From contig NC_088308.1 of NCBI RefSeq assembly GCF_910592395.1, positions 12,913,001 to 12,977,000 of the forward strand: DNA of 64,000 nt, read 5' to 3'. The notes beneath the pieces are model-generated. The model was not told where the DNA came from, made no database searches, and saw only the letters and a list, made by a program, of their open reading frames with translations. Positions within the stretch are counted from its first letter, which is position 1. Each line of letters starts with the position of its first letter. Origin of the DNA: Lineus longissimus. Its lineage: Eukaryota > Nemertea > Pilidiophora > Heteronemertea > Lineidae. The translations under genes were made by a program, and so were the position numbers. Positions 1 to 64,000 of this stretch are shown piece after piece.

Positions 1-2877
1 CTGTACAGTATACGGTAAAATTCTATGTGGAGGAAATCTATCCTCGAGTTCAAGTACCAACTGATGTCTCTGCGCAGTATACCGAGTGCAGTAAAAAAAG
101 TAATGATATGGATTCTCAACTGGCTTGTTGAAACAATAATTACAAGACGGGTCAGCAATGACATGATTTATAAATAAATGATAATTCAACCCGCTGCAAC
201 CAGTCCTTAATCTACAGTGATAAATATTCCTTTTTCTCGTTGTACCAAAGAAGTACCAGGCTGGGGGTTTAGGTTGACAAAACTGAGACCAACATTGTTT
301 TGAATATTCCAATTGAGGGCGCATTTCTAACTTCGCTTGTAGCCTATTCCAATCCCTGGTTGTAGCGGGAAAAACATGATCGATAATAATACTCAGTCCA
401 GCACAGAAATGGTATAGAGTCATCTTGATTACGAAGATTGTATACACGATTATCACCCACCCTGGGAGGTAATAACTGTCTCAAATAGGTTGGTGTTTCG
501 CCATGAATGATTTTGTAAAACATAACTGATCTATGAATCTTTCCACGATGAATAAGCATTGTGTAACCCGATTCTAAATAAAGATCTTCACTGGAGCAAC
601 TCACGGTAGCTCCAGTGATGATACGTAAGGCACTGACCTGCACCTTTTCCAAATTAGTAGCTGGATAATCAGGAAGACCATCCCATACGACGTCGGCGTA
701 TTCTAAAATTGGTCTAATATAAGAGTTATACATTTTTTCTAATTTTTTTCTCTGTACTTTATATTTCAATTTCCTCAGTATTCCAGTACGGGTCAATGCC
801 TTTGTTATAATTTGTTCAACATGATCATGATAAGTACACGAATCATTGAAACTCAAACCTAGATGCTTGTGACTTGTTACAAAATTTAAATTCTCACCAT
901 TCAGAGACAAAGGAACCTGCGAATCTACATTCTTTCTACTCATGATCATACATTCAGTTTTATTTGCATTAAAAGTAACTTGCCAACGGTCGGCCCATAG
1001 TGAAAGCTGATCTATATCCCCTTGCAAGGGATGATATAAATTAGGTAAATCCTCCGATACTAAAAATTGAAATGTATCATCCGCAAACAGGCGTAAGTTG
1101 CCAAGAATGTCGTCCATCATATCATTTATAAATACCAAAAACAAGAGCGGTCCAAGGACCGAACCTTGGGGAACACCCGCTGTTACTGCTTTCCAAGTTG
1201 AGGCTGCACCTCCCAAGACCACACGCTGCTCTCGACTATTGAGATAATTTGAAATCAAGTTCAAGAAATCTCCAGCTATCCCCAGTTTCCTTATCTTATA
1301 TAAAAGAGCTTTATGTGACACTTTGTCAAATGCCTTGGATATGTCAAAGAAGGTGCAGAGTACTTCATTGTGCGAGTCCAAACCCTGAAGAAAAATATGA
1401 TTTAATTCTAAAAGTTGCGTAACGGTGGAGTGGTGTGGTAAGAAACAGGATTGATAAATCGATATATCTTGATAGATATGATTGTATAGGTTCTTGTAAA
1501 GTATCTTTTCAAATATCTTACTAAACGTACACAACAATGACACAGGTCTATAATTGTTCGGATCACCTTTTTTATAAATAGGGATGACATTGGCCCTTTT
1601 CCACTGCGTCGGATAAATGCCTCTGTTTAAGCAAAGTCTAAAAAGCTTTGCCAAAATGGGTGCCAAAATATTAGCTGCTTCCACCAAGAATAAGGGGCAA
1701 ATACCATCAGGACCATAGGCCTTTTTCGTATCCAAATGTAATATTTGATCCAATACTTCCTTTTCAGTTATTAAAAAGTCTGAAAGTGAATTCACCACAT
1801 TGGGATCGGGATCGGGAAGATGCAAATCATTATCATCAACTGTCGAAATAGATACAAAGAAGTTATTCAAGATATTCGTTTTACCTTCATCATCAAAAAC
1901 TAAATCATCATTGGTGTCCCTTAGGACTGGTATGTGTTTCAACTTTTTGTGACCGTTTGACATAACAGAGCCTACAATTTTCCACCACCCTCTACCAGAC
2001 ACGTTACCGTTATTTATGCTCTCAAAAACAGAATCATAATGATTCCGCTTAGCCTTTCTAATTAGATCAAAGGTTTCATTTCGTTTACGCTTGAATCTTG
2101 CAAAATCATCGTGGCTTCTTGACCTCTTAGCTTTACGAAACAACCTATCTCGAACTTTCATAGCATATTTAATTTCAGGTGTAATACAAATTTTATCCTT
2201 ACTTGATATCTGAACAGACTTAGATGGGATGCCAATACGTGCTGCCCGAAGGACACCTTCCGATAATTGTTCAGTTATATAATTGACAGAGAAATTCTGT
2301 TCAAACACTAAATGGAGATTATCACTCATGAGTTCATCCCGATAACGATCCCAGTCAGCTGACCTGAACAGCCAGACATGGCGTGGATGCTTTGTATATT
2401 TCATTCTAGTTTGGACAGTGGCTATCACTAGGCAGTGATCACTACAGAATTTGGGCAAAACAACACAACTTGAGACAGACTGAACAATATCATTACCGCA
2501 TATAAAAGGATCGATCAAGGTTTCCGAATTAGCAGTTACCCTAGTTGGCTCTGTAACAAGTTGGGTCAGAGCGAACATAGATATAGTATTTTTGAGATGT
2601 CTCAAATTAGGGTTTAACAAGTCCTCATTTAGGTCCCCTACAATAATGATCTTATTCGAACCATACACGTCTACGACATTACTAATGTTATTGTTCAGTC
2701 TATCCCAGTACTTAACCCGCAGGGCGGGGTTACGATAAACTGTACCAAGAATACAAAACCAGTTTTTATAAACAATCTTACACCATAACACCTCAAGCTC
2801 GTCATTTTCAAAATGTACTAATCTCTCACAATTGATAAACTCTTTAAAATAGACACAAATCCCACCACTACCTAATA
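1..2877 (-). mobile_element. Non-LTR retrotransposon, 5'-truncated, 3' end outside window
   Basis: A minus-strand element carrying the end of an endonuclease and a full reverse transcriptase. Its 5' edge abuts the Polinton integrase at about 2877, where integrase homology starts abruptly, so this is a 5'-truncated insertion as usual for target-primed reverse transcription. The 3' end is not in the window, because coding sequence still runs at base 1. A jockey/CR1-like superfamily is likely, but the clade is not settled. Confidence 0.85.
1..2877 (-). pseudogene. Endonuclease-reverse transcriptase of non-LTR element (truncated, frameshifted)
   Basis: The element polyprotein copies its RNA into DNA at a nicked target. 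Visible from the N-terminal side: the last part of an EEP-type endonuclease (VGDLNED, then CSDHCLV) and then the reverse transcriptase (FDISKAFDK, GVPQGSVLGPLLF, catalytic FADD). An open frame starts upstream at 2920, but its first 14 or so residues are antisense integrase and are artefactual. The frame stops at 344. Shifting by one base in the run of T (minus strand) near 390-397 reopens a frame that continues to base 1 and contains a C-x2-C...H-x4-C zinc-knuckle-like pattern typical of such C-termini. So a one-base homopolymer indel splits the protein. The missing endonuclease N-terminus makes it non-autonomous. Confidence 0.85.
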
Positions 2878-3562
2878 CAAAATCCAATTTGACGAAGGCA
2901 ATGAGTTCTACAACCAACACTTCAAAAAACTCTTGAGAGAAAACAACATTGAGTGGTTCTCTACATTTTCAAGTAAGAAGGCAGCAGTTGTGGAAAGATT
3001 AAACAGAACTTTAAAGGATAAAATGTGGAAATACTTCACCGCAAAGGAAACTGACAAGTGGGTCGATGTCCCAGATGACTTGGTGAGTGGCAACAACAAC
3101 TCATTTCACTCCTCAATAGGGATGAAACCAATTGACGCCAGAAAGAGGGAGAATGAAGGAACTGTCTGGTACAACCTTTACGGCCTACATCTTTAAGAAA
3201 CATTTGGTGATCTGAAGTACAAGGTTGGCGACAGCGTCAGAATTTCAAAGTACAAGTCCATTTTCGATAAAGGCTACTTGCCCAATTTCACTGAAGAAGT
3301 CTTCCAAATCAAACAGATAGTGTTCACTCACCCAATCGTCTACAAACTTGAAGATTACCAAAAGGAAGAAATTAAAGGGCACTTTTACGAACAAGAATTA
3401 AGTTATGTTCCCAATCCTGACCAAGTAGAATACAAGATCGAGAAGATAATAAGGCGCAAGACCACTAAAGGCAAGACATACGGATTAGTGAAGTGGAAGG
3501 GTTACAGTGATAAATTCAATGAATGGTTACCAATTTCAGACATAAAACGCCTAAAAGCCTAA
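2878..3562 (+). pseudogene. Polinton integrase, C-terminal part with chromodomain
   Basis: The retroviral-type DDE integrase of the Polinton, which would join element ends to host DNA. The first catalytic Asp region is missing, cut off by the retrotransposon at 2877. The second Asp region (QFDEGNEFYN) and the catalytic Glu (AVVERLNRTLK) are present, followed by the chromodomain at about 3428-3555 (ending in KWKGYSDKFNEWLP). An in-frame TAA at 3194-3196 lies where copy B (58174 region) reads Lys. Clearly non-functional. Compare the fuller copy B gene at 57379-58530. Confidence 0.85.
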
Positions 3563-3593
3563 AAACATAATTTAAAAACTTTTTATCCTTAAA

Positions 3594-4436
3594 ATGGAGA
3601 GTCAAATGAAAGGACAAATATGTAACGATAACTATGGTACGATCAATGTTTATCAGTATCCTGTTAATCAGTATCAACCAGTAGTTTCAGGACCTACATT
3701 TAAATGTGTTAAGTGCAATGCAACAAAGCCTGAAAGTGAATTTGAAAAGAACAGACGTAATAAATTCCTGGACTACTGTAAATCATGTGGTTCCACGTTA
3801 ACCAAGAAATGCGGTAAATGTGGAGAAGTGAAATTACTAAGTGATGGTGAATTCGGTAAAGAAGGAAAATGACGCGAATGTAGAGCTTGTGTTAATTCAT
3901 ACCAAAAAGATCATCTTGATAAGAATGGTAATAGAGACATACAAAACTTGAGAGTTAACATCAACAGAATAGCCAAAGGTGAGTGCCCTGATAACTCGAA
4001 ATTACATCTAGGTTGTTCCAATGAGTTCTTCATGGATTGGTTAGACTACCAAAGGGGTCTATCTACAATAAGACAAAGTCCCGAGAACAGAGTTCGAATA
4101 GTAGATGAGGAGTTGGATCATGTTTTACCAATCAAGGAATTCAAAGATCATCCAGAACTGTGTTACTCTTGGTTTAACATTCGGTCAATGTCTAAAACAC
4201 AAAACAGGCAGAAGAGTTCCACAGTCGACTGGAGTATTTTCAAAGAGCAATTGGACCGCTCAATTAACTTTATGGTCAATAAGCATAATGAACACTGGTT
4301 TGTCTATCGAGACGGTGTCTATCGAGACGAAAACGTGATAAACGAGTGGATAAGGATAACAAACAAGTATTTTGTGGGTCACTCCGAGTTTAACAATAAG
4401 TTTCTACTTAATTCATTTATGTGTACATTAGATTGA
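3594..4436 (+). pseudogene. Zinc-ribbon/HNH-like protein of Polinton copy A
   Basis: Homologous to 58619-59737. The N-terminal half has four CxxC-type pairs, suggesting two zinc-binding folds (CVKC, CKSC, CGKC, CRAC). The C-terminal half has an HNH-nuclease-like pattern: LDHVLPIKEF, then WFN, then QNRQKSS. The HNH assignment is motif-based inference, and a nuclease role in the element life cycle is not shown. TGA at 3870-3872 breaks the frame between the third and fourth Cys pairs, and the frame resumes without a shift. A twin-hairpin repeat at 4071-4097 is translated in frame (RQSPENRVRI) and is shared with copy B. Confidence 0.65.
4071..4097. repeat. Twin-hairpin repeat in zinc/HNH gene, copy A
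   Basis: AGAC-AAA-GTCC then GAAC-AGA-GTTC. Shared with copy B at 59288-59313, so it predates the split of the copies. Confidence 0.7.
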
Positions 4437-4470
4437 TTTTCTTTTCAAATATATTTTTTAATCTGAATAA

Positions 4471-4683
4471 ATGAATAGAACTTGGGGTTACACAATACGA
4501 CCGCGTAATTGGAAAGAAAGATTAGAACAATTTCATAGAAAATTAGAGGCAGAAGAGGCAAAGCTGGAGACTGAGCCCGAAAAACCTTTAAAATTTACTG
4601 TACTCCAAAAACCTGTAGTGTCTGTAAGATCAACACCAAACACTAGAAATGTCAGAGCAACTGATTTTAGTTATTCCCACTAA
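4471..4683 (+). CDS. Small conserved Polinton protein (unknown function), copy A
   Basis: A 70-residue protein starting MNRTWGY, charged and proline-containing, with no recognised domain. It has a close homologue in the same position in copy B (59762-60013), which differs by a short insertion rich in Ala/Gly/Pro. The middle looks helical (RNWKERLEQFHRKLEAEE) and the C-terminus is conserved (VVSVRSTPNTRN). Five bases separate it from the next gene, suggesting a compact transcription unit. Function not known. Confidence 0.7.
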   Translation: MNRTWGYTIRPRNWKERLEQFHRKLEAEEAKLETEPEKPLKFTVLQKPVVSVRSTPNTRNVRATDFSYSH

Positions 4684-4687
4684 TTAA

Positions 4688-5347
4688 ATGGACGGAGAAA
4701 ACAAGGTTTATCCAGATTTAAGTCAATTAAACTCTGAAAGTCATTTAAACTCTGAAAGGGTTGAAAAGCACACAGAAAGTAACCCTCAGGCTTTCAGACC
4801 ACAACAAATGTGTGAGGTTAAGAGTTTCTTAGAAAGTGAGATTGAATTTAGAAGAAAGATATTTTCAAAGTACAAAAAAGCATTTAGCGCAATTACTGGC
4901 ATTAGCCACTTCCTTAATTTGACTAGCGTAGCAGCTGGCTCAGTTGGTGTGTCTGCATTAGCTGGTGTCATCACCGCACCAATAGGTTTTGCACTTGGTG
5001 GAGTGACCATTGGGAGCGCCATTATCTCCGCAGCCCTAAGTTGGAAGAAAAAAGATATCCTGAAGAAAATTGAAAAACATGAGAATATCAGAATGTTGGC
5101 AATTTTAAAACTTAACACCATCAATGATCTGGTAAGTAAGGCCATGAGTAATTCACACATTTCAACAGATGAGTTTACTTTGATTCTCAAAGAAAAGGAA
5201 AAATACATTGCCATGAAAAATTCCATCAGAAAAAAACAGAGGGAGGCAAGTTCAGCTGTTGATGTGGAATCTTTAAAGAAGACTTTTTTAGAAGAAGGAA
5301 AAAAACTGGCACAAACAGAGATGATAGAGAAACTAAAGTCACAGTAA
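4688..5347 (+). CDS. Conserved Polinton protein with glycine-rich membrane segments, copy A
   Basis: A 219-residue protein with a charged N-terminal part, a Gly/Ala-rich hydrophobic stretch at about residues 78-120 able to form two membrane helices (LTSVAAGSVGVSALAGVITA, then GFALGGVTIGSAIISAAL), and a charged, probably helical C-terminal half. Intact here and very similar to 60018-60677. It begins in the TTAAATGG start context. Membrane association is inferred from hydrophobicity. It could be a membrane-active virion protein, but I do not recognise the family. Its TAA stop overlaps the ATG of the next small gene as TAATG. Confidence 0.75.
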   Translation: MDGENKVYPDLSQLNSESHLNSERVEKHTESNPQAFRPQQMCEVKSFLESEIEFRRKIFSKYKKAFSAITGISHFLNLTSVAAGSVGVSALAGVITAPIGFALGGVTIGSAIISAALSWKKKDILKKIEKHENIRMLAILKLNTINDLVSKAMSNSHISTDEFTLILKEKEKYIAMKNSIRKKQREASSAVDVESLKKTFLEEGKKLAQTEMIEKLKSQ

Positions 5348-5445
5348 TGGTGCCACCAACTGCATACCCACCACCAACACCTGATTTACTAGGATCAGCA
5401 TTATTGCCATCAGCACCCCCGATGTATGTTGAAAATTTAATTTAA
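5347..5445 (+). CDS. 32-residue proline-rich peptide with late-domain motifs
   Basis: A small gene whose ATG overlaps the stop of the preceding membrane-protein gene (TAATG at 5345-5349), suggesting termination-reinitiation. The peptide is proline-rich and contains the overlapping motifs PSAP and PPMY. In viruses these recruit Tsg101/ESCRT (P[ST]AP) and Nedd4-type ligases (PPxY). Copy B keeps the C-terminal end (LPSAPPY near 60870-60895) without a clear ATG. Conservation of PSAP between diverged copies argues it is real, but a chance short ORF is not excluded. Confidence 0.5.
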   Translation: MVPPTAYPPPTPDLLGSALLPSAPPMYVENLI

Positions 5446-5467
5446 TAATTTTTTATTATAAATAGAA

Positions 5468-6890
5468 ATGGTTGATAAAAATGAGAAAATACACTGTTCA
5501 ACGTGTAACAAGGAGATATCCTACAGCAATCTTTCAGCACATAGGAAAACCAAAGGTCATCAAAGAATGAAAGGTCATCAAAGAATGGAGTTAACAAGCC
5601 AGTCAGACTCGCGTTCACTGCGTTTACCTAACCCTAGTACATTAAATGTTAATTCAGGTCTACTACAAGATACCAAGAAACTTGAATTCGAGGCTAAGGA
5701 ATTGGATAGCATAAAGAATGTGAAGGATATCGAAGTGGTAAAAGAATTTGGTAAGCCAGTCGTTACCATTCGTCTGAAAATTAGCAAACCGGCAAAACAC
5801 GTTTACGAGTACAGAGGTAAACTGGAAGAAATTCTCTTCAAGCTAACTGATTTACCATCATAAAATAAGTATTTCAGTTAAAGCTGAATTTGACAGATCT
5901 GGCGAAAAGGTTATCTATCCTATTCAATCTCCAATGGAAAGCATAATTTCAAGAAATCAGACAATTAATGCCCTAACAAGTCAATTGAACTACATAAAGG
6001 CCGAGATTGAGGAACGATACTTCGAAGGAAGCGGCCTGAGTTTAAATGAAATCAAGTCGTGCGATCTTACAATATGTTCCTACAAGAAATGTAAAGGCGG
6101 TCACTACACTAGTTTACCATTCCGAACTAAAGCTGTCATTAATGTGAAATCAAATGATGAGAAATGTTTTCTATGGAGTCTTTTGGCTGCCAAATACAAA
6201 AACGACATAAACGTCACTGAAATCTATCCCAATCAAATGGTGCAACCATAGAACGAGGAAAGCTCGATAAAGATCAAATCATTTCCTGTGTGCGTTCAAA
6301 AGGATATCCCTAAGATCGAACAAGACAACAATCTCAAGATTAATGTGTTCAAGTTAGAGAACGAATGGGCTAAAAGCATTTATGCCGCAAAGCTGGAACC
6401 ACTCTACCTCTCTAAGAACCACGATGATGATGATGTTATCGATCCGTTGTATTACAAGGGTCATTTCATGTACATAAGAGACATAAATCTATTCTTCAAG
6501 ACTGACAGGAATAGTGTATTCATTTGTAGGAGAGGCATGAATTACTTTTACAAGAAATCTACACTAGAAAGACATAAATTGAAATGTGGACAACACGATT
6601 ACTGTAAGATCAGTCTGCCTCAACCGAATAGTAAATGGTCACAACTTAAGTTTGAAAAGCACTCATTCAAGAACAGAGTTCCCTTTGTAATCTATGCTGA
6701 TTTCGAAGCGATAAGCACAACAGTCAACGTCAATGGTAATACAAATCGGACAGAGTTTAGAGAGCAGTGCTCAAATGATACTGATACCACTAAAAAACTA
6801 TTCAAACAGATTGCATCAGCAGTTGGAGTTTGCGTTCACTCTGACTCTCCACAAATCTACGCCAGTGAGTATCTCTGTCACAGAGGTGCT
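5468..6890 (+). pseudogene. Protein-primed DNA polymerase B, N-terminal part, copy A
   Basis: First part of the Polinton polymerase gene, later cut by a transposon at 6899. An N-terminal C2H2-like finger (CSTC...H-x5-H) opens the frame at 5468. A frameshift near 5863 leads into a second stretch (5934-6251) and a stop at 6249-6251 into a third (from 6288). Homology to copy B starts at 6240-6300 and includes the Cys-rich region (CRRGMNYFYKKSTLERHKLKCG) and the first exonuclease motif (YADFEAIS). A degenerate twin-hairpin repeat sits at 6748-6773. Joining the finger ORF to the polymerase is inference from the continuous reading sense across the shift. Confidence 0.75.
6748..6773. repeat. Degenerate twin-hairpin repeat in PolB, copy A
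   Basis: GGAC-AGA-GTTT then GAGC-AGT-GCTC, at the place after exonuclease motif I where copy B carries an inverted pair. Confidence 0.55.
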
Positions 6891-7103
6891 GATGTAGTCA
6901 TATGCATTCGGAGAGCGCGATCGCTACTGGGAACCTTTTGGTCGCTCGTGGGACCCACTTTGATGATCGCCGCCCAGACCCTCACGTGACCCGCGTGTTA
7001 ATAGATGGCGACGGTGTTGTTCCAGGCGGCGGTCGACCTGCATATTTAATGCTTTCCCTGTGTATTTGAGTATAAACTTGTACGATAAATGATAAGCGTG
7101 CGT

Positions 7104-8047
7104 CAAGGAGGATACCGCGGTGACGTCACGGCTTTTCCAAGATGGCGCTGCATATTGTAAACAAACTCGATCCACGGCCAAGGGAAAATCAAGTCATCAA
7201 AAAAGTTAGATTTTTCGCATCAAGTCAGAGTTATTAGTACTTTTCTGCTATGAAATAAGTCTTCAGACAATAAACTATCATTTGAATAATGAAAAGTGCT
7301 GTTTTGATGGGGAAAAATAGGGTTTTTTAAACCAAATAGCCGGCACCGATCTTCCAAAATTAGCGATGGTTTCAAAACAGTCTCCCAGATATGGGGCAAT
7401 CTCTTCATTATCATAATGGGATTTGGAGGCATGTTTACAGATTTTACAAGTTCGAGACCTGTAATACCTAAAACTCGCATAGATCCCCATAGATCCCCTC
7501 TATTTGTCGAGTTAGCGCCCCTGTAAGATCATGCATTTTCGGACACTAGAACGAAATCTTCCTGCGGATATCGCGGTTTCGGTGATGATTTAAGGAGAAA
7601 TTGACTGTTCTTAGAGTTGTATGGGACAGAAATGAGTTCATACTTCATGAATACATGAATATATTATGATATGGGCGGGCTTCTAAGTCAAAACAATAAC
7701 AAACTCAACTGCATCTCTACTGTATATTGCGTAGTGCATTGCCTAGTGTATTTCGTAGTGTATTTTAGCGGAGACATTATTTCCGCACTTTGGCCACGCC
7801 AAACGTCTTTTTTATTCGTGGAAGTTAATCTGCTCTGTAAATTTTATTTTACACAGGAAGAATCCATACTAGGTATTGCAATATTTCATGTCTATTGGTG
7901 TTTTTGTGTACAGGAGCGCACCAGACAGCGAGACGTGGAGATGTGTTCAGCGCTGGTGCTGTCAGTAGACTCAATCTGATTGGCCATAGCGATCACTAAT
8001 ATGGGTCGGGATCACGTGATGTGACGTCACCGCGGTATCCTCCTTGA
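7104..8047. mobile_element. Nested 944-bp TIR element with 8-bp target duplication
   Basis: Flanked by GCGTGCGT at 7096-7103 and 8048-8055. Terminal inverted repeats start CAAGGAGGATACCGCGG and extend through GTGACGTCAC at both ends. No transposase frame is visible. The flanking sequence (ATAAGCG...GTGATCCG) has a second intact copy near 8240-8260 without the insertion, supporting the insertion reading. It lies wholly inside the 4998-bp element, so it arrived later. Confidence 0.75.
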
Positions 8048-8675
8048 GCGTGCGTGATCCGTGGTTGATGGATACTAATATCATAATATGGGGGAAGGCG
8101 CCGTGGAGGTCTATAGCCAGGGTGGGGTGGGGGTTATAGTTAGGATGATGGTATCATGGCCGTTGACCGAAAAGCAGTGGGGGAGGACCAGGGAATATGG
8201 GGGCTATAGATATATTTGAGTATAGATTTATACGATAAATGATAAGCGTTTGTGATCCGTAATTGTGGATACTAATATCATATAATAAATATGTTTTTGT
8301 CCGCTCGGAACTGTTTAATCTACAGGCATAGGCATCACACTGTAGGCCCTAATAAGATCAATCCCCATGTCGTGATTTTACTATTTAGCAAATTTTATCC
8401 CGGCAAATTATATTTTAATGTGATTTATCCCGGCAAATTATATATTAATGTGATTTGACAGGTCATATTTAGGCCTAATACTAATAGTGATCAACTTTGT
8501 TACTATTGATTGATTATTGGCAACAATCACTGTTCATTGATAAGTTCGAGGAAAAATGTTGAGATCAACTTTGTTATCCGAAGCGTATAGGCCTAGGATT
8601 GATTGATTATGTCGTTTATCTTGTAATATTCATGTAACTATGTACACTGTATTATGATGTACTGTCTGTACTTTT

Positions 8676-8962
8676 GTGATAGGGGTGTCTACAAAACCAA
8701 GACCCAAGACCCAAGACCTACAAAACCAAGACCCAAGACCCAAGATGTTGATGGGTCTTGGTTTTGTAGGTCTTGGTTTTGTAGACACCCGTGTGGGTGT
8801 CTACAAAACCAAGACCCAAGACCCAAGACCTACAAAACCAAGACCCCCCACCTACAAAACCAAGACCTACAAAACCAAGACCCATCAACATCTTGGGTCT
8901 TGGTCTTGGTTTTGTAGGTCTTGGGTCTTGGGTCTTGGGTCTTGGGTCTTGGGTCTTGGTTT
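8676..8962. repeat. AAACCAAGACCCAAGACC arrays in both orientations
   Basis: Short direct repeats of CTACAAAACCAAGACCC, with the reverse complement (GGTCTTGGTTTTGTAG) interleaved at about 8750-8785 and 8890-8962, so the block can fold into long hairpins. Open frames here on both strands are low-complexity artefacts. Confidence 0.8.
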
Positions 8963-9299
8963 TGTTTTGTTTTGTTTGCCAAGGCTTCTTTGAGGGTTTA
9001 TAACGAATTATGGGCTTTCCCCCCCCCGCATTGATGTATCTGTAGTCATCACAATCAACTATCATGTCGGTACTTTACGCATATTACATGTCCGTGTATG
9101 TAAAGTTTCTTGTACTGTGCTATTAATTATGTAACTTTTCTTGTACAATAAATTTTTTTCACATTTGACAGTACCTAGAGTTTTTGCTTCGTCTTTGCTG
9201 TTCGGATGACGTATTTCACTGTACCGGTAATCACTGCTATCTTAGCGGATACACGCTGAGGGTTCCAATAAGAAAACCGTACGAGTGGCAGATCTTCTA

Positions 9300-10320
9300 C
9301 GGCTCTGAAAGCAATCACTGTTATCCTTAAGGAGACACACTGAGGGTCCCCAGCAGCGATCAACTTGGTTATCTGGATAATCTTGATAGATAATTGGCAG
9401 TAATCACTGTTATCCTTAAGGAGACACACTGAGGGTCCCCAGCAGCGATCAACTTGGTTATCTGGATAGTCTTGATAGATAATTGGCAGTAATCGTTGTT
9501 ATCCTTAAGGAGACACACTGAGGGTCCCCAGCAGCGATCAACTTGGTTATCTGGATAGTCTTGATAGATAATTGGCAGTAATCGTTGTTATCCTTAAGGA
9601 GACACACTGAGGGTCCCCAGCAGCGATCAACTTGGTTATCTGGATAGTCTTGATAGATAATTGGCAGTAATCACTGCTATCCTTAAGGAGACACAATGAG
9701 GGTCCCCAGCAGCGATCAACTTGGTTATCGGAGTAGTCTTGATAGATAATTGGCAGTAATCACTGCTATCCTTAAGGAGACACACTGAGGGTCCCCAGCA
9801 GCGATCAACTTGGTTATCGGAGTAGTCTTGATAGATAATTGGCAGTAACCACTGTTATCCTTAAGGAGACACACTGAGGGTCCCCAGCAGCGATCAACTT
9901 GGTTATCTGGATAGTCTTGATAGATAATTGGCAGTAATCGTTGTTATCCTTAAGGAGACACACTGAGGGTCCCCAGCAGCGATCAACTTGGTTATCGGAG
10001 TAGTCTTGATAGATAATTGGCAGTAATCACTGCTATCCTTAAGGAGACACACTGAGGGTCCCCAGCAGCGATCAACTTGGTTATCGGAGTAGTCTTGATA
10101 GACAATTGGCAGTAATCACTGTTATCCTTAAGGAGACACACTGAGGGTCCCCAGCAGCGATCAACTTGGTTATCTGGAAAGTCTTGATAGATAATTGGCA
10201 GTAATCGTTGTTATCCTTAAGGAGACACACTGAGGGTCCCCAGCAGCGATCAACTTGGTTATTTGGATAGTCTTGATAGATAATTGGCAGTAATCACTGT
10301 TATCCTTAAGAAGACACACT
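9300..10320. repeat. 89-bp minisatellite, about 12 copies
   Basis: The anchor CCTTAAGGAGACACACTGAG recurs near 9325, 9414, 9503, 9592, 9681, 9770, 9859, 9948, 10037, 10126, 10215 and 10304, giving an 89-bp period. Units differ by a few substitutions (TCTGGATAG versus TCGGAGTAG; CACTGC versus CGTTGT). It lies inside the 4998-bp hAT-like element. No coding potential. Confidence 0.9.
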
Positions 10321-11090
10321 GGCTGTGACTGTATCATCTCTCTCACCATGTAGACAACTTGGCAGAGCAGCCAAGACTGATTTGGCCTGGCAGTGACTGT
10401 CTCATCTCTCTCACCATGTAGACAACTTGGCAGAGCAGCCAGGACTGATTTGGCCTGGCTGTGACTTCCTCATCTCTCTCACCATTTGACAACTTAATAA
10501 TAATATTGCCCTACTGCCTTTTTCATGAATTAATTTTGAGCATTATGTTTACAACGTAGTTGACAATAATTATAGTGAGAGAGATGAGACAGTCACAGCC
10601 AGGCCAAATCAGTCTTGGCTGCTCTGCCAAGTTGTCAACATGGTGAGAGAGATGAGGAAGTCACAGCCAGGCCGAATCAGTCCTGGCTGCTCCACCGTGT
10701 TGACAACATGATGAGAGAGATTAGGAAGTCACAGCTAGGCCGAATCAGTCCTGGCTGCTCCACCGTGTTGACAACATGATGAGAGAGATTAGGAAGTCAC
10801 AGCTAGGCCGAATCAGTCCTGGCGGCTCCACCGTGTTGACAACATGATGAGAGAGATTAGGAAGTCACAGCTAGGCCGAATCAGTCCTGGCTGCTCCACC
10901 GTGTTGACAACATGATGAGAGTGATGAGACAGTCACAGCTAGGCCGCATCAGTCTTCGCCGCACTGCCTAGTTATTGATATGGCGAGAGAGATGAGACAG
11001 TCACAGCCAGGCCAAATCAGTCTTGGCTGCTCTGCCAAGTTGTCTACACGGTGAGAGAGATGAGAGACAGTCACAGCCAGGCATCGCCCT
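10310..11090. repeat. About 68-bp repeats arranged as a large inverted repeat
   Basis: Units containing GGCAGAGCAGCCAAGACTGATTT run one way at about 10313-10490 and the reverse complement runs at about 10575-11090, around a spacer of roughly 80 bp. In the right arm the anchor AGGAAGTCAC recurs near 10723, 10791 and 10859 (68 bp). The block can form a very large hairpin. Confidence 0.8.
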
Positions 11091-11094
11091 CGCT

Positions 11095-11375
11095 GTCATA
11101 ATTCGTCGTCCCCCCCGACTTAATAAGTCGTCCCCCCCGAGATAATAAGTCGTCCCCCCGACTTACTAAGTCGTCCCCCCGAGATAATAAGTCGTCCCCC
11201 CCGACATAATAAGTCGTCCCCCCGACTTAATAAGTCGTCCCCCCGAGATAATAAGTCGTCCCCCCGACTTACTAAGTCGTCCTCCCGACTTACTAAGTCG
11301 TCCCCCCCGACTTACCAAGTCGTCCCCCGAGATAATAAGTCGTCCCCCCGACTTTATAAGTCGTCCCGCCGAGAA
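11095..11375. repeat. AAGTCGTCCCCCCGA short tandem array
   Basis: About 14 copies of a 16-21-bp unit built from AAGTCGTCCCCC plus CGACTTA or CGAGATA. Each CGACTT...AAGTCG pair is self-complementary. It is part of the satellite filling of the 4998-bp element. Confidence 0.85.
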
Positions 11376-11896
11376 TTTTTTTTTTTCGATGTCCTTTCCC
11401 AGCCAACGTAGATTTCAGAGAAAAATTCAATAATTTTAGTGCTTAAATGAAAAGTCCATAGGCCTACTACAAGAGGGCAAGCACGATAATACTAGTAACC
11501 TGATGTCAGCAGTACAGTGAAGATAGTAGTCTACATGTTAGTTCATAATAATAACAGCTCAAGATCACAAGAAACCACAGATCCCGGCGCCCCCCGCCCA
11601 CTGACGAAGACCCAGTCGCGCAACTCGATCCATCTCACCCGATCTCACCCTGGCCAAGTTGAGCGCGTAAATACCACGAAAGGGTTAAATTTATCTATTA
11701 ATAGAATATTCAAATAAGATTGCCGTCATGTTGATGCACCGCCTGACCATGCTCCACACATAGATAACGCATGCGCAGTAGCAGCAACTTAAATGGAGAA
11801 TTGGTCACGTGAGGGTCTGGGCGGCGATCATCAAAGCGGGTCCCACGAGCGACCAAAAGGTTTCCCAGCAGCGATCGCGCTCTCCGAACCCTGATC

Positions 11897-14154
11897 GATG
11901 TAGTTGACGTTTTGTGTAACTGGTTACTAAGAATGGAAGAGACGTTCTCAACTCTACTGAACTGCAACATTCCTCTCATCATGACAGACGAAGATTTGGT
12001 GAGATACTCCCAAGAAACAAACTGTTACTACTGCAATAAATTTTAAGGTGAGGACAGAGTTCAAGATCACAATCACTACAATGGAAAATACAGAGGTGCT
12101 GCTCACAACGCTTGCAACTTGAACGAGAAGAAAGCCATGTTTGTTCCAGTGTTTTTTCACAATCTCAGTAATTACGATGCTCACCTCTTCATCAGATATT
12201 TGATGTCTAGATGACACAATAAACTGAAGCTTCTTGCTAAAAACGCAGAAGAGTACATTTAATTTGAGTTAGGTTGTTTTAAATTTGTAGACTCTTACAG
12301 ATTCTTACAGTCTGGATTGGACAACATCACCAAATCGATGGAAGATGCAAGACAGTCTTACCCCAATCCTGACGATTTTAAACTATTGAGGAAGAAAGGA
12401 TCGGTGCCTTATTCATTTTACACGTCACATGAAAGTTACAGTGTTACTCACTTAGAGAAGTCTATGTTCTTTGATGAATTGAAGAATGAAATGGCGGATG
12501 ATTCAGTTTACCTAAAATCCAAAGACATATGGGATCATTTCAAGATCAGAAATCATGGACAGTTCATCGACCTGTACCTCAAAACAGATGTTCTTTTGTT
12601 AGCTGATTTATTCGAGAAATTCAGGGACGTTAATTTAAACAATTTTCAGATCGATCCTTGTCACTGCTATTCAGCACCTGGCTTGACCTGGTTGGCCGGA
12701 TTGAAACACACAGAAATAAATCTCGAACTTCTTACCGATACCGATATCCTACTTACGTTTGAAAAGGCAATAGGAGGTGGAATTTCAGGTGTGATGGGAA
12801 CAAGACATGTCAAGGCAGATGAACACCACAAACTACTCTACATAGACGCAAACAATCTCTACGGCTGGGCTATGATGGAAAGTCAGCCTTACGGCAGTTT
12901 TCAAATGTTTGACGATACCATGAACAAAGCAAACATAACTTATCAGAAGATCATGTCAATTCCTAAAGACAGTAAAGTAGGATATCTTTTCGAAGTAGAT
13001 TTGGCTTATCCAGAGGAAATCAAGTTCAAGTCAAAGGACTTTCCATTCTGTCCAGAATTGCTTTTCATAGACGATGACGAATTAAGCCCTTACCAGAAAG
13101 AGTTACTTGGTGACCAGAAGAGGTCAAGGGTAGAAAAATTGATCCTCACACAGAAGGACAAGACCAACTACATTGTGCATTACAGACTTTTACAGTTTTA
13201 CTTAAAGCAAGGAATGACACTAAAAAAGGTCCATTCTGTCATCAGTTTCAAACAATCAAAGTGGTTGAAATCATACATCGACCTCAACACTAAATAGAGG
13301 ATGGCTTCTACTACTGATTTCGAGAAAGATTACTTCAAATTAATGAACAATGCTTTCTACGGAAAGACATGTGAAAACGTAAGGAACAGGGTAGAAATTG
13401 AACTGGTGACAGATGGAGAAAGTGCCAAGAACTTCATGGCAAGTCCCAGGTTTTCATCGATTAACATCTTTGACGAAAGTAGCGCGGCAATTTGCATGAG
13501 GAAAACATCAATGAAGTTCAACAAGCAAATCTACATAGGAGCTGCAGTACTGGAGTTGTCCAAGCTGCTGATGTATGAATTCTACTACATCATGGTGAGA
13601 AAAACCTAGAATTTCTTTATTTGGACACGGATTCTTTCGTTTTGAAGATCAAAACCGACGATTTAACAGCAGACCTCAAAGGGTTAAAGGATCACTTCGA
13701 CTTCAGTAATTACCCAAAGGATCATCCTCTTTACGACACTAGCAAGAAGAAAGTTCCAGGCCACTTTAAGGATGAGCTGGGAGGAGACGAAATGATAGAA
13801 TTCATTGCCTTGAGGAGTAAGATGTATGCGTACAGAACCGAGACTACGTCTGGAGAGCAAGGCTCGACTAAAAATTCAGAATCAAAGAAATTGAAGGGAA
13901 TCGCTGGTAATGTAGTGAAGAAGTCTATTACATTTGATGACTACGTTGATTGTCTTGAAAACACTAAGACTTTTAATCACAAAATGCGTCATCTGAGGTC
14001 AGAAAAGAGGCAAATGTATCTGGAAGAGATTGACAAGAAAAGCTTAAGCCCTTTCGATGACAAGCGTTTCATCTTAGAGGATGGCATGTCTACATTGCCT
14101 TTCGGCATGTACTATGAAAAATACATTGATTACAGTGATTTAATGAATGTTTAA
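11897..14154 (+). pseudogene. Protein-primed DNA polymerase B, C-terminal part, copy A
   Basis: Continuation of the split polymerase. Visible motifs: the CYYC...GAAHNACN endonuclease-VII-like region (about 12020-12125), exonuclease motif FFHNLSNYDAH (about 12150-12185), polymerase motif A region (DANNLYGWAMME, about 12847-12882), motif B (NNAFYGKTCENVRNR, about 13345-13390) and motif C (LDTDSF, about 13621-13640). Several nonsense changes interrupt 11990-12310. TAG at 13295-13297 follows NTK, and a deletion plus frameshift lies near 13590-13620. Relative to copy B it carries an extra in-frame 30-nt twin-hairpin repeat at 13840-13869. Confidence 0.85.
13840..13869. repeat. 30-nt twin-hairpin insertion in PolB, copy A only
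   Basis: AGAC-TAC-GTCT then GAGC-AAG-GCTC. It adds 10 residues between Arg-Thr and Lys of the shared sequence; copy B lacks it. Confidence 0.8.
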
Positions 14155-14213
14155 CTAATGAATGTTTAACATTAATTAAATCACTTTAATTAAATCACTT
14201 TAATTAAATAGAA

Positions 14214-15710
14214 ATGGACTTCATAATTTTTGAGAATGAATGCGATGAAGCCATATTTGAGCTTAACTTAACAGACCCATTGAACATAAAATCGATCACT
14301 TTAAAATCAATTTCATTCTTTAACTCTTGGTACACTGGTGATTTTCTAACTGGGTATGGTAACATATTAATGAATATTTACTTCAAAACTAAAACCATAA
14401 ATACTACCAAGATAATGCATGATAGACATTACAGTTTAGCAGACTTCTGTAGTTCTATTCAAAGAACATTTCTAATGTTAATTTCTACTGCGACAAAAGC
14501 AATTACCTAATAATTGAACTAACTGAAGATAAGGTATTCAGATTAAAGAGGTTGAATAGCGCCTCCAGAAGCAAGCAACAGCGCCACCCGTAGCAGAAAT
14601 AAGAACTGCTTAGTGACGTCATGGTTTCCATATACGGCATCTCATTTGCATATTTTTACAACCTTATTTACTACGAGTTATAAATATGCCAGTAGCACGT
14701 GGATCATGCCGGGCGGCGCTGTCAGGTGTTTCCACTATGGGTTACATAATCAGTTACAAAGAGGCCAGTGTTCTAGTACATGAAGTTAGCAATGATAGCG
14801 AAAGAATGTTAGTGTATGTTACGCAGTCAATAGCGATAGTAGTGAGTTGGAGAGAGGAGAAAATGGAAAATGGAGAGAATAGTAGTATGGATTTCGAGTC
14901 CCAAGAAGAAACTTTGCAAAGTTTTCATCAAACTGATAATCATATTCCTTCCTTCTCTGTCTCCAACAATTAAAAGTTGCTGCAGTCAATCTGATGCGTT
15001 TATCCGCGAGCGAATCGACGAGACGAAGCATTTTTCAAGCATCCGAATGGTTCCTTACAGATCCGCAAGGGGCGCGTTACCGAAAATGTTGCAAAAATCA
15101 ATAACGCGATCGTAAATATTGTCATATTTTTCAAAATGAGAGTAAGTAAATGATACGCAAACGGTAAACCAATGAAAGGCCAGTATCTATTGAACCTTAC
15201 AAGTGATTTGGGGGCCTTGAAACTCCTTATATTTATCAATGAAACCTTATTCCCGCCTAAGGTTTTGACCAGGCCGTCCAAAACTCCCCATTTTTTGACG
15301 GGCCATTCCCTTTAAGGGAAGAAGATGAAGGGTCCCAAATGGATTATCGAGTGTGGAATAAAAACTTAGGTTTCAAACAAACAAAATTTGAACAAAAAGG
15401 AAAATACTACTCCACCAAGCCACTTAACTTTTACAGAAAAGAATTATTCATAAGATCAAATTTGGTTGACAAAACTAAGACCCTATTCAACAATAAACCT
15501 TCTGACATTTTATGTATTGTTCCTGTTGAAGATGGTGATCAGGTACGATACCAGAGATATGAACTCAATTGTAAGAAAATAGTGAACAAAAAATGTACAA
15601 ATCAAGTTAAATTTGAAATCACTGATGAGAATGGTAAAATAGTTAATTTCAGAGGGAGCTCAGTTACTTTAAATTTTTCACTTGAAACTAAGAATAGTGT
15701 GTTTGAGTAA
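14214..15710 (+). pseudogene. Second minor-capsid-like protein, copy A, split by insertion
   Basis: The N-terminal part (14214 to about 14555) begins MDFIIFENECDEA and resembles the start of the minor capsid-like gene of copy B at 55460 in layout: a SITLKSISF strand, then YSLADFCSSIQ, where B has YDLQSFSK. A frameshift lies near 14480. After an insert of about 770 bp the C-terminal part (about 15326-15710) ends in FEITDENGKIVNFRGSSVTL, matching the pattern of LNIRLTDEKGDIIDLNGHNV in B. A paralogous jelly-roll-type capsid component is inferred. The start is preceded by AATTAAATAGAA. The stop lies two bases from the stop of the convergent minus-strand gene. Confidence 0.55.
14556..15325. other. 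About 770-bp insertion in the capsid-like gene
   Basis: Sequence between the two halves of the gene has no homology to the Polinton. It contains CCCTTTAAGGGAA-type sequence near its right edge (about 15308-15320) and a CGTTTATCCG motif near 15000. I found no convincing terminal repeats or target duplication. Open frames here show no recognisable domain. Probably a non-autonomous mobile element of unknown type. Confidence 0.45.
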
Positions 15711-15712
15711 TT

Positions 15713-16159
15713 CTACTCCATTAAACTAAGATTACATGTTTTAGGAGTTGTGTAACACCCTTCTGGTTTACCACCCTTTAATTTGTATCCTTCTGGTTTA
15801 CTACCCTCTCGTACTTTCTTGTTAGTTTTAATCTTAGGATAGCAGTAAATGATGACTGCAAAACCAAATGCAGCTAAAATGACATACAGTGTTGTACTCC
15901 CGGGACTTCCAGTATTTTCAGGCTTATCGAGCTCTGGTTGATTACGAATGCTATGAAGTGAACTTTGTTCGGGTTCATCGTCTTTCCTAGTAAACCTCTC
16001 CTTTTTTGACTTCTTGAATTCCTGAGATCTTTTACCTAATTCTCGAGACCATGCAATTTGTTTTTCTGATCTTGCTCTCTTAAGGGGCTTTTTACTGTCC
16101 GTCACTCGAGCTATGCTCTCGGGCTCTGATCTCTGGACTTTGTCCGGCTCCACTTCCAT
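15713..16159 (-). CDS. Basic single-pass membrane protein of Polinton copy A
   Basis: A 148-residue protein with a very basic N-terminal half (KKPLKRARSEKQ, then KRSQEFKKSKKERF) and one strong membrane segment at about residues 89-107 (TTLYVILAAFGFAVIIYCY), followed by a short basic tail with two related KPEG units. It might be a virion core or inner-membrane protein, but I do not recognise the family. The start has the TTAAATGG context. The N-terminus overlaps the end of the upstream gene by 68 nt, within a region carrying a twin-hairpin repeat (16105-16149). Confidence 0.6.
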   Translation of the reverse strand: MEVEPDKVQRSEPESIARVTDSKKPLKRARSEKQIAWSRELGKRSQEFKKSKKERFTRKDDEPEQSSLHSIRNQPELDKPENTGSPGSTTLYVILAAFGFAVIIYCYPKIKTNKKVREGSKPEGYKLKGGKPEGCYTTPKTCNLSLME

Positions 16160-16901
16160 TTAATCTTCTGAAATTTTCATGTTCACTAGCAGAGTTTGGT
16201 TCGTGACAATGTCCTAAAGTGATCAGTGTTGATGAGGCAAGAGCAGTTAGTGCACCCATTCTCAAACTCAACCATCCTAACCATCTGTCCAATTCATTGG
16301 TAACAATGTAATCATTTCTTAGGTCTTCGTACAGCTGGTCTTCGTCATCAACAGGCAAGAAAAACTTGGTTAATTTAGTGTAAGTTTTTAAGACTGTCTT
16401 ACCCAATGAATCGTTAAGTCTGGCAGCCATCTTTGTTTGGTAGATCCTATGGTGTTTCAATACTTCCTTCTCATTCATTGCGTCTAAATCACTAAGTGTA
16501 AACTGTTTATTTAGGAAATCCTTGCTTTTACCTGTTGCAACAAGCACCTCAAGGTCTTGTTTAGCTTTAAGGCCATTTTCAGTTAAATTTGGTAGACAGT
16601 TAGTAGGACTTTGTCCTGAGAGCGTAGCTCCAGTTGACCCTAGTTGACCACTAGAACTGACTAGGTCTTGACTAGAACTGACTAAATTTGAACTATTTAA
16701 TGCTTTGTTAGAAGCTTGTTGATTTGTAGTGTAATTCTGTTGAAAGTTAGTACCTTTCTGTTGAAAGTTAGTACCTTTCTGTTGGTAATTAGCAGTGTTC
16801 AGTTGGTAATTAGCGCCAACTGAATTTGAACCTGTATTAACTGGGATTAATCCTATTTGTTTCATTTGTTGTTCAATGACAGATGCTGCCTGATTATTCA
16901 T
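16092..16901 (-). CDS. Gln/Asn-rich Polinton protein of unknown function
   Basis: A 269-residue protein. The N-terminal third is Gln/Asn/Ser-rich with short repeats (NFQQKG, twice). A conserved-looking core follows (residues about 110-230, with DDEDQLYEDLRNDYIVTNEL and a hydrophobic ALTALASSTLITLG segment). The last 25 residues are translated from a twin-hairpin repeat and are probably acquired. A second twin-hairpin repeat at 16606-16630 is read in frame as LSGQSP. I do not recognise the family. Confidence 0.6.
   Translation of the reverse strand: MNNQAASVIEQQMKQIGLIPVNTGSNSVGANYQLNTANYQQKGTNFQQKGTNFQQNYTTNQQASNKALNSSNLVSSSQDLVSSSGQLGSTGATLSGQSPTNCLPNLTENGLKAKQDLEVLVATGKSKDFLNKQFTLSDLDAMNEKEVLKHHRIYQTKMAARLNDSLGKTVLKTYTKLTKFFLPVDDEDQLYEDLRNDYIVTNELDRWLGWLSLRMGALTALASSTLITLGHCHEPNSASEHENFRRLNGSGAGQSPEIRAREHSSSDGQ
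16105..16149. repeat. Twin-hairpin repeat across the overlap of two genes, copy A
   Basis: GAGC-TAT-GCTC and GGAC-TTT-GTCC, here separated by about 20 nt. Confidence 0.6.
16606..16630. repeat. Twin-hairpin repeat in the Gln-rich gene, copy A
   Basis: GGAC-TTT-GTCC, TGA, GAGC-GTA-GCTC. Read on the minus strand as LSGQSP. Confidence 0.65.
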
Positions 16902-16960
16902 TTATTTGAAAGGAAAATCCCAGAATGGCAAGGTCTAGACTACATGGTAAAGGGTAACAT

Positions 16961-17981
16961 TTACTGATAACTGATATCTTGCGCCTCTAATGCCTTCAAT
17001 AGAATTTCACTTTGATTATCGATTGCTTGTTCATTTTCATATTCAAGCCTGTAATTTTTGAAGAAAATACTTCCTAAGAAACCAGACCATAGAGATCTCA
17101 AATCATCCAGTCGGTCCTTATCAGTTTGATTCGGTTTCAATACTACATAATCAATTTTCAATGCTTTAAATGCTTGGTGTAAAAACAGCTTGTAATTTAT
17201 GTTAATTTTAACCCCCCTGTAATGAAGATATTTGAGGAATGCCAAGAAAACCATTCTGAGATCTGTGAAATTGTCTTTGGTCAACTGAGGTTTACCAATT
17301 GCTCTGTTAATGAATTCAATTTCTAAATAAGTGTCACACTCTAGACCAGGTAAGACATCATTGGGTTTGAGTTTAACAATACCAAATCGCAAGGCACTCA
17401 GGACTATTTTTTTCATAGCTGGTCGCACAGAGCCATTTTCTTGGACTTGAGAAGTAAACCTTAATCCTACTTTCAACAAAATGTTTCAAATCATTTACCA
17501 ATAAATCTGACAGACACGTCTGGCCAAGGCCTCTGATGATGTAGTCAAAGTAACGTGTTTTGTTCTCAATCGTTATCTCTGGATTCTTAAAGTCATCACT
17601 GTAAATGGTCGAATTGCAATTCCTGCAGTACGTGTAAAGTTGCTTGGCCGGTCTGTCAAAATTCAGTTTTTTCTGGCATTCAAAAAGTGTCAATCGTTTG
17701 CAGTTACGGCACAATTGAACATCACTTCCTGTGAATGTATCATACTGTTTCATAGGTGTTACATGTTTCATCGGTGTTACCTGGTTCATATGTTTCATAG
17801 GTGTTACTGTAAGATCGAGCTCTTTGTCCGGATCTTCTTCAGTGATTGTCAATAATGGTTCAACCCTTGGTCTAATGTAACCATTTTGTTTAATTGGATT
17901 GAAATACTGCATTTGACTGAAATACTGTATTTTACTAAAATACTTCTCTAAAGAGACATAACTGTACATTCTTTCACTCAT
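16961..17981 (-). pseudogene. Zinc-ribbon-containing Polinton protein, frameshifted
   Basis: Two overlapping frames (17373-17981 and 16961-17479) together cover one gene. The first part contains three VTPMKH-type repeats and a zinc-ribbon-like pair (CRNCKRL and YCRNCNS, residues about 92-125). The reading switches near 17475, where LKHFVE in the first frame is followed by LKVGLRFTS in the second. The second part is hydrophobic and charged without a motif I know. One indel accounts for the break. Function unknown. Confidence 0.6.
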
Positions 17982-18001
17982 GATTTAGAATAAAAAAATC
18001 A

Positions 18002-18145
18002 TTAAGTAGTAAACTTGCTTTTAATTTTGTGACATTTCGCGCACTTGACCAGTAGATATCTGTGTCCATTTGAAGTGATGTGATGAGTTAACTTACCCGA
18101 ATTACCTGTCATTTCCTTACATCTAAGGCAGTAAATATTTTTCAT
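18002..18145 (-). CDS. 47-residue zinc-ribbon protein
   Basis: A short intact frame with two Cys pairs (YCLRCKEMTG and VKCAKCHKIKSKF) separated by about 25 residues that include HHITSNGHRY. This matches the look of small one-domain zinc ribbons (DUF5679-like) often carried by Polintons and related DNA viruses; that link is from memory of the family. It is the last gene of copy A on the minus strand before the retrotransposon at 18173. Confidence 0.6.
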   Translation of the reverse strand: MKNIYCLRCKEMTGNSGKLTHHITSNGHRYLLVKCAKCHKIKSKFTT

Positions 18146-18159
18146 ATTCAATTTGCAGA

Positions 18160-18204
18160 GATTATTTGAATTACAAATTACAAATTACAAATTACAAATT
18201 ACAA
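18160..18204. repeat. Target duplication and 7-bp microsatellite 3' tail of non-LTR element
   Basis: GATTATTTGAATT at 18160-18172 matches GATTACTTGAATT at 21328-21340 (12 of 13). Next to it is a run of about five AAATTAC units, which on the minus strand forms the 3' tail (TTTGTAA repeats) of the retrotransposon instead of a poly(A). Confidence 0.75.
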
Positions 18205-21200
18205 AAGTTTATTGAATCCGTATAAAATTTACATTTTACATGGGACGAAAATACAATAAACAGTGCAGTGCAGATAGAGAGTCAGAAGAAAAGAGAGCAA
18301 TAAGTAATAAAAGTAATCAAATAATACAGAAATTACTTAAGAGTGCAAGAGAGTTGGTGGGCATTATTACAATGATTGCAGCAGTATTTTTAATAATTAT
18401 AGAGCTTTCCTCACCTGAAATGCTAGATAACAGAATTTGCCGGTGAGGCGAGCTACATTGCCTTCAGCAGTTAAAAGATATAATAATAGATTTCTATTTG
18501 AAAGTTCATTTGTTAACCCAATTCGAGTTTTGTTCAAATATTTATCACGAAGGTTAGAGAGCAAAGGGCATGAACACAAAAAGTGAGTCTCATCTTCAGT
18601 TTCTTTGATTCCCAATGATAAACAGTGAGGGCACCATCTCTCATCCCTGGGGATAATAGGACGAGAGTAGCGGCCTTTCTCGATTAAAAGACAATGATTA
18701 CTCAGTCTTAATTTGGTAAAATGGGACCTGTGATCCCTATTTTGGATATCATCGAGATAATTTTCGTAGCAAAATCTATTTTTAAAAGCTACATATGTAC
18801 AAAATTTCCCCTCATTTAAATCAATGTACTTCTGATAGAACTTTTCAAACCAGAACGATTTATAACGCTCCTTCATATGTTCCTTGATTGTTTTAGAGGA
18901 GATGTCTGGGTTACATAAATCAAAATTTATTTTCTTCGACAATTCCTTATAAAAAGAGAACCAGGAGTAAAAGCCCTTGAAGTGTAATAACTTTGATTCA
19001 GTAAAAGCATCTTTTAAAACTGGATTGTCAGTATTATCTAGGTGTGTGTGGTAATTATAGATTTTACATATTATATCAATCCCAATAGGGAATCTCCCAA
19101 GTTCGCTCATAGTGGGAATATTACCAGACTTTTTATTTACACCGAGAAGAAATTTGCAAAAGCTAATATTAACATGTTCAATGACAGAATCATACAACTT
19201 CTGCTCAGTGGACCAGACTCCATGAAACTTGCCTTTCCGAAGATCTTCGGCCGACCAAATTTCGGCCCCATATGTACAAATGGGAGATATGAGTTTGTCA
19301 AACAAATTTAATCCACTTTTGGGGTTGATCCCAGTATTACGTAGGCAAGCACGTATACTAAATAGAGCCTTCTTAGCTTTACAAGAAGCATTTATTTTAG
19401 CATTTGTAAAAGACCCTGAAGAACTCAATACGACTCCCAAATATTTATAAGAAGTGCAGTTCTCCAACAAGACACCCTTAAAAAAGAAAGAATCTTTACC
19501 TACATGTCCATTTCCACATAGTTTCATCACTTTCGTCTTCTTTATATTTATCTCTAAATTCCAAGTATTACAAAAAAGTTCAAGTTGTCTTAACATTGAG
19601 TGAAGGCCCTTAGCAGTTCTGGACAGAATAATTAAATCATCTGCATAAAAAAGATGGTCGATAAAACGGCCATTTAGGCAAGGAATATGTTCCTCAGCAT
19701 CAATATTTTGAGACAGGTTTGTAGGAAGGTCATTTATGAAAAGGTTAAAAAGAAGGGGGCTCAAAGTGTCACCTTGTTTGACCCCATTTGTACAGTTAAA
19801 AAAGGAGCTTTGACGACTATTTGAGCGAACGCATGCAGAGCTCTGTTGATACATCTTCTTGATAACATTGTAGAAATTACCACGAATATTGTACTTAAGT
19901 AATTTAAGGAAAAGACCATTATGCCATACACTATCATATGCCTTGCGGAAATCAACGAAGCAAGCAAAAAGGGGGGTCTTGCTCTTTTTTATATATTTAT
20001 CAACAAGAGTGTGGATGGTGAAGATATGATCGGAGGTTCTTACTCCTTTCTTAAAGCCTAGTTGAGTTGGGGTTAAAATGGTATCCTTTTCGACATGAAG
20101 TTCTAGCCTGTTGTTGAGAATAGTACTAAACAGTTTACTGAGACAACTATTAATAGTAATTCCCCTATAGTGACCTGGGTCAGACCGATCGCCAGCTTTA
20201 AAAATATTAACAATATAGCCTTTGCTCCATTGTTCAGGGTAGCAACCCTTTTGTAAAATAGTATTAAAAACTTTCGCATAACATTTAGCCAGGAAAGGCA
20301 TTGAAGACTTCAGCATCTCGTTTGAAATGCGATCCAAACCCACGGCCTTGCCTCTTTTGAGCGATTTAGCGGCTTTCAGAACTTCGTCTTCTCTAATTTT
20401 ACTGTCGAGATTCGAGAAAAAGGGTTCATCTTCTAAAACTTTTATATCATCTAGTAGTTTTTGGGGGGTTTCAGGAGGGGAATCCAAAAGAGATTCATAA
20501 TGTTTTTTCCATTCCTCCATAGCGATTGAGGAACTACCATGAAGTGACGATTTTGGATTGGAATTTCTAAGTTCTTCCACCACTTTCCAATATCCCTTAG
20601 GGTTTGATTCAGACAAATCTCGCAGTTTAGTGACAAGGGAGTTTCGGTACATTTGTTCTTTAATTTTAACATTTTTCTTATAAATTTTTTTGTAACTGAA
20701 AAACCTAGCCCGAATACCATTGTCAAAGGGAGAGTGTATCAAATCTTCTCCTAATTTCTTAAGTGATCTTTTCATAAGTATCAAGTCTCTGTCAAACCAT
20801 TTTGTATTAGAACGAGATTTTTTGGACTTCGACGTTGGTGACCTTTTATTAACATGTACGACTTTACCAGCTTTAACAGCAGCTTTAATGAGAATACCTT
20901 CCAAGTCTTGAATATATTGATTTATATCAGCTTCATACAGGTTTGATTCGTCAATTTTTCTAATAAATTCCTGGAAAGTTGTGCCCTTTAATTCATTGAT
21001 GAATAAGGATTCCGAGGAGTCGTCCCATTTTATACCAGCTGGAACTGGAATAGAGTTTTCCTCCTGTGTAGGAGCAGAGGGCATATTGCCAGAAAGTTCT
21101 AAGCCCATTGAGATCATACAATGATCAGAGATGGCCTCGAAAGAATTGTGAACCTTAAAATATTGAACGTGAGGTAAAAGGGCCGATTTTACCACTGCAT

Positions 21201-21327
21201 AGTCGACCACACTGCTACCGTTGTATTTATGGCATGTAAATTTACCACCAGAGTCGCCTAGAGTTCTACCATTCAAAATCCTTAGGCCCGAAGATGAGCA
21301 GATATCAAGAATGCATGTCTGTCACTG
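18173..21327 (-). mobile_element. Non-LTR retrotransposon, 5'-truncated, 13-bp target duplication
   Basis: About 3155 bp, bounded by near-identical 13-bp direct repeats (18160-18172 and 21328-21340). It ends in a heptamer microsatellite tail and is truncated inside the endonuclease at its 5' side. It landed just beyond the last gene of Polinton copy A. Confidence 0.85.
18397..21321 (-). CDS. Endonuclease (partial)-reverse transcriptase, long intact frame
   Basis: The frame is open from the truncation point, so there is no genuine start codon. The C-terminal end of an EEP endonuclease comes first (GLRILNGRTLGD, SVVDYAV, ISDHCMIS), then a linker, then the reverse transcriptase (FVDFRKAYDSV, GVKQGDTLSPLLFNLF, catalytic YADD) and a C-terminal CPHC...HFLCSCP zinc-knuckle-like pattern. 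No stop or shift occurs over about 970 codons, implying a young insertion. The YADD/GVKQG style suggests an I/Nimb/Ingi-like group rather than CR1, but that is a guess. Confidence 0.85.
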   Translation of the reverse strand, partial: QTCILDICSSSGLRILNGRTLGDSGGKFTCHKYNGSSVVDYAVVKSALLPHVQYFKVHNSFEAISDHCMISMGLELSGNMPSAPTQEENSIPVPAGIKWDDSSESLFINELKGTTFQEFIRKIDESNLYEADINQYIQDLEGILIKAAVKAGKVVHVNKRSPTSKSKKSRSNTKWFDRDLILMKRSLKKLGEDLIHSPFDNGIRARFFSYKKIYKKNVKIKEQMYRNSLVTKLRDLSESNPKGYWKVVEELRNSNPKSSLHGSSSIAMEEWKKHYESLLDSPPETPQKLLDDIKVLEDEPFFSNLDSKIREDEVLKAAKSLKRGKAVGLDRISNEMLKSSMPFLAKCYAKVFNTILQKGCYPEQWSKGYIVNIFKAGDRSDPGHYRGITINSCLSKLFSTILNNRLELHVEKDTILTPTQLGFKKGVRTSDHIFTIHTLVDKYIKKSKTPLFACFVDFRKAYDSVWHNGLFLKLLKYNIRGNFYNVIKKMYQQSSACVRSNSRQSSFFNCTNGVKQGDTLSPLLFNLFINDLPTNLSQNIDAEEHIPCLNGRFIDHLFYADDLIILSRTAKGLHSMLRQLELFCNTWNLEINIKKTKVMKLCGNGHVGKDSFFFKGVLLENCTSYKYLGVVLSSSGSFTNAKINASCKAKKALFSIRACLRNTGINPKSGLNLFDKLISPICTYGAEIWSAEDLRKGKFHGVWSTEQKLYDSVIEHVNISFCKFLLGVNKKSGNIPTMSELGRFPIGIDIICKIYNYHTHLDNTDNPVLKDAFTESKLLHFKGFYSWFSFYKELSKKINFDLCNPDISSKTIKEHMKERYKSFWFEKFYQKYIDLNEGKFCTYVAFKNRFCYENYLDDIQNRDHRSHFTKLRLSNHCLLIEKGRYSRPIIPRDERWCPHCLSLGIKETEDETHFLCSCPLLSNLRDKYLNKTRIGLTNELSNRNLLLYLLTAEGNVARLTGKFCYLAFQVRKAL

Positions 21328-21489
21328 GATTACTTGAATTTCCCTTCGCGGTTAGGTCAAAAGTTAGCAGATGGCAGCACTGTTCACTTATTTGGTTAGG
21401 TAAAAAGTTAGCATATGGCAGCACTGGCGCAATTACTGTTAACAGGTGTTACCTTAAATAGGCCTAACTGACACTCCATTAGTAGAAAA

Positions 21490-21600
21490 GTTCAATGGCC
21501 GAGTCTGTAAATCATGGAGCTTCCACACCTGAGGTTAGGATTTGGCGTGGGTTCGTTTCCCGGCGAAGGCAACATATGTGGAATGGTTTTATTTGTGGAT
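21490..21600 (+). repeat. Possible tRNA-derived SINE head
   Basis: ATGGCCGAGTCTG near 21495 resembles a tRNA-Leu/Ser A-box, and GGCGTGGGTTCGTTTCCC near 21541-21558 resembles a B-box at about the right spacing. No clean cloverleaf or anticodon stem can be drawn, so a SINE remnant is more likely than a tRNA gene. Confidence 0.35.
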
Positions 21601-21733
21601 AATGGCCGGAGCGGACGTAAACTTATCACGGCGTGATAAGTTTTATCCTAGTGGGATAAGTATTTTGGTTTAATTTCTTAATGTAACAATTGAATATTTA
21701 ATTAGCAGAGTTTTTTTTGAACCAACTTAAGTA

Positions 21734-21860
21734 AGTAATAGGGAAACGCATGTAGGTTTATTCATGTTACGTTTTTGGTAGGTTTTGGCATGATTACGAA
21801 GTTTTTTTCCAAAGATCCTAGAAAAGTCGTAGATAGTCGTACATGCGTTTCCCTATTACT
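21734..21860. mobile_element. 127-bp MITE with about 21-bp inverted ends
   Basis: AGTAATAGGGAAACGCATGT at the left end is matched by its reverse complement at the right end (about 21840-21860). No coding capacity. The target duplication is not clear. A partly similar sequence (TAGGTTTTGGC, then GTCGTAGATATCG) lies near 51370-51420. Confidence 0.75.
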
Positions 21861-21865
21861 GACCT

Positions 21866-22866
21866 AGTCCTATCAAGTTCGGTGTTCCCCAGGGTTCTAT
21901 ACTGGGACCAGTACTTTTTACTGTCTACACTACCCCAGTTGGTGGAATTATCCGTAAGCATGCCATTATGTACCACTTATATGCTGATGACAGTCAATTG
22001 TATGTGGCCTTCACTATAACTGAGATTAGTACCACCTGCTCCAAGATCTCTAATGCTGTCCACGATTTAAATCTCTGGTTGGTTGACAACTTTCTTAGCT
22101 GTAATGGCGACAAGACCGAGATTCTGCTAATCTGTTCCCGCAGGTTCAGCAGCACTATTAATCTCCTCGCCATCCGTATCATTGATGCAACTGTATATTC
22201 TTCTGTTTCTGCAAGAGATTTGGGTGTGATCTTGGACCGTGATTTCAATTTCAAAGAACACATTAACACCTGTGTACGGGCCACCAATTTTCACATTCGT
22301 AACATCGGGAAAATCAGAAAATATCTAACTCCAAATACCACCAGGTTATATGTCCAGGCTCTTGTAATATCTCGCCTGGATTTCTGTAATTCCCTTTTCC
22401 TTGGTTGTCCCAATTCAACAATTATACCCCTACAGAAGGTACAAAATTCTGCCGCTCGCCTAATTACCAAGACCAAGAAACGATCTTCCATTTCCCCAGT
22501 ACTCAGGTCTCTACATTGGCTTCCTGTGCAACAGCGCATCAAGTACAAGGTTCTCCTTCTTACTTACAAGTGTCTTCACCAACTTGCTCCCCAATACCTT
22601 TCAGAACTTCTCTCCGTTGTTACCGTTTCTCGAACTCTGCGCTCTTCATCGGCCGTTCTTCTGTCTATCCCAAAGGCCAATGTCATGTCAGTCGGTGGTA
22701 GAGCATTTTCAATTGGAGCCCCTCAGATGTGGAACAAACTTCATTCAACTGTTAGGAACTGCAGCTCTCTGTTATCTTTCAAGGGAGAACTTAAACATTT
22801 GCTTTTTAAAGAGGCCTATCAAGCGCTTTGAGCGGCCAGTTAATGGTTGGATACTGCGCTATATAA
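21866..22866 (+). mobile_element. CR1/L2-like non-LTR retrotransposon, 3' fragment
   Basis: 5'-truncated copy beginning inside the reverse transcriptase and ending with GCGCTATATAAA (about 22855-22867), a 3' end style typical of L2-type elements. The Harbinger derivative begins immediately after. Confidence 0.8.
21880..22831 (+). CDS. CR1/L2-like reverse transcriptase, C-terminal fragment
   Basis: The frame is open from the truncation (GVPQGSILGPVLF at about 21882) through the catalytic YADD (about 21979) to TAG-free coding and the stop at 22829-22831. The thumb and C-terminal region shows the family signature LHWLPVQQRIKYKVLLLTYK and GGRAFSIGAPQMWN. Without fingers, palm start or endonuclease it is a dead 5'-truncated copy, although the remaining frame is intact, suggesting modest age. 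Confidence 0.85.
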
Positions 22867-23676
22867 AGCAGGGTGTACATTGGCAACATTTCTCCAACAT
22901 TTCTCCAACATTTTTACAACATTTTTACAACATTTTTACAACATGCCCTGTGTACACTATTTTAAGAGTGTTGGAAATTTGTTGGGAATATGTTGGAAGT
23001 TTGTTGTAAAAACAAAGCGGGAAATTTTTTTTGGTGGGAAAATCATGGATGAATTCAAGGAGAGCACATGTGTTTTGGCTGCTTCTGCCACAGTTTTGCC
23101 AATTGTCTTGTCAAGACGGCAAAGGCGGAGGAAAAAGGAAGTCAAGAGACTGTGGACCAGGCCGTGGATCCAGCAGCATGGAGCATACCATTGCCTGCTG
23201 AGGGAGTTGAGGATGAGTGATAATCCCTCCTATAAGAACTTCCTGAGAATGGATGAGGGGGCATTTGAGGAACTCCTTGCTAAGGTTTCACCCCTTATTG
23301 CAAAGCAAGACACCCAATTAAGGGAATCTATACCTGCTGCAGAAAGACTTGCACTGACCCTCCGGTTCCTTGCTTCAGGTGAATCTAGGGCTGGTCACAT
23401 GACTTCAGGTAGATCACATGATCAATTAGATGTTGTAAGAATGTTGGAAAACTGGTTTTGCTCTGTGCACACTTAGCAACATTTTTACAACACGACCAAA
23501 AACTTGCAACAACAAATTGACCAGACAATTCTTTTTGCAACAAATTTCCAACAATTCTCCAACATTTTTACAACATTATTTTCTCTGTACACACTTGGCA
23601 ACATTTTTCCAACACGGCGTTGCAACAAGGAATGTTGGAGAAATGTTGTAAAAATGTTGCTGGTGTACACAGGCCT
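22867..23676. mobile_element. Harbinger/PIF derivative, 810 bp, TAA target duplication
   Basis: TAA at 22864-22866 and 23677-23679. Ends align as AGCAGGGTGTACA and, reverse-complemented, AGGCCTGTGTACA, followed inside by many copies of CAACATTTTTACAACA and CTCCAACATT on both sides. It encodes only the start of a HARBI1-like transposase, so it is an internal-deletion derivative. The right duplication overlaps the TTAA used by the neighbouring Kolobok element. Confidence 0.8.
23045..23476 (+). pseudogene. HARBI1-like transposase, N-terminal fragment
   Basis: About 143 residues starting MDEFKEST. The N-terminal Harbinger transposase region is recognisable: basic stretch RRQRRRKKE, then LRMDEGAFEELLAKVSPLI, IPAAERLALTLRFLASGES. 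The catalytic DDE domain is absent because the frame runs into the right subterminal repeats, so no activity is possible. Confidence 0.8.
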
Positions 23677-24346
23677 TAAAGATGCAACATCCCATCAGTC
23701 TGATGGGGTAGATGACCTACATACAAAGTCCTGCCCACTGATAAGGCCACCTGGTTGCTGAGTGGTTGACATAAATAGCACTAGTGTGTAATTGCCGGGA
23801 AATAAGCACATGGCTGTGTTGTAGTGCACATTGTAAATGCATGTGATTTTCAATGATGATGCCAAAGTAAAATCGGTTTTTAACCAAAAGGGGTTAACAC
23901 AAGGAAATCAACTTGCAATGGATGAAGTACCGGCACATTCTTGCTGTCACCCAGTGATAAACTTTTTCTTCAGAAGTTGGCCTCTGTTTGTAGCCAAACC
24001 TGATGACTTCCTGGTGACTTACTTTACTAGACCACTGAACTTGGACCAACTTGCTATACCTCACCATAGAGTGAATTGAGAGATAAAGTTGCATGGTTTG
24101 TGTGGAACAGAAAATTCTGGGCTCACAATACATTGACAAAGAATCGGGTACGCCTCGTCACATAATGGATGTAGAGTTTTAGTTGCAGGGTTTATGAAAC
24201 GGACCTATCTTGGGCAGCATCTGGTTTCTTTTAGTTTTAATGGGGTGTGCAGGGGTAACCTTACTGTCTGTTTGTCAAGTCAAATCAAAAAGTGCTACTC
24301 ACAGATTGGGCCAGTCCAATGGCAGGGGGTGTTTATAGACATTGTC

Positions 24347-26128
24347 TTAAAGGGAAAGTCTCCTCATTGCAAATTTCTCCCAGATAATGTCCCAAAACTG
24401 ATATGACTTTCTCTTTTTCACACGGATTTGCACCTGCCGCCTTGGATTGCGTATATCCATGATTGTTCTTGATGAGGTGTGCTCCCGACCAACATGCTCA
24501 TTCCAGTCCATCACTGCAAGGTTTGCCCGCATTCCATATATTTTATCCGAAAATACCACACGCTTATCATGATACTGTAGCATCGCATTGTTGTAACTTT
24601 CCACATAATATGTGTCCATACAGAATACAAAGTCTTTTGCATTTTTACACACTTCAAGTGATTTCAGTTTCTGTGTGAGGAGATTGATTGCTAATTCACT
24701 TTTGATAATTTCTTTTGAAGGAACGTAGTGGGAATCAGTCCTGCATCTTGAAGAAGGGTCACAGTTGTCGTGGATGTTCTTGTAGTGTTCCACAATATTC
24801 ATAATAGATGACGTAAGCTTGTCTGCATTTTGTCCACAATTTTTCATGCACCAATAAGTATGGGTTCTTATACTAGCAGCCTTATCAGCTAATTCTGGAT
24901 GCCATAGTTTGTTTTTTTCTCTTTTTAACCCTTTTGTTATTTTCGAGATGGCAGTGGTTACTCCCTTTGAAGCATGCCATGTATCATTGTTAGATATCGT
25001 ACCTGGCTGATTTTCCCTGATGTATTTGTTGATCGGCTTGTTCAGATCATGACAGTGTTTCTTAACTGGCACACCCTTTTCATGGAAATACTCGTAGATC
25101 TTTTTCGTTCCAAACATTTCATGTCGCTGTGGGCAGGGATCATCATCTTTGGTGACATGGACATCAACCAAAACCTTATGTGAGTTGCATCCAATGCATA
25201 CAACTGAAGCATCTTTGGCATTTCTGCGTGTCCCATGCCTTGCATCACTGAGAATGTTTATTCCTCCATAATCCTCGTCGTATGATTCAATTTCTTCTTG
25301 AAGGGCTTCTGTGCAGCTCTCCTGTTTCACCTCCTCGATGACTTGACGATATCCGTATGTTTCAAAGATGGTGTTTAGGTATTCCTCACCTAGGCACCCT
25401 ATCCCAGCGGCCTTGCAAAATCGGATGTACTGGTTTGGCAAAATACCAGATACGGCATAGCCATGTGCCATTCGGTAATTTGCTAGTCCCTTGTCTGCAA
25501 GATAGGGTGTAGAAATCCAATTAAATGAATGGGAGGCAGAACATTTGAAAGTTGTCAACGCAATGTGTCCACTCATTATGTAGTCAATGTCTAATGAATC
25601 CTGACAGACCGTCTGGTGCTTGTCCCTAAGTAAGAATAGTTCCTTGATACCATTCACACTTGTGAGAAATAGTTGTTCCCTTGAAGCCTCTAGGTCCGCA
25701 AATCTTTTACTGGTGGTTGACTCCACCCAGTCCTTCATGTGATCAGCAGCATCATCACTGTTTTTTGTTATGTTATGGGTTTTGTAGAAGTTACAAACTT
25801 CCAGGAGAAATTTATAGTTTGTGGTTTTGTTTGAATTTCCATCTCCAAGATAGGACTTAATTTCTTGCATGAGGTTGTTTAATTCCTCTTTGCCTTCATC
25901 CGAATTGGCACAAAAGCTAACATTACCGGTTGGCAGCTTTGGCTTATCCTTCCTAGATTCATTGTAACGTTTCACAGTCTCTGGGTTGTTCTTTTTGTAC
26001 TTTTTCTTTGGTGGACCAATGTCATCTTCATTTTGCTGTCCATCTGGCATGTTTGGTGTTGGTCTTATAACAGAGTCCGAATCAGCAGTCGAGGTTGAAG
26101 GTGTAGGTGATAGTTGATTGCTCATCAT
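24347..26128 (-). CDS. Kolobok-like transposase
   Basis: About 593 residues from the ATG at 26126-26128; an in-frame extension to 26182 lies in the shared divergent promoter region. The N-terminus is low-complexity (Ser/Thr/Pro) and then basic (PPKKKYKKNNPE). The core has INILSDARHGTRRNAKDASVVCIG, NDTWHASKGVTT and VESYNNAMLQYHDKR, the pattern I associate with Kolobok transposases, with Asp and Glu residues placed to act as a DDE-type site. No stop or shift, so possibly active. Family recognition is from memory of the motif layout. Confidence 0.7.
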   Translation of the reverse strand: MMSNQLSPTPSTSTADSDSVIRPTPNMPDGQQNEDDIGPPKKKYKKNNPETVKRYNESRKDKPKLPTGNVSFCANSDEGKEELNNLMQEIKSYLGDGNSNKTTNYKFLLEVCNFYKTHNITKNSDDAADHMKDWVESTTSKRFADLEASREQLFLTSVNGIKELFLLRDKHQTVCQDSLDIDYIMSGHIALTTFKCSASHSFNWISTPYLADKGLANYRMAHGYAVSGILPNQYIRFCKAAGIGCLGEEYLNTIFETYGYRQVIEEVKQESCTEALQEEIESYDEDYGGINILSDARHGTRRNAKDASVVCIGCNSHKVLVDVHVTKDDDPCPQRHEMFGTKKIYEYFHEKGVPVKKHCHDLNKPINKYIRENQPGTISNNDTWHASKGVTTAISKITKGLKREKNKLWHPELADKAASIRTHTYWCMKNCGQNADKLTSSIMNIVEHYKNIHDNCDPSSRCRTDSHYVPSKEIIKSELAINLLTQKLKSLEVCKNAKDFVFCMDTYYVESYNNAMLQYHDKRVVFSDKIYGMRANLAVMDWNEHVGREHTSSRTIMDIRNPRRQVQIRVKKRKSYQFWDIIWEKFAMRRLSL

Positions 26129-26296
26129 GATGGTTACGTGGTATCTGCAGTGGTTTGGACTCCAGATCAAACTGAAACTCATGGGTCACATCTGCTGATT
26201 TGTCATACCCCTCTGCAGGCTACTAGATGGTTCAGTCCAAACCTGCCAACCTACTGTTCAAGCATTTTGGCGCGCATTTGGCAGTGTTTGGTAGAA

Positions 26297-26911
26297 ATGG
26301 ATGCAAAACTTTATACACTGAAACTAACCCGTGATCAGTTTGAACTTTTTGGGATTTTTATGCAGTATCAAGACCTTGATGTTGATACTGCAGTTGTTGA
26401 AGTGAAAGATGTGACAGGAGATGGAGAAAGTGTTGCAGTTGGAGATGCCAATGAATGTTTTGATGGTGTAGCTGAAGCTGGTGCTGTAGTCAATGAAGGT
26501 GACCAAGCACAAGTCCAAGAAGAAGTCCTTCCTGATGATGATGATGATGATGAAGAGGAGGAGTTCAGAGATGGAGAATGTAGAGTGTGTTTATCTGTAC
26601 CCTGTGTCACCACACACCCTAAACGTTGGCTGGGAGAAGGGCAACCTGCCAACCCAAGAAAACCTGAGAGAAATAGTGCGATTAGAAAAAAACTCTACAA
26701 AAACTATTGGAAGGAACTGAAAGAAAGGAATGTATGGATGGACCGCAGATACCAGAAGAGGAGGTCAGCTTGGATGAAAAGGGCAAGGGATGGTGGTATG
26801 GAACCTGTGAGGGTGGAAAGAGAAGTGATGCCAGAATGTGTTCTCAATCATGTTCGTGGATTATATCCAAATCCACCAGGAGTGGAATATATGGGACATC
26901 AGTGGTGGTAG
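26297..26911 (+). CDS. Second Kolobok ORF, acidic/basic protein of unknown function
   Basis: Starts MDAKLYTLKLTRDQFELFGI. The middle is strongly acidic (a run of Asp then Glu near 26536-26562), then CRVCLSVPCVTTHPKRWLG, and a basic C-terminal half (KKLYKNYWKELKERNVWMDRRYQKRR) ending in PNPPGVEYMGHQWW. A DNA-binding partner of the transposase is plausible, but the function is not known. It is transcribed divergently from the transposase, with about 170 bp between the two starts. Confidence 0.65.
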   Translation: MDAKLYTLKLTRDQFELFGIFMQYQDLDVDTAVVEVKDVTGDGESVAVGDANECFDGVAEAGAVVNEGDQAQVQEEVLPDDDDDDEEEEFRDGECRVCLSVPCVTTHPKRWLGEGQPANPRKPERNSAIRKKLYKNYWKELKERNVWMDRRYQKRRSAWMKRARDGGMEPVRVEREVMPECVLNHVRGLYPNPPGVEYMGHQWW

Positions 26912-27474
26912 CCTAAGATTCTCAGGAGTGGTACTTTTTATTCATACTTTTCTTGATATATATAACCAAATATGCATGGAATAATTATAACTGTAGTTTG
27001 AGGATAACGATAATTATGATAGTTTACACTTTATTGACTATAAATAGGATACAAAATGGATTAACCTTCGCCAATTTGCATCTCGGTTACTGTGAGTACA
27101 TACTTCATTCTGCATACACGTGTTTGTTTATGTTTTGCTACTCTACAGCCATGTGCTTTTGTTTACATGCAGGTGATTGGCTACTGGCCTCCTGTCAATT
27201 AGAGGTGGGGGAATTTTGAATTTAGCCAAGTTCTTCCCAAAAAAATACTGAGTTTGCAATACTGTGGGGGTTTCATAAAAAATAGTGCTACACATTAGAT
27301 TCCACATATATTCATAAGGGCCTGTGACAATTTTGGGGTGAATACATGACTTGTATTCATAGAAATTGCAAAATGTATGAGGAGTTCCTCAACTTCTCAT
27401 AACAGTTGTATGTAATGTATTCATCTGAGCAGCCATCTTGGAAGATCTGGGCCTTTTATACCCCTGTTGCACCT

Positions 27475-29820
27475 TTAAGACTCGTATTATTATTATTATT
27501 ATCATTTTGTGAATAAAGCGTAACTGATACGTAACTCTTGCGGAAAGTTAGGTTACGCATGACTTAAGTATGCGCAAATGACTCAATTAACGCAACCTTT
27601 GTGAATAAGGTCCCTGATACTCACTCCTCTGCTGACCTTTTTACCCTTATGCGCTAGTCTATTGTCCAAACCACCGGAATTGAAAGGATCATCCTACACT
27701 GGGCTTCACGAATAAGAACCTACTAAAATCGACACTACCCATGACTGCGTGTGTATTGTTCGCACCGGTTTGCTCCCTTCACGTGAAACTATGCTCTGAC
27801 GCCTTGATGTAATAGCAATAGAGAGGTTTGGCTTGGACGTGAATTCGGGATATGAATTCAGGTCGCGTCGTACCGCGACACATCTTTGTAATGTGACATG
27901 CGGTGTGATCCCTATATGTTGTGACCAAGCTGTGGACCCTGTTGCAGATTTCACATAAACAGTTTTTGGCATGACCAGAAAACGCAACCGACATGAATAG
28001 GTATGGTTAATTCACTGGCTTACTGGACTTTGCGCAATATTTCGCCAAAAAAGTATTCTACGCAACGGTCCCTGGGTGACTTTTCCTATTCATAATACAC
28101 AGCCTGTCCATCCTAGATCGTGGTTACATGGGGAGTAATCGTTGTAAAATTAGGCCAAACTCAAAGACAGTTTACCCGAATACCACTATGTTTACGATGC
28201 GAACAAGCCGTGTTGGTCATTATCCAGCATTTTTTTCATTGAACATTTGCGGGTAGAGCGTCACAGGGAGCAGCATTGAACGGTAAACAGGTTCACACCA
28301 TGTTCAGACAACGGCTTGTAACGGCCATACAGGAAACGATTCGTATCAAAAACCGACGATCACAACTATTCGCTTGCTGAGAGTATACATTACGCGCATA
28401 CATTACATTCAGACATTTGAGCTTCCAAGCTTTGAGAAATAACAGGTCATGTGCGAATTTGGCATGTAATTTTGGTAATTTACGTGAGTACATTTTCAAC
28501 CCCGAAAAGTGTGATGAAGTTATGCTTTTATTTAGTAAAAATCGGTAGGCATGTCCAACAAGACATGTGTTTCAGCTGCCTGGGTGGGTGTGGGTCATCA
28601 CTCAAAAGTCGTTCTCTGCAATGCATGCAAGCACTGCGTGTGTGTTTGATTTGTGTATATAGTGTACGTTACCCTCTCTACTTTAAATGAATGAACCTCA
28701 TAAGGGTTTGATTAATTAATTGTTTGTCGTACCTTCTTCGATTCGATCGAGGTCCGAACAAATTTTCAGGCTAAAGTACCGGGGTAAAACATAATGGTCG
28801 CTCCCCCATTTCGCTCGTTTCGTTTCGTTGCGCAAAGTTCAGTAAGCCAATTTCACTAGCCAAATATGTGACGTCATAATTCCCTGCGACAATTCGGCTA
28901 TCCCGATCTGGTCTGCCGGGTAAGAACGGTTGTATCTCGGTAATGGGACACGTCATAGGCCTAGGCTCTACATCATTGGTATTCACCTGCTATGAACCAA
29001 CGTTATAGTTTTCTTTCTTGTTTATTGAAGTCCCGCGAGAGGTGGAGACGGTTGCGTTTTGTCTCTCGTCCTCAAGCTGGCCACTCAAATGAAATAGCGG
29101 ATTTCCGGTTAGACCCTATCCTCTACCTGATACCTATCCTGATCTCGATCCCGGAAACGGGATAGCCGAATCTCTCAAATAATGGACTTAGCCGAAAAAC
29201 CCATTGGCCCCGTGATTACACAATATCCTCAAGCTACGTGTGTGAAGGGAACGTAGAACCCGATACCTAGTCTAAGTAAAAATGGCTGCCCCTCTAGAAA
29301 GTAACTGTAAGTAATTTTTTCTGTTGACCCTTTCCGAGTGTTCTCTTTCATGAAACCGACTGACTATGTGCAAATATACTTTTTCTGTCAAGAGGTCTTA
29401 TGCATTGCTGGTCATTCAACACCTTTCTTTCTTTCTTTCTTTCTTTCAACAGTCCTTCGTTATGATAGGGTATACATTATAGCTCGTAACGTCATAAAAA
29501 TCCGTTATCATGACTGTCCCTCTCGGCAGGTTACTTCTATTTCCCCTTTCATGAAAGTACTTTATCATGAATCATAGTATTATATGCACACCAGTCCTTC
29601 GTTATGCTACTTAACCCGTCATGAAAGTCCGTTATCATGACGCCCTTCTTACTCCAAATCGATGTTCATGCTTACCCAGCCCCGCAGTACCCACGTATGC
29701 TCATGCCCTCATGTGCTAGAGCAAAAACCGGCCAACACCCGACTTTACTCATTCTTTGTACCTCTGAATACATGTACATAATCACATTACACAGAGCGTT
29801 GACCCGAAACATCTAGCCTG
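27475..29820. other. No gene supported; simple repeats
   Basis: AT-balanced non-coding sequence. It contains (ATT)n near 27487-27506 and (CTTT)n near 29426-29448. Two similar segments each carry CCTTCGTTATG and CCGTTATCATGAC (about 29453-29513 and 29594-29641). A short ATG with a GTAAGT donor lies near 29281-29312, but nothing links it to a gene. No open frame looks like a protein family. Confidence 0.6.
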
Positions 29821-29920
29821 GGTGGCATCTAAAAAACAACTGAGGGCAGGGAATATTGGCCGTACTGACTTTATGACGTCATCTCACTTTGGATCTCTGT
29901 TTGATGGTGGAAGAGCAAAC

Positions 29921-31023
29921 ATGTCGCATAAAGAATCTGAAGAACTTACCGTCGACTGTATCAAGCAGAAGACATTTGTTAACATTTTTCGTGGCGTTCC
30001 AATTCTGCTGAGCAAATCGAAGTTGCCGCATGTGAAAGTTAAAAGTGCTGTAGCAACTGATACTTTGATATGTACATACGAGAGACAAAGTGGTATAAAA
30101 TTGACCAAAGACCAAGTCGCCAAGAAGATAAATAACATGAAGAACTCTGTAAAGGCTAAGGCAGACGCGAAGAAAACGGGCAATAAGCCTATCCACTTGG
30201 CGGAATGGGAAAAGACTTTTTGGATATAATGGATGCGGAAAGCAGTCCATCATTTAGTCAAGCTCAAGGTAAGTGAAATATCAAGAATTTTAAAACGATT
30301 AAGGGGGCGGGGTGTTGGATGGATATATTACAGGCACTGGAGGGCTCAGCTTGGTAGGCATATGCTGAGTCGGAAGAAATTGAAACACATATTTTGTTTC
30401 ATAGCTGAATGATTCCAACGTGCAGTTTCTGTTGGTTCACTCCCGTTTATTTCGAATAAGAGCCCTTTTCACTTACTGTAGTTTCTTGTCATGTACCACA
30501 GGGACCTGTGTCACTTGTTGGAATAGGCCCGTTCTGTTGAGTAATCCCCTGCAGCGGAATACACATAATTACGGCCCCAAAATCAACATTGGTAGCTTTT
30601 ATTTCAGATCAAACTCGGCTCATCATTGGACCATTAAAATAGGGAACCCTCCCCAAACTCCATTACCAATAATATTTCTAAATGCACTTCTTCATTTTTT
30701 TGACAGGGGGAATTGGTGTGGGCATTCCTAAGAAGTGCCCATGGCCAAGCCCTGCAGCGGCTGCAACAAGCACATGCACAGCTAGCTATGATGGTATTTC
30801 CGATGAAACCATGGACGTTGATGACAGTTGCATACCATCACCCTCTCTAATTTAGACAAAACGAAAGTCACTACCTCCTCCACCAAAGAGCAGCAGAAAG
30901 GCCACACAAGAATTGCCAGAAACGGATGAAACGAAGAACCTGACAATACTAGAGTTGCAAAGACTGGTTCTATTAGAACAACTTAAGTTGTTGAGAATGC
31001 AACAGAATCAAATAAAAGAGTAG
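29921..31023 (+). pseudogene. Harbinger MYB/SANT-like protein, two exons, disrupted
   Basis: Exon 1 from about 29921 carries the SANT-like helices (TYERQSGIKLTKDQVAKKINNM, then WEK). A one-base loss in the AAAAG run near 30213 shifts the frame before LDIMDAESS. A donor GTAAGT at 30269 and an acceptor TTTTTTTGACAG ending 30706 define an intron. Exon 2 ends with a leucine-rich coiled tail (ILELQRLVLLEQLKLLRMQQ). An in-frame TAG sits at about 30856. Such proteins bind DNA and escort the Harbinger transposase. The product is dead here. Confidence 0.65.
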
Positions 31024-31165
31024 CAGGCTTTTTGCCTCTTTCAAACGATTTCTTCTTCTGTTATGTCATTAAAATTCAAGCTCATAGTTTAGCCCTCGCA
31101 GTCGCACCTTTAGAACTGTCGCACATTTAGAACAGTCTAATTTATGGCTGCATGAATAATGTTGG

Positions 31166-31396
31166 CTATCTACTGTAGTCTCTGTTGTCCCTTCGCCGTG
31201 TCCTATCATCGTAATTGTCTGCATCACCATTGTCACCTCCGGATGTCTCTGTGTACTCCAGAAGGTTGTCTGGGTCTTGAAGATATTTGGCAACATCGTG
31301 CAAAATGAAGCATGCAACAATTACATTGGGAACTTTTTTCAGCTGTAACCACGTCCTTGCAGGATAGGAAAACGTTTCTTTAACTGTCCAAAACAC
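31166..31396 (-). pseudogene. HARBI1-like transposase, C-terminal fragment
   Basis: YPARTWLQLKKVPNVIVACFILHDVAKYLQDPD is laid out as in the last exon of HARBI1-type nucleases, followed by an acidic then basic tail. The homology starts abruptly near 31396, and no upstream catalytic sequence follows. Confidence 0.65.
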
Positions 31397-31399
31397 CGT

Positions 31400-31870
31400 T
31401 AATTATGACTCTTTCGTTCTTATGACATGTGTTGACTGTATCGTGTACGAATAACAACGAACTCGAAATGTAGATTTAAAACGCCTTTCTTCAACACCAA
31501 AACATATTTACACCTTTTGTTCGTCTGCTAGCTAAGCTTCGATCTCGATCACCCCTACGGGCCGATTCTATTACTTCACGAGAGGTGTTTTAACACGACG
31601 AGTCCAAGCATACTCCACCTAATGAACCTTCTATTTTACTAATACGAATGTTCATCACAAGCGATGCTATCTGGATATAAATGCCTATCTCAAGGTACAG
31701 TCCATCGATTCTATATTAGCCCGCGCTACCGGAATACTGGTAAGGACCGAGTGGTTCAACGAATTCTTCCGAAATGAAGAGAACCAAAACTGCGTTTTAC
31801 GAAAGTCCTATAATTTTCGAAACGAACCCAAGACGCGGCTCACGAATGTCGAATTTCTCTTACCTCTTGT
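31400..31870. other. No gene seen
   Basis: Non-coding spacer between the Harbinger remnant and Polinton copy C. No repeat or open frame worth naming. Confidence 0.5.
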
Positions 31871-31872
31871 TC

Positions 31873-32181
31873 TTATAGTTCACTTATGCTAACAGCATTT
31901 CTACTGAAGACGTGTTCTTTCAATTGATATGAAAATGCTTTTGAAAATTTTTCTAGGTCATAAAGACCATCAGGTATTGTAATAAGTGTCATGTATTTAT
32001 CCCTTAACTTGATTTTGTTATTCTTCCTAGCTTCACTTATGTTGTGAAGGGAACAAGGTATTCCTGCATAAGTTAAACTAATACTAGATGCATTCTGAAT
32101 TTCTTTGTTGGGATTAATAACTAAATCACTTGAACTCTGTTCTGGGTAGTCTCTAGAATCAATGTTTAACACAGTTTTCAT
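31873..32181 (-). pseudogene. Minor capsid-like protein, N-terminal fragment, copy C
   Basis: Matches the N-terminus of the copy B gene at 55460: NIDSRDYPEQSSSDLVINP against NIDSSDYPDQSSSDLTVNL, then DGLYDLEKFSKAF against DGLYDLQSFSKVF. Homology stops near 31880, where copy C ends. Probably a jelly-roll vertex (penton-like) protein. Confidence 0.7.
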
Positions 32182-32206
32182 TTCAGTAAGTTAATTATGT
32201 TTAGTG

Positions 32207-32458
32207 TTAATCGTCATTTTTAATTACTTTTCTAGGTACTATTGCTTGACCGTAAAGGTATATATTGTTCCATTACTAACAGATACAATTCCAGTCAGTT
32301 TAAGTAAATCTTCTATGCTACGATTTCTAGGGGAACCAATGTTAACTCTAAATAATCTTTTTAGTAACATTGAGTAAGCAATTGTTAATGCAGATATTAG
32401 TAAACTTTTATAAAGTGTATTGACGACATTTTTCTTTCCTTATTCCATTTATTATTAC
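32207..32458 (-). pseudogene. Small membrane protein, tandem paralogue 1, copy C
   Basis: Closest homologue of the copy B gene at 55166: shared TLYKSLLISALTIAYSMLLKR and LLKLTGIVSVSNGT. A stop at the third codon and a frameshift near the C-terminus (after SNGTIY) disable it. One membrane helix is predicted near residues 10-30. Confidence 0.65.
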
Positions 32459-32471
32459 TAGAAAACTATTA

Positions 32472-32750
32472 CTAGAAAACTGTAAAAAAAAAAATATTTT
32501 TATGATTTTTATCATAAGCCATATTTGTAAATTTCAATCTTATGAAATAAAAAGTTAAAGTAGTAAGAGATAAAATTAAAGTTAGTTTAAGTACAGCACT
32601 TAATGTACCATCACTTGGTGAGTCTATCTTGACTATAAAAATACGTTTTGATAAGTAAGAGTAACAACCAATTTCGAAAGCATGAATTAATGATTGATAA
32701 TCTTCATAAAAAGCTTGATAATCTGGACGATAATAACATCTATCTTTCAT
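32472..32750 (-). CDS. Small membrane protein, tandem paralogue 2, copy C
   Basis: 92 residues with a conserved central block FIVKIDSPSDGTLSAVLKLTL, related to LRINIGPPSQANLEEILKLG of copy B, and a hydrophobic segment after it. It shares this block almost exactly with paralogues 3 and 4, so they arose by local duplication. Function unknown. Confidence 0.55.
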   Translation of the reverse strand: MKDRCYYRPDYQAFYEDYQSLIHAFEIGCYSYLSKRIFIVKIDSPSDGTLSAVLKLTLILSLTTLTFYFIRLKFTNMAYDKNHKNIFFFTVF

Positions 32751-32840
32751 TTATTAATTTAAAATTTTTTTTAAAGATTAATCTATGAATCTTAAGAGCA
32801 AACATTAGAGTGAATTAATGATTCATAATCTTCAAACAAT

Positions 32841-33068
32841 CTAGAAAATCTTTTTCATTTTTATTATTCTTAAATTTAAAAAAAGCTTATTAAGATTAAA
32901 AATAAAAAACATTAGAGTTAGTTTAAGTACAGCACTTAATGTACCATCACTTGGTGAGTCTATCTTGATATTAAAAAAACATTTCAATAAGTAAGAATTG
33001 AGCACTAATGGTATTGTTAAACTTAAACCATTTTCCAAAGAATGAAATAATGATTCATAATCTTTCAT
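32841..33068 (-). CDS. Small membrane protein, tandem paralogue 3, copy C
   Basis: 75 residues; same block FNIKIDSPSDGTLSAVLKLTL, with hydrophobic stretches on both sides. Starts MKDYESLFHSLENG, similar to the internal DYQSLIHAFEIG of paralogue 2, which supports tandem duplication. Confidence 0.55.
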   Translation of the reverse strand: MKDYESLFHSLENGLSLTIPLVLNSYLLKCFFNIKIDSPSDGTLSAVLKLTLMFFIFNLNKLFLNLRIIKMKKIF

Positions 33069-33158
33069 TTGTTATTCTTAAATTTGTAAGATTATTAGGA
33101 TAATGAAGATTATCAATAAATGGATAAAAATTAAAGTTAGTTTAATTACAGCCTTTAA

Positions 33159-33635
33159 CACCTTCGGTGCCAAATGACGGAGATCTCCGCGACCTCATCA
33201 TGTATACGCTTGGGCGCTATATGACAGAGATATCCGCCAAGATTCAAATCTCCCGCCCAGTGATGACGAAAGCAATCTCCCCTCCACTATGTCATCTGCT
33301 ACAGTTCCACCGAGATCACACAATAGGCTGGAGTTATTTTTAGGTTCGCAGACGATCCATGTGATCTATAGAATTGAATACAATGGGGAACGCAAAGAAA
33401 CTCGATATTTTTGCAAAAAGTGCCAAGTTCCACTACACAAGGGAAAATGCTTTGAGGCCTACCACTCAAACCGACAATACTATGATTAGGACTAAGGACA
33501 GAAGAAACAACACAGAAAGTTTCAGGTAGATATCTTTATTATTTCTATTTTTATTAATTCTTTGAAAAACGGTAAAAAGTGGCGTAACCTTAGCAAACAG
33601 GCGAAAACTAGGAAAAACGCTCAGCACCCAAGGTG
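33159..33635. mobile_element. piggyBac relic, 477 bp, TTAA target duplication
   Basis: TTAA at 33155-33158 and 33636-33639. Ends read CACCTTCGGTGC and, reverse-complemented, CACCTTGGGTGC. The interior keeps only the transposase C-terminus, so it is an internal deletion derivative. Confidence 0.85.
33289..33489 (+). pseudogene. piggyBac transposase C-terminal zinc-finger fragment
   Basis: The end of the fragment, CKKCQVPLHKGKCFEAYHS, matches the Cys-rich C-terminal finger of piggyBac transposases, which binds the element ends. The catalytic core is missing. The 66-residue open frame has no functional start. Confidence 0.75.
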
Positions 33636-33850
33636 TTAATGTACCATCACTTGGTGAGTCTATCTTGATATTAACAAAATATTTTGATAAGGTAGAGAAA
33701 ATCACTGCTGGTATTTTTAAAACATAACCACATTTAAAAAAATTAAGTATTGAATTAAATATTGATGAAAATATTCTTTGAATATCTTCTCCTTTCATTT
33801 AATAGATAAAATTATCAAAAATTAGCATCTTTGTTGCTAAGGACGAAGTC

Positions 33851-35078
33851 CTAATGCTGTAAAGATGCTATTTGATACTTGTTACTTATGTTTACCTGGG
33901 TATCAGAAACCACGAATATATGCATTTTGTATGGTCCCTTACCAGCTTTCTTCGTAAGAGACAACTGGATTCCATCCTTTGTGTTCAGAAATCTTTTACC
34001 AGATCCGTGTAGACGATTGTCTTCTGTGGTTCTCAAGTCCAACCACAACCCGTAGTGATTCTCCATCGTCATGTAACAGTCATGAGTTTTCTTCAAATCC
34101 TCAGACATGAAGTGTTTCTTGATCTCATCCCATTGATCCATCACTCTCATTCCTTCTGGGAACACTTGATTAGAAACACCCTCTATTGTAATCTGTATTT
34201 TAGTAATATTTGGGTTTCCAAACATCTCAGAAACTCTAGATCAATCGGCATAATCAGACACGAATAGAAGCAATATGCCTTTAATTGACATCCTTGGAAA
34301 ATTAATATTCTCGTTTATTAACGTTTCATTTGAAGTAACATTGGCTGTCTTGAAATGGTCAACTCAATTGTAAAAGATTGAAAATCCAGAGTTGTACCTG
34401 ATACTCAGTTGACTTGCAGTCATCTTGTTAGTCACTGTGTTGTACTCAAAACAGATATTTTCAAGTTTGTAGTTCATGGCTACAGTTTCGTCTGTTACTA
34501 TTATTTCCTCCTTACTAATGTACATGTAATCTCAATAATCACATCCTTGGAAATTGGAAACTTGTAAAATGGAGCATGGGTGTAGAATAGTTCAAAATCT
34601 AATGGTATCTTGTATTTGGTGCCGAACACTTTCTTAAGTGTCCTTTCATCACCATTATCACCAGTGACAATAGCTTCAGTTACACCAGACCTTAACTTCC
34701 TTAGATTGTCTGATTAATAACCTTGAAACACCCTATCGATTCTTTCCTCTTCTGTTAACCACAAATCTTTAAATGTCAAATAATGACTGTATTCGTTTAG
34801 ATCACATATCTGTTCTGTTCCTCACTTAATTTCCATCTTTGATATCAAGTTTCTACCAAGGTTATTAACCACACTGTTTTTGGAATCCCCGAAAATGGTG
34901 ACATCAGCAGAAAGATAAAGAGATGTTGGTACAAAGAATGCCGGTATTCTAACATACATTGTTTCTTTTGGATTAGCAGTTGAGGGGTTATGAGTGATGA
35001 TGTGATGTTGTCTATCAGCCGTCAAACCAAGTGGAATCGTATGTGCTCTATCAGTGTTTAGTAATCACCTGTTGCCAT
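33851..35078 (-). pseudogene. Capsid-like protein, copy C, with several stops
   Basis: Counterpart of 53831-55087. Readable pieces are 34822-35025 (HHIITHNPSTANPKETMYVR and SVVNNLGRNLISKM) and 33851-34225 (VMDQWDEIKKHFMSEDLKK, RLHGSGKRFLNTKDGIQL). Stops and small indels between them (for example near 34240, 34370, 34530, 34710, 34820 and 35060) kill it. A single GGAC-GAA-GTCC hairpin sits just before the stop codon complement, at 33841-33851. Confidence 0.75.
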
Positions 35079-35107
35079 TCTATTCATTATTAATGTAAAA
35101 TTCAATA

Positions 35108-35752
35108 TTACTTCTTACTTCTTATACGTTTCTTTACTGCTTTAACTCCCTCTATCAATCCATAGATTATTGAGGTAGTGATAATAAAAAATACTATGAT
35201 CATGTATTCAGCCAGAAAAACTGACAACACTGGCCGCTGATTTCAATAGGAATGAGACAATAGACCGATTATCCACGGTAAAGCAGCTACTGATTTCTTA
35301 GCCAGTTCCATAAGCCCATCAGCAAACTTCTTGAGTCTTTCTTTTACTCTGTCTTAAATTGTTTGTTCTGGTTCTGGTTCTGGTTCAGGTTTAGGTTCTG
35401 GTTCAGGTTTAGGTTCCGGTTCTGGTTTAGGTTCTGGTTTAGGTTCTGGTATAGGTTCTGGTTTAGGTTCTGGTTTAGGTTCAGGTTTAGGTTTAGGTTT
35501 AGGTTTAGGTTTAGGTTTAGGTTTAGGTTTAGGTTTAGGTTTAGGTTTAGGTTTCTCTTCAGGTTTAGGTTTTGTTGTTTTACTATCAGGGTTTGGGTTA
35601 ACTACTTTACTCAGAGAATTACTGATAGATAAAGCTAGAGTTGATATTATCATACTTAAAACTATTAACATGGCACCAATGGTAATACCTTCCAATTTAA
35701 AAAGTAACCTAATTCTATCTTTCAAATGAATCCTTGAATCTGGTTTCCTCAA
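35108..35752 (-). pseudogene. Lys/Glu-Pro repeat membrane protein, copy C
   Basis: Starts with a basic segment and a membrane helix ([17 protein letters not shown]), then a long Lys-Pro and Glu-Pro dipeptide repeat (about 35360-35565), then a stop. After it the same sense continues with a helix-rich stretch (KERLKKFADGLMELAKKS, ALPWIIGLLS) and, past another break, a hydrophobic segment with a basic tail. A spanning or spike-like virion protein is conceivable but unproven. The repeat DNA is GGTTTA/GGTTCT hexamers. Confidence 0.55.
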
Positions 35753-35810
35753 AACATTAAGTGTTAAAGGTTTGAATTTTTCAATTTGTCTCTCTCTTTC
35801 ATTTTCTATC

Positions 35811-36077
35811 CTAAATACGTTTTTCTTTTCTTCTTCTAATTTGCTCTTCTACTTCTTTTATTCTATTTCTTAACACTTCTTGTTCTTCTTCTTTTTCTGC
35901 ATCATACCCTCCTAGTTCTTTATCTAATTCTTTTATTTGTCTTTGTAGTTCATTTTTCTGCGATTGTAGTTCAAATATCTGCATGTCTTTTTCAGCTTTT
36001 ATTCCAGCAATATTTTGACTTTGATATTTCTCTAGTTTCTTGACCACTAAAACCCAATGCCCTAAGTTCTTATTCAT
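35811..36077 (-). CDS. Coiled-coil protein, copy C
   Basis: 88 residues, almost entirely charged heptad-like helix (residues about 28-85, [20 protein letters not shown] and onwards). No other domain. It precedes the Lys-Pro repeat gene in transcription order. It could be a fragment of a larger protein. Confidence 0.45.
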
Positions 36078-36179
36078 TGGAATCTAACAAATATTTTACG
36101 GGTTTATCTGTTTGAGTAATTTTTTCAATTACTGTAGTTCTAATCAAGCTCTAACCTCAGATTATTGTACTAACTGATA

Positions 36180-36775
36180 TTATCTTACAGATGCTGGTCC
36201 TTCCATAGGCACTCTTGTTTCACCTAGAACATATGGTCTTGAATCTGGTTGAATCATTCCTTTAATCTTGTTAGCAAAATTTACATCCAATTCTTGTTTT
36301 AATGTACTTTCAGCATATAACTTTCCTTTACTACCACATGTTAAAGGAATTGCCAGTTTTTCACCTTTTAGTGTTTTTATTAATTTCAACTTAAATTTTT
36401 TTGATCAGGAGTAAAACTAGAGATTTCATCGTAGTCAGGTAAATAATAAAGTTTATTATTATTTTCAACATAAATAACACGTGGTGCTAGATTACTCAGT
36501 TTATTATGATCATAATTCCATTCTGTTCCTTTTAATACTTTTTCAAGTTTAGAGTCAATTTCTGTGTAAATTAATTATTTTATCACAAGATATTTTGTAA
36601 AACCTCTTTCTCTTTCTGGTTTAGAGAATGAAGTCTCTGTAGTTAAATTACTTCTGTTACTTGCACCAGTGTTGAAAGTTGTTGTATCACTAGTATCACG
36701 ATTTTTATTTAAATTACTGGTACCCATACTTTCATCACGAATATTAGATTTTGGAATCCTGTACTGTTCCTTCAT
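36180..36775 (-). pseudogene. Unknown Polinton gene, copy C, disrupted
   Basis: Starts MKEQYRIPKSNIRDE in the TTAAATGA context. The first 66 residues are Ser/Thr/Asn-rich. A stop near 36575 is followed by readable sequence containing YYLPDYDEISSFTPDQ and then, from 36389, LIKTLKGEKLAIPLTCGSKG to the end. One gene broken by a stop and at least one shift. Family not recognised. Confidence 0.5.
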
Positions 36776-36849
36776 TTAAAACCCTTCTCCTCCCTCAGCC
36801 ATATTTATTATTTCTGAAATTATGTAATCAGAAATTATGTAATCAGAGA

Positions 36850-37082
36850 TTATCTGATCATAAAAGTAAACAATGCTCCAAGACTACCAAACAGTGTGTA
36901 CTTAATTACATTATGTGTGTCATAATCCAGTTTGATAGCAACGTGAGTAACAGTATCCTTCTTGATAGGAACATTAGTACTAGTACTAGTATCATTTTGT
37001 CTATTTTCTCCTACAGGGGTCTTAAAAGGAGGATCCTTAACTTTCTCAACATTAGACTTAACCTTTATTTTCTTATTATTAT
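36850..37082 (-). CDS. Unknown Polinton membrane-protein end, fused to retrotransposon tail
   Basis: The frame runs to 37110, but its first residues come from the 3' end of the inserted non-LTR element. The Polinton part is charged, then ends in a hydrophobic segment (YTLFGSLGALFTFMI). The true N-terminus was separated by the insertion. Confidence 0.4.
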
Positions 37083-37200
37083 AGTTCTTTATTCGTACTA
37101 ACAAGTACAATCAAAAGGTGCAAGTGCAGATACAAAGTGATGTGCTACAACAAAAGAGAACAGAACAAGACAAAATTGTCTTTACACCTTGATATTTACC

Positions 37201-37584
37201 CTACCACACACACAGATCAGCCAAGATAAACTCAATCTCTTCCTTCTCCAGAATTTCAAAGTTCCTTTCTTCCTTCATAATGACCAAGTCTCTTATAACA
37301 CCCGCATTGTCCTTGACTGACTGATCTACATTTTCAAGTCGTCTTACATCTACATTACATACGTCATCTCTACAACAGTTCGCTTTCTCACATAGTATTG
37401 CAATGTGTTTTGATACCGTAGATCTACTACCCTCGAGTGCCAACTGGCCACATCTCCTAACAAGCTCGTTTTCGCTATTTAGAACCGAGTACATGAATTT
37501 AACGAAGCGTGCGTACAGCTGTATGTCAAATGGTGTATCAACACAGATCAGAGGAAGCAGGTTCCTGTGGGTCATATATGGCAA
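37201..37584 (-). pseudogene. ORF2 C-terminal fragment of the split non-LTR element
   Basis: Contains LPLICVDTPFDIQLYARFVKFMYSVLNSENE, laid out as in the C-terminus of this group of elements. It follows directly after the YADD motif region, so roughly the thumb domain has been deleted at about 37580. The frame also changes there, so it is not translated with the reverse transcriptase. Confidence 0.6.
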
Positions 37585-38886
37585 ATTAAAATGTCATCCG
37601 CGTATGCTAAAACACCCATAAACATCGAACCAATGTAACACCCAAAACCAACACTTTTAAGTCTCTCTAACAGCTCATCAATGTACATACAAAAAAGTAT
37701 AGGGGAGAAAACTCCGCCCTGTTTCACACCATTTCTCACTCCAAATGTGGCACTCTTTTTTCCATTCCATGACACGCTTACGTTTTGTTCCGTGTATAAC
37801 ACCGCCAGGAATCTCGCATCTAGAGGGCAGCACCCTTTTTTTAACAAAAGTTTGAAAAGTTTGATATAGTTCACCCTGTCGAATGCCTTGGATGCATCAA
37901 GTAGCATAGTATACACCCCAGACCCTCTGTTTCTGTAATACTGTATTGTTTCGTTCAATACGAAGGTACATTGAGTAGTGGACATTTTCTTTCTGAAACC
38001 AAACTGCATGCTACTGGATGAGAACACGTCTTTGTATTTTACAAGCAGAATATTATCTAGTACCTTTCCTAAAATGCTGCTCAGAGCAATCCCTCTGTAG
38101 TTGTCTGAGTTACACAGTGATTTACGTTTATCTTTTGGAATTGGCAATATCGTGGACTCTTTCATATGCAAAGGTACATAAGCATGAACAATCATTGCGC
38201 TGAAAAGTATGGCCAGTTTCTCCTTAAGTGAATCATTACTGTTGATAAAATGGTCCGTATAAAGAGAATGATCACCCCCATGCTTCCCTTTATTCAGAAG
38301 CAGGATTGCATTCTTCACTTCGTTCGTAGTTACAACGTGATTTCCACATTTATCCCCGTGTTCAGGGGACCCAATCCTAGCATTTATATCCTCCATCAGT
38401 GCCCTCATTTCATTCTCTTCATACGAGACCGAGGAATACAGTCTCTCATACTTTTCAGCAAAAACATTCGCTCTCTCGATCTTATCGACCTTATCATCCA
38501 CCATTTTGGCACAAGAAGATGATTTACTCGTCATCCTATTCACTCTGGACCAAAACGACTGACTATCGGACTCAGCAAGTGATTCGGCTAAGCGGTTGCT
38601 GTCAGCTTGTTTTTGAGCTTTCTTGAGAGCTCTCACCTCGTAGTGATATTTAGCACGGGTTGTTCTTCTGATGTCAGCGACAACACCATGTCTCGGTGCC
38701 CCTATACTTTTGCAAATATTGTGCCAGAAAATGGCCTTGTCTCTGGCAGGCTTAACTATTTCGTTCCACCCTTGCTGACGTTGTTGACAATCAGTCGCTT
38801 TGGTCCCACAGGTACGTCGTGGGATAGTATTATCCGCTGCAGATACACATGCATCAACAATGTGCTGGTACAAGAGTTCAATATCA
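37572..38886 (-). pseudogene. Reverse transcriptase of the split non-LTR element
   Basis: Begins at the BEL target site (ELLYQHIVDACVSAADNTIP) and includes NYRGIALSSILGK, LLDASKAFDRV, GVKQGGVFSPILF and the catalytic YADD at the very end, after which the sequence jumps to the C-terminal fragment. Open-frame residues upstream of 38886 belong to the BEL LTR. The missing thumb makes this copy inactive regardless of the BEL insertion. Confidence 0.8.
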
Positions 38887-39838
38887 GATGTTACGGCCAA
38901 AACTCTACTCTTGGTTTTATTTACAAACATTTTCATATGCACCCGGGTCACTGTCTTTAGGTCAAGCCTATCTTTAGAATCAAGGTGAGACACAGGTCGT
39001 TGGTCCCATAAGAGTCTGCGTCAAGCATCAAAGAGCATCAGAGCCCGTACCTTGTGTCGATTTCAACTGAGAAATGGTGATAAAGCTTGTAGTAAATAAT
39101 GTTAAGTGCCAGGCCATGAAGATTAAATAGGACTGAAGTTTCGGTAGGTGATATTTGATGTACTTCTTGTTTAGTTTTGAGTGCCTTATGGAGTTAAACT
39201 GAGGGTTGAAGATTCAGCCATTGTCTTAAAGATGCTTACACGTATGTGTGTGTAGTCTAGCACAACTAGTTATATGAATGGGTCTGTTAAGCAATAATTT
39301 GGCTATGAAGCATTAATTTCCATGAAGTTAACAACACATTCAATGCTATTCTGGAGTTATCCTTATCCCATGCTTGGTCTTAGTTTGATGACTACAATGT
39401 TTAATTGGTGTTTCAAGTTGTATGTGTTGTGCAAGACAAGGGGGCGTATATGGGTCATCTTCCAGCTATAATGGCTGCTTTGTGTGTTGACAGTATTGAT
39501 AGTGAACTAGGCTGCTATTGTTGTGCATGCAATTGACTTGGGTTTCATTCCCAAGCTTAGTGTAGCTTCTTACTTGGTGATGCTGGCATATTTGGTTGCC
39601 GTGTTTTGCCATTGATAGATCACTGATGCAAAATACATGACGTTCACAGCGCCCTCTTTATTTGAGTTGTTGAACTAATTGTAAAAATCTTGTTGTATAA
39701 TGAGTTTTCTATCACTCATGGTTGCTTAAATTTGTATTTTGCAGTCAATCTGAATTAACCTAAATGGGAAGATAATAAAGAAATATTACATGAAAGAATG
39801 GTTGTTCAGCATTTTCGAGCTAAGCCCATGGTCAGCAC
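38887..39838 (+). repeat. BEL 5' LTR
   Basis: 952 bp starting GATGTTACGGCC and ending CAGCAC, followed by the internal region. It supplies promoter and polyadenylation functions in such elements; no specific signal was mapped. Confidence 0.85.
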
Positions 39839-39856
39839 ATCATTGACGAAACTGGT

Positions 39857-40432
39857 TTGAAGAAAGGATTGGTACTCACAACAGGTATGGCTTTAAATTT
39901 TGATGCTAAGGGAAGAAGCCTGAGGGCCCGAAAGCCAACAGAGAAAGGTGCCGAATATTCGAAAGAGTTAAGGGCAGGAAACTTAAATAAGGTTTTAGAA
40001 AAGACTACCAAGGGTGTCTCAGGTATTAAAGATCTTCTTGAAGCAGGGGCCTCTCCTTCCATTATAGCGGAAGGGTACAAGAACTGGAGGGTGGACTACA
40101 AAGAATGTTTGAGTAGTTATGAGTCATACAATGAGGTATTACCACATGATTTGCAGAAGCAGGACAAAGCCACCTTTAAACAATATGCAAAGGACCGATA
40201 TAGTAATTTCAGAAAGGAAATGAGGTCATGGATAAAGGAACAAGACGTTAGTACAGACATAGGCCCTGGTGATAGCGTTTCCCAGATTGGATCTTGGGGA
40301 TCACTGGTGTCAAGAACTTCAGTAAGTTCCATCTCTGTTGCTCGGGCCCAAGAAGAGCATAAGATTATTGAGCTTTCAGCTAAAGCAGCCGGTCTGAAGA
40401 AGCGTCAGGTCTTGGAACAGGCAAAGTTATGA
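39857..40432 (+). CDS. BEL gag N-terminal part, separate frame
   Basis: 191 residues from the open frame. ATG candidates lie at 39857 and at 39887 (MALNF). Mostly helical and charged (EYSKELRAGNLNKVLEKTTKG, YKNWRVDYKECLSSYESYN), as in the N-terminus of BEL Gag. TGA at 40430-40432 overlaps the ATG of the long frame as ATGA. Reading past the TGA gives a coiled-coil continuation (MEEAQLKLQEEKSK) before a second stop, so in the ancestor gag and pol were probably one frame broken here by a stop and a shift. Confidence 0.65.
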   Translation: MKKGLVLTTGMALNFDAKGRSLRARKPTEKGAEYSKELRAGNLNKVLEKTTKGVSGIKDLLEAGASPSIIAEGYKNWRVDYKECLSSYESYNEVLPHDLQKQDKATFKQYAKDRYSNFRKEMRSWIKEQDVSTDIGPGDSVSQIGSWGSLVSRTSVSSISVARAQEEHKIIELSAKAAGLKKRQVLEQAKL

Positions 40433-43400
40433 CTAGTGATGGAGGAGGCACAGTTAAAGCTTCAGGAGGAAAAATCGAAATAGATACGGAGTTGGCCATC
40501 TCCAATGCCAAGGCCAAGGTGTTGACTCAGCTGGAGTCAGGGAGTTACCAGGCTTCCATGGCGGAAATCAAGTTGGCAGAGCAAGAGCCCAGGGACCATT
40601 CGCAGTGTGCCAGCCCTATCAAAGCTGATCGAGCTCCACTGAGAGAGTCTGCAAAAACATTCGCTCCAAATCGAACACACACAGACGAAATTCACACACC
40701 ACGAGCCCTTGAAAACTTTCACCACAATGGAACTACCTATTACTATCCTCCACCAGCTACCCAGACGGCATCTAATGATGTACTTGTAACAATGATACAG
40801 GAGATGAAAAAGCCACAGTCAGACATCAAGAAATTCTCAGGAGACCCTCTGGAATACAGACGTTTTCTGAGACAATTTAATTCCCGCATTGTGGCCAACA
40901 CCATCGATAGCGAAGAAATGATAAATTACCTTGAACAGTACACGAGTGGCGAAGCTAATCGGATTGTCATAGGCTATGCATGTATTGATGCTAACAACGG
41001 TTACCAAGGTGCCCTTAAGGAGTTAGAAGAACGCTATGGTGACCCAGAAAGAATAGCACATGCCTACATAAAGAAGGCCCTAGAATGGCCAATGGTCAAG
41101 GCTGACGACGCCAGAGGTCTAGATGAATTCTCAATATTTTTAGCAGAATGTGAGAATGCGGTCCAAGTTGATGGATCAATCAAAATTTTGGAATATCCAG
41201 ACAACCTCACAAAGCTGGTGCGCAAGCTCCCATACTATCTTCACGACAGATGGAGAAACATAGTCGGCACAATTAAAGAAAGGAAAGGCATCGTGAGATT
41301 TGAGAACCTAGTCGCCTTTGTTAAGAAGGAAGCCAATAAGTCCATCGACCCGGTCTGGGGCCGTGCAGCACTTGCAAAGGAAGACGGAAGGAATAAAGAA
41401 GCTCCTAGAGGTGGGAAGCCAGCGCCGGTCCAGGGAAGGTTCCGAGCCAAGGGAGCCTTTGCCACAACAACTCCAACAACTCCGATACCCAAGAAGCAAT
41501 GCCTCCACTGCGCAAACCCACAACACAGCATTGATCGATGTGACGCCTTTGCTGCTTTACCCACGTGCGAAAGAGTCGAGATCGTGAAGGCAAAGCGAGC
41601 ATGTTTTGGATGCCTAAAATTAGGTCACAGGAGTAAGGAATGTAGAACGCGGCTAACGTGTAGCCATTGTCAGAAGCGCCATCCAACGGTCTTGCATATG
41701 GATGGAGAACGTCCATACCAGCCATCCACCAAAACAGAAGAAAGGAAGATAGAAACGGCACCATCCAAGCCTACTGTGAACTTTGCAGCAACAGAAAGTG
41801 ATCCAGAAGTTACCATGGCTATTATACCAGTCAAGGTCAAGCTCAAGAGCAGCTACAGAACTATAGACACATACGCCTTCCTAGATCCCGGCAGTACCGT
41901 CAACTTTTGTTCAGAGGAGTTAATGAGGAAACTAGGGGCCGGTGGGAGGAAGACAAGGATTACTCTAGATACCATGGGAACAGAGCATACAATGCAGACG
42001 TATGTTGTCAAAGACCTGGAGGTTTGTGACATCGAAGGCCATAGCTCTGTGGACATTTCTAAATTGTACACGAAGGACAGCATCCCAGTGTCGTCCCGTC
42101 ATATCCCAAAGCAGGAAGACATAATCAAGTGGCCCCAATTGAATGAGGTGAATCTTCCAGTTATCACAAGCGAGGTCGGCCTCCTGATACGAAACGGAGT
42201 TCCGGATGCCTATTCACCTCTGAAGTCCCTCACAGGTCCACCAGGAAGTACTCATGCCGTTAAGACGCGACTCGGTTGGGTTACCTGGAATGTAGTTCGC
42301 AGTAGCTGCAACAGACCAGATATCGGCCATCCAGTAAACCATGTTGAAGTCACAGCAGTCGAAGAGCTAGAAAAGCTAGACAGACTAGTGAGAAGCTCCA
42401 TCAATCTAGATTTTCCTGAGAAGGGAATAGAAGAAACTAAGTTTTCACAGGAGGACAAGCAGTTTATGGAGTTGATGGAAGAATCCATTCATGTTAAAGA
42501 TGGTCATTATGAAATGAAGCTACCCTTTCGAAGAGAAGATATCCGACTACCGAACAACTACACCCAGGCCATGCAGCGTCTTTCCTGCCTCAAAAACAAG
42601 ATGAGCCGGAATTCCAAGTTCCACCAAGATTACAGAGTTTTTATGCATGAGATTATCAACAAGGGATATGCCGAAGAAGTCCCAGCAGATGAATTAAATC
42701 CAGATGACGGTAAAGTGTGGTACATCCCCCACCATGGGGTGTACCACCCAAGAAAGCCTGAAAAGATACGAGTAGTCTTTGATTGCTCAGCAAAGTATGC
42801 TGGAATATCTATTAATGATGTACTACTTCAGGGCCCCAACCTTACGAACAACCTGGTTGGTGTTCTTCTAAGATTCCGTCGTCATCCAGTTGCCATCCTA
42901 GCTGACATCGAGAAGATGTTCTACCAGGTTCATGTAGCTGAAGAAGATAGGAACTACTTGAGATTCGTATGGTGGCCTGATGGGAGCTTAGAAGCAAAAC
43001 CGAAGGCATACCGCATGAAGGTTCACTTGTTTGGAGCAGTGTCGTCCCCAAGCTGCTCCAATCTGGCTCTACAAAGGACAGCAAAGGACCACAAAGAAGG
43101 CTACCAAGTTGAGACGATCAATGCCATGCTGAGAAGCTTCTATGTCGATGATTGTCTCGAGTCCATTGAATCTGAAGCAAAGGCAGTGGCACTCATCAAA
43201 GAGTTAAGAAAAATCTGCCAAGAAGGGGGTTTTAAGCTGACAAAGTGGCTCAGCAACAGACGAAGCGTTTTGGATTTCGTGCCGACGGAGGAAAGAAGCA
43301 AGGGTGCCAAGACTCTAAACTTAGATGAAGACGACTTGCCGACTGAGCGTACCTTAGGAGTCACCTGGCAAGTTGAGACAGATTCCTTCAGTTTCCAGAT

Positions 43401-45750
43401 AAATATCCAAGATCGCCAAGCAAACAGAAGAGGAATTCTCTCAATCATAAGCTCAGTCTATGATCCCCTTGGTCTTGCAGCTCCATTCATCCTACCAGCA
43501 AATATTCTGCTACAGAGTCTTTGTCATAAGGGCCTCGATTGGGACCAAGAAATATCCGGAGCAGACCTCCAGAAATGGCAAATATGGATACAGGACCTAC
43601 CAAAATTGGAGAACCATGTCGTACAAAGGTGTATGAAGCCACTGGACTTTGGAGATGTGAGCTCAAGCCAGCTCCATCATTTCGCAGATGCCAGCGAAGT
43701 TGGGTATGGTACCGCCTCCTACATCAGGCTAGAAAATACCAGGGGAAACGTCCATTGTGCTCTTCTGTTAGGCAAGGCAAGAGTAGCCCCACTCAAGAAA
43801 AACACCATCCCTAGATTAGAACTGGCTGCTGCAGTCACCGCCGTAAGGATGAACCACCTCATCCTGAAAGAGCTCGACTATCCAGTGGATGCCACATACT
43901 TCTGGACGGACAGTACCGCAGTGTTACGCTATATAAGGAACAAGACAAGTCGCTTCAAAACATTTGTGGCAAACAGAATTGCTGTTATCAACGAGGGATC
44001 ACCAATTGAACAGTGGTACCATGTTCCCACTAGTGAAAATCCAGCAGATGATGCCTCAAGAGGCCTTCCAGTCAACCAGTTCCTTGAGAATGGTAGATGG
44101 ACGGGTGGACCAGACTTCTTGCTGAAGCCCCCGGACGAGTGGCCAAAGTTCAGTTTTGATGCAGATGCAACCACAGAGGAGGATCCTGAAATACGGAAAG
44201 AGTCTAAATCCGCAGTGAATGCAACTATCGTCGATAGTACACCATTGGCTAGTCTATTTGAAAGAGTCTCCAGATGGCCAGTAATCAAAGGAGCTGTCGC
44301 CCGAATGCTGAAGTGGAGAACAACACAGACGGGAGAGGACAGGCAAGCTGATCCCACTGTAAATGACCTTGAAGAAGCCGAAAGGAAAATCATACAACAT
44401 GAACAGAAGAGCTTCTTCTCGGATGAGATCAACGCCATTGAAAAGGGTATAGAGCTCCGACGGTCCAGCCTCATTCAGAATCTAGACCCGCTTATGGAAG
44501 ATGGAATTCTTCGGGTCGAGAGCCGACTGAGTAGAGCACCAGCCTTGTCATATCAACAGAAACATCCGATACTGATTCCAAAGCAGTCCCTAATCGCCAC
44601 CAGGATAATTGAGAGGATTCACAGAGATGTTGGTCACCTGGGTAGAGGTGCGGTCCTTACGAACCTAAGAGAGAGGTATTGGATACCGGGAGCCATCAGC
44701 CTTATAAAGCAGTTCATCGCCAAATGCGTCATATGCCGTCGCTACAGGGCCAAAGCTTTGGAACAGAAAATGGCAAACCTACCAATAGACAGGGTGATCG
44801 GAGAGGAACCACCATTCACAAGAATTGGGATGGATTATTTTGGCCCCTTTGAGGTGATGGGAGGCCGAAGCGTTTACAAGAGGTATGGAGTTGTATTCAC
44901 CTGCTTTGCCATCAGAGCAGTCCACATAGAATTAGCTCATACGCTCGACACCAGTTCCTGTATTCAGGCAATAAGGAGATTCATGGCTAGAAGGGGAGCT
45001 CCTAAGGTCATTCGCTCAGATAATGGCACTAACTTGGTTGGGGCCAAGAGAGAGCTGCAAGATTCCATCAAGTGCTGGAACAACGATCGCATAGCCACCT
45101 GGCTGCTCCAGAAAGGCGTAACCTGGGAGTTCAATCCACCAGCTGCCTCTCACTTTGGTGGTGCATGGGAGAGGCAAATACGGACGATCAGGAAAATCCT
45201 GTTCTCACTCCTGCAAGAACAAGTCATTAAAGTCGATGATGAGGGTCTCACGACATTATTCTGCGAAGTCGAGAACATCATCAACAGCAGACCGCTAACA
45301 CAGACTTCAGAAGACCCAAGCGATCTAAGACCATTGACACCAAACACGCTACTGACAATGAGGTGTGAGGCCAACCTACCGCCCGGCCTCTTTGATAGGA
45401 AGGCTTGTTATGCTAAGAGACGCTGGCGACAAATGCAGTTTCTGGCTGACGCATTTTGGAAGCGCTGGTATTCAGAGTACCTACCAACCCTACAAGAGAG
45501 ACATAAGTGGAGGAGAACATCGAAAAATGTAGAGCCTGGAGATGTCGTGCTCGTAATTGAGAATTCGGCACCTAGGAATTCATGGTTGCTCGCGAAAGTC
45601 GAATCAGTCAAAATCGACGGCAGTGGTCACGTGCGATCAGCCAGCGTACGCACATCTCACTCTCTCTTGGAAAGGCCTATTGCCAAGCTATGTCTTCTAG
45701 TAGAAGGTAACAAAGGAGAAGATGAGCTTCCAATTGCTGAAGAGACGTAG
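40429..45750 (+). CDS. BEL/Pao gag-pol polyprotein
   Basis: 1773 residues with no stops. In order: gag core of DUF1759 type (about residues 135-265, FSGDPLEYRRFLRQF), zinc knuckles (CLHCANPQHSIDRC, CFGCLKLGHRSKEC, about 363-410), aspartic protease (AFLDPGSTVNFC, about 483), reverse transcriptase with catalytic YVDD at 905-908, RNase H region (HHFADASEVGYG, about 1085), integrase HHCC finger (about 1397-1440), DDE core (GMDYFGPF, RSDNGTN, GGAWERQ) and a DUF5641-type C-terminus. No envelope gene follows. The upstream gag part lies in another frame. Confidence 0.9.
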   Translation: MTSDGGGTVKASGGKIEIDTELAISNAKAKVLTQLESGSYQASMAEIKLAEQEPRDHSQCASPIKADRAPLRESAKTFAPNRTHTDEIHTPRALENFHHNGTTYYYPPPATQTASNDVLVTMIQEMKKPQSDIKKFSGDPLEYRRFLRQFNSRIVANTIDSEEMINYLEQYTSGEANRIVIGYACIDANNGYQGALKELEERYGDPERIAHAYIKKALEWPMVKADDARGLDEFSIFLAECENAVQVDGSIKILEYPDNLTKLVRKLPYYLHDRWRNIVGTIKERKGIVRFENLVAFVKKEANKSIDPVWGRAALAKEDGRNKEAPRGGKPAPVQGRFRAKGAFATTTPTTPIPKKQCLHCANPQHSIDRCDAFAALPTCERVEIVKAKRACFGCLKLGHRSKECRTRLTCSHCQKRHPTVLHMDGERPYQPSTKTEERKIETAPSKPTVNFAATESDPEVTMAIIPVKVKLKSSYRTIDTYAFLDPGSTVNFCSEELMRKLGAGGRKTRITLDTMGTEHTMQTYVVKDLEVCDIEGHSSVDISKLYTKDSIPVSSRHIPKQEDIIKWPQLNEVNLPVITSEVGLLIRNGVPDAYSPLKSLTGPPGSTHAVKTRLGWVTWNVVRSSCNRPDIGHPVNHVEVTAVEELEKLDRLVRSSINLDFPEKGIEETKFSQEDKQFMELMEESIHVKDGHYEMKLPFRREDIRLPNNYTQAMQRLSCLKNKMSRNSKFHQDYRVFMHEIINKGYAEEVPADELNPDDGKVWYIPHHGVYHPRKPEKIRVVFDCSAKYAGISINDVLLQGPNLTNNLVGVLLRFRRHPVAILADIEKMFYQVHVAEEDRNYLRFVWWPDGSLEAKPKAYRMKVHLFGAVSSPSCSNLALQRTAKDHKEGYQVETINAMLRSFYVDDCLESIESEAKAVALIKELRKICQEGGFKLTKWLSNRRSVLDFVPTEERSKGAKTLNLDEDDLPTERTLGVTWQVETDSFSFQINIQDRQANRRGILSIISSVYDPLGLAAPFILPANILLQSLCHKGLDWDQEISGADLQKWQIWIQDLPKLENHVVQRCMKPLDFGDVSSSQLHHFADASEVGYGTASYIRLENTRGNVHCALLLGKARVAPLKKNTIPRLELAAAVTAVRMNHLILKELDYPVDATYFWTDSTAVLRYIRNKTSRFKTFVANRIAVINEGSPIEQWYHVPTSENPADDASRGLPVNQFLENGRWTGGPDFLLKPPDEWPKFSFDADATTEEDPEIRKESKSAVNATIVDSTPLASLFERVSRWPVIKGAVARMLKWRTTQTGEDRQADPTVNDLEEAERKIIQHEQKSFFSDEINAIEKGIELRRSSLIQNLDPLMEDGILRVESRLSRAPALSYQQKHPILIPKQSLIATRIIERIHRDVGHLGRGAVLTNLRERYWIPGAISLIKQFIAKCVICRRYRAKALEQKMANLPIDRVIGEEPPFTRIGMDYFGPFEVMGGRSVYKRYGVVFTCFAIRAVHIELAHTLDTSSCIQAIRRFMARRGAPKVIRSDNGTNLVGAKRELQDSIKCWNNDRIATWLLQKGVTWEFNPPAASHFGGAWERQIRTIRKILFSLLQEQVIKVDDEGLTTLFCEVENIINSRPLTQTSEDPSDLRPLTPNTLLTMRCEANLPPGLFDRKACYAKRRWRQMQFLADAFWKRWYSEYLPTLQERHKWRRTSKNVEPGDVVLVIENSAPRNSWLLAKVESVKIDGSGHVRSASVRTSHSLLERPIAKLCLLVEGNKGEDELPIAEET

Positions 45751-46217
45751 CCAAGAAGACTCAAGAAGGGTAACAGGGTAGGCTAGCTTCACAGCCGTCT
45801 GCCAAAGGAGCACATGTGAGGCAACTCCTTCCCTCTGTAGCCTACGGGTTCCCTTGAGCAAGGTTTAGTTCCCGTTAAGCTCTCCAGCATCTGGGTTACG
45901 ATGTCTCAAGTCTCATCCCTCTGAGAAGCCAGCATTGGTACCTATGGTAGATGGACGACATGTTAGATGACCAAGCCACAAATGGAGGTCCACGATTTGC
46001 ATCACGTAAAAGAGACTCACCAGGAGAAAATGCTCTCGAGAGACAATTTGATGATTATTGACATTTTGTTTAGTTAAAGGAAACCCTAGGACTCATTTAG
46101 TATTGTGAGCTTGTAGTAGTGGTCAGGTGTTTATTAACCATTTAGTTTAGGCCTTTTTGAAAAATGTAATTGGATAGTAATTGCTTCGAAGCCGCTACTT
46201 CGCAATTAAGGGGCCGG

Positions 46218-47169
46218 GATGTTACGGCCAAAACTCTACTCTTGGTTTTATTTACAAACATTTTCATATGCACCCGGGTCACTGTCTTTAGGTCAAGCCT
46301 ATCTTTAGAATCAAGGTGAGACACAGGTCGTTGGTCCCATAAGAGTCTGCGTCAAGCATCAAAGAGCATCAGAGCCCGTACCTTGTGTCGATTTCAACTG
46401 AGAAATGGTGATAAAGCTTGTAGTAAATAATGTTAAGTGCCAGGCCATGAAGATTAAATAGGACTGAAGTTTCGGTAGGTGATATTTGATGTACTTCTTG
46501 TTTAGTTTTGAGTGCCTTATGGAGTTAAACTGAGGGTTGAAGATTCAGCCATTGTCTTAAAGATGCTTACACGTATGTGTGTGTAGTCTAGCACAACTAG
46601 TTATATGAATGGGTCTGTTAAGCAATAATTTGGCTATGAAGCATTAATTTCCATGAAGGTAACAACACATTCAATGCTATTCTGGAGTTATCCTTATCCC
46701 ATGCTTGGTCTTAGTTTGATGACTACAATGTTTAATTGGTGTTTCAAGTTGTATGTGTTGTGCAAGACAAGGGGGCGTATATGGGTCATCTTCCAGCTAT
46801 AATGGCTGCTTTGTGTGTTGACAGTATTGATAGTGAACTAGGCTGCTATTGTTGTGCATGCAATTGACTTGGGTTTCATTCCCAAGCTTAGTGTAGCTTC
46901 TTACTTGGTGATGCTGGCATATTTGGTTGCCGTGTTTTGCCATTGATAGATCACTGATGCAAAATACATGACGTTCACAGCGCCCTCTTTATTTGAGTTG
47001 TTGAACTAATTGTAAAAATCTTGTTGTATAATGAGTTTTCTATCACTCATGGTTGCTTAAATTTGTATTTTGCAGTCAATCTGAATTAACCTAAATGGGA
47101 AGATAATAAAGAAATATTACATGAAAGAATGGTTGTGCAGCATTTTCGAGCTAAGCCCATGGTCAGCAC
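46218..47169 (+). repeat. BEL 3' LTR
   Basis: Same 952 bp as the 5' LTR with about two substitutions. Followed by ATCA and the resumed non-LTR coding sequence. Confidence 0.85.
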
Positions 47170-47173
47170 ATCA

Positions 47174-48177
47174 TTCTTATGATTTTCACAGAAATAATTA
47201 TCACAGGCTGTAAGTGAATCAGGAATATGAATTCCCTGTATTAACCTATCTAATGTTACTTTATAATTTCCAATCTCAATGTCAGAAGCTTTATACCACA
47301 TGAGACCACCGTTTACATAAGAGTTATCCTCAACCTCGACAAACTCAACCGGCACATTACAGATTAGTGACAGGCTTGAGTGGTCAGATGTGTTATCAAC
47401 GTCGTGGTGGACCTCATGTAACGATAGTGTATCAAACACACCTTCAGATACCAAAAAGTAATCAAGTTTCGACCTTGCCCCGCTTATTTTACTCTTAAAT
47501 GTGTAATCAACATCCTTGAAGTCCGTTCCAATGCGCAACGATTCCCTTTCGATGAAGCTCTTAAATGCCCTAAGGTTTGTGTCATCAGCTCTGGTAATAT
47601 CAACATTGAAATCCCCACCTATCACAATTCTATTTGGATCATACCTTACAAGTAATTCTGATAGATACTCAAGCACTTCTCTATATTCAACATGTTCTCT
47701 CTCGTTTGGCATGTAAACACAACACAGTAAAGCCTTCTGACTGTCAAGAAAAACAGCACAAACTCTTTTTGACCCGCTTGGTATGCGCACGACTTTCTGT
47801 TTAAAGCAGTTGCTCCATACGATGGCTGCGCAACCGTACGGTCTCCCACGAAGGTATTCCGATTCGATCATGCCCGAAGTGGCATAGACCGTGGCATTAT
47901 CCAATAAACTCTCATATCTCGAAATTTCACTCATAAACAGCCAATGCTCCTGCACGAACACAAAAGAATGTTTCTCCAGTAGTTCGTTTATGTATGCAAT
48001 CCTCCCCGGTCCTGAGCCCTGAGAGTTGTGTGTTGCAATAGATAATCTGCAAGGCCTATTGCCAAAAGTTCCCGTGTTCTGAAGATCTGCGGCGACTCTG
48101 TCTGTCATTTTGTGTTGAACAGATGAACCAACTGCCATGATTAAAAACAGTAAAAAGTAGTAGAATGTGATATCCAT
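47174..48177 (-). CDS. ORF2 start: endonuclease domain of the split non-LTR element
   Basis: Starts MDITFYYFLLFLIM at the TAATG overlap with ORF1. EEP endonuclease motifs are clear: LSIATHNSQG, FVQEHWLF, VIGGDFNVD, SKLDYFLVS and TSDHSSLS. The frame enters the BEL LTR at 47169 and ends at 47086 with foreign residues. It would otherwise continue into the reverse transcriptase at 38886. The hydrophobic leader before residue 20 is unusual for this enzyme. Confidence 0.8.
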
Positions 48178-49530
48178 TATTCGTCCTTGCTATTTGACGC
48201 AGCCACTCTCTGGGGCGGGACATACACATACTTTCTCACCTGAACCCCTTCGGGCCAGATTGTCTCATCGAGAAGTCTGCCGTACTGAGATTTCGGCACG
48301 GAGAGCTTATACGACTTGTATTTGGAGTCTGGGTGCGATATACATTCAAGAGACCTGACATCGAAATCATTTGACAAAATGTGTCTCTCAAGCTCGGCGT
48401 CTTTTGTGTCCTTGTGGAGACGAGATATGAATAAATGACGTTCTGCCTCGGGTCCTCCTCGTATCTGCATAGAACTGGACGATTTTCCAGTGATAACACT
48501 CTGTTTCCTCTTTTCCTTCCGCTGGAGTTTCTTAACCTCGTGACGTGGCTTCCGAAAACCTTCGGAGTCGACACTGCATGCATCTATCGAGGAGGAACTA
48601 CCCCCTAACTTCAGCACCGGCTGTGCTGCAAGATACGTCATATTGGAAGTCTGCTGACTTAGACTCCCGCGCCCTCTCCCCCTACCACCACGTACAATAT
48701 TCGTAGAATTGCGGCGAGGGGAGTTGGTGTAACTGTGCCTGAACGAATTTGCCTGGGTTTCCGAATTCGATTTTAGCCGATCTGCCCAAGTACCGGACGT
48801 CTGGCCGTCCCATATCGAACCTTCGACACGCACTTCAGGAACTTTAGTAAGATCGCGATCGTCCTTTGTCAGGCCAATTGGGCCTACGTCACTTTTCTTC
48901 TTGTTTGATTTCATATCGTTTACACATTCCTCAAGCCTTTCACTTTTTCTCTCGAGCCTTGCGACTCGGTCAGCGAGAGATACATCGTTCAATTCTTCCG
49001 GGTGGGACCTAGGTATTTTTCCCAGGTCCATAGCACTGATAGTTATCATTGGCGTTTTGTCCGCCCGATCGAGTTTCGCTAATGCTGCTAAGATGTCCAT
49101 GACGTTCGCTTCCTCTTCAGCTCTATGCTTTGTCGATCTCCTCGTTTGGAGGGGGCCAATTATTTCGAGATCGGCCTTCTCCCACAATGCGCATTTAGCA
49201 TACGTGATCTGTGTCATTGAAAAGTATTTCACAGCTGCTTTTCTGATATTGTCACTTGCTCCCTTTTGTGAGGCAAACGCTATGTACGCCAACACTGGAT
49301 CACATAAAGTGACGTCCTCTCCAACGTCACTCGACATTTCGATATTTTCACTATCTGAGTCAGATCTTGCCCATCGTTTGTTCTCAATATTAGTCCCTTC
49401 CTCGGGGGAACGATCGTCGTTTTTTTCTCTTCTTATCGGAATCACTCTCAATTGGCGTCTGTTGGAATCTCTCCAGTGTAACCTGCTTTTGCACTGGCGT
49501 CCCGGCCGGATTCGATTGATCCTCATTCAT
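48177..49530 (-). pseudogene. ORF1 of the split non-LTR element, A-run frameshift near N-terminus
   Basis: Nucleic-acid-binding ORF1. An ATG at 49528-49530 opens MNEDQSNPAGTPVQKQ, which stays open to a run of seven A (plus-strand T run at 49420-49426). The main frame takes over there, so one base is gained or lost in the run. The rest has a coiled coil (about LADRVARLERKSERLEECV), an Arg-Gly-rich segment (RGGRGRGRG) and an RRM-like C-terminal part (HLFISRLHKDTKDAELERHI). It ends in TAA overlapping the ORF2 ATG. Confidence 0.75.
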
Positions 49531-49685
49531 TATAACTCATGCGTGACGGTAGACGGACTCTTGGAATGCGTGACTATGCATGTACATCTGACATGTATGT
49601 GTTGCCCACACACAGATCCGTACGGCACAGTAATTCAAGACAAAGTTTGTCACTAACAGTGCCAAACTAGGGCACTAGAGGAGTA

Positions 49686-51047
49686 AAACCTCCTGTATTG
49701 AGAGTCTAGCGATACCCTGATATCTTAATAAATAGTTCAAATGTTCAATACCTCCATAATAACTATCATAATCAGGATATTTATGCTATCTCCTTCCATT
49801 AGTGGTGGTACTACTATCTTCTTTTTATTGATATCGTTAATACCAGGTCGAGCATTACTTGGAGCTATCAAGATGTTATTATTGTAGTTATCTATCTTAC
49901 CTACATCTAGAACCTTATCTGACCCTATGATGTACAGGAAAGGTCCTATTACAAAATCTAGTCTTGTATGTGTTTGGGTAACGGCATTCTGATACCTTCG
50001 AATTGAGGTCGGAATATCAGGATGTTTATTTATCGAATTCTTTAGCAGCTTGTTAAACTCCCTCTGAGCATCTAATTCTGGGTATTCCAACTATCGGTGT
50101 TCTAGTATCTCCCTGTGATCCCAAAAGAAAATAAACACATGTCCTGATAGAGTCATTTAACCTCTGTATTCCAGGATTACTTAAACCTTTAGATGTTTTA
50201 ATCATAAACATCTGATATGTTTGAGTAAAATTCTGATTTTGAGAATTAAACACATGTCTGTGTTTATTAAAGTGATATTTTAATCCACCAAAGATCCCAA
50301 CTTGGGTTATCCATACCAGTTTTCCAATCTTCATAGAACATTGGTGGTGTTCTATTTTAATAAACCTGGTGTAAAAGGAAATTAATTTTATTATTCACAA
50401 GATAAAACCCTGGATCATTTATCACAGGAACATAGAGTGGTTCACCCCTGCCAACCACCATTTACATTGAATACCGAGAAGTCATACTGATCCTTTAAAC
50501 CAAACTCACTCAATAGCTCTTTAAGTTTCTTACGATTAATGTTGTTATTACCTTCATTGTAAATGCCTTCACCTAGTGTTGGTATCTCTATATTTTCAAA
50601 ATATCTTTAACATGTGATAGTAAGTATGAAACCTGTAAATTGACCTAATCAAATGATACTGTGATTCAAATGGTCGTCTATTGAAATACTACAACTAGTG
50701 GTAGCAAACCATACAGCTATGTTAAACGGATTCTGGTAATTCAATAGCGTTTGCTTCTGCATCCTTAAACAATCTCCCCTGTTTTTCAATCTTAAAAGTC
50801 CTGGAACTATGTTGGGTTCCTTAAGCTTAAAGAAGTTATTAGTATTAACACTGATTTGTAAGTTAAAGAAATCACATGTGAAATTAGTATCATGCTTCTT
50901 AGGAACAGGATAGTACTTAATATCTTGTTTTACCACTGAAGGTGTCGGTTCTTGTGTTCTTTTATTTTCGCCACCTTCGGAGCTAAGCCATTCTCTAGGA
51001 CTAGAGACGTAACTAAAAGTCTTATGTTTCTTCATCCTTGTATTCAT
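49686..51047 (-). pseudogene. Large unknown Polinton gene of copy C, several breaks
   Basis: Starts MNTRMKKHKTFSYVSS at 51047. Readable pieces are 50649-51047 (NTNNFFKLKEPNIVPGLL), about 50400-50650 in another frame (SEFGLKDQYDFSVFNVNGG, YVPVINDPGFYLV), 50053-50334 (RHVFNSQNQNFTQTYQM, LNDSIRTCVYFLLG), 49737-50090 (FVIGPFLYIIGSDKV) and a final shift giving DYDSYYGGIEHLNYLL near 49690-49760. Continuity of sense suggests one gene of about 450 residues with at least four frame changes. Family not recognised. A second structural protein is possible. Confidence 0.5.
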
Positions 51048-51059
51048 TGAATTTGAAAA

Positions 51060-53144
51060 CCAGTGTAAAGTTTAGTTCGTAAAAACTAGTTCATCAAAAT
51101 TACAACAGATCGCGATTGCATAGGTTGCGATTGAAGCTAGTCCAAAGGTTAGATTTGTTCTTTGAGGATAAAACTGACCTATTCACTCGAGTTAGTCACA
51201 CGGACTGCATGAATCAGCTGTGTTGTTCTTTGTGTATCAGTGTACAGACTTTACATGTTGTAGTAAAGTATGTAAGGTTTAAGGATAATGCGTGCTAGGT
51301 TATTTCGGTTTTGTATTGGAAATATGGCAACTTCAATTGGGAAAAACACTTGTGTTTTTCCCTAATTGATAGGTTTTGGCCTTTTTTTCTACAATAGTCG
51401 TAGATATCGTAGATTGCATTATCCTTATATTTATAGCAGAAATCTCTTTGTGCAATAGTGGTCTATATTGAATTTAGTTCCGAAGAGGAAGTATAGATGA
51501 AACCACTTCTTTTCCCTTTCTATTTGAGAAAACTGTCTGATCAAGACTGGTCTATGAATTGCTTTTTGATCCAAGTAATCGGGTCCCGTATCCGTAGACA
51601 GTGCGATGTTTTTATCTACATTTTCTCTTTCTAAACTGGTTCATTTTAGGTCATTAAAGTTAAATTTATGATGAACTACATGGTCCCACTAGTAGTAGGT
51701 ATAATGTCCCTTTCAACGCCCGAAATCCGAGGCCCAAAGTCTGAGGGTCACGGGGTGTTGAAAGGTGCATCATTCGACGCCCGCGACAAATGCCCTCCCG
51801 TGATATTGTGCTTGAAGATTTTTTTCCGTGCTTCGTGTAAGCGCTCGAAAATTCGGCACTATCCGTCCACGCTGTCCACGGGAGGGTATTCGTCGCGTAG
51901 CAACGAGCACAGATTAATGTGCACTCTTATTCGCGCTCCTCCTGAGGTTTAACGGGCTGCTGTCAAAAGCCGAGCGGAGCGAAGAGTGTGGATCAATTAG
52001 GGTCTCCACCATCGGGTAAGTCTGTTCGGGGCAAATAGCCTACTGAAGCATTCTGTTGCTACAACTGGGATGTTGTCAGTGTCTAGGCAATCCTTGTCAT
52101 TGACTATGCATAGAGACTGCTCATCCTAGCTAAAATTATGACGCGAATTGCCTCGACTCGTCGCCACATTTTAGGGGTCCCGTCTCCTCAATGTCCGTTT
52201 AGCTCCAAATCAACGAGGTCTGTCCTCTTCGTCTCGCATGGTGGTCGGGTTCGTATAGCGCGGGAAGAGGAGGACAGGACAACTCTCTTGCGCCACCCTT
52301 TTCCTGGTGGAAGGGTGGATATTTTGACATGCACATGAAGAAAGAACAACTCCTATACGACGTATTTGTGATATGGAAAAACCGTTTTATTTCTAATTTC
52401 CAAGTAGACATTTTCAAATCTAGAAGAGAAATAGAAACAGAGCAATATTGAACATGACACATTGAAGCACATCATGCATGTTCGTTTTCCCTTTTTATTT
52501 CTTTGCTCCTTCTCTGGAGTGGGAACTCTCAGTGGCAATCTCTAACATGATCTTATAAACAACTGAGAAAAAGGGAATTTTAGCAGCGAATACTTTCTTA
52601 ATTTCAAAACGTGTCTTCACTTAGCGGCACCCCTGTTAGAAAGTGTATATTGCGGTGGTAGGAATCTAGGTAATTCTAAGTTATTTTGACCAAAAGCCCT
52701 TACAGGTCTTTTGCCCCAAATAAGCCTACAACCCCCTAAGAACCATCCACCGCAATATACACTTTCTATCATTCATGAGCTTCCCAGTGAAGCGTTGCAA
52801 TGAAATGGTCAGTGAAATGGTGAGGGAATACTAGAGCTCAATGGGTTAATGTAATCATGACTTACTGTATTCCAACAGAAAGTACACGTCAATAGCTTTC
52901 CAAGGATACATCATGCAAATATCCGTTAAAAAATAGCAGAGAAATGAACCCTTGAAGTTCGCACATCTTGACAGTCCCAGCGTATTCCAATAAATGCTGT
53001 AGGCCTACAAGACAGCTGTTACAGTGATTAATCATTGTTGCTTGAATCTATTGAAAATATTGTTGACAGAGTCTGCATGTACATGGTAACATATGTTACC
53101 AAACAATACTCACGTCCCAAAGTATTACAAAGATCTATTGTTCG
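51060..53144. other. Non-coding spacer between Polinton copies C and B
   Basis: No gene supported. It contains a hairpin AAAAACACTTGTGTTTTT near 51344-51361, a MITE at 52639-52766 and AT-rich unique sequence. Open frames here (for example 51668-51952) show no family features. Confidence 0.55.
52639..52766. mobile_element. 128-bp MITE with TA flanks
   Basis: GAAAGTGTATATTGCGGTGG at the left is mirrored by its reverse complement at the right. TA at 52637-52638 and 52767-52768 suggests a Tc1/mariner-type target. Confidence 0.75.
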
Positions 53145-53148
53145 TTAA

Positions 53149-53245
53149 TGCGTTTATCCGACAGAATTTCGAGAAATTATTTTAACGACGCAAAAATAAT
53201 TTTCAGCGCTGAAAATATTTTCGAAAATTCTGTCGGATAAACGCA
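53149..53245. mobile_element. 97-bp fold-back MITE with TTAA duplication
   Basis: TTAA at 53145-53148 and 53246-53249. Inverted ends TGCGTTTATCCGACAGAATT cover nearly the whole element. TTAA duplication suggests piggyBac or Kolobok mobilisation. Confidence 0.8.
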
Positions 53246-53284
53246 TTAAGACACAATAGGCCTTTTCATGTCTTTGACAAGCAA

Positions 53285-53374
53285 AAATAATTAATGACTG
53301 CAACATCTGATATGGCCATTGTAATTTGCAAGCACAAATAATTAATGACTGCAACATCTGATATGGCCATTGTA
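53285..53374 (+). repeat. Tandem duplication of a 39-bp core, 51-bp spacing
   Basis: AAATAATTAATGACTGCAAC through CCATTGTA occurs at 53285-53323 and again at 53336-53374 with no differences seen. The following 53375-53830 has no gene. Confidence 0.8.
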
Positions 53375-53830
53375 CAACTGAATATCACTATGGTTTAAAG
53401 GCAAATGTTATTCTGTCCATGGAGACATGATGTTAACGTCACACTTCCTCCATCTGGTGAGATTGTGCGTAACTGAAATCTTCATTCATCTTGCAGACAA
53501 CCACTGGTAGGCCCTAGTTGACGACAACTGTGTCCATTCACATGTACCCTGGTGTGCCCTGGTGACACTGAGTTGTTCAGTTCTTCATGAGCTAGGTGAT
53601 GACGTCATGGGCGGGAATTTTTGAACTACCGGTAGTCAAAGATACATGTAATTCTGCTTAAAGGGATTAGATGCGGTGGTTTATCTGTGTAGTAAGGGGA
53701 ATGATGTACCAGTTTGACACCATGTGGCGCCACCTGTAGTATTTCTATTTACTGTGGAACCAAGTGGTTTTTAGAGGCCTTAATTTTGCCTGGAAAATGT
53801 AACATAATTTTACTAGTAAATAAATAGAAA

Positions 53831-55087
53831 ATGGCAACAGGATATTTATTAAATACCGAAAGGGCACATAAGGTTCCACTTGGTTTGAAAGCTGAGAGGC
53901 AGCATCATATCATTACTCATAACCCATCATCTGCTAACCCCAAAGAAACTTTGTATGTTAGAATACCGGCATTGCGAGAGAATACATTCTTTGTACCTAA
54001 ATCTCTTTATCTGTCTGCTGATGTAACCATTTCTGGTGATTCTAAAAATAGTGTTGTAAATAATCTTGGTAGAAACCTGATTTCAAAGATGGTGGTTAAG
54101 TGGGGAACAGAGCAGATATTTGACCTTGACGAATACAGTCATTATTCTACATTTAAAGATCTGTGGTTTACAGAAGAAGAAAGAAATGATAGAGTTTTTC
54201 AGGGTATTCAGTCAAAAAATCTTAGAGAATTAAGATCAGGAGTCGCTGAAGCTGATGTCACTGGAGAAACAGCTAATGAAAAGACTTTAAAGAAAGTGTT
54301 TGACAAGAAGTACAAAATACCATTAGATTTTGAATTATTCCATCATCATGCTCCATTTTACAAGTTTCCAATTCAAGAAGATGTTATCATTGAAATCACA
54401 TTAGCACCAAAGGAAGAGATCATAGTTACCGCAACCACAGCAAGTATGGGCTACAAACTAGAGAATATTTGTTTTGAATATGATACCGTAACCAACAAAA
54501 TGATTGCTAGTCAATTGAGTAACAAGTACAATTCTGGATTCTCAATATTTTATGATTGGGTAGACCATTTTAAGACAGTCAATGTTACTGCTAATGAAAC
54601 ACTAATTAATGAGAACATCAACTTTCCAAGAATGTCTATTAAAGGATTATTATTACTATTTGTGACTGACTATGTAGATGGATCTAGAGATTCAGAGAAG
54701 TTTGAAAACCCTAACATAAGTAAAGTGCAGATCACAATTGAGGGTGTTGCAAATCAGGTGTTCCCAGAAGGAATGAGAATGATGGATCAATGGGAGGAGA
54801 TCAAGAAACATTTTATGTCTGAAGATTTGAAGAAAACTTATGACTGTAACATGACCATGGAGAAATACTATGGTGATTCTAATCACTATGGTTTATGGTT
54901 GGACCTGAGAACTTCTGAAGACAATCGTCTACACGGATCAGGAAAGAAGCTCCAGAACACAAAAGATGGTATTCAATTATCTATTACAAAGAAATCTGGA
55001 AAGGGACCATACAAAATGCACATATTCGTGGTTTCTGACGCCCAGGTTAACATTCAGAATTCTCAGATTGCTTCACTCCAACACTAA
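53831..55087 (+). CDS. Putative major capsid protein of Polinton copy B
   Basis: 418 residues, intact, starting MATGYLLNTERAHK. Beta-rich, with conserved-looking blocks ETLYVRIPALRENTFFVP, SKMVVKWGTEQIFDLDEY, MSIKGLLLLFVTDYVDG, HYGLWLDLRTSEDNRLHGSG and PYKMHIFVVSDAQVNI. Similar proteins are carried by Polintons of many invertebrates and are taken as capsid proteins (double jelly-roll). The assignment is from memory of that pattern and from gene position, not from a structure. The copy C counterpart at 33851-35078 is decayed. The start lies after AATAAATAGAAA. Confidence 0.6.
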   Translation: MATGYLLNTERAHKVPLGLKAERQHHIITHNPSSANPKETLYVRIPALRENTFFVPKSLYLSADVTISGDSKNSVVNNLGRNLISKMVVKWGTEQIFDLDEYSHYSTFKDLWFTEEERNDRVFQGIQSKNLRELRSGVAEADVTGETANEKTLKKVFDKKYKIPLDFELFHHHAPFYKFPIQEDVIIEITLAPKEEIIVTATTASMGYKLENICFEYDTVTNKMIASQLSNKYNSGFSIFYDWVDHFKTVNVTANETLINENINFPRMSIKGLLLLFVTDYVDGSRDSEKFENPNISKVQITIEGVANQVFPEGMRMMDQWEEIKKHFMSEDLKKTYDCNMTMEKYYGDSNHYGLWLDLRTSEDNRLHGSGKKLQNTKDGIQLSITKKSGKGPYKMHIFVVSDAQVNIQNSQIASLQH

Positions 55088-55165
55088 GGTGTTGCAAGAA
55101 CAAAAGTTCACTCCAACACTGAATACTAGATAATGAGTTTTACTAGTGATTTTCTAAGTAATTAA

Positions 55166-55402
55166 ATGGTTACACCAGGAAAGAAAGATATCATAAATAC
55201 ACTGTATCAAAGTTTACTGTTGGCATCAACAACAATTGGTTACTCTATGTTACTGAAAAGGTTCTTGAGAATCAATATTGGTCCCCCAAGTCAGGCCAAC
55301 CTAGAGGAAATTCTTAAACTGGGTGGAACTGTAGCTATTAGTAATGGAACATTAGAGTACCTTTACGATCAAGGAATCCTACCCAGAAATATTATGAAGT
55401 AA
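55166..55402 (+). CDS. Small membrane protein of Polinton copy B
   Basis: 78 residues with one hydrophobic helix (LYQSLLLASTTIGYSMLLKR), then NIGPPSQANLEEILKLGGTV. The start is in TTAAATGG. Single copy here, but four tandem relatives exist in copy C (32207-33798) between the same neighbours. Function unknown. Confidence 0.7.
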   Translation: MVTPGKKDIINTLYQSLLLASTTIGYSMLLKRFLRINIGPPSQANLEEILKLGGTVAISNGTLEYLYDQGILPRNIMK

Positions 55403-55459
55403 GAATAATTTACTTATTTGATAAAAGGTAAATTTGAAAACGAAAATTTACTTAACTAA

Positions 55460-56227
55460 ATGGTTACTGTAATGAACATAGATTCAAGTGACTATCCAGA
55501 TCAGAGTTCAAGTGATTTAACAGTCAATCTCAAGACTGAAATTCAGGATGCATGTAGCATCACTTTAACTTTTGAAGTAATACCTTGTACATTCTACAAC
55601 ATAAGTGCGGCCAGGGAGAATAACCGAATCAAAGTTAAGGGGTTTGATGTGGCAGAGATTACGCTACCAGATGGTCTCTATGACCTACAGAGCTTTTCAA
55701 AAGTATTTGCGGATAAGTTGAAAGAAAATAGTATGAGTAGAGGTGCTGTCAGATTTGACCTTGAAGAACCAACAGGTAAGTCCATCTTACACTTCCTAAA
55801 GAGAAAAAATGAGGCGCATTATCAGATCTATTTTCTTGGTAAAAGTAATGAATTATTTGGCATGAAATCAGAATGGCCTTACCCTTTAGACAATAAAAGT
55901 AAGGATGATGTTGTAAGCGAGAAACCCATCAATTTTAGACCAATTAACCATTTTGTTTTTCACTGTGACATAATCGAATCTACTAGTGTATTAAGTAATG
56001 GTGAAGCATCTGATGTGCTAACCACAAGACCAATAAAGGAAGCTAATTTTGGAGATTTAATAGCATACACATTTGAGAAACCAATAGCAATTCCCTGTAA
56101 ACCAAGATTCAATAAGCTGAATATTCGCTTAACTGATGAAAAAGGTGACATCATCGATCTTAATGGTCATAATGTACAGTACCAATTGGTATTAACTCGA
56201 GCTATGCTCTCAGCGACACATCATTAA
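55460..56227 (+). CDS. Putative minor capsid (penton-like) protein, copy B
   Basis: 255 residues: N-terminal NIDSSDYPDQSSSDLTVNL, strand-rich middle with DGLYDLQSFSKVFADKL, and a C-terminal block NKLNIRLTDEKGDIIDLNGH. Position after the capsid gene and strand-rich pattern fit the single jelly-roll vertex protein of Polintons; that is inference. The last residues (TRAMLSATHH) come from a twin-hairpin repeat half at 56198-56213, so the C-terminus has been altered by the repeat. Start context CTAAATGG. Confidence 0.6.
   Translation: MVTVMNIDSSDYPDQSSSDLTVNLKTEIQDACSITLTFEVIPCTFYNISAARENNRIKVKGFDVAEITLPDGLYDLQSFSKVFADKLKENSMSRGAVRFDLEEPTGKSILHFLKRKNEAHYQIYFLGKSNELFGMKSEWPYPLDNKSKDDVVSEKPINFRPINHFVFHCDIIESTSVLSNGEASDVLTTRPIKEANFGDLIAYTFEKPIAIPCKPRFNKLNIRLTDEKGDIIDLNGHNVQYQLVLTRAMLSATHH
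56198..56213. repeat. Half twin-hairpin repeat at the end of the minor capsid-like gene
   Basis: CGAGC-TAT-GCTCTCAG only; the GGAC half is replaced by GCGACAC. It encodes the gene's last residues. Confidence 0.6.
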
Positions 56228-56260
56228 ATTCACTGGAATTAACATTTTCACTGGAATTAA

Positions 56261-56719
56261 ATGGCTGGCATTGGTATGTTATTTGGATCTGCAATAATCA
56301 ATGGATTAGCATTCACTGGATCCGGTTACCTTTTCAAGTCACTAGACAAAAACGGTTATGAAGATGAAGTGAAAAGACATGATTTGGCTCAGGAGCAATT
56401 ACAGAAGGCCTCCACAGAATGGGAGGAGCATAGAAAGAGTACTATTGACTTTGTTAATCTTGAATTAAAGAGAGAAAGAGACGCTTCTATTGATTTTAAC
56501 AATACTGATTCAGCACTTACTGTTTACAATCATTTACATCCAGAAAGAACTATTGTACTACCTCAGCGACCACAATTAAGTGATTACTACCAACCTAGTG
56601 ATGAAATGAAGAAATACGAATACCTATGGATTATCCTAGGACTTAGTGGTTTAGGGTTAATAATTTATTATTTTACTAGGGTTAGAAAGACTAAGACCAC
56701 TGATCGGACACAGTCCTGA
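56261..56719 (+). CDS. Membrane/coiled-coil protein, copy B
   Basis: 152 residues. The N-terminal hydrophobic glycine-rich segment (GIGMLFGSAIINGLAFTGSG) is followed by a charged helix (KRHDLAQEQLQKASTEWEEH), an acidic middle and a C-terminal membrane helix (LWIILGLSGLGLIIYYF) with a basic tail. This layout recurs in Polintons of other animals, where it is unnamed. The final DRTQS comes from two GGAC-ACA-GTCC hairpins at 56706-56735 that follow or overlap the stop. Start TTAAATGG. Confidence 0.65.
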   Translation: MAGIGMLFGSAIINGLAFTGSGYLFKSLDKNGYEDEVKRHDLAQEQLQKASTEWEEHRKSTIDFVNLELKRERDASIDFNNTDSALTVYNHLHPERTIVLPQRPQLSDYYQPSDEMKKYEYLWIILGLSGLGLIIYYFTRVRKTKTTDRTQS

Positions 56720-56735
56720 TGATCGGACACAGTCC
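56706..56735. repeat. Two GGAC-ACA-GTCC hairpins at the end of the membrane/coiled gene
   Basis: GATCGGACACAGTCCTGAT occurs twice, 18 bases apart, around the stop codon. Confidence 0.65.
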
Positions 56736-56753
56736 TGATGATCAGAAGCGGGA

Positions 56754-57374
56754 CTAAGATTTTTGATGGGAAAGAGTAAATCCAAATGGATGTTGTAGTC
56801 TAATGATCAGTTTTGATCCTTTTTTCATCTTAAGTTCTTCTATGTAGTACTGTCTTTTCTCCTTAGGAATAACACTGTTTTCTTCTAAGGCATCTTTCAT
56901 GGCTGATTCATCCTTGTTAAAAAATAATACTAAAATTCTTATGTTCTCTCTGTAGTCCTTGACAACTGAATTGTACTTCTGAACTAGTAACCAAACAGTG
57001 AGATTGTAGTGCCTGCCGGAAAAGGCAAGATTACATAACTCGGACACCTTCTTTTTTGTGTCTCTCAAATTAGCACAGTCATCAATGAGGAATAATGTGT
57101 TAGAACCAGCAAAGGTCAGAGTAGCAAACTGAAGCACAAGGTCCAAATTACTGGCCACAGCTTCGGGATTAACTATGTAGACGTTCTTGTCTTGGTAAAT
57201 CCATTTCCTTTCATATGTCTTATTGTTGAAATATGTTGGACAGAAAATGACTATGTTCTGGAACTTGTGCCGATACTCCTTTTCTAAGAGGTCAAGGGCA
57301 AAATATGTCTTACCACAATTGGTAACACCAGAAATTAACATATTGTGTGGCTCGTAAATAAATACTTCACTCAT
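56754..57374 (-). CDS. Genome-packaging ATPase (FtsK/HerA-type), copy B
   Basis: 206 residues. Walker A (SGVTNCGKTYF, residues about 15-25), Walker B (LFLIDDC, about 94-100) and the following region with SGRHYNLTVWLLVQK are diagnostic of the small packaging ATPases of Polintons and adenovirus-like viruses. It would pump DNA into the capsid. Intact. It is divergent from the integrase gene: the two ATGs are separated only by TTAA, giving the palindrome CATTTAAATG at 57372-57381. Confidence 0.85.
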   Translation of the reverse strand: MSEVFIYEPHNMLISGVTNCGKTYFALDLLEKEYRHKFQNIVIFCPTYFNNKTYERKWIYQDKNVYIVNPEAVASNLDLVLQFATLTFAGSNTLFLIDDCANLRDTKKKVSELCNLAFSGRHYNLTVWLLVQKYNSVVKDYRENIRILVLFFNKDESAMKDALEENSVIPKEKRQYYIEELKMKKGSKLIIRLQHPFGFTLSHQKS

Positions 57375-57381
57375 TTAAATG
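57372..57381. promoter_or_regulatory. Shared start palindrome CATTTAAATG of ATPase and integrase
   Basis: The ATPase ATG (minus) and the integrase ATG (plus) are separated by only TTAA. Each gene therefore has the TTAAATG context, and any promoter for one must lie within the coding sequence of the other. Confidence 0.5.
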
Positions 57382-57490
57382 GATGTAAAGGATGACAAAC
57401 AGCAGTATCTAAGGGATTTGTACTACAACCCCGAGAGTCCCGTGGCTTACAGTTCTTTGAGTAAAATCTGGAAACAGGTCAAGGAAGATA

Positions 57491-57515
57491 TGACTTCGTC
57501 ACGAGAGCAGAGCTA
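57491..57515. repeat. Twin-hairpin repeat that stops the integrase, copy B
   Basis: TGAC-TTC-GTCA then GAGC-AGA-GCT, ending in the TAA at 57512-57514. Confidence 0.65.
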
Positions 57516-57687
57516 AGGAAAACTTATTAAACAAAAAGAAGTGAAAGAATTTCTAGAAACACTACCAACTCACCAACTACACAAACCGGCCATTAAGAAA
57601 TTCACCTTCAGGAAGACAATGGTATCGTACATCGATCAACAATGGCAAGCAGATCTTGTGGACATGCAGAAATTCGAGAGTAAGAAT

Positions 57688-57717
57688 CGAGCTATGCTCT
57701 CAGGACAAAGTCCGAAT
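57688..57717. repeat. 30-nt twin-hairpin repeat inside integrase, copy B
   Basis: GAGC-TAT-GCTC, TCA, GGAC-AAA-GTCC, flanked by GAAT on both sides. It adds 10 residues between the first and second catalytic Asp. Confidence 0.75.
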
Positions 57718-58618
57718 AAGGGTTTCAGATTCATTTTAACAGTCAAAGATCTATTTAGTCGTTTTTCGTGGGCTCTAGCAGTTAAGAGTAAGAGGGGAGA
57801 AGAAATCAGAGATGCATTTAAAGTGATATTTGAGGAAGCTAAACCAGAGAAAATCCAATTTGATGACGGTAAAGAATTTTACAACAAACACTTCAAGGAA
57901 CTCTTAACAGAAAATGACATAGAATGGTTCTCCACAAAATCTGATAAGAAGGCAGCAGTAGTAGAGAGATTCAATAGAACCCTTAAAGAAAAAATGTGGC
58001 GTTATTTCACCGCTAAGGAGACAGACAAGTGGATTGTCGTTCTGGATGACCTGGTCAGCGGCTACAATAACACATTTCACTCATCAATAGGTATGAAACC
58101 TGTAGACGCCAGAAAGATGGAAAACGAAGGAACAGTGTGGTACAATCTTTACGGTCTTCACCTCAAAGAGACATTTGGTGATCCAAAGTACAAAGTAGGT
58201 GACAGTGTAAGAATTTCAAAGTACAAGTCCATTTTCGGTAAAGGTTACATGCCCAACTACACTGAGGAGGTGTTCCAAATCAAACAGATCATCTTTACTC
58301 ACCCTATCGTCTACCAGCTTGAGGATTACCACAAAGAAGAAATTCAAGGATATTTCTATGAAGAGGAATTGAGCTATGTTCCTAATCCTGACCAGCTAGA
58401 GTACAAGATCGAGAAAATCTTGAGGTACAAGACCAGTAAAGGCAAGAAATACGGATTAGTGAAGTGGAAGGGTTACAGTGATAAGTTCAATGAATGGTTA
58501 CCAGTTTCTGATATCAAATCATTGAAATGAAATAAAGTCTCTAAAGTGACTTAAGTCACAAGAACAAGTTCGAAAAACGTAATTTAAAAAAAAAATGTCC
58601 TACTAAATAAAGAAAGAA

Positions 58619-59737
58619 ATGGAGGGAGCAATATTTGATAATCAAAATGGTATGATGAATCAAAATGGTATGATGAATCATGATAATATGATGAATCATG
58701 ATAATATGATGAATCAAAATATTCAGAAGTTTTTGTATTATTTGCATCAAAATAATATGTTAAATCAAAATATGATAAATCAGATTATGTTAAATCAAAA
58801 TATGATAAATCAGTTTATCTTAAATCAGATTATGTTAAATCAAAACATGGAAAATCAGAATATGATAAATCAGAATAATATGATGAATCAAAACATGGAA
58901 AATCAACCTACAATTTATTGTGTTAAGTGCTGTGAAAAGAAACCTGAAATTAATTTTGAAAAGAACAGGCGTAATAAACTACTTGATTACTGTAAAGAAT
59001 GTGGTTCAAGTAAAATCAAGGGATGTAATAAATGTTATGAAATTAAATTACTAAGTGATGGTGAATTTGGTAAAAACGGAAATAGAGGTAACTGCAGATC
59101 ATGTTTTAATTCATATTACAAAAAGGATTACCTTGACCAAAATGGTAATAGAGACAGACACAAAATTAGAGTTGGTCTAAACCGCATTTCTAAGGGAGAG
59201 TGTAACGGTAATTCCTCATTTAATCTAGGATGTACAGACAGTTTCTTCCATCAGTGGTTAGAGAACCAGAGGAGTCTATCTCCAATAGGACAAAGTCCCG
59301 GGAACAGAGTTTGAATAGAAGAAGCGTTGGATCATGTCTTACCAATCAAGGAATTCAAAGATAAACCTGAACTGTGCTTTGCTTGGTTTAACATGAGACC
59401 AATGGAAAAGACAGAAAACAGACAGAAGAGTGCTAAAGTAGACTACACACTATTTAAGGATCAATTGGATAGGTCAATGGATTTCATGGTAAAGATGAGA
59501 AGTGAAAACTGGTTTGTCTTTCGAGACCAGGATGTAATACCAGATTGGAAAATAGTGATATCACAGCATTTCGGGGATTATCTTCGTGATGAAAATACGA
59601 TTCTGCTTGATAGATTATCGAATTTAAATAATAACATGAGAATGAACCAGAACATTAACATATGTAGTCAGACAGAAATCATAAACGAGATGATTAAGTT
59701 GAATAATAGACTTGAAAAAATTTACTCTTTGCAGTGA
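58619..59737 (+). pseudogene. Zinc-ribbon/HNH-like protein, copy B, stop in hairpin repeat
   Basis: The N-terminal 95 or so residues are Asn/Gln/Met repeats (MMNQN, MLNQNM units) built from AATCAAAATATGAT-like DNA, absent from copy A. Then the Cys pairs CVKC, CKEC, CNKC, CRSC and, after a TGA at 59312-59314, the HNH-like LDHVLPIKEF, WFNMRPM, ENRQKS. The TGA lies where copy A has CGA (Arg), within the twin-hairpin repeat at 59288-59313, so it looks like a C-to-T change at a CpG. A role in DNA processing is inferred from the HNH pattern only. Confidence 0.65.
59288..59313. repeat. Twin-hairpin repeat in zinc/HNH gene, copy B
   Basis: GGAC-AAA-GTCC then GAAC-AGA-GTTT; the final C-to-T change makes a TGA stop. 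Confidence 0.7.
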
Positions 59738-59761
59738 ATTGATTTTATTCTACTTAATTAA

Positions 59762-60013
59762 ATGAATAGAACTTGGGGTTACACAAAACGACCACGTAAT
59801 TGGAAAGAAAGATTAGAACGATTTCATAGAGAATTAGAGGCAGAAGTAGAGTCAAAGTTGGAGCCTGGTCCCGAAAAACCTTTAAAACCTGCTGGGCCTG
59901 CTGGGTCAGAAAAACCTTTAACATTTAATGTACTTCAAAAACCTGTAGTGTCTGTAAGATCAACACTAAACACTAGAAATGACAGAACAACTGATTCTAG
60001 TTATTCCCACTAA
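59762..60013 (+). CDS. Small conserved Polinton protein, copy B
   Basis: 83 residues, homologue of 4471-4683, with an extra Ala/Gly/Pro-rich segment (KPAGPAGSEKPL). Starts MNRTWGYTKRPRNWK in the TTAAATGA context. Four bases precede the next ATG. Function unknown. Confidence 0.7.
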   Translation: MNRTWGYTKRPRNWKERLERFHRELEAEVESKLEPGPEKPLKPAGPAGSEKPLTFNVLQKPVVSVRSTLNTRNDRTTDSSYSH

Positions 60014-60017
60014 TTAA

Positions 60018-60677
60018 ATGAATGGAGACAAAAAGGTTTATCCAGATTTAAGTAATTTAAACTCTGAAAGTCAATTAAACTATGAAAGGTCTGAAAAGCA
60101 TACAGAAAGTAACCCTCAGGCTTTCAGACTACAACAAATATGTGATGTTAAGAGTTTCTTAGAAAGCGAGATTGAATTTAGAAGAAAGATATTTTCAAAG
60201 TACAAAAAAGCATTTAGCGTAATTACTGGCATTAGCCATTTCCTTAATTTTGCCAGCGTAGCAGCCGGATCTGTTGGTGTTTCTGCTCTAGCTGGTGTCA
60301 TCACGGCACCGATAGGCTTAGCTTTGGGTGGCGTAACAATAGGTAGTGCCATTATTTCATCAGCCTTAGGCTGGGAGAAAAAGAATATTCTAAGGAAAAT
60401 TGAAAAGCATGAGAATATCAGAATGTTGGCAATTTCAAAACTGAACACAATCAATGATTTGGTCAGTAAAGCCTTAACCGATTCTCACATATCTACAGAT
60501 GAGTTTACTTTGATTCTCAAGGAGAAGGAGAAATACATTTCGATGAAAAATGCCATTAGGAAAAAACAAAGGGAGGCAAGTTCAGCTGTTGATGTAGAGT
60601 CTTTAAAGAAGACTTTTTTAGAAGAAGGAAAAAAACTAGCACAGACAGAGATGCTAGAAAAACTAAAAGTTCAGTAA
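60018..60677 (+). CDS. Conserved Polinton protein with glycine-rich membrane segments, copy B
   Basis: 219 residues, the same length as and very similar to 4688-5347. Hydrophobic Gly/Ala-rich pair FASVAAGSVGVSALAGVITA and GLALGGVTIGSAIISSAL, then a charged helical C-terminal half. Intact; start TTAAATGA. Conservation in both copies, including the long soluble tail, argues for purifying selection before insertion. Confidence 0.75.
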   Translation: MNGDKKVYPDLSNLNSESQLNYERSEKHTESNPQAFRLQQICDVKSFLESEIEFRRKIFSKYKKAFSVITGISHFLNFASVAAGSVGVSALAGVITAPIGLALGGVTIGSAIISSALGWEKKNILRKIEKHENIRMLAISKLNTINDLVSKALTDSHISTDEFTLILKEKEKYISMKNAIRKKQREASSAVDVESLKKTFLEEGKKLAQTEMLEKLKVQ

Positions 60678-60685
60678 ATCAAACA

Positions 60686-60999
60686 GGACCCGGACTACGT
60701 CCAGAGAACAGAGTTCGACTCGAGCTATGCTCTCAAGACGAAGTCGGACTAGGACAAAGTCCAGAGAACAAAGTTCGACTAAATAGTCCTAATCCTAATG
60801 TGGTGTATCACTATCACTATTATCATTACTTTGGTGTTAGAGATGAATTTCACCAAGTAGCACTACCATCAGCACCACCCTATTCATTAGTTTAATCGAG
60901 CTATGCTCTCAGGACAAAGTCCGAATAATGATTTTGCACTCGAGCTATGCTCTCAGGACGAAGTCCGACTAGGACAAGGTCCAGAGAGCAAAGCTCGAC
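60686..60999. repeat. Array of twin-hairpin repeats with proline-rich gene remnant
   Basis: Between the membrane-protein gene and PolB lie about six twin-hairpin units: 60690-60716, 60720-60745, 60752-60778, 60897-60924, 60941-60968 and 60972-60998, in both orientations. Stems are GGAC/GTCC plus GAGC/GCTC or GAAC/GTTC with 3-nt loops. Between them (about 60790-60895) is a frame ending LPSAPPYSLV, the remnant of the proline-rich gene seen at 5347-5445, without an in-frame ATG. Confidence 0.75.
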
Positions 61000-63900
61000 T
61001 CAAGCGAAGTTTGAATTGCTGTAATCCATGTAGCCTTCATAATACATTCCAAATGGTAAGGTGCTTATTCCATCTTCAAGTATGAACCTCTTGTCATCAA
61101 AAGGACTGAGGCTTTTTTTGTCAACTTCTTCCAAATAGATTTGGTGTTTATCTGATCTTAAGTGTCTCATCTTGTGGTAAAATGACCTACTCTTTTCAAG
61201 ACAATCAACATTGTCATCAAATGAGATATTTCTCCTTACTACATTCTTGGCAATACCCTTTAATTTCTTAGAATCGTAATCTTTTGTCCTGTAAGCGTAC
61301 ATCTTACTTCTCAGGGCAATGAATTCAGTCATCTCTACTCCTCCTAGCTCATCCTTAAAGTAGCCTGGTACCTTCTTTTTACTGGTATCATAGAGTGTAT
61401 GATCTTTTGGATAATTACTGAAGTCAAAATAGTGTTTCAACTCCTTTAAGTCTTTAGTTAAGTCATCAGTATTAATGTTAAGTACAAAGGAATCTGTATC
61501 TAGATACAGCAGTTCAATATTTTTCTCACCAAAGTACGGTTGAAGAACTTCATAATAGAATTCATACATTAATAATTTAGACAATTCAAGTACTGAAGCT
61601 CCTATGTAGATTGGTTTGTTGAATTTCATTGATGTTTTCCTCATGCTAATAGCAGCATTCTGTTCGTCAAATACGCATATCGATGAAAACCTGGGATTGG
61701 CCATTACATTCCTGGCTCTCTCCCCGTCCGATACAAATTCAATTTCAACCCTGTTCCTTACATTCTCACAAGTCTTTCCGTAGAACGCATTATTCATGAG
61801 CTTAAAATAGTCTTTCTCAAAATCAGTCTTAGAATCCATACGTCTTTTAGTGTTAAAATCAATGTATGGTGCTAACCACTTTGATTGTTTAAAGCTTATC
61901 ACTGAATGAACCCTCTTAAGTACCATTCCGTGCTTGAGGTAAAATTGTAGCATTCTGTAATGCACTATGTAATTAGTTTTATCCTTTTGTGTTAGTATTA
62001 GTTTCTCTACATTTGATCTTTTATCATCGCCCAGTAACTCTCTCTGGTAAGGACTTAATTCATCATCTTCAATAAAGAGAGATTCAGGACAGAATGGAAA
62101 GTTCCTCGACTTAAATTTAATATTTCCTGGATACTCCAAATCCACCTCTAAGAAATACCCTACCTCACTATCACTTGGAATTGCCATAATCTGCTCTTTA
62201 CTAATAGCATTCATGTTAAGTGGATCAATATCTATCATTTCAAAACTACCATAGGGTTGAGGTTCCATCATGGACCATCCGTAAAGATTGTTTGCGTCTA
62301 CGTAGAGTAGTTTGTGGTGTTCATCTGCCTTGACATGTCTTGTTCCCATAACACCCGAAATTCCACCTCGTATTGCTTTCTCAAAAGTAAGTAAGATGTT
62401 GGTATCAGTCAGTAGTTCTAGGTTTATTCCTGTGTACTTCAAACCAGCTTGCCAGGTTAGGCCTGGTGCCGAGTAACAGTGACATGGATCAATCTGAAAG
62501 TAGTTCAAATTGACATCCCTGAATTTCTCAAATAAATCAGCTAAAAGGATCACATCAGTTTTGAGGTAGAGGTCAATGAACTCACCGTGATTCCTGATCT
62601 TGAAATGATCCCATATTACCTTAGCTTCATCATAGGCAGAATCAGGTGCCATTTCATTTTTCAATTCGTCAAAAAACATAGACTTTTCTAGGTAAGTAAC
62701 ATTGTAGCTTTCATGTGATGTGTAAAAAGAGTAAGGTACTGAACCCTTCTTCCTCAATAGCTTAAAGTCAGTGGTATTTGGGAACAGCTGTCTGGTAATT
62801 TTAAAATCATCATCCAACATTGATTTGGTTATGTTGTCTAAACTGGACTGCAGGAATCTGTACGAGTCCAAAAACCTGAAACAACCGAACTGAAATGAGA
62901 TGTATTCCTCTGATGTTTTGGCAAGTATTTTCAGTTTCTTGTACTTCGGTAGCTTAGTCATTAATTCTTTAATAAATAAGTGAGAATCGTAATTACTGAG
63001 ATTGTGAAAAAATACTGGAACAAACATAGCTTTCTTTTCATTCAAATTACACGAGTTGTGAGCAGCACCTCGATATCTACCACAGTAGTGATCATGATCC
63101 TTGACCTTGTCATATCCCAAAGGTTGATTACAATAGTAACAATGTGTTTCTAATTGATATTTATGCCAGTCTTCATCTGTCATTGTTAGAGGAAAGTTAC
63201 AGTTCAATAAATTAGAGAATTGTTCTTCCATCCTGATTAACCAATTACAGAACACATCTACAACATCAGCACCCCTGTGAGACACATACTGGCTACTGTA
63301 AAGGTGTGTGTAGTCTGAGTGAACATAAACACCAACAGCTGATGCATTTTGTTTAAAAAGTTTTTTAGTGGTAACAGTGGTATCTGTCTGAGGACGAAGT
63401 CCGACTCGAGCTCTGCTCTGAGTTGTGTCGGACTTCGTCCTGAGAGCAGAGCTCGAGTTATCATTGACTGTTGTGCTTATCGCTTCGAAATCAGCATAGA
63501 TCACAAACGGAACTCTATTTTTGAATGAGTGTTTTTCAAATTTAATTTGTGACCATTTACTGTTAGGTGGAGGCAAAGTAATCTTACAGTAATCGTGTTC
63601 TCCACATTTCTTTTTATGCTTATCTAGTGTTGACTTCCTGTAAAAGTAATTCATGCATCTCCTGCAAAGATACACTCTATGAGCTAGTGTCCTGAAGAAA
63701 AGATTGATGTCTCTTATGTACATGAAATGGTCCTTGAAATACAGCAGATCGATGACATCATCATCATCATAATTCTTGGACAGGTAGAGAGGTTCTAGTT
63801 TTGCCTCACAGGTGCTCTTAGCCGATTCATTCTGCAATTTAAACACATTAATTTTGAGATTATTATCACTTTCTATCTTAGGAATATCCTTTTGAATACA

Positions 63901-64000
63901 TACAGGAAATGATTTGATTTTGATATCAGTAGTTTTCGAACTCTGTTCTCGTGACGAAGTCATTTGTAGCATATCGGTAGTAATATTTAATGTACTCTCG
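61000..64000 (-). CDS. Protein-primed DNA polymerase B, copy B (N-terminus outside window)
   Basis: Replicates the element, priming from a terminal protein as in other Polintons. The frame is open to the window edge. Motifs: Cys pattern CRRCMNYFYRKSTLDKHKKKC, exonuclease I YADFEAIS, endonuclease-VII-like CYYCNQPLGYDKVKDHDHYCG, exonuclease II HNLSNYDSH, motif A region DANNLYGWSMME, motif B NAFYGKTCENVRNR and motif C LYLDTDSF, all in order. Repeats at 63392-63457 (an inverted pair read as coding) and 63937-63962 are in frame. Opposite in orientation to copy A relative to the integrase block. No inactivating change is visible. Confidence 0.9.
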   Translation of the reverse strand, partial: ESTLNITTDMLQMTSSREQSSKTTDIKIKSFPVCIQKDIPKIESDNNLKINVFKLQNESAKSTCEAKLEPLYLSKNYDDDDVIDLLYFKDHFMYIRDINLFFRTLAHRVYLCRRCMNYFYRKSTLDKHKKKCGEHDYCKITLPPPNSKWSQIKFEKHSFKNRVPFVIYADFEAISTTVNDNSSSALRTKSDTTQSRARVGLRPQTDTTVTTKKLFKQNASAVGVYVHSDYTHLYSSQYVSHRGADVVDVFCNWLIRMEEQFSNLLNCNFPLTMTDEDWHKYQLETHCYYCNQPLGYDKVKDHDHYCGRYRGAAHNSCNLNEKKAMFVPVFFHNLSNYDSHLFIKELMTKLPKYKKLKILAKTSEEYISFQFGCFRFLDSYRFLQSSLDNITKSMLDDDFKITRQLFPNTTDFKLLRKKGSVPYSFYTSHESYNVTYLEKSMFFDELKNEMAPDSAYDEAKVIWDHFKIRNHGEFIDLYLKTDVILLADLFEKFRDVNLNYFQIDPCHCYSAPGLTWQAGLKYTGINLELLTDTNILLTFEKAIRGGISGVMGTRHVKADEHHKLLYVDANNLYGWSMMEPQPYGSFEMIDIDPLNMNAISKEQIMAIPSDSEVGYFLEVDLEYPGNIKFKSRNFPFCPESLFIEDDELSPYQRELLGDDKRSNVEKLILTQKDKTNYIVHYRMLQFYLKHGMVLKRVHSVISFKQSKWLAPYIDFNTKRRMDSKTDFEKDYFKLMNNAFYGKTCENVRNRVEIEFVSDGERARNVMANPRFSSICVFDEQNAAISMRKTSMKFNKPIYIGASVLELSKLLMYEFYYEVLQPYFGEKNIELLYLDTDSFVLNINTDDLTKDLKELKHYFDFSNYPKDHTLYDTSKKKVPGYFKDELGGVEMTEFIALRSKMYAYRTKDYDSKKLKGIAKNVVRRNISFDDNVDCLEKSRSFYHKMRHLRSDKHQIYLEEVDKKSLSPFDDKRFILEDGISTLPFGMYYEGYMDYSNSNFA
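63392..63457. repeat. Inverted pair of twin-hairpin repeats in PolB, copy B
   Basis: GGAC-GAA-GTCC plus GAGC-TCT-GCTC, an 8-nt spacer, then the reverse complement order. The whole block is a large palindrome read in frame. Confidence 0.75.
63937..63962. repeat. Twin-hairpin repeat near the PolB N-terminal side, copy B
   Basis: GAAC-TCT-GTTC then TGAC-GAA-GTCA, both stems fully paired with bases different from the common form. Confidence 0.7.

Follow-up and report, generated by a model that had tools for sequence, protein, structure and literature searches.

Introduction

Short palindromic sequences that spread within genomes have been described from organelles and bacteria. The GC clusters of yeast mitochondria are described as short, palindromic, flanked by AG or ACT, and prone to merging and shuffling (PMC4478555). 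The Rickettsia palindromic elements are bacterial and measure 105-146 bp. They are fused in frame within protein genes, which tolerate them, and their target duplication is marked "?" in a review table (PMC2229807). The hairpin elements of sponge mitochondria are reported to sit less frequently in genes for proteins than in those for rRNA (PMC2800124). In the accessible text of the open-licence literature, PMC5799277 included, we found nothing of this kind described from Polintons.

We here deal with a family of twin-hairpin repeats in Polinton DNA. The window, i.e., the whole stretch of 64,000 nucleotides that was analysed, corresponds to C1:12913001-12977000 of the assembly, C1 being a 29.4-Mb contig. 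An earlier note on this DNA had claimed about 18 such units of 27-30 nt in both orientations, restricted to Polinton copies and often in frame, and had suspected a small mobile or recombination-generated element that proteins tolerate as a linker. With a probability of roughly 0.7, we consider the units to be a non-autonomous 27-nt mobile element of Polinton DNA that duplicates 3 bp of its target, perhaps by way of a folded substrate and a Polinton-linked nuclease.

The Polintons and their genes

The carrier elements pass as Polintons. DNA_pol_B_2, rve plus Chromo, and a Pox_A32-type ATPase were found; for the capsid protein there is a weak match, below its cut-off (Capsid_N, E=0.0025). By our own delimitation, Polinton pieces account for about 24 kb of the window. 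The integrase gene (57517-58530, + strand) encodes the rve and Chromo domains, and the DNA polymerase B gene (PolB; 61000-63999, - strand) combines DNA_pol_B_2 with a sub-cutoff Endonuclease_7 match. At 3873-4436 (+ strand) lies the gene of an HNH, endonuclease VII-like protein with a match to PHROG 1035, endonuclease VII (E=3.5e-4); it had no Pfam match at 0.001. The AlphaFold model of this protein (mean pLDDT 48.8) is too poor, and its structure was therefore not used as evidence.

In copy A, a reverse transcriptase frame runs into the end of a truncated integrase frame (344-2968 and 2876-3196). Several tandem arrays with periods of 89, 68 and about 21 nt lie between Polinton pieces at 9221-11412. 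A BEL/Pao-type element (38887-46517, long open frame 40384-45750) is probably a recent insertion, because its direct repeats, 38887-39186 and 46218-46517, are 100% identical.

Anatomy of the unit

The index element (57688-57714, + strand) lies in the integrase open reading frame. It is built of a first hairpin GAGC/GCTC with the loop TAT, the spacer TCA and a second hairpin GGAC/GTCC with the loop AAA, bounded by a C and a G. An AAT is duplicated around it, the left copy at 57685-57687, the right one at 57715-57717. The consensus of the family, C-GARC-NNN-GYTC-TCN-DGAC-NNN-GTCH-K, comprises 27 nt: two 4-3-4 hairpins, the TCN spacer between them and one extra base per end. When the 15 window units are aligned with their flanks, the left extra base is mostly C and the right one G or T. 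The unit of 27 nt and the 3-bp target duplication add up to a net gain of 30 nt, i.e., ten codons; the previously proposed length was nearly right, 27 being the element and 30 the net insertion.

The stems were compared in 14 distinct units. In stem 1, nine of them have G-C and five have A-T as the third pair, with no mixed form; the first pair is broken in two. In stem 2, the first pair is G-C in eight units, T-A in two, A-T in one, G-T in one, and broken in two. Overall, 95.5% of the stem cells are paired. Changes on both sides of a stem were seen in eight cells versus 2.7 in shuffles, and none of 500 shuffles reached eight. This excess supports the hairpins; it is no proof of selection, because kinship among units can beat such shuffles without any structure. 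The loops are freer than the conserved stems. In a unit of another Polinton copy (L029, see below), the second stem reads GTAC/GTAC.

As DNA, single units fold weakly: three folded alone yielded -2.2 to -4.1 kcal/mol with z from 0.33 to -1.64, which counts against the mobile-element reading. Arrays of units fold better than shuffles. Rfam 15 gave no match above the gathering score across the window.

Units in the window

The 25-nt core GARCNNNGYTCTCNDGACNNNGTCH occurs in the window 11 times exactly, three times with one and twice with two mismatches. Three first-order shuffles of the window, taken together, had no match at up to two mismatches and one at three. The total is 15 near-complete units plus three partial or rearranged ones, in agreement with the 18 or so counted before; the two-mismatch core match at 16121 was assigned to the partial units, outside the 15. 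Every unit resides in Polinton DNA. The remaining 40 kb or so of the window (reverse transcriptase genes, the BEL/Pao element, satellites, a Mutator-like gene) contain none, nor does a Polinton-like piece at about 31.8-35.1 kb. Within the window, both the two orientations and the restriction to Polinton copies thus hold true.

Copy A bears a unit in its HNH-like gene (4070-4096, - strand, duplication ATT), at the very site where the HNH-like gene in copy C carries 59287-59313 (- strand, two mismatches, duplication ATT). A second one lies in its PolB fragment (6747-6773, - strand, one mismatch, duplication ATT). The PolB of copy B contains 13840-13866 (- strand) between the inexact flanks AGT/GGT. 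The gene of a Gln-rich protein harbours 16605-16631 (- strand, duplication ACT) and, at its 3' end, a compound in which a half unit is combined with a two-mismatch one (16107-16146, + strand). Another half unit, first hairpin and spacer only, is found at the C-terminus of the minor-capsid-like gene (56198-56212, + strand). The unit 57490-57516 (- strand, one mismatch), in the integrase gene towards its N-terminal end, has flanks that match in one of three positions, and it introduces a TAA into the integrase frame. At 56706-56735, the end of a 152-aa frame, there are two direct GGACACAGTCC hairpins, 8 nt apart, that look like second hairpins of units.

Some units are stacked. Array 1 consists of 60691-60717 (- strand, flanks AGT/GGT), 60721-60747 (+ strand, one mismatch, ACT) and 60751-60777 (- strand, AGT), the starts of which are spaced exactly 30 nt. 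Array 2 consists of 60941-60967 (+ strand, ACT) and, 30 nt on, 60971-60997 (- strand, AGT). A single unit, 60897-60923 (+ strand, duplication AAT), is located between the 219-aa gene and PolB. The PolB of copy C contains 63429-63455 (- strand, flanks ACT/ACA). Rearranged half units in PolB (63391-63417, + strand) follow the order second hairpin, ACT, first hairpin. Near the PolB N-terminus lies 63937-63963 (+ strand, flanks TTT/TTG), the exact core of which recurs in several Polinton blocks of C1 among the matches listed.

Distribution in the genome

Over the 391 Mb of the genome, the core at up to one mismatch produced 4,085 matches (2,025 forward, 2,060 reverse), whereas the reversed, uncomplemented control pattern produced 17 (7 and 10). 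The core thus stands far above shuffles and the reversed-pattern control, and the family claimed in the earlier note is real. That note had itself named chance, given the base composition, as one possible objection; the same two controls contradict it. Nothing was found in favour of chance, base composition or an assembly artefact. The 4,085 matches versus 17, the shuffles of the window and the consistency of the flanks across separate loci speak against it, and we consider its probability negligible.

The 100 exact matches listed all come from C1, from the part at 8.63-13.0 Mb, where they form seven clusters (one of them a single match; 115 kb), and all fall in Polinton stretches. Around listed matches outside the large pieces, 47 small stretches were taken, and the units were masked before comparison. 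The flanks of 46 match Polinton pieces by DNA; none of the 47 found its best counterpart in the non-Polinton DNA of the window included in the comparison. The remaining stretch, L072, has one open frame with a protein match to the integrase P0122 (51% over 43 residues, E=7.7e-11), a match that includes partly unit-encoded sequence. L072 (C1:12912360-12912490, just upstream of the window) contains single hairpins (half units) in tandem with a 15-nt period; the stretch as such matches the N-terminus of P0122. The other listed matches fall within the Polinton pieces of the window itself, in L028, and in L029 and L030, which align to PolB and integrase of the window. L028 has a first frame similar to PolB N-termini (P0002, E=7.7e-28) and two more that match frames at 16095-17984 of the window. 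An enrichment in Polintons, which had been suggested as a check of the family, is thus borne out by the excess over the control and by the masked flanks.

Twenty-two 10-kb stretches chosen by coordinates (220 kb), three of them from contig starts, contained no match at up to two mismatches and three with exactly three. One of the latter, L012:9229, retains an intact first hairpin, perhaps as the remnant of a decayed unit. In viral_contigs, neither the exact GAGC-type core nor the GARC-type pattern had a match, and the integrase profile retrieved no confirmed relative; in genome_contigs, the exact pattern turned up five times, singly, in five unrelated bacterial records. Both collections may omit records close to the window's own.

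Target-site duplication

An exact 3-bp duplication flanks ten of the 15 window units, versus a mean of 2.2 and a maximum of 9 in 20,000 shuffled pairings; these units are not fully independent, since 4070 and 59287 represent one site in two copies and several others stand in arrays. The match between the flanks of the 15 peaks in a single register. A 4-bp duplication had been considered first and was dropped as the 3-bp register stood out. Over C1, the duplication is exact in 56 of 95 distinct rows (111 matches at up to two mismatches, deduplicated, the stretches L071-L077 left out), versus a mean of 13.9 and a maximum of 28 in 5,000 shuffles; the rows are not independent either, because many repeat one site across several Polinton copies. 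In 39 of the 95 an exact duplication is missing, which counts against the mobile-element reading. The duplicated triplets are mostly ANT, ACT being the commonest, with a T nearly fixed beside the left end. GCT, TCT and GAT are also doubled, and the triplet thus follows the target.

Duplications of 3 bp are made by DDE transposases of the Harbinger/IS5-like type, and an exceptionally short MITE that such an enzyme mobilises in trans would also explain the size of the duplication and the strong sequence preference. However, the unit ends, CGARC and MDGAC (the right end being read inward), are not inverted repeats of each other; each is a hairpin in its own right. A duplex of 27 bp is also short for bringing two transposon ends together, and no copy at up to two mismatches showed up in the 220 kb of sampled DNA. 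We consider a MITE of this kind improbable.

The middle base of the target goes with the type of unit. Among the 56 rows with exact duplication, a spacer TCN with A goes along with a middle base of the triplet that is A in seven and C in 32 cases and never G or T; with G or T in the spacer, the middle base is G or T in 14 of 17 cases and A in three. Counted by distinct flank pairs, the relation is 36:0 versus 2:13 (p=2e-10), the rows not being fully independent. The tie had first been suspected from 13 window units, which the larger set includes, and the count is swollen by sites that are orthologous. It suggests that the target is polar in a way that goes with the element type; the mobile-element model does not account for the tie.

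Empty sites and recent movement

The index insert, RAMLSGQSPN at the protein level, is missing from all 30 integrase homologs aligned (P0121-P0151 minus P0149, from the best 120 of 2,824), including one with 92% identity. In P0143 and P0146, another insert of ten residues, unlike the index one, stands a few columns from the index site, which counts against the mobile-element reading. The ten-residue inserts of P0168, P0143 and P0146 were rejected as units; they cannot encode a perfect twin hairpin plus an exact 3-bp duplication. The insert of P0122 fails this test too. P0122, an integrase of Lineus longissimus, displays the unit-like peptide GHSPESIA near its N-terminus. A peptide-pattern scan for unit-like inserts matched P0122 alone among the 240 proteins listed (the best 120 of 1,633 and the best 120 of 2,824). 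A codon-based scan of 183,516 windows found no perfect and nine one-mismatch cases, one of them in P0122 and five in a single conserved stretch of PolB.

In PolB, the site of the copy B unit 13840-13866 corresponds to a 30-nt gap in copy C. Of 18 homologs, 16 extend across the site (all but P0012 and P0018), and the unit is missing from every one of these 16; in L029, a unit occupies this very site. In the HNH-like gene, copies A and C have a unit in common; P0241, P0243 and P0244 are without the insert, and P0242 stops short of the site. Differences in presence between orthologous genes, the other check suggested for the family, are thus seen as empty sites in three genes: integrase, PolB and the HNH-like gene. 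P0121, P0168, P0241 and P0243 (Bartonella sp. CL..QHWL) and P0012 (Sulfurimonas sp.) are Polinton-like proteins under bacterial names. Such entries are probably animal DNA in bacterial assemblies; the Bartonella contigs shown are short.

Pieces of the Polinton copy at C1:8.637-8.644 Mb share 98.4% identity with copy C of the window over PolB and 97.8% over the integrase region. The PolB of that copy is longer by 30, 30, 60 (two opposite units) and 30 nt. Exact duplications surround the units at three of these four sites (AAT; ACT; ACT and AGT); the fourth has TGT/GGT. The same copy is without the index unit 57688-57714, and in L029 it is 45 nt shorter around 63391-63455. Because copies about 98% identical over the compared stretches differ by several unit insertions, the movement is recent. 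L030 (C1:8641400-8644000) has an extra 30-nt insert with the stems CAAC/GTTG and GGAC/GTCC within an older unit that matches 57490-57516, hinting at further subfamilies that escape the search pattern.

Fourteen left flanks of 8 nt are paired with more than one unit; some of them are ends of array neighbours, and some of the unit pairs differ by one base. Flanks such as CAGGCTTG and ATTAGTTT carry units that clearly differ, as would be expected from nested insertion and from loss within arrays of 30-nt steps. We infer that the general direction is insertion, not precise loss. The 3-bp duplication, the recent movement, the swaps of units at one site and the polarity of the target, which goes with the element type, support the small mobile or recombination-generated element that had been suspected.

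Alternatively, the units could arise by copy-choice during Polinton replication: a displaced strand would pair over a few bases with a unit flank elsewhere, the polymerase would copy the unit and return, and hairpins would promote the switch without any transposase. This is the main rival, and a very short MITE is less likely. Copy-choice would account for units confined to Polinton DNA where examined, for arrays that vary between copies and for different units at one site; the element type is also tied to the middle base of the target, as if the flanks had travelled with the donor. The doubled GCT, TCT and GAT, however, imply that both flanks can follow the target, not a common donor flank, and three bases are little homology for picking units over other DNA. 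All in all, we rate copy-choice as unlikely, though worth keeping in mind.

The units might also be functional Polinton sites under selection, such as packaging, recombination or uptake-like signals, spread by gene conversion. Their occurrence in Polintons only, where examined, and the conserved stems with freer loops would suit this idea. Against it, copies of about 98% identity differ in their units, and this by whole 30-nt steps, and one insert puts a stop codon into the integrase frame. We give this explanation little credence.

Reading frames

Twenty-four of 30 distinct units (window plus L028) are located within stop-free frames of at least 100 codons, six outside, and the claim that they are often in frame is thus justified; the length of such a frame by itself is no proof that each one is a gene. 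The count omits 63937-63963, which was taken to duplicate a row from L029. Of the 24, 11 are sense and 13 antisense units, in three phases. Inserts in genes are mostly tolerated; any benefit as linkers is putative.

A possible mechanism

The mobile element, as we see it, would insert into a 3-bp target, mostly ANT, duplicate it and add 30 nt. Its substrate would be folded Polinton DNA, a cruciform or a displaced single strand, while the Polinton replicates. In our preferred view, it is the folded or displaced strand that is recognised, since a 27-bp duplex leaves little room for paired-end transposition and since hairpins, not inverted repeats, form the ends. The donor hairpins and the target might both be cut by a Polinton-linked branch nuclease that makes a 3-nt stagger. 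We suspect such an enzyme because of the endonuclease VII family match and the sub-cutoff Endonuclease_7 match in PolB, both of them weak. The HNH/endonuclease VII-like protein is perhaps a candidate, its profile match being weak. The gain of 30 nt would keep frames open, and copies could persist in genes as ten-residue linkers.

More tentatively, the units may represent a new class of mobile DNA: a protein-free hyperparasite of Polintons, 27 nt in size, recognised by the shape of its twin hairpins and not by terminal repeats, moved as folded single-stranded DNA by a branch nuclease of the Polinton itself, polar in its 3-nt target, the middle base of which goes with the element type, and frame-preserving, the latter because element plus duplication equal ten codons. 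This we regard as possible, if somewhat doubtful.

Comparison with known systems

If the mobile-element reading is true, the unit combines very small size with a clear target-site duplication, and mitochondrial palindromic clusters have a nuclear, virus-associated counterpart. A Polinton is evidently able to bear dozens of inserts, mostly in frame, in its genes. Since a single assembly offers about four thousand copies along with empty sites, unit swaps and pairs of close Polintons, the movement of short palindromes becomes directly testable.

MITEs are similar in being non-autonomous (the unit has no coding capacity), in their high copy number and in duplicating a target site. The Polinton units are far shorter, not A+T-rich, devoid of clean terminal inverted repeats and found in one class of mobile elements. 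The double-hairpin and repetitive hairpin-forming elements of mitochondria, to which the units are likened by description only, are scattered hairpin repeats too; they are organellar, and few are in genes, as far as the accessible text of the source goes (PMC2800124).

With the Rickettsia palindromic elements, the Polinton units have the in-frame insertion into genes in common. The likeness drawn in the earlier note stands for this behaviour; it does not stand for size, which is 27 nt in place of 105-146 bp. In contrast to the "?" for target duplication in the accessible review table, the Polinton units come with a 3-bp duplication.

Closest in behaviour, judging from the accessible descriptions, are the yeast mitochondrial GC clusters, GC42 and GC18. 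Like them, the Polinton units are palindromes, here in pairs, with repeats of 3 bp at their flanks, most often ACT. Of the GC clusters, the most-studied one measures 42 nt, another 18 nt, and they are mitochondrial and mostly intergenic. The Polinton units, in contrast, are nuclear, the listed ones residing in Polinton DNA of the 29.4-Mb contig; they measure 27 nt, consist of two 4-3-4 hairpins and lie mostly inside reading frames. In its behaviour, the Polinton unit thus resembles both the GC clusters and the Rickettsia palindromic elements, and it belongs to neither family.
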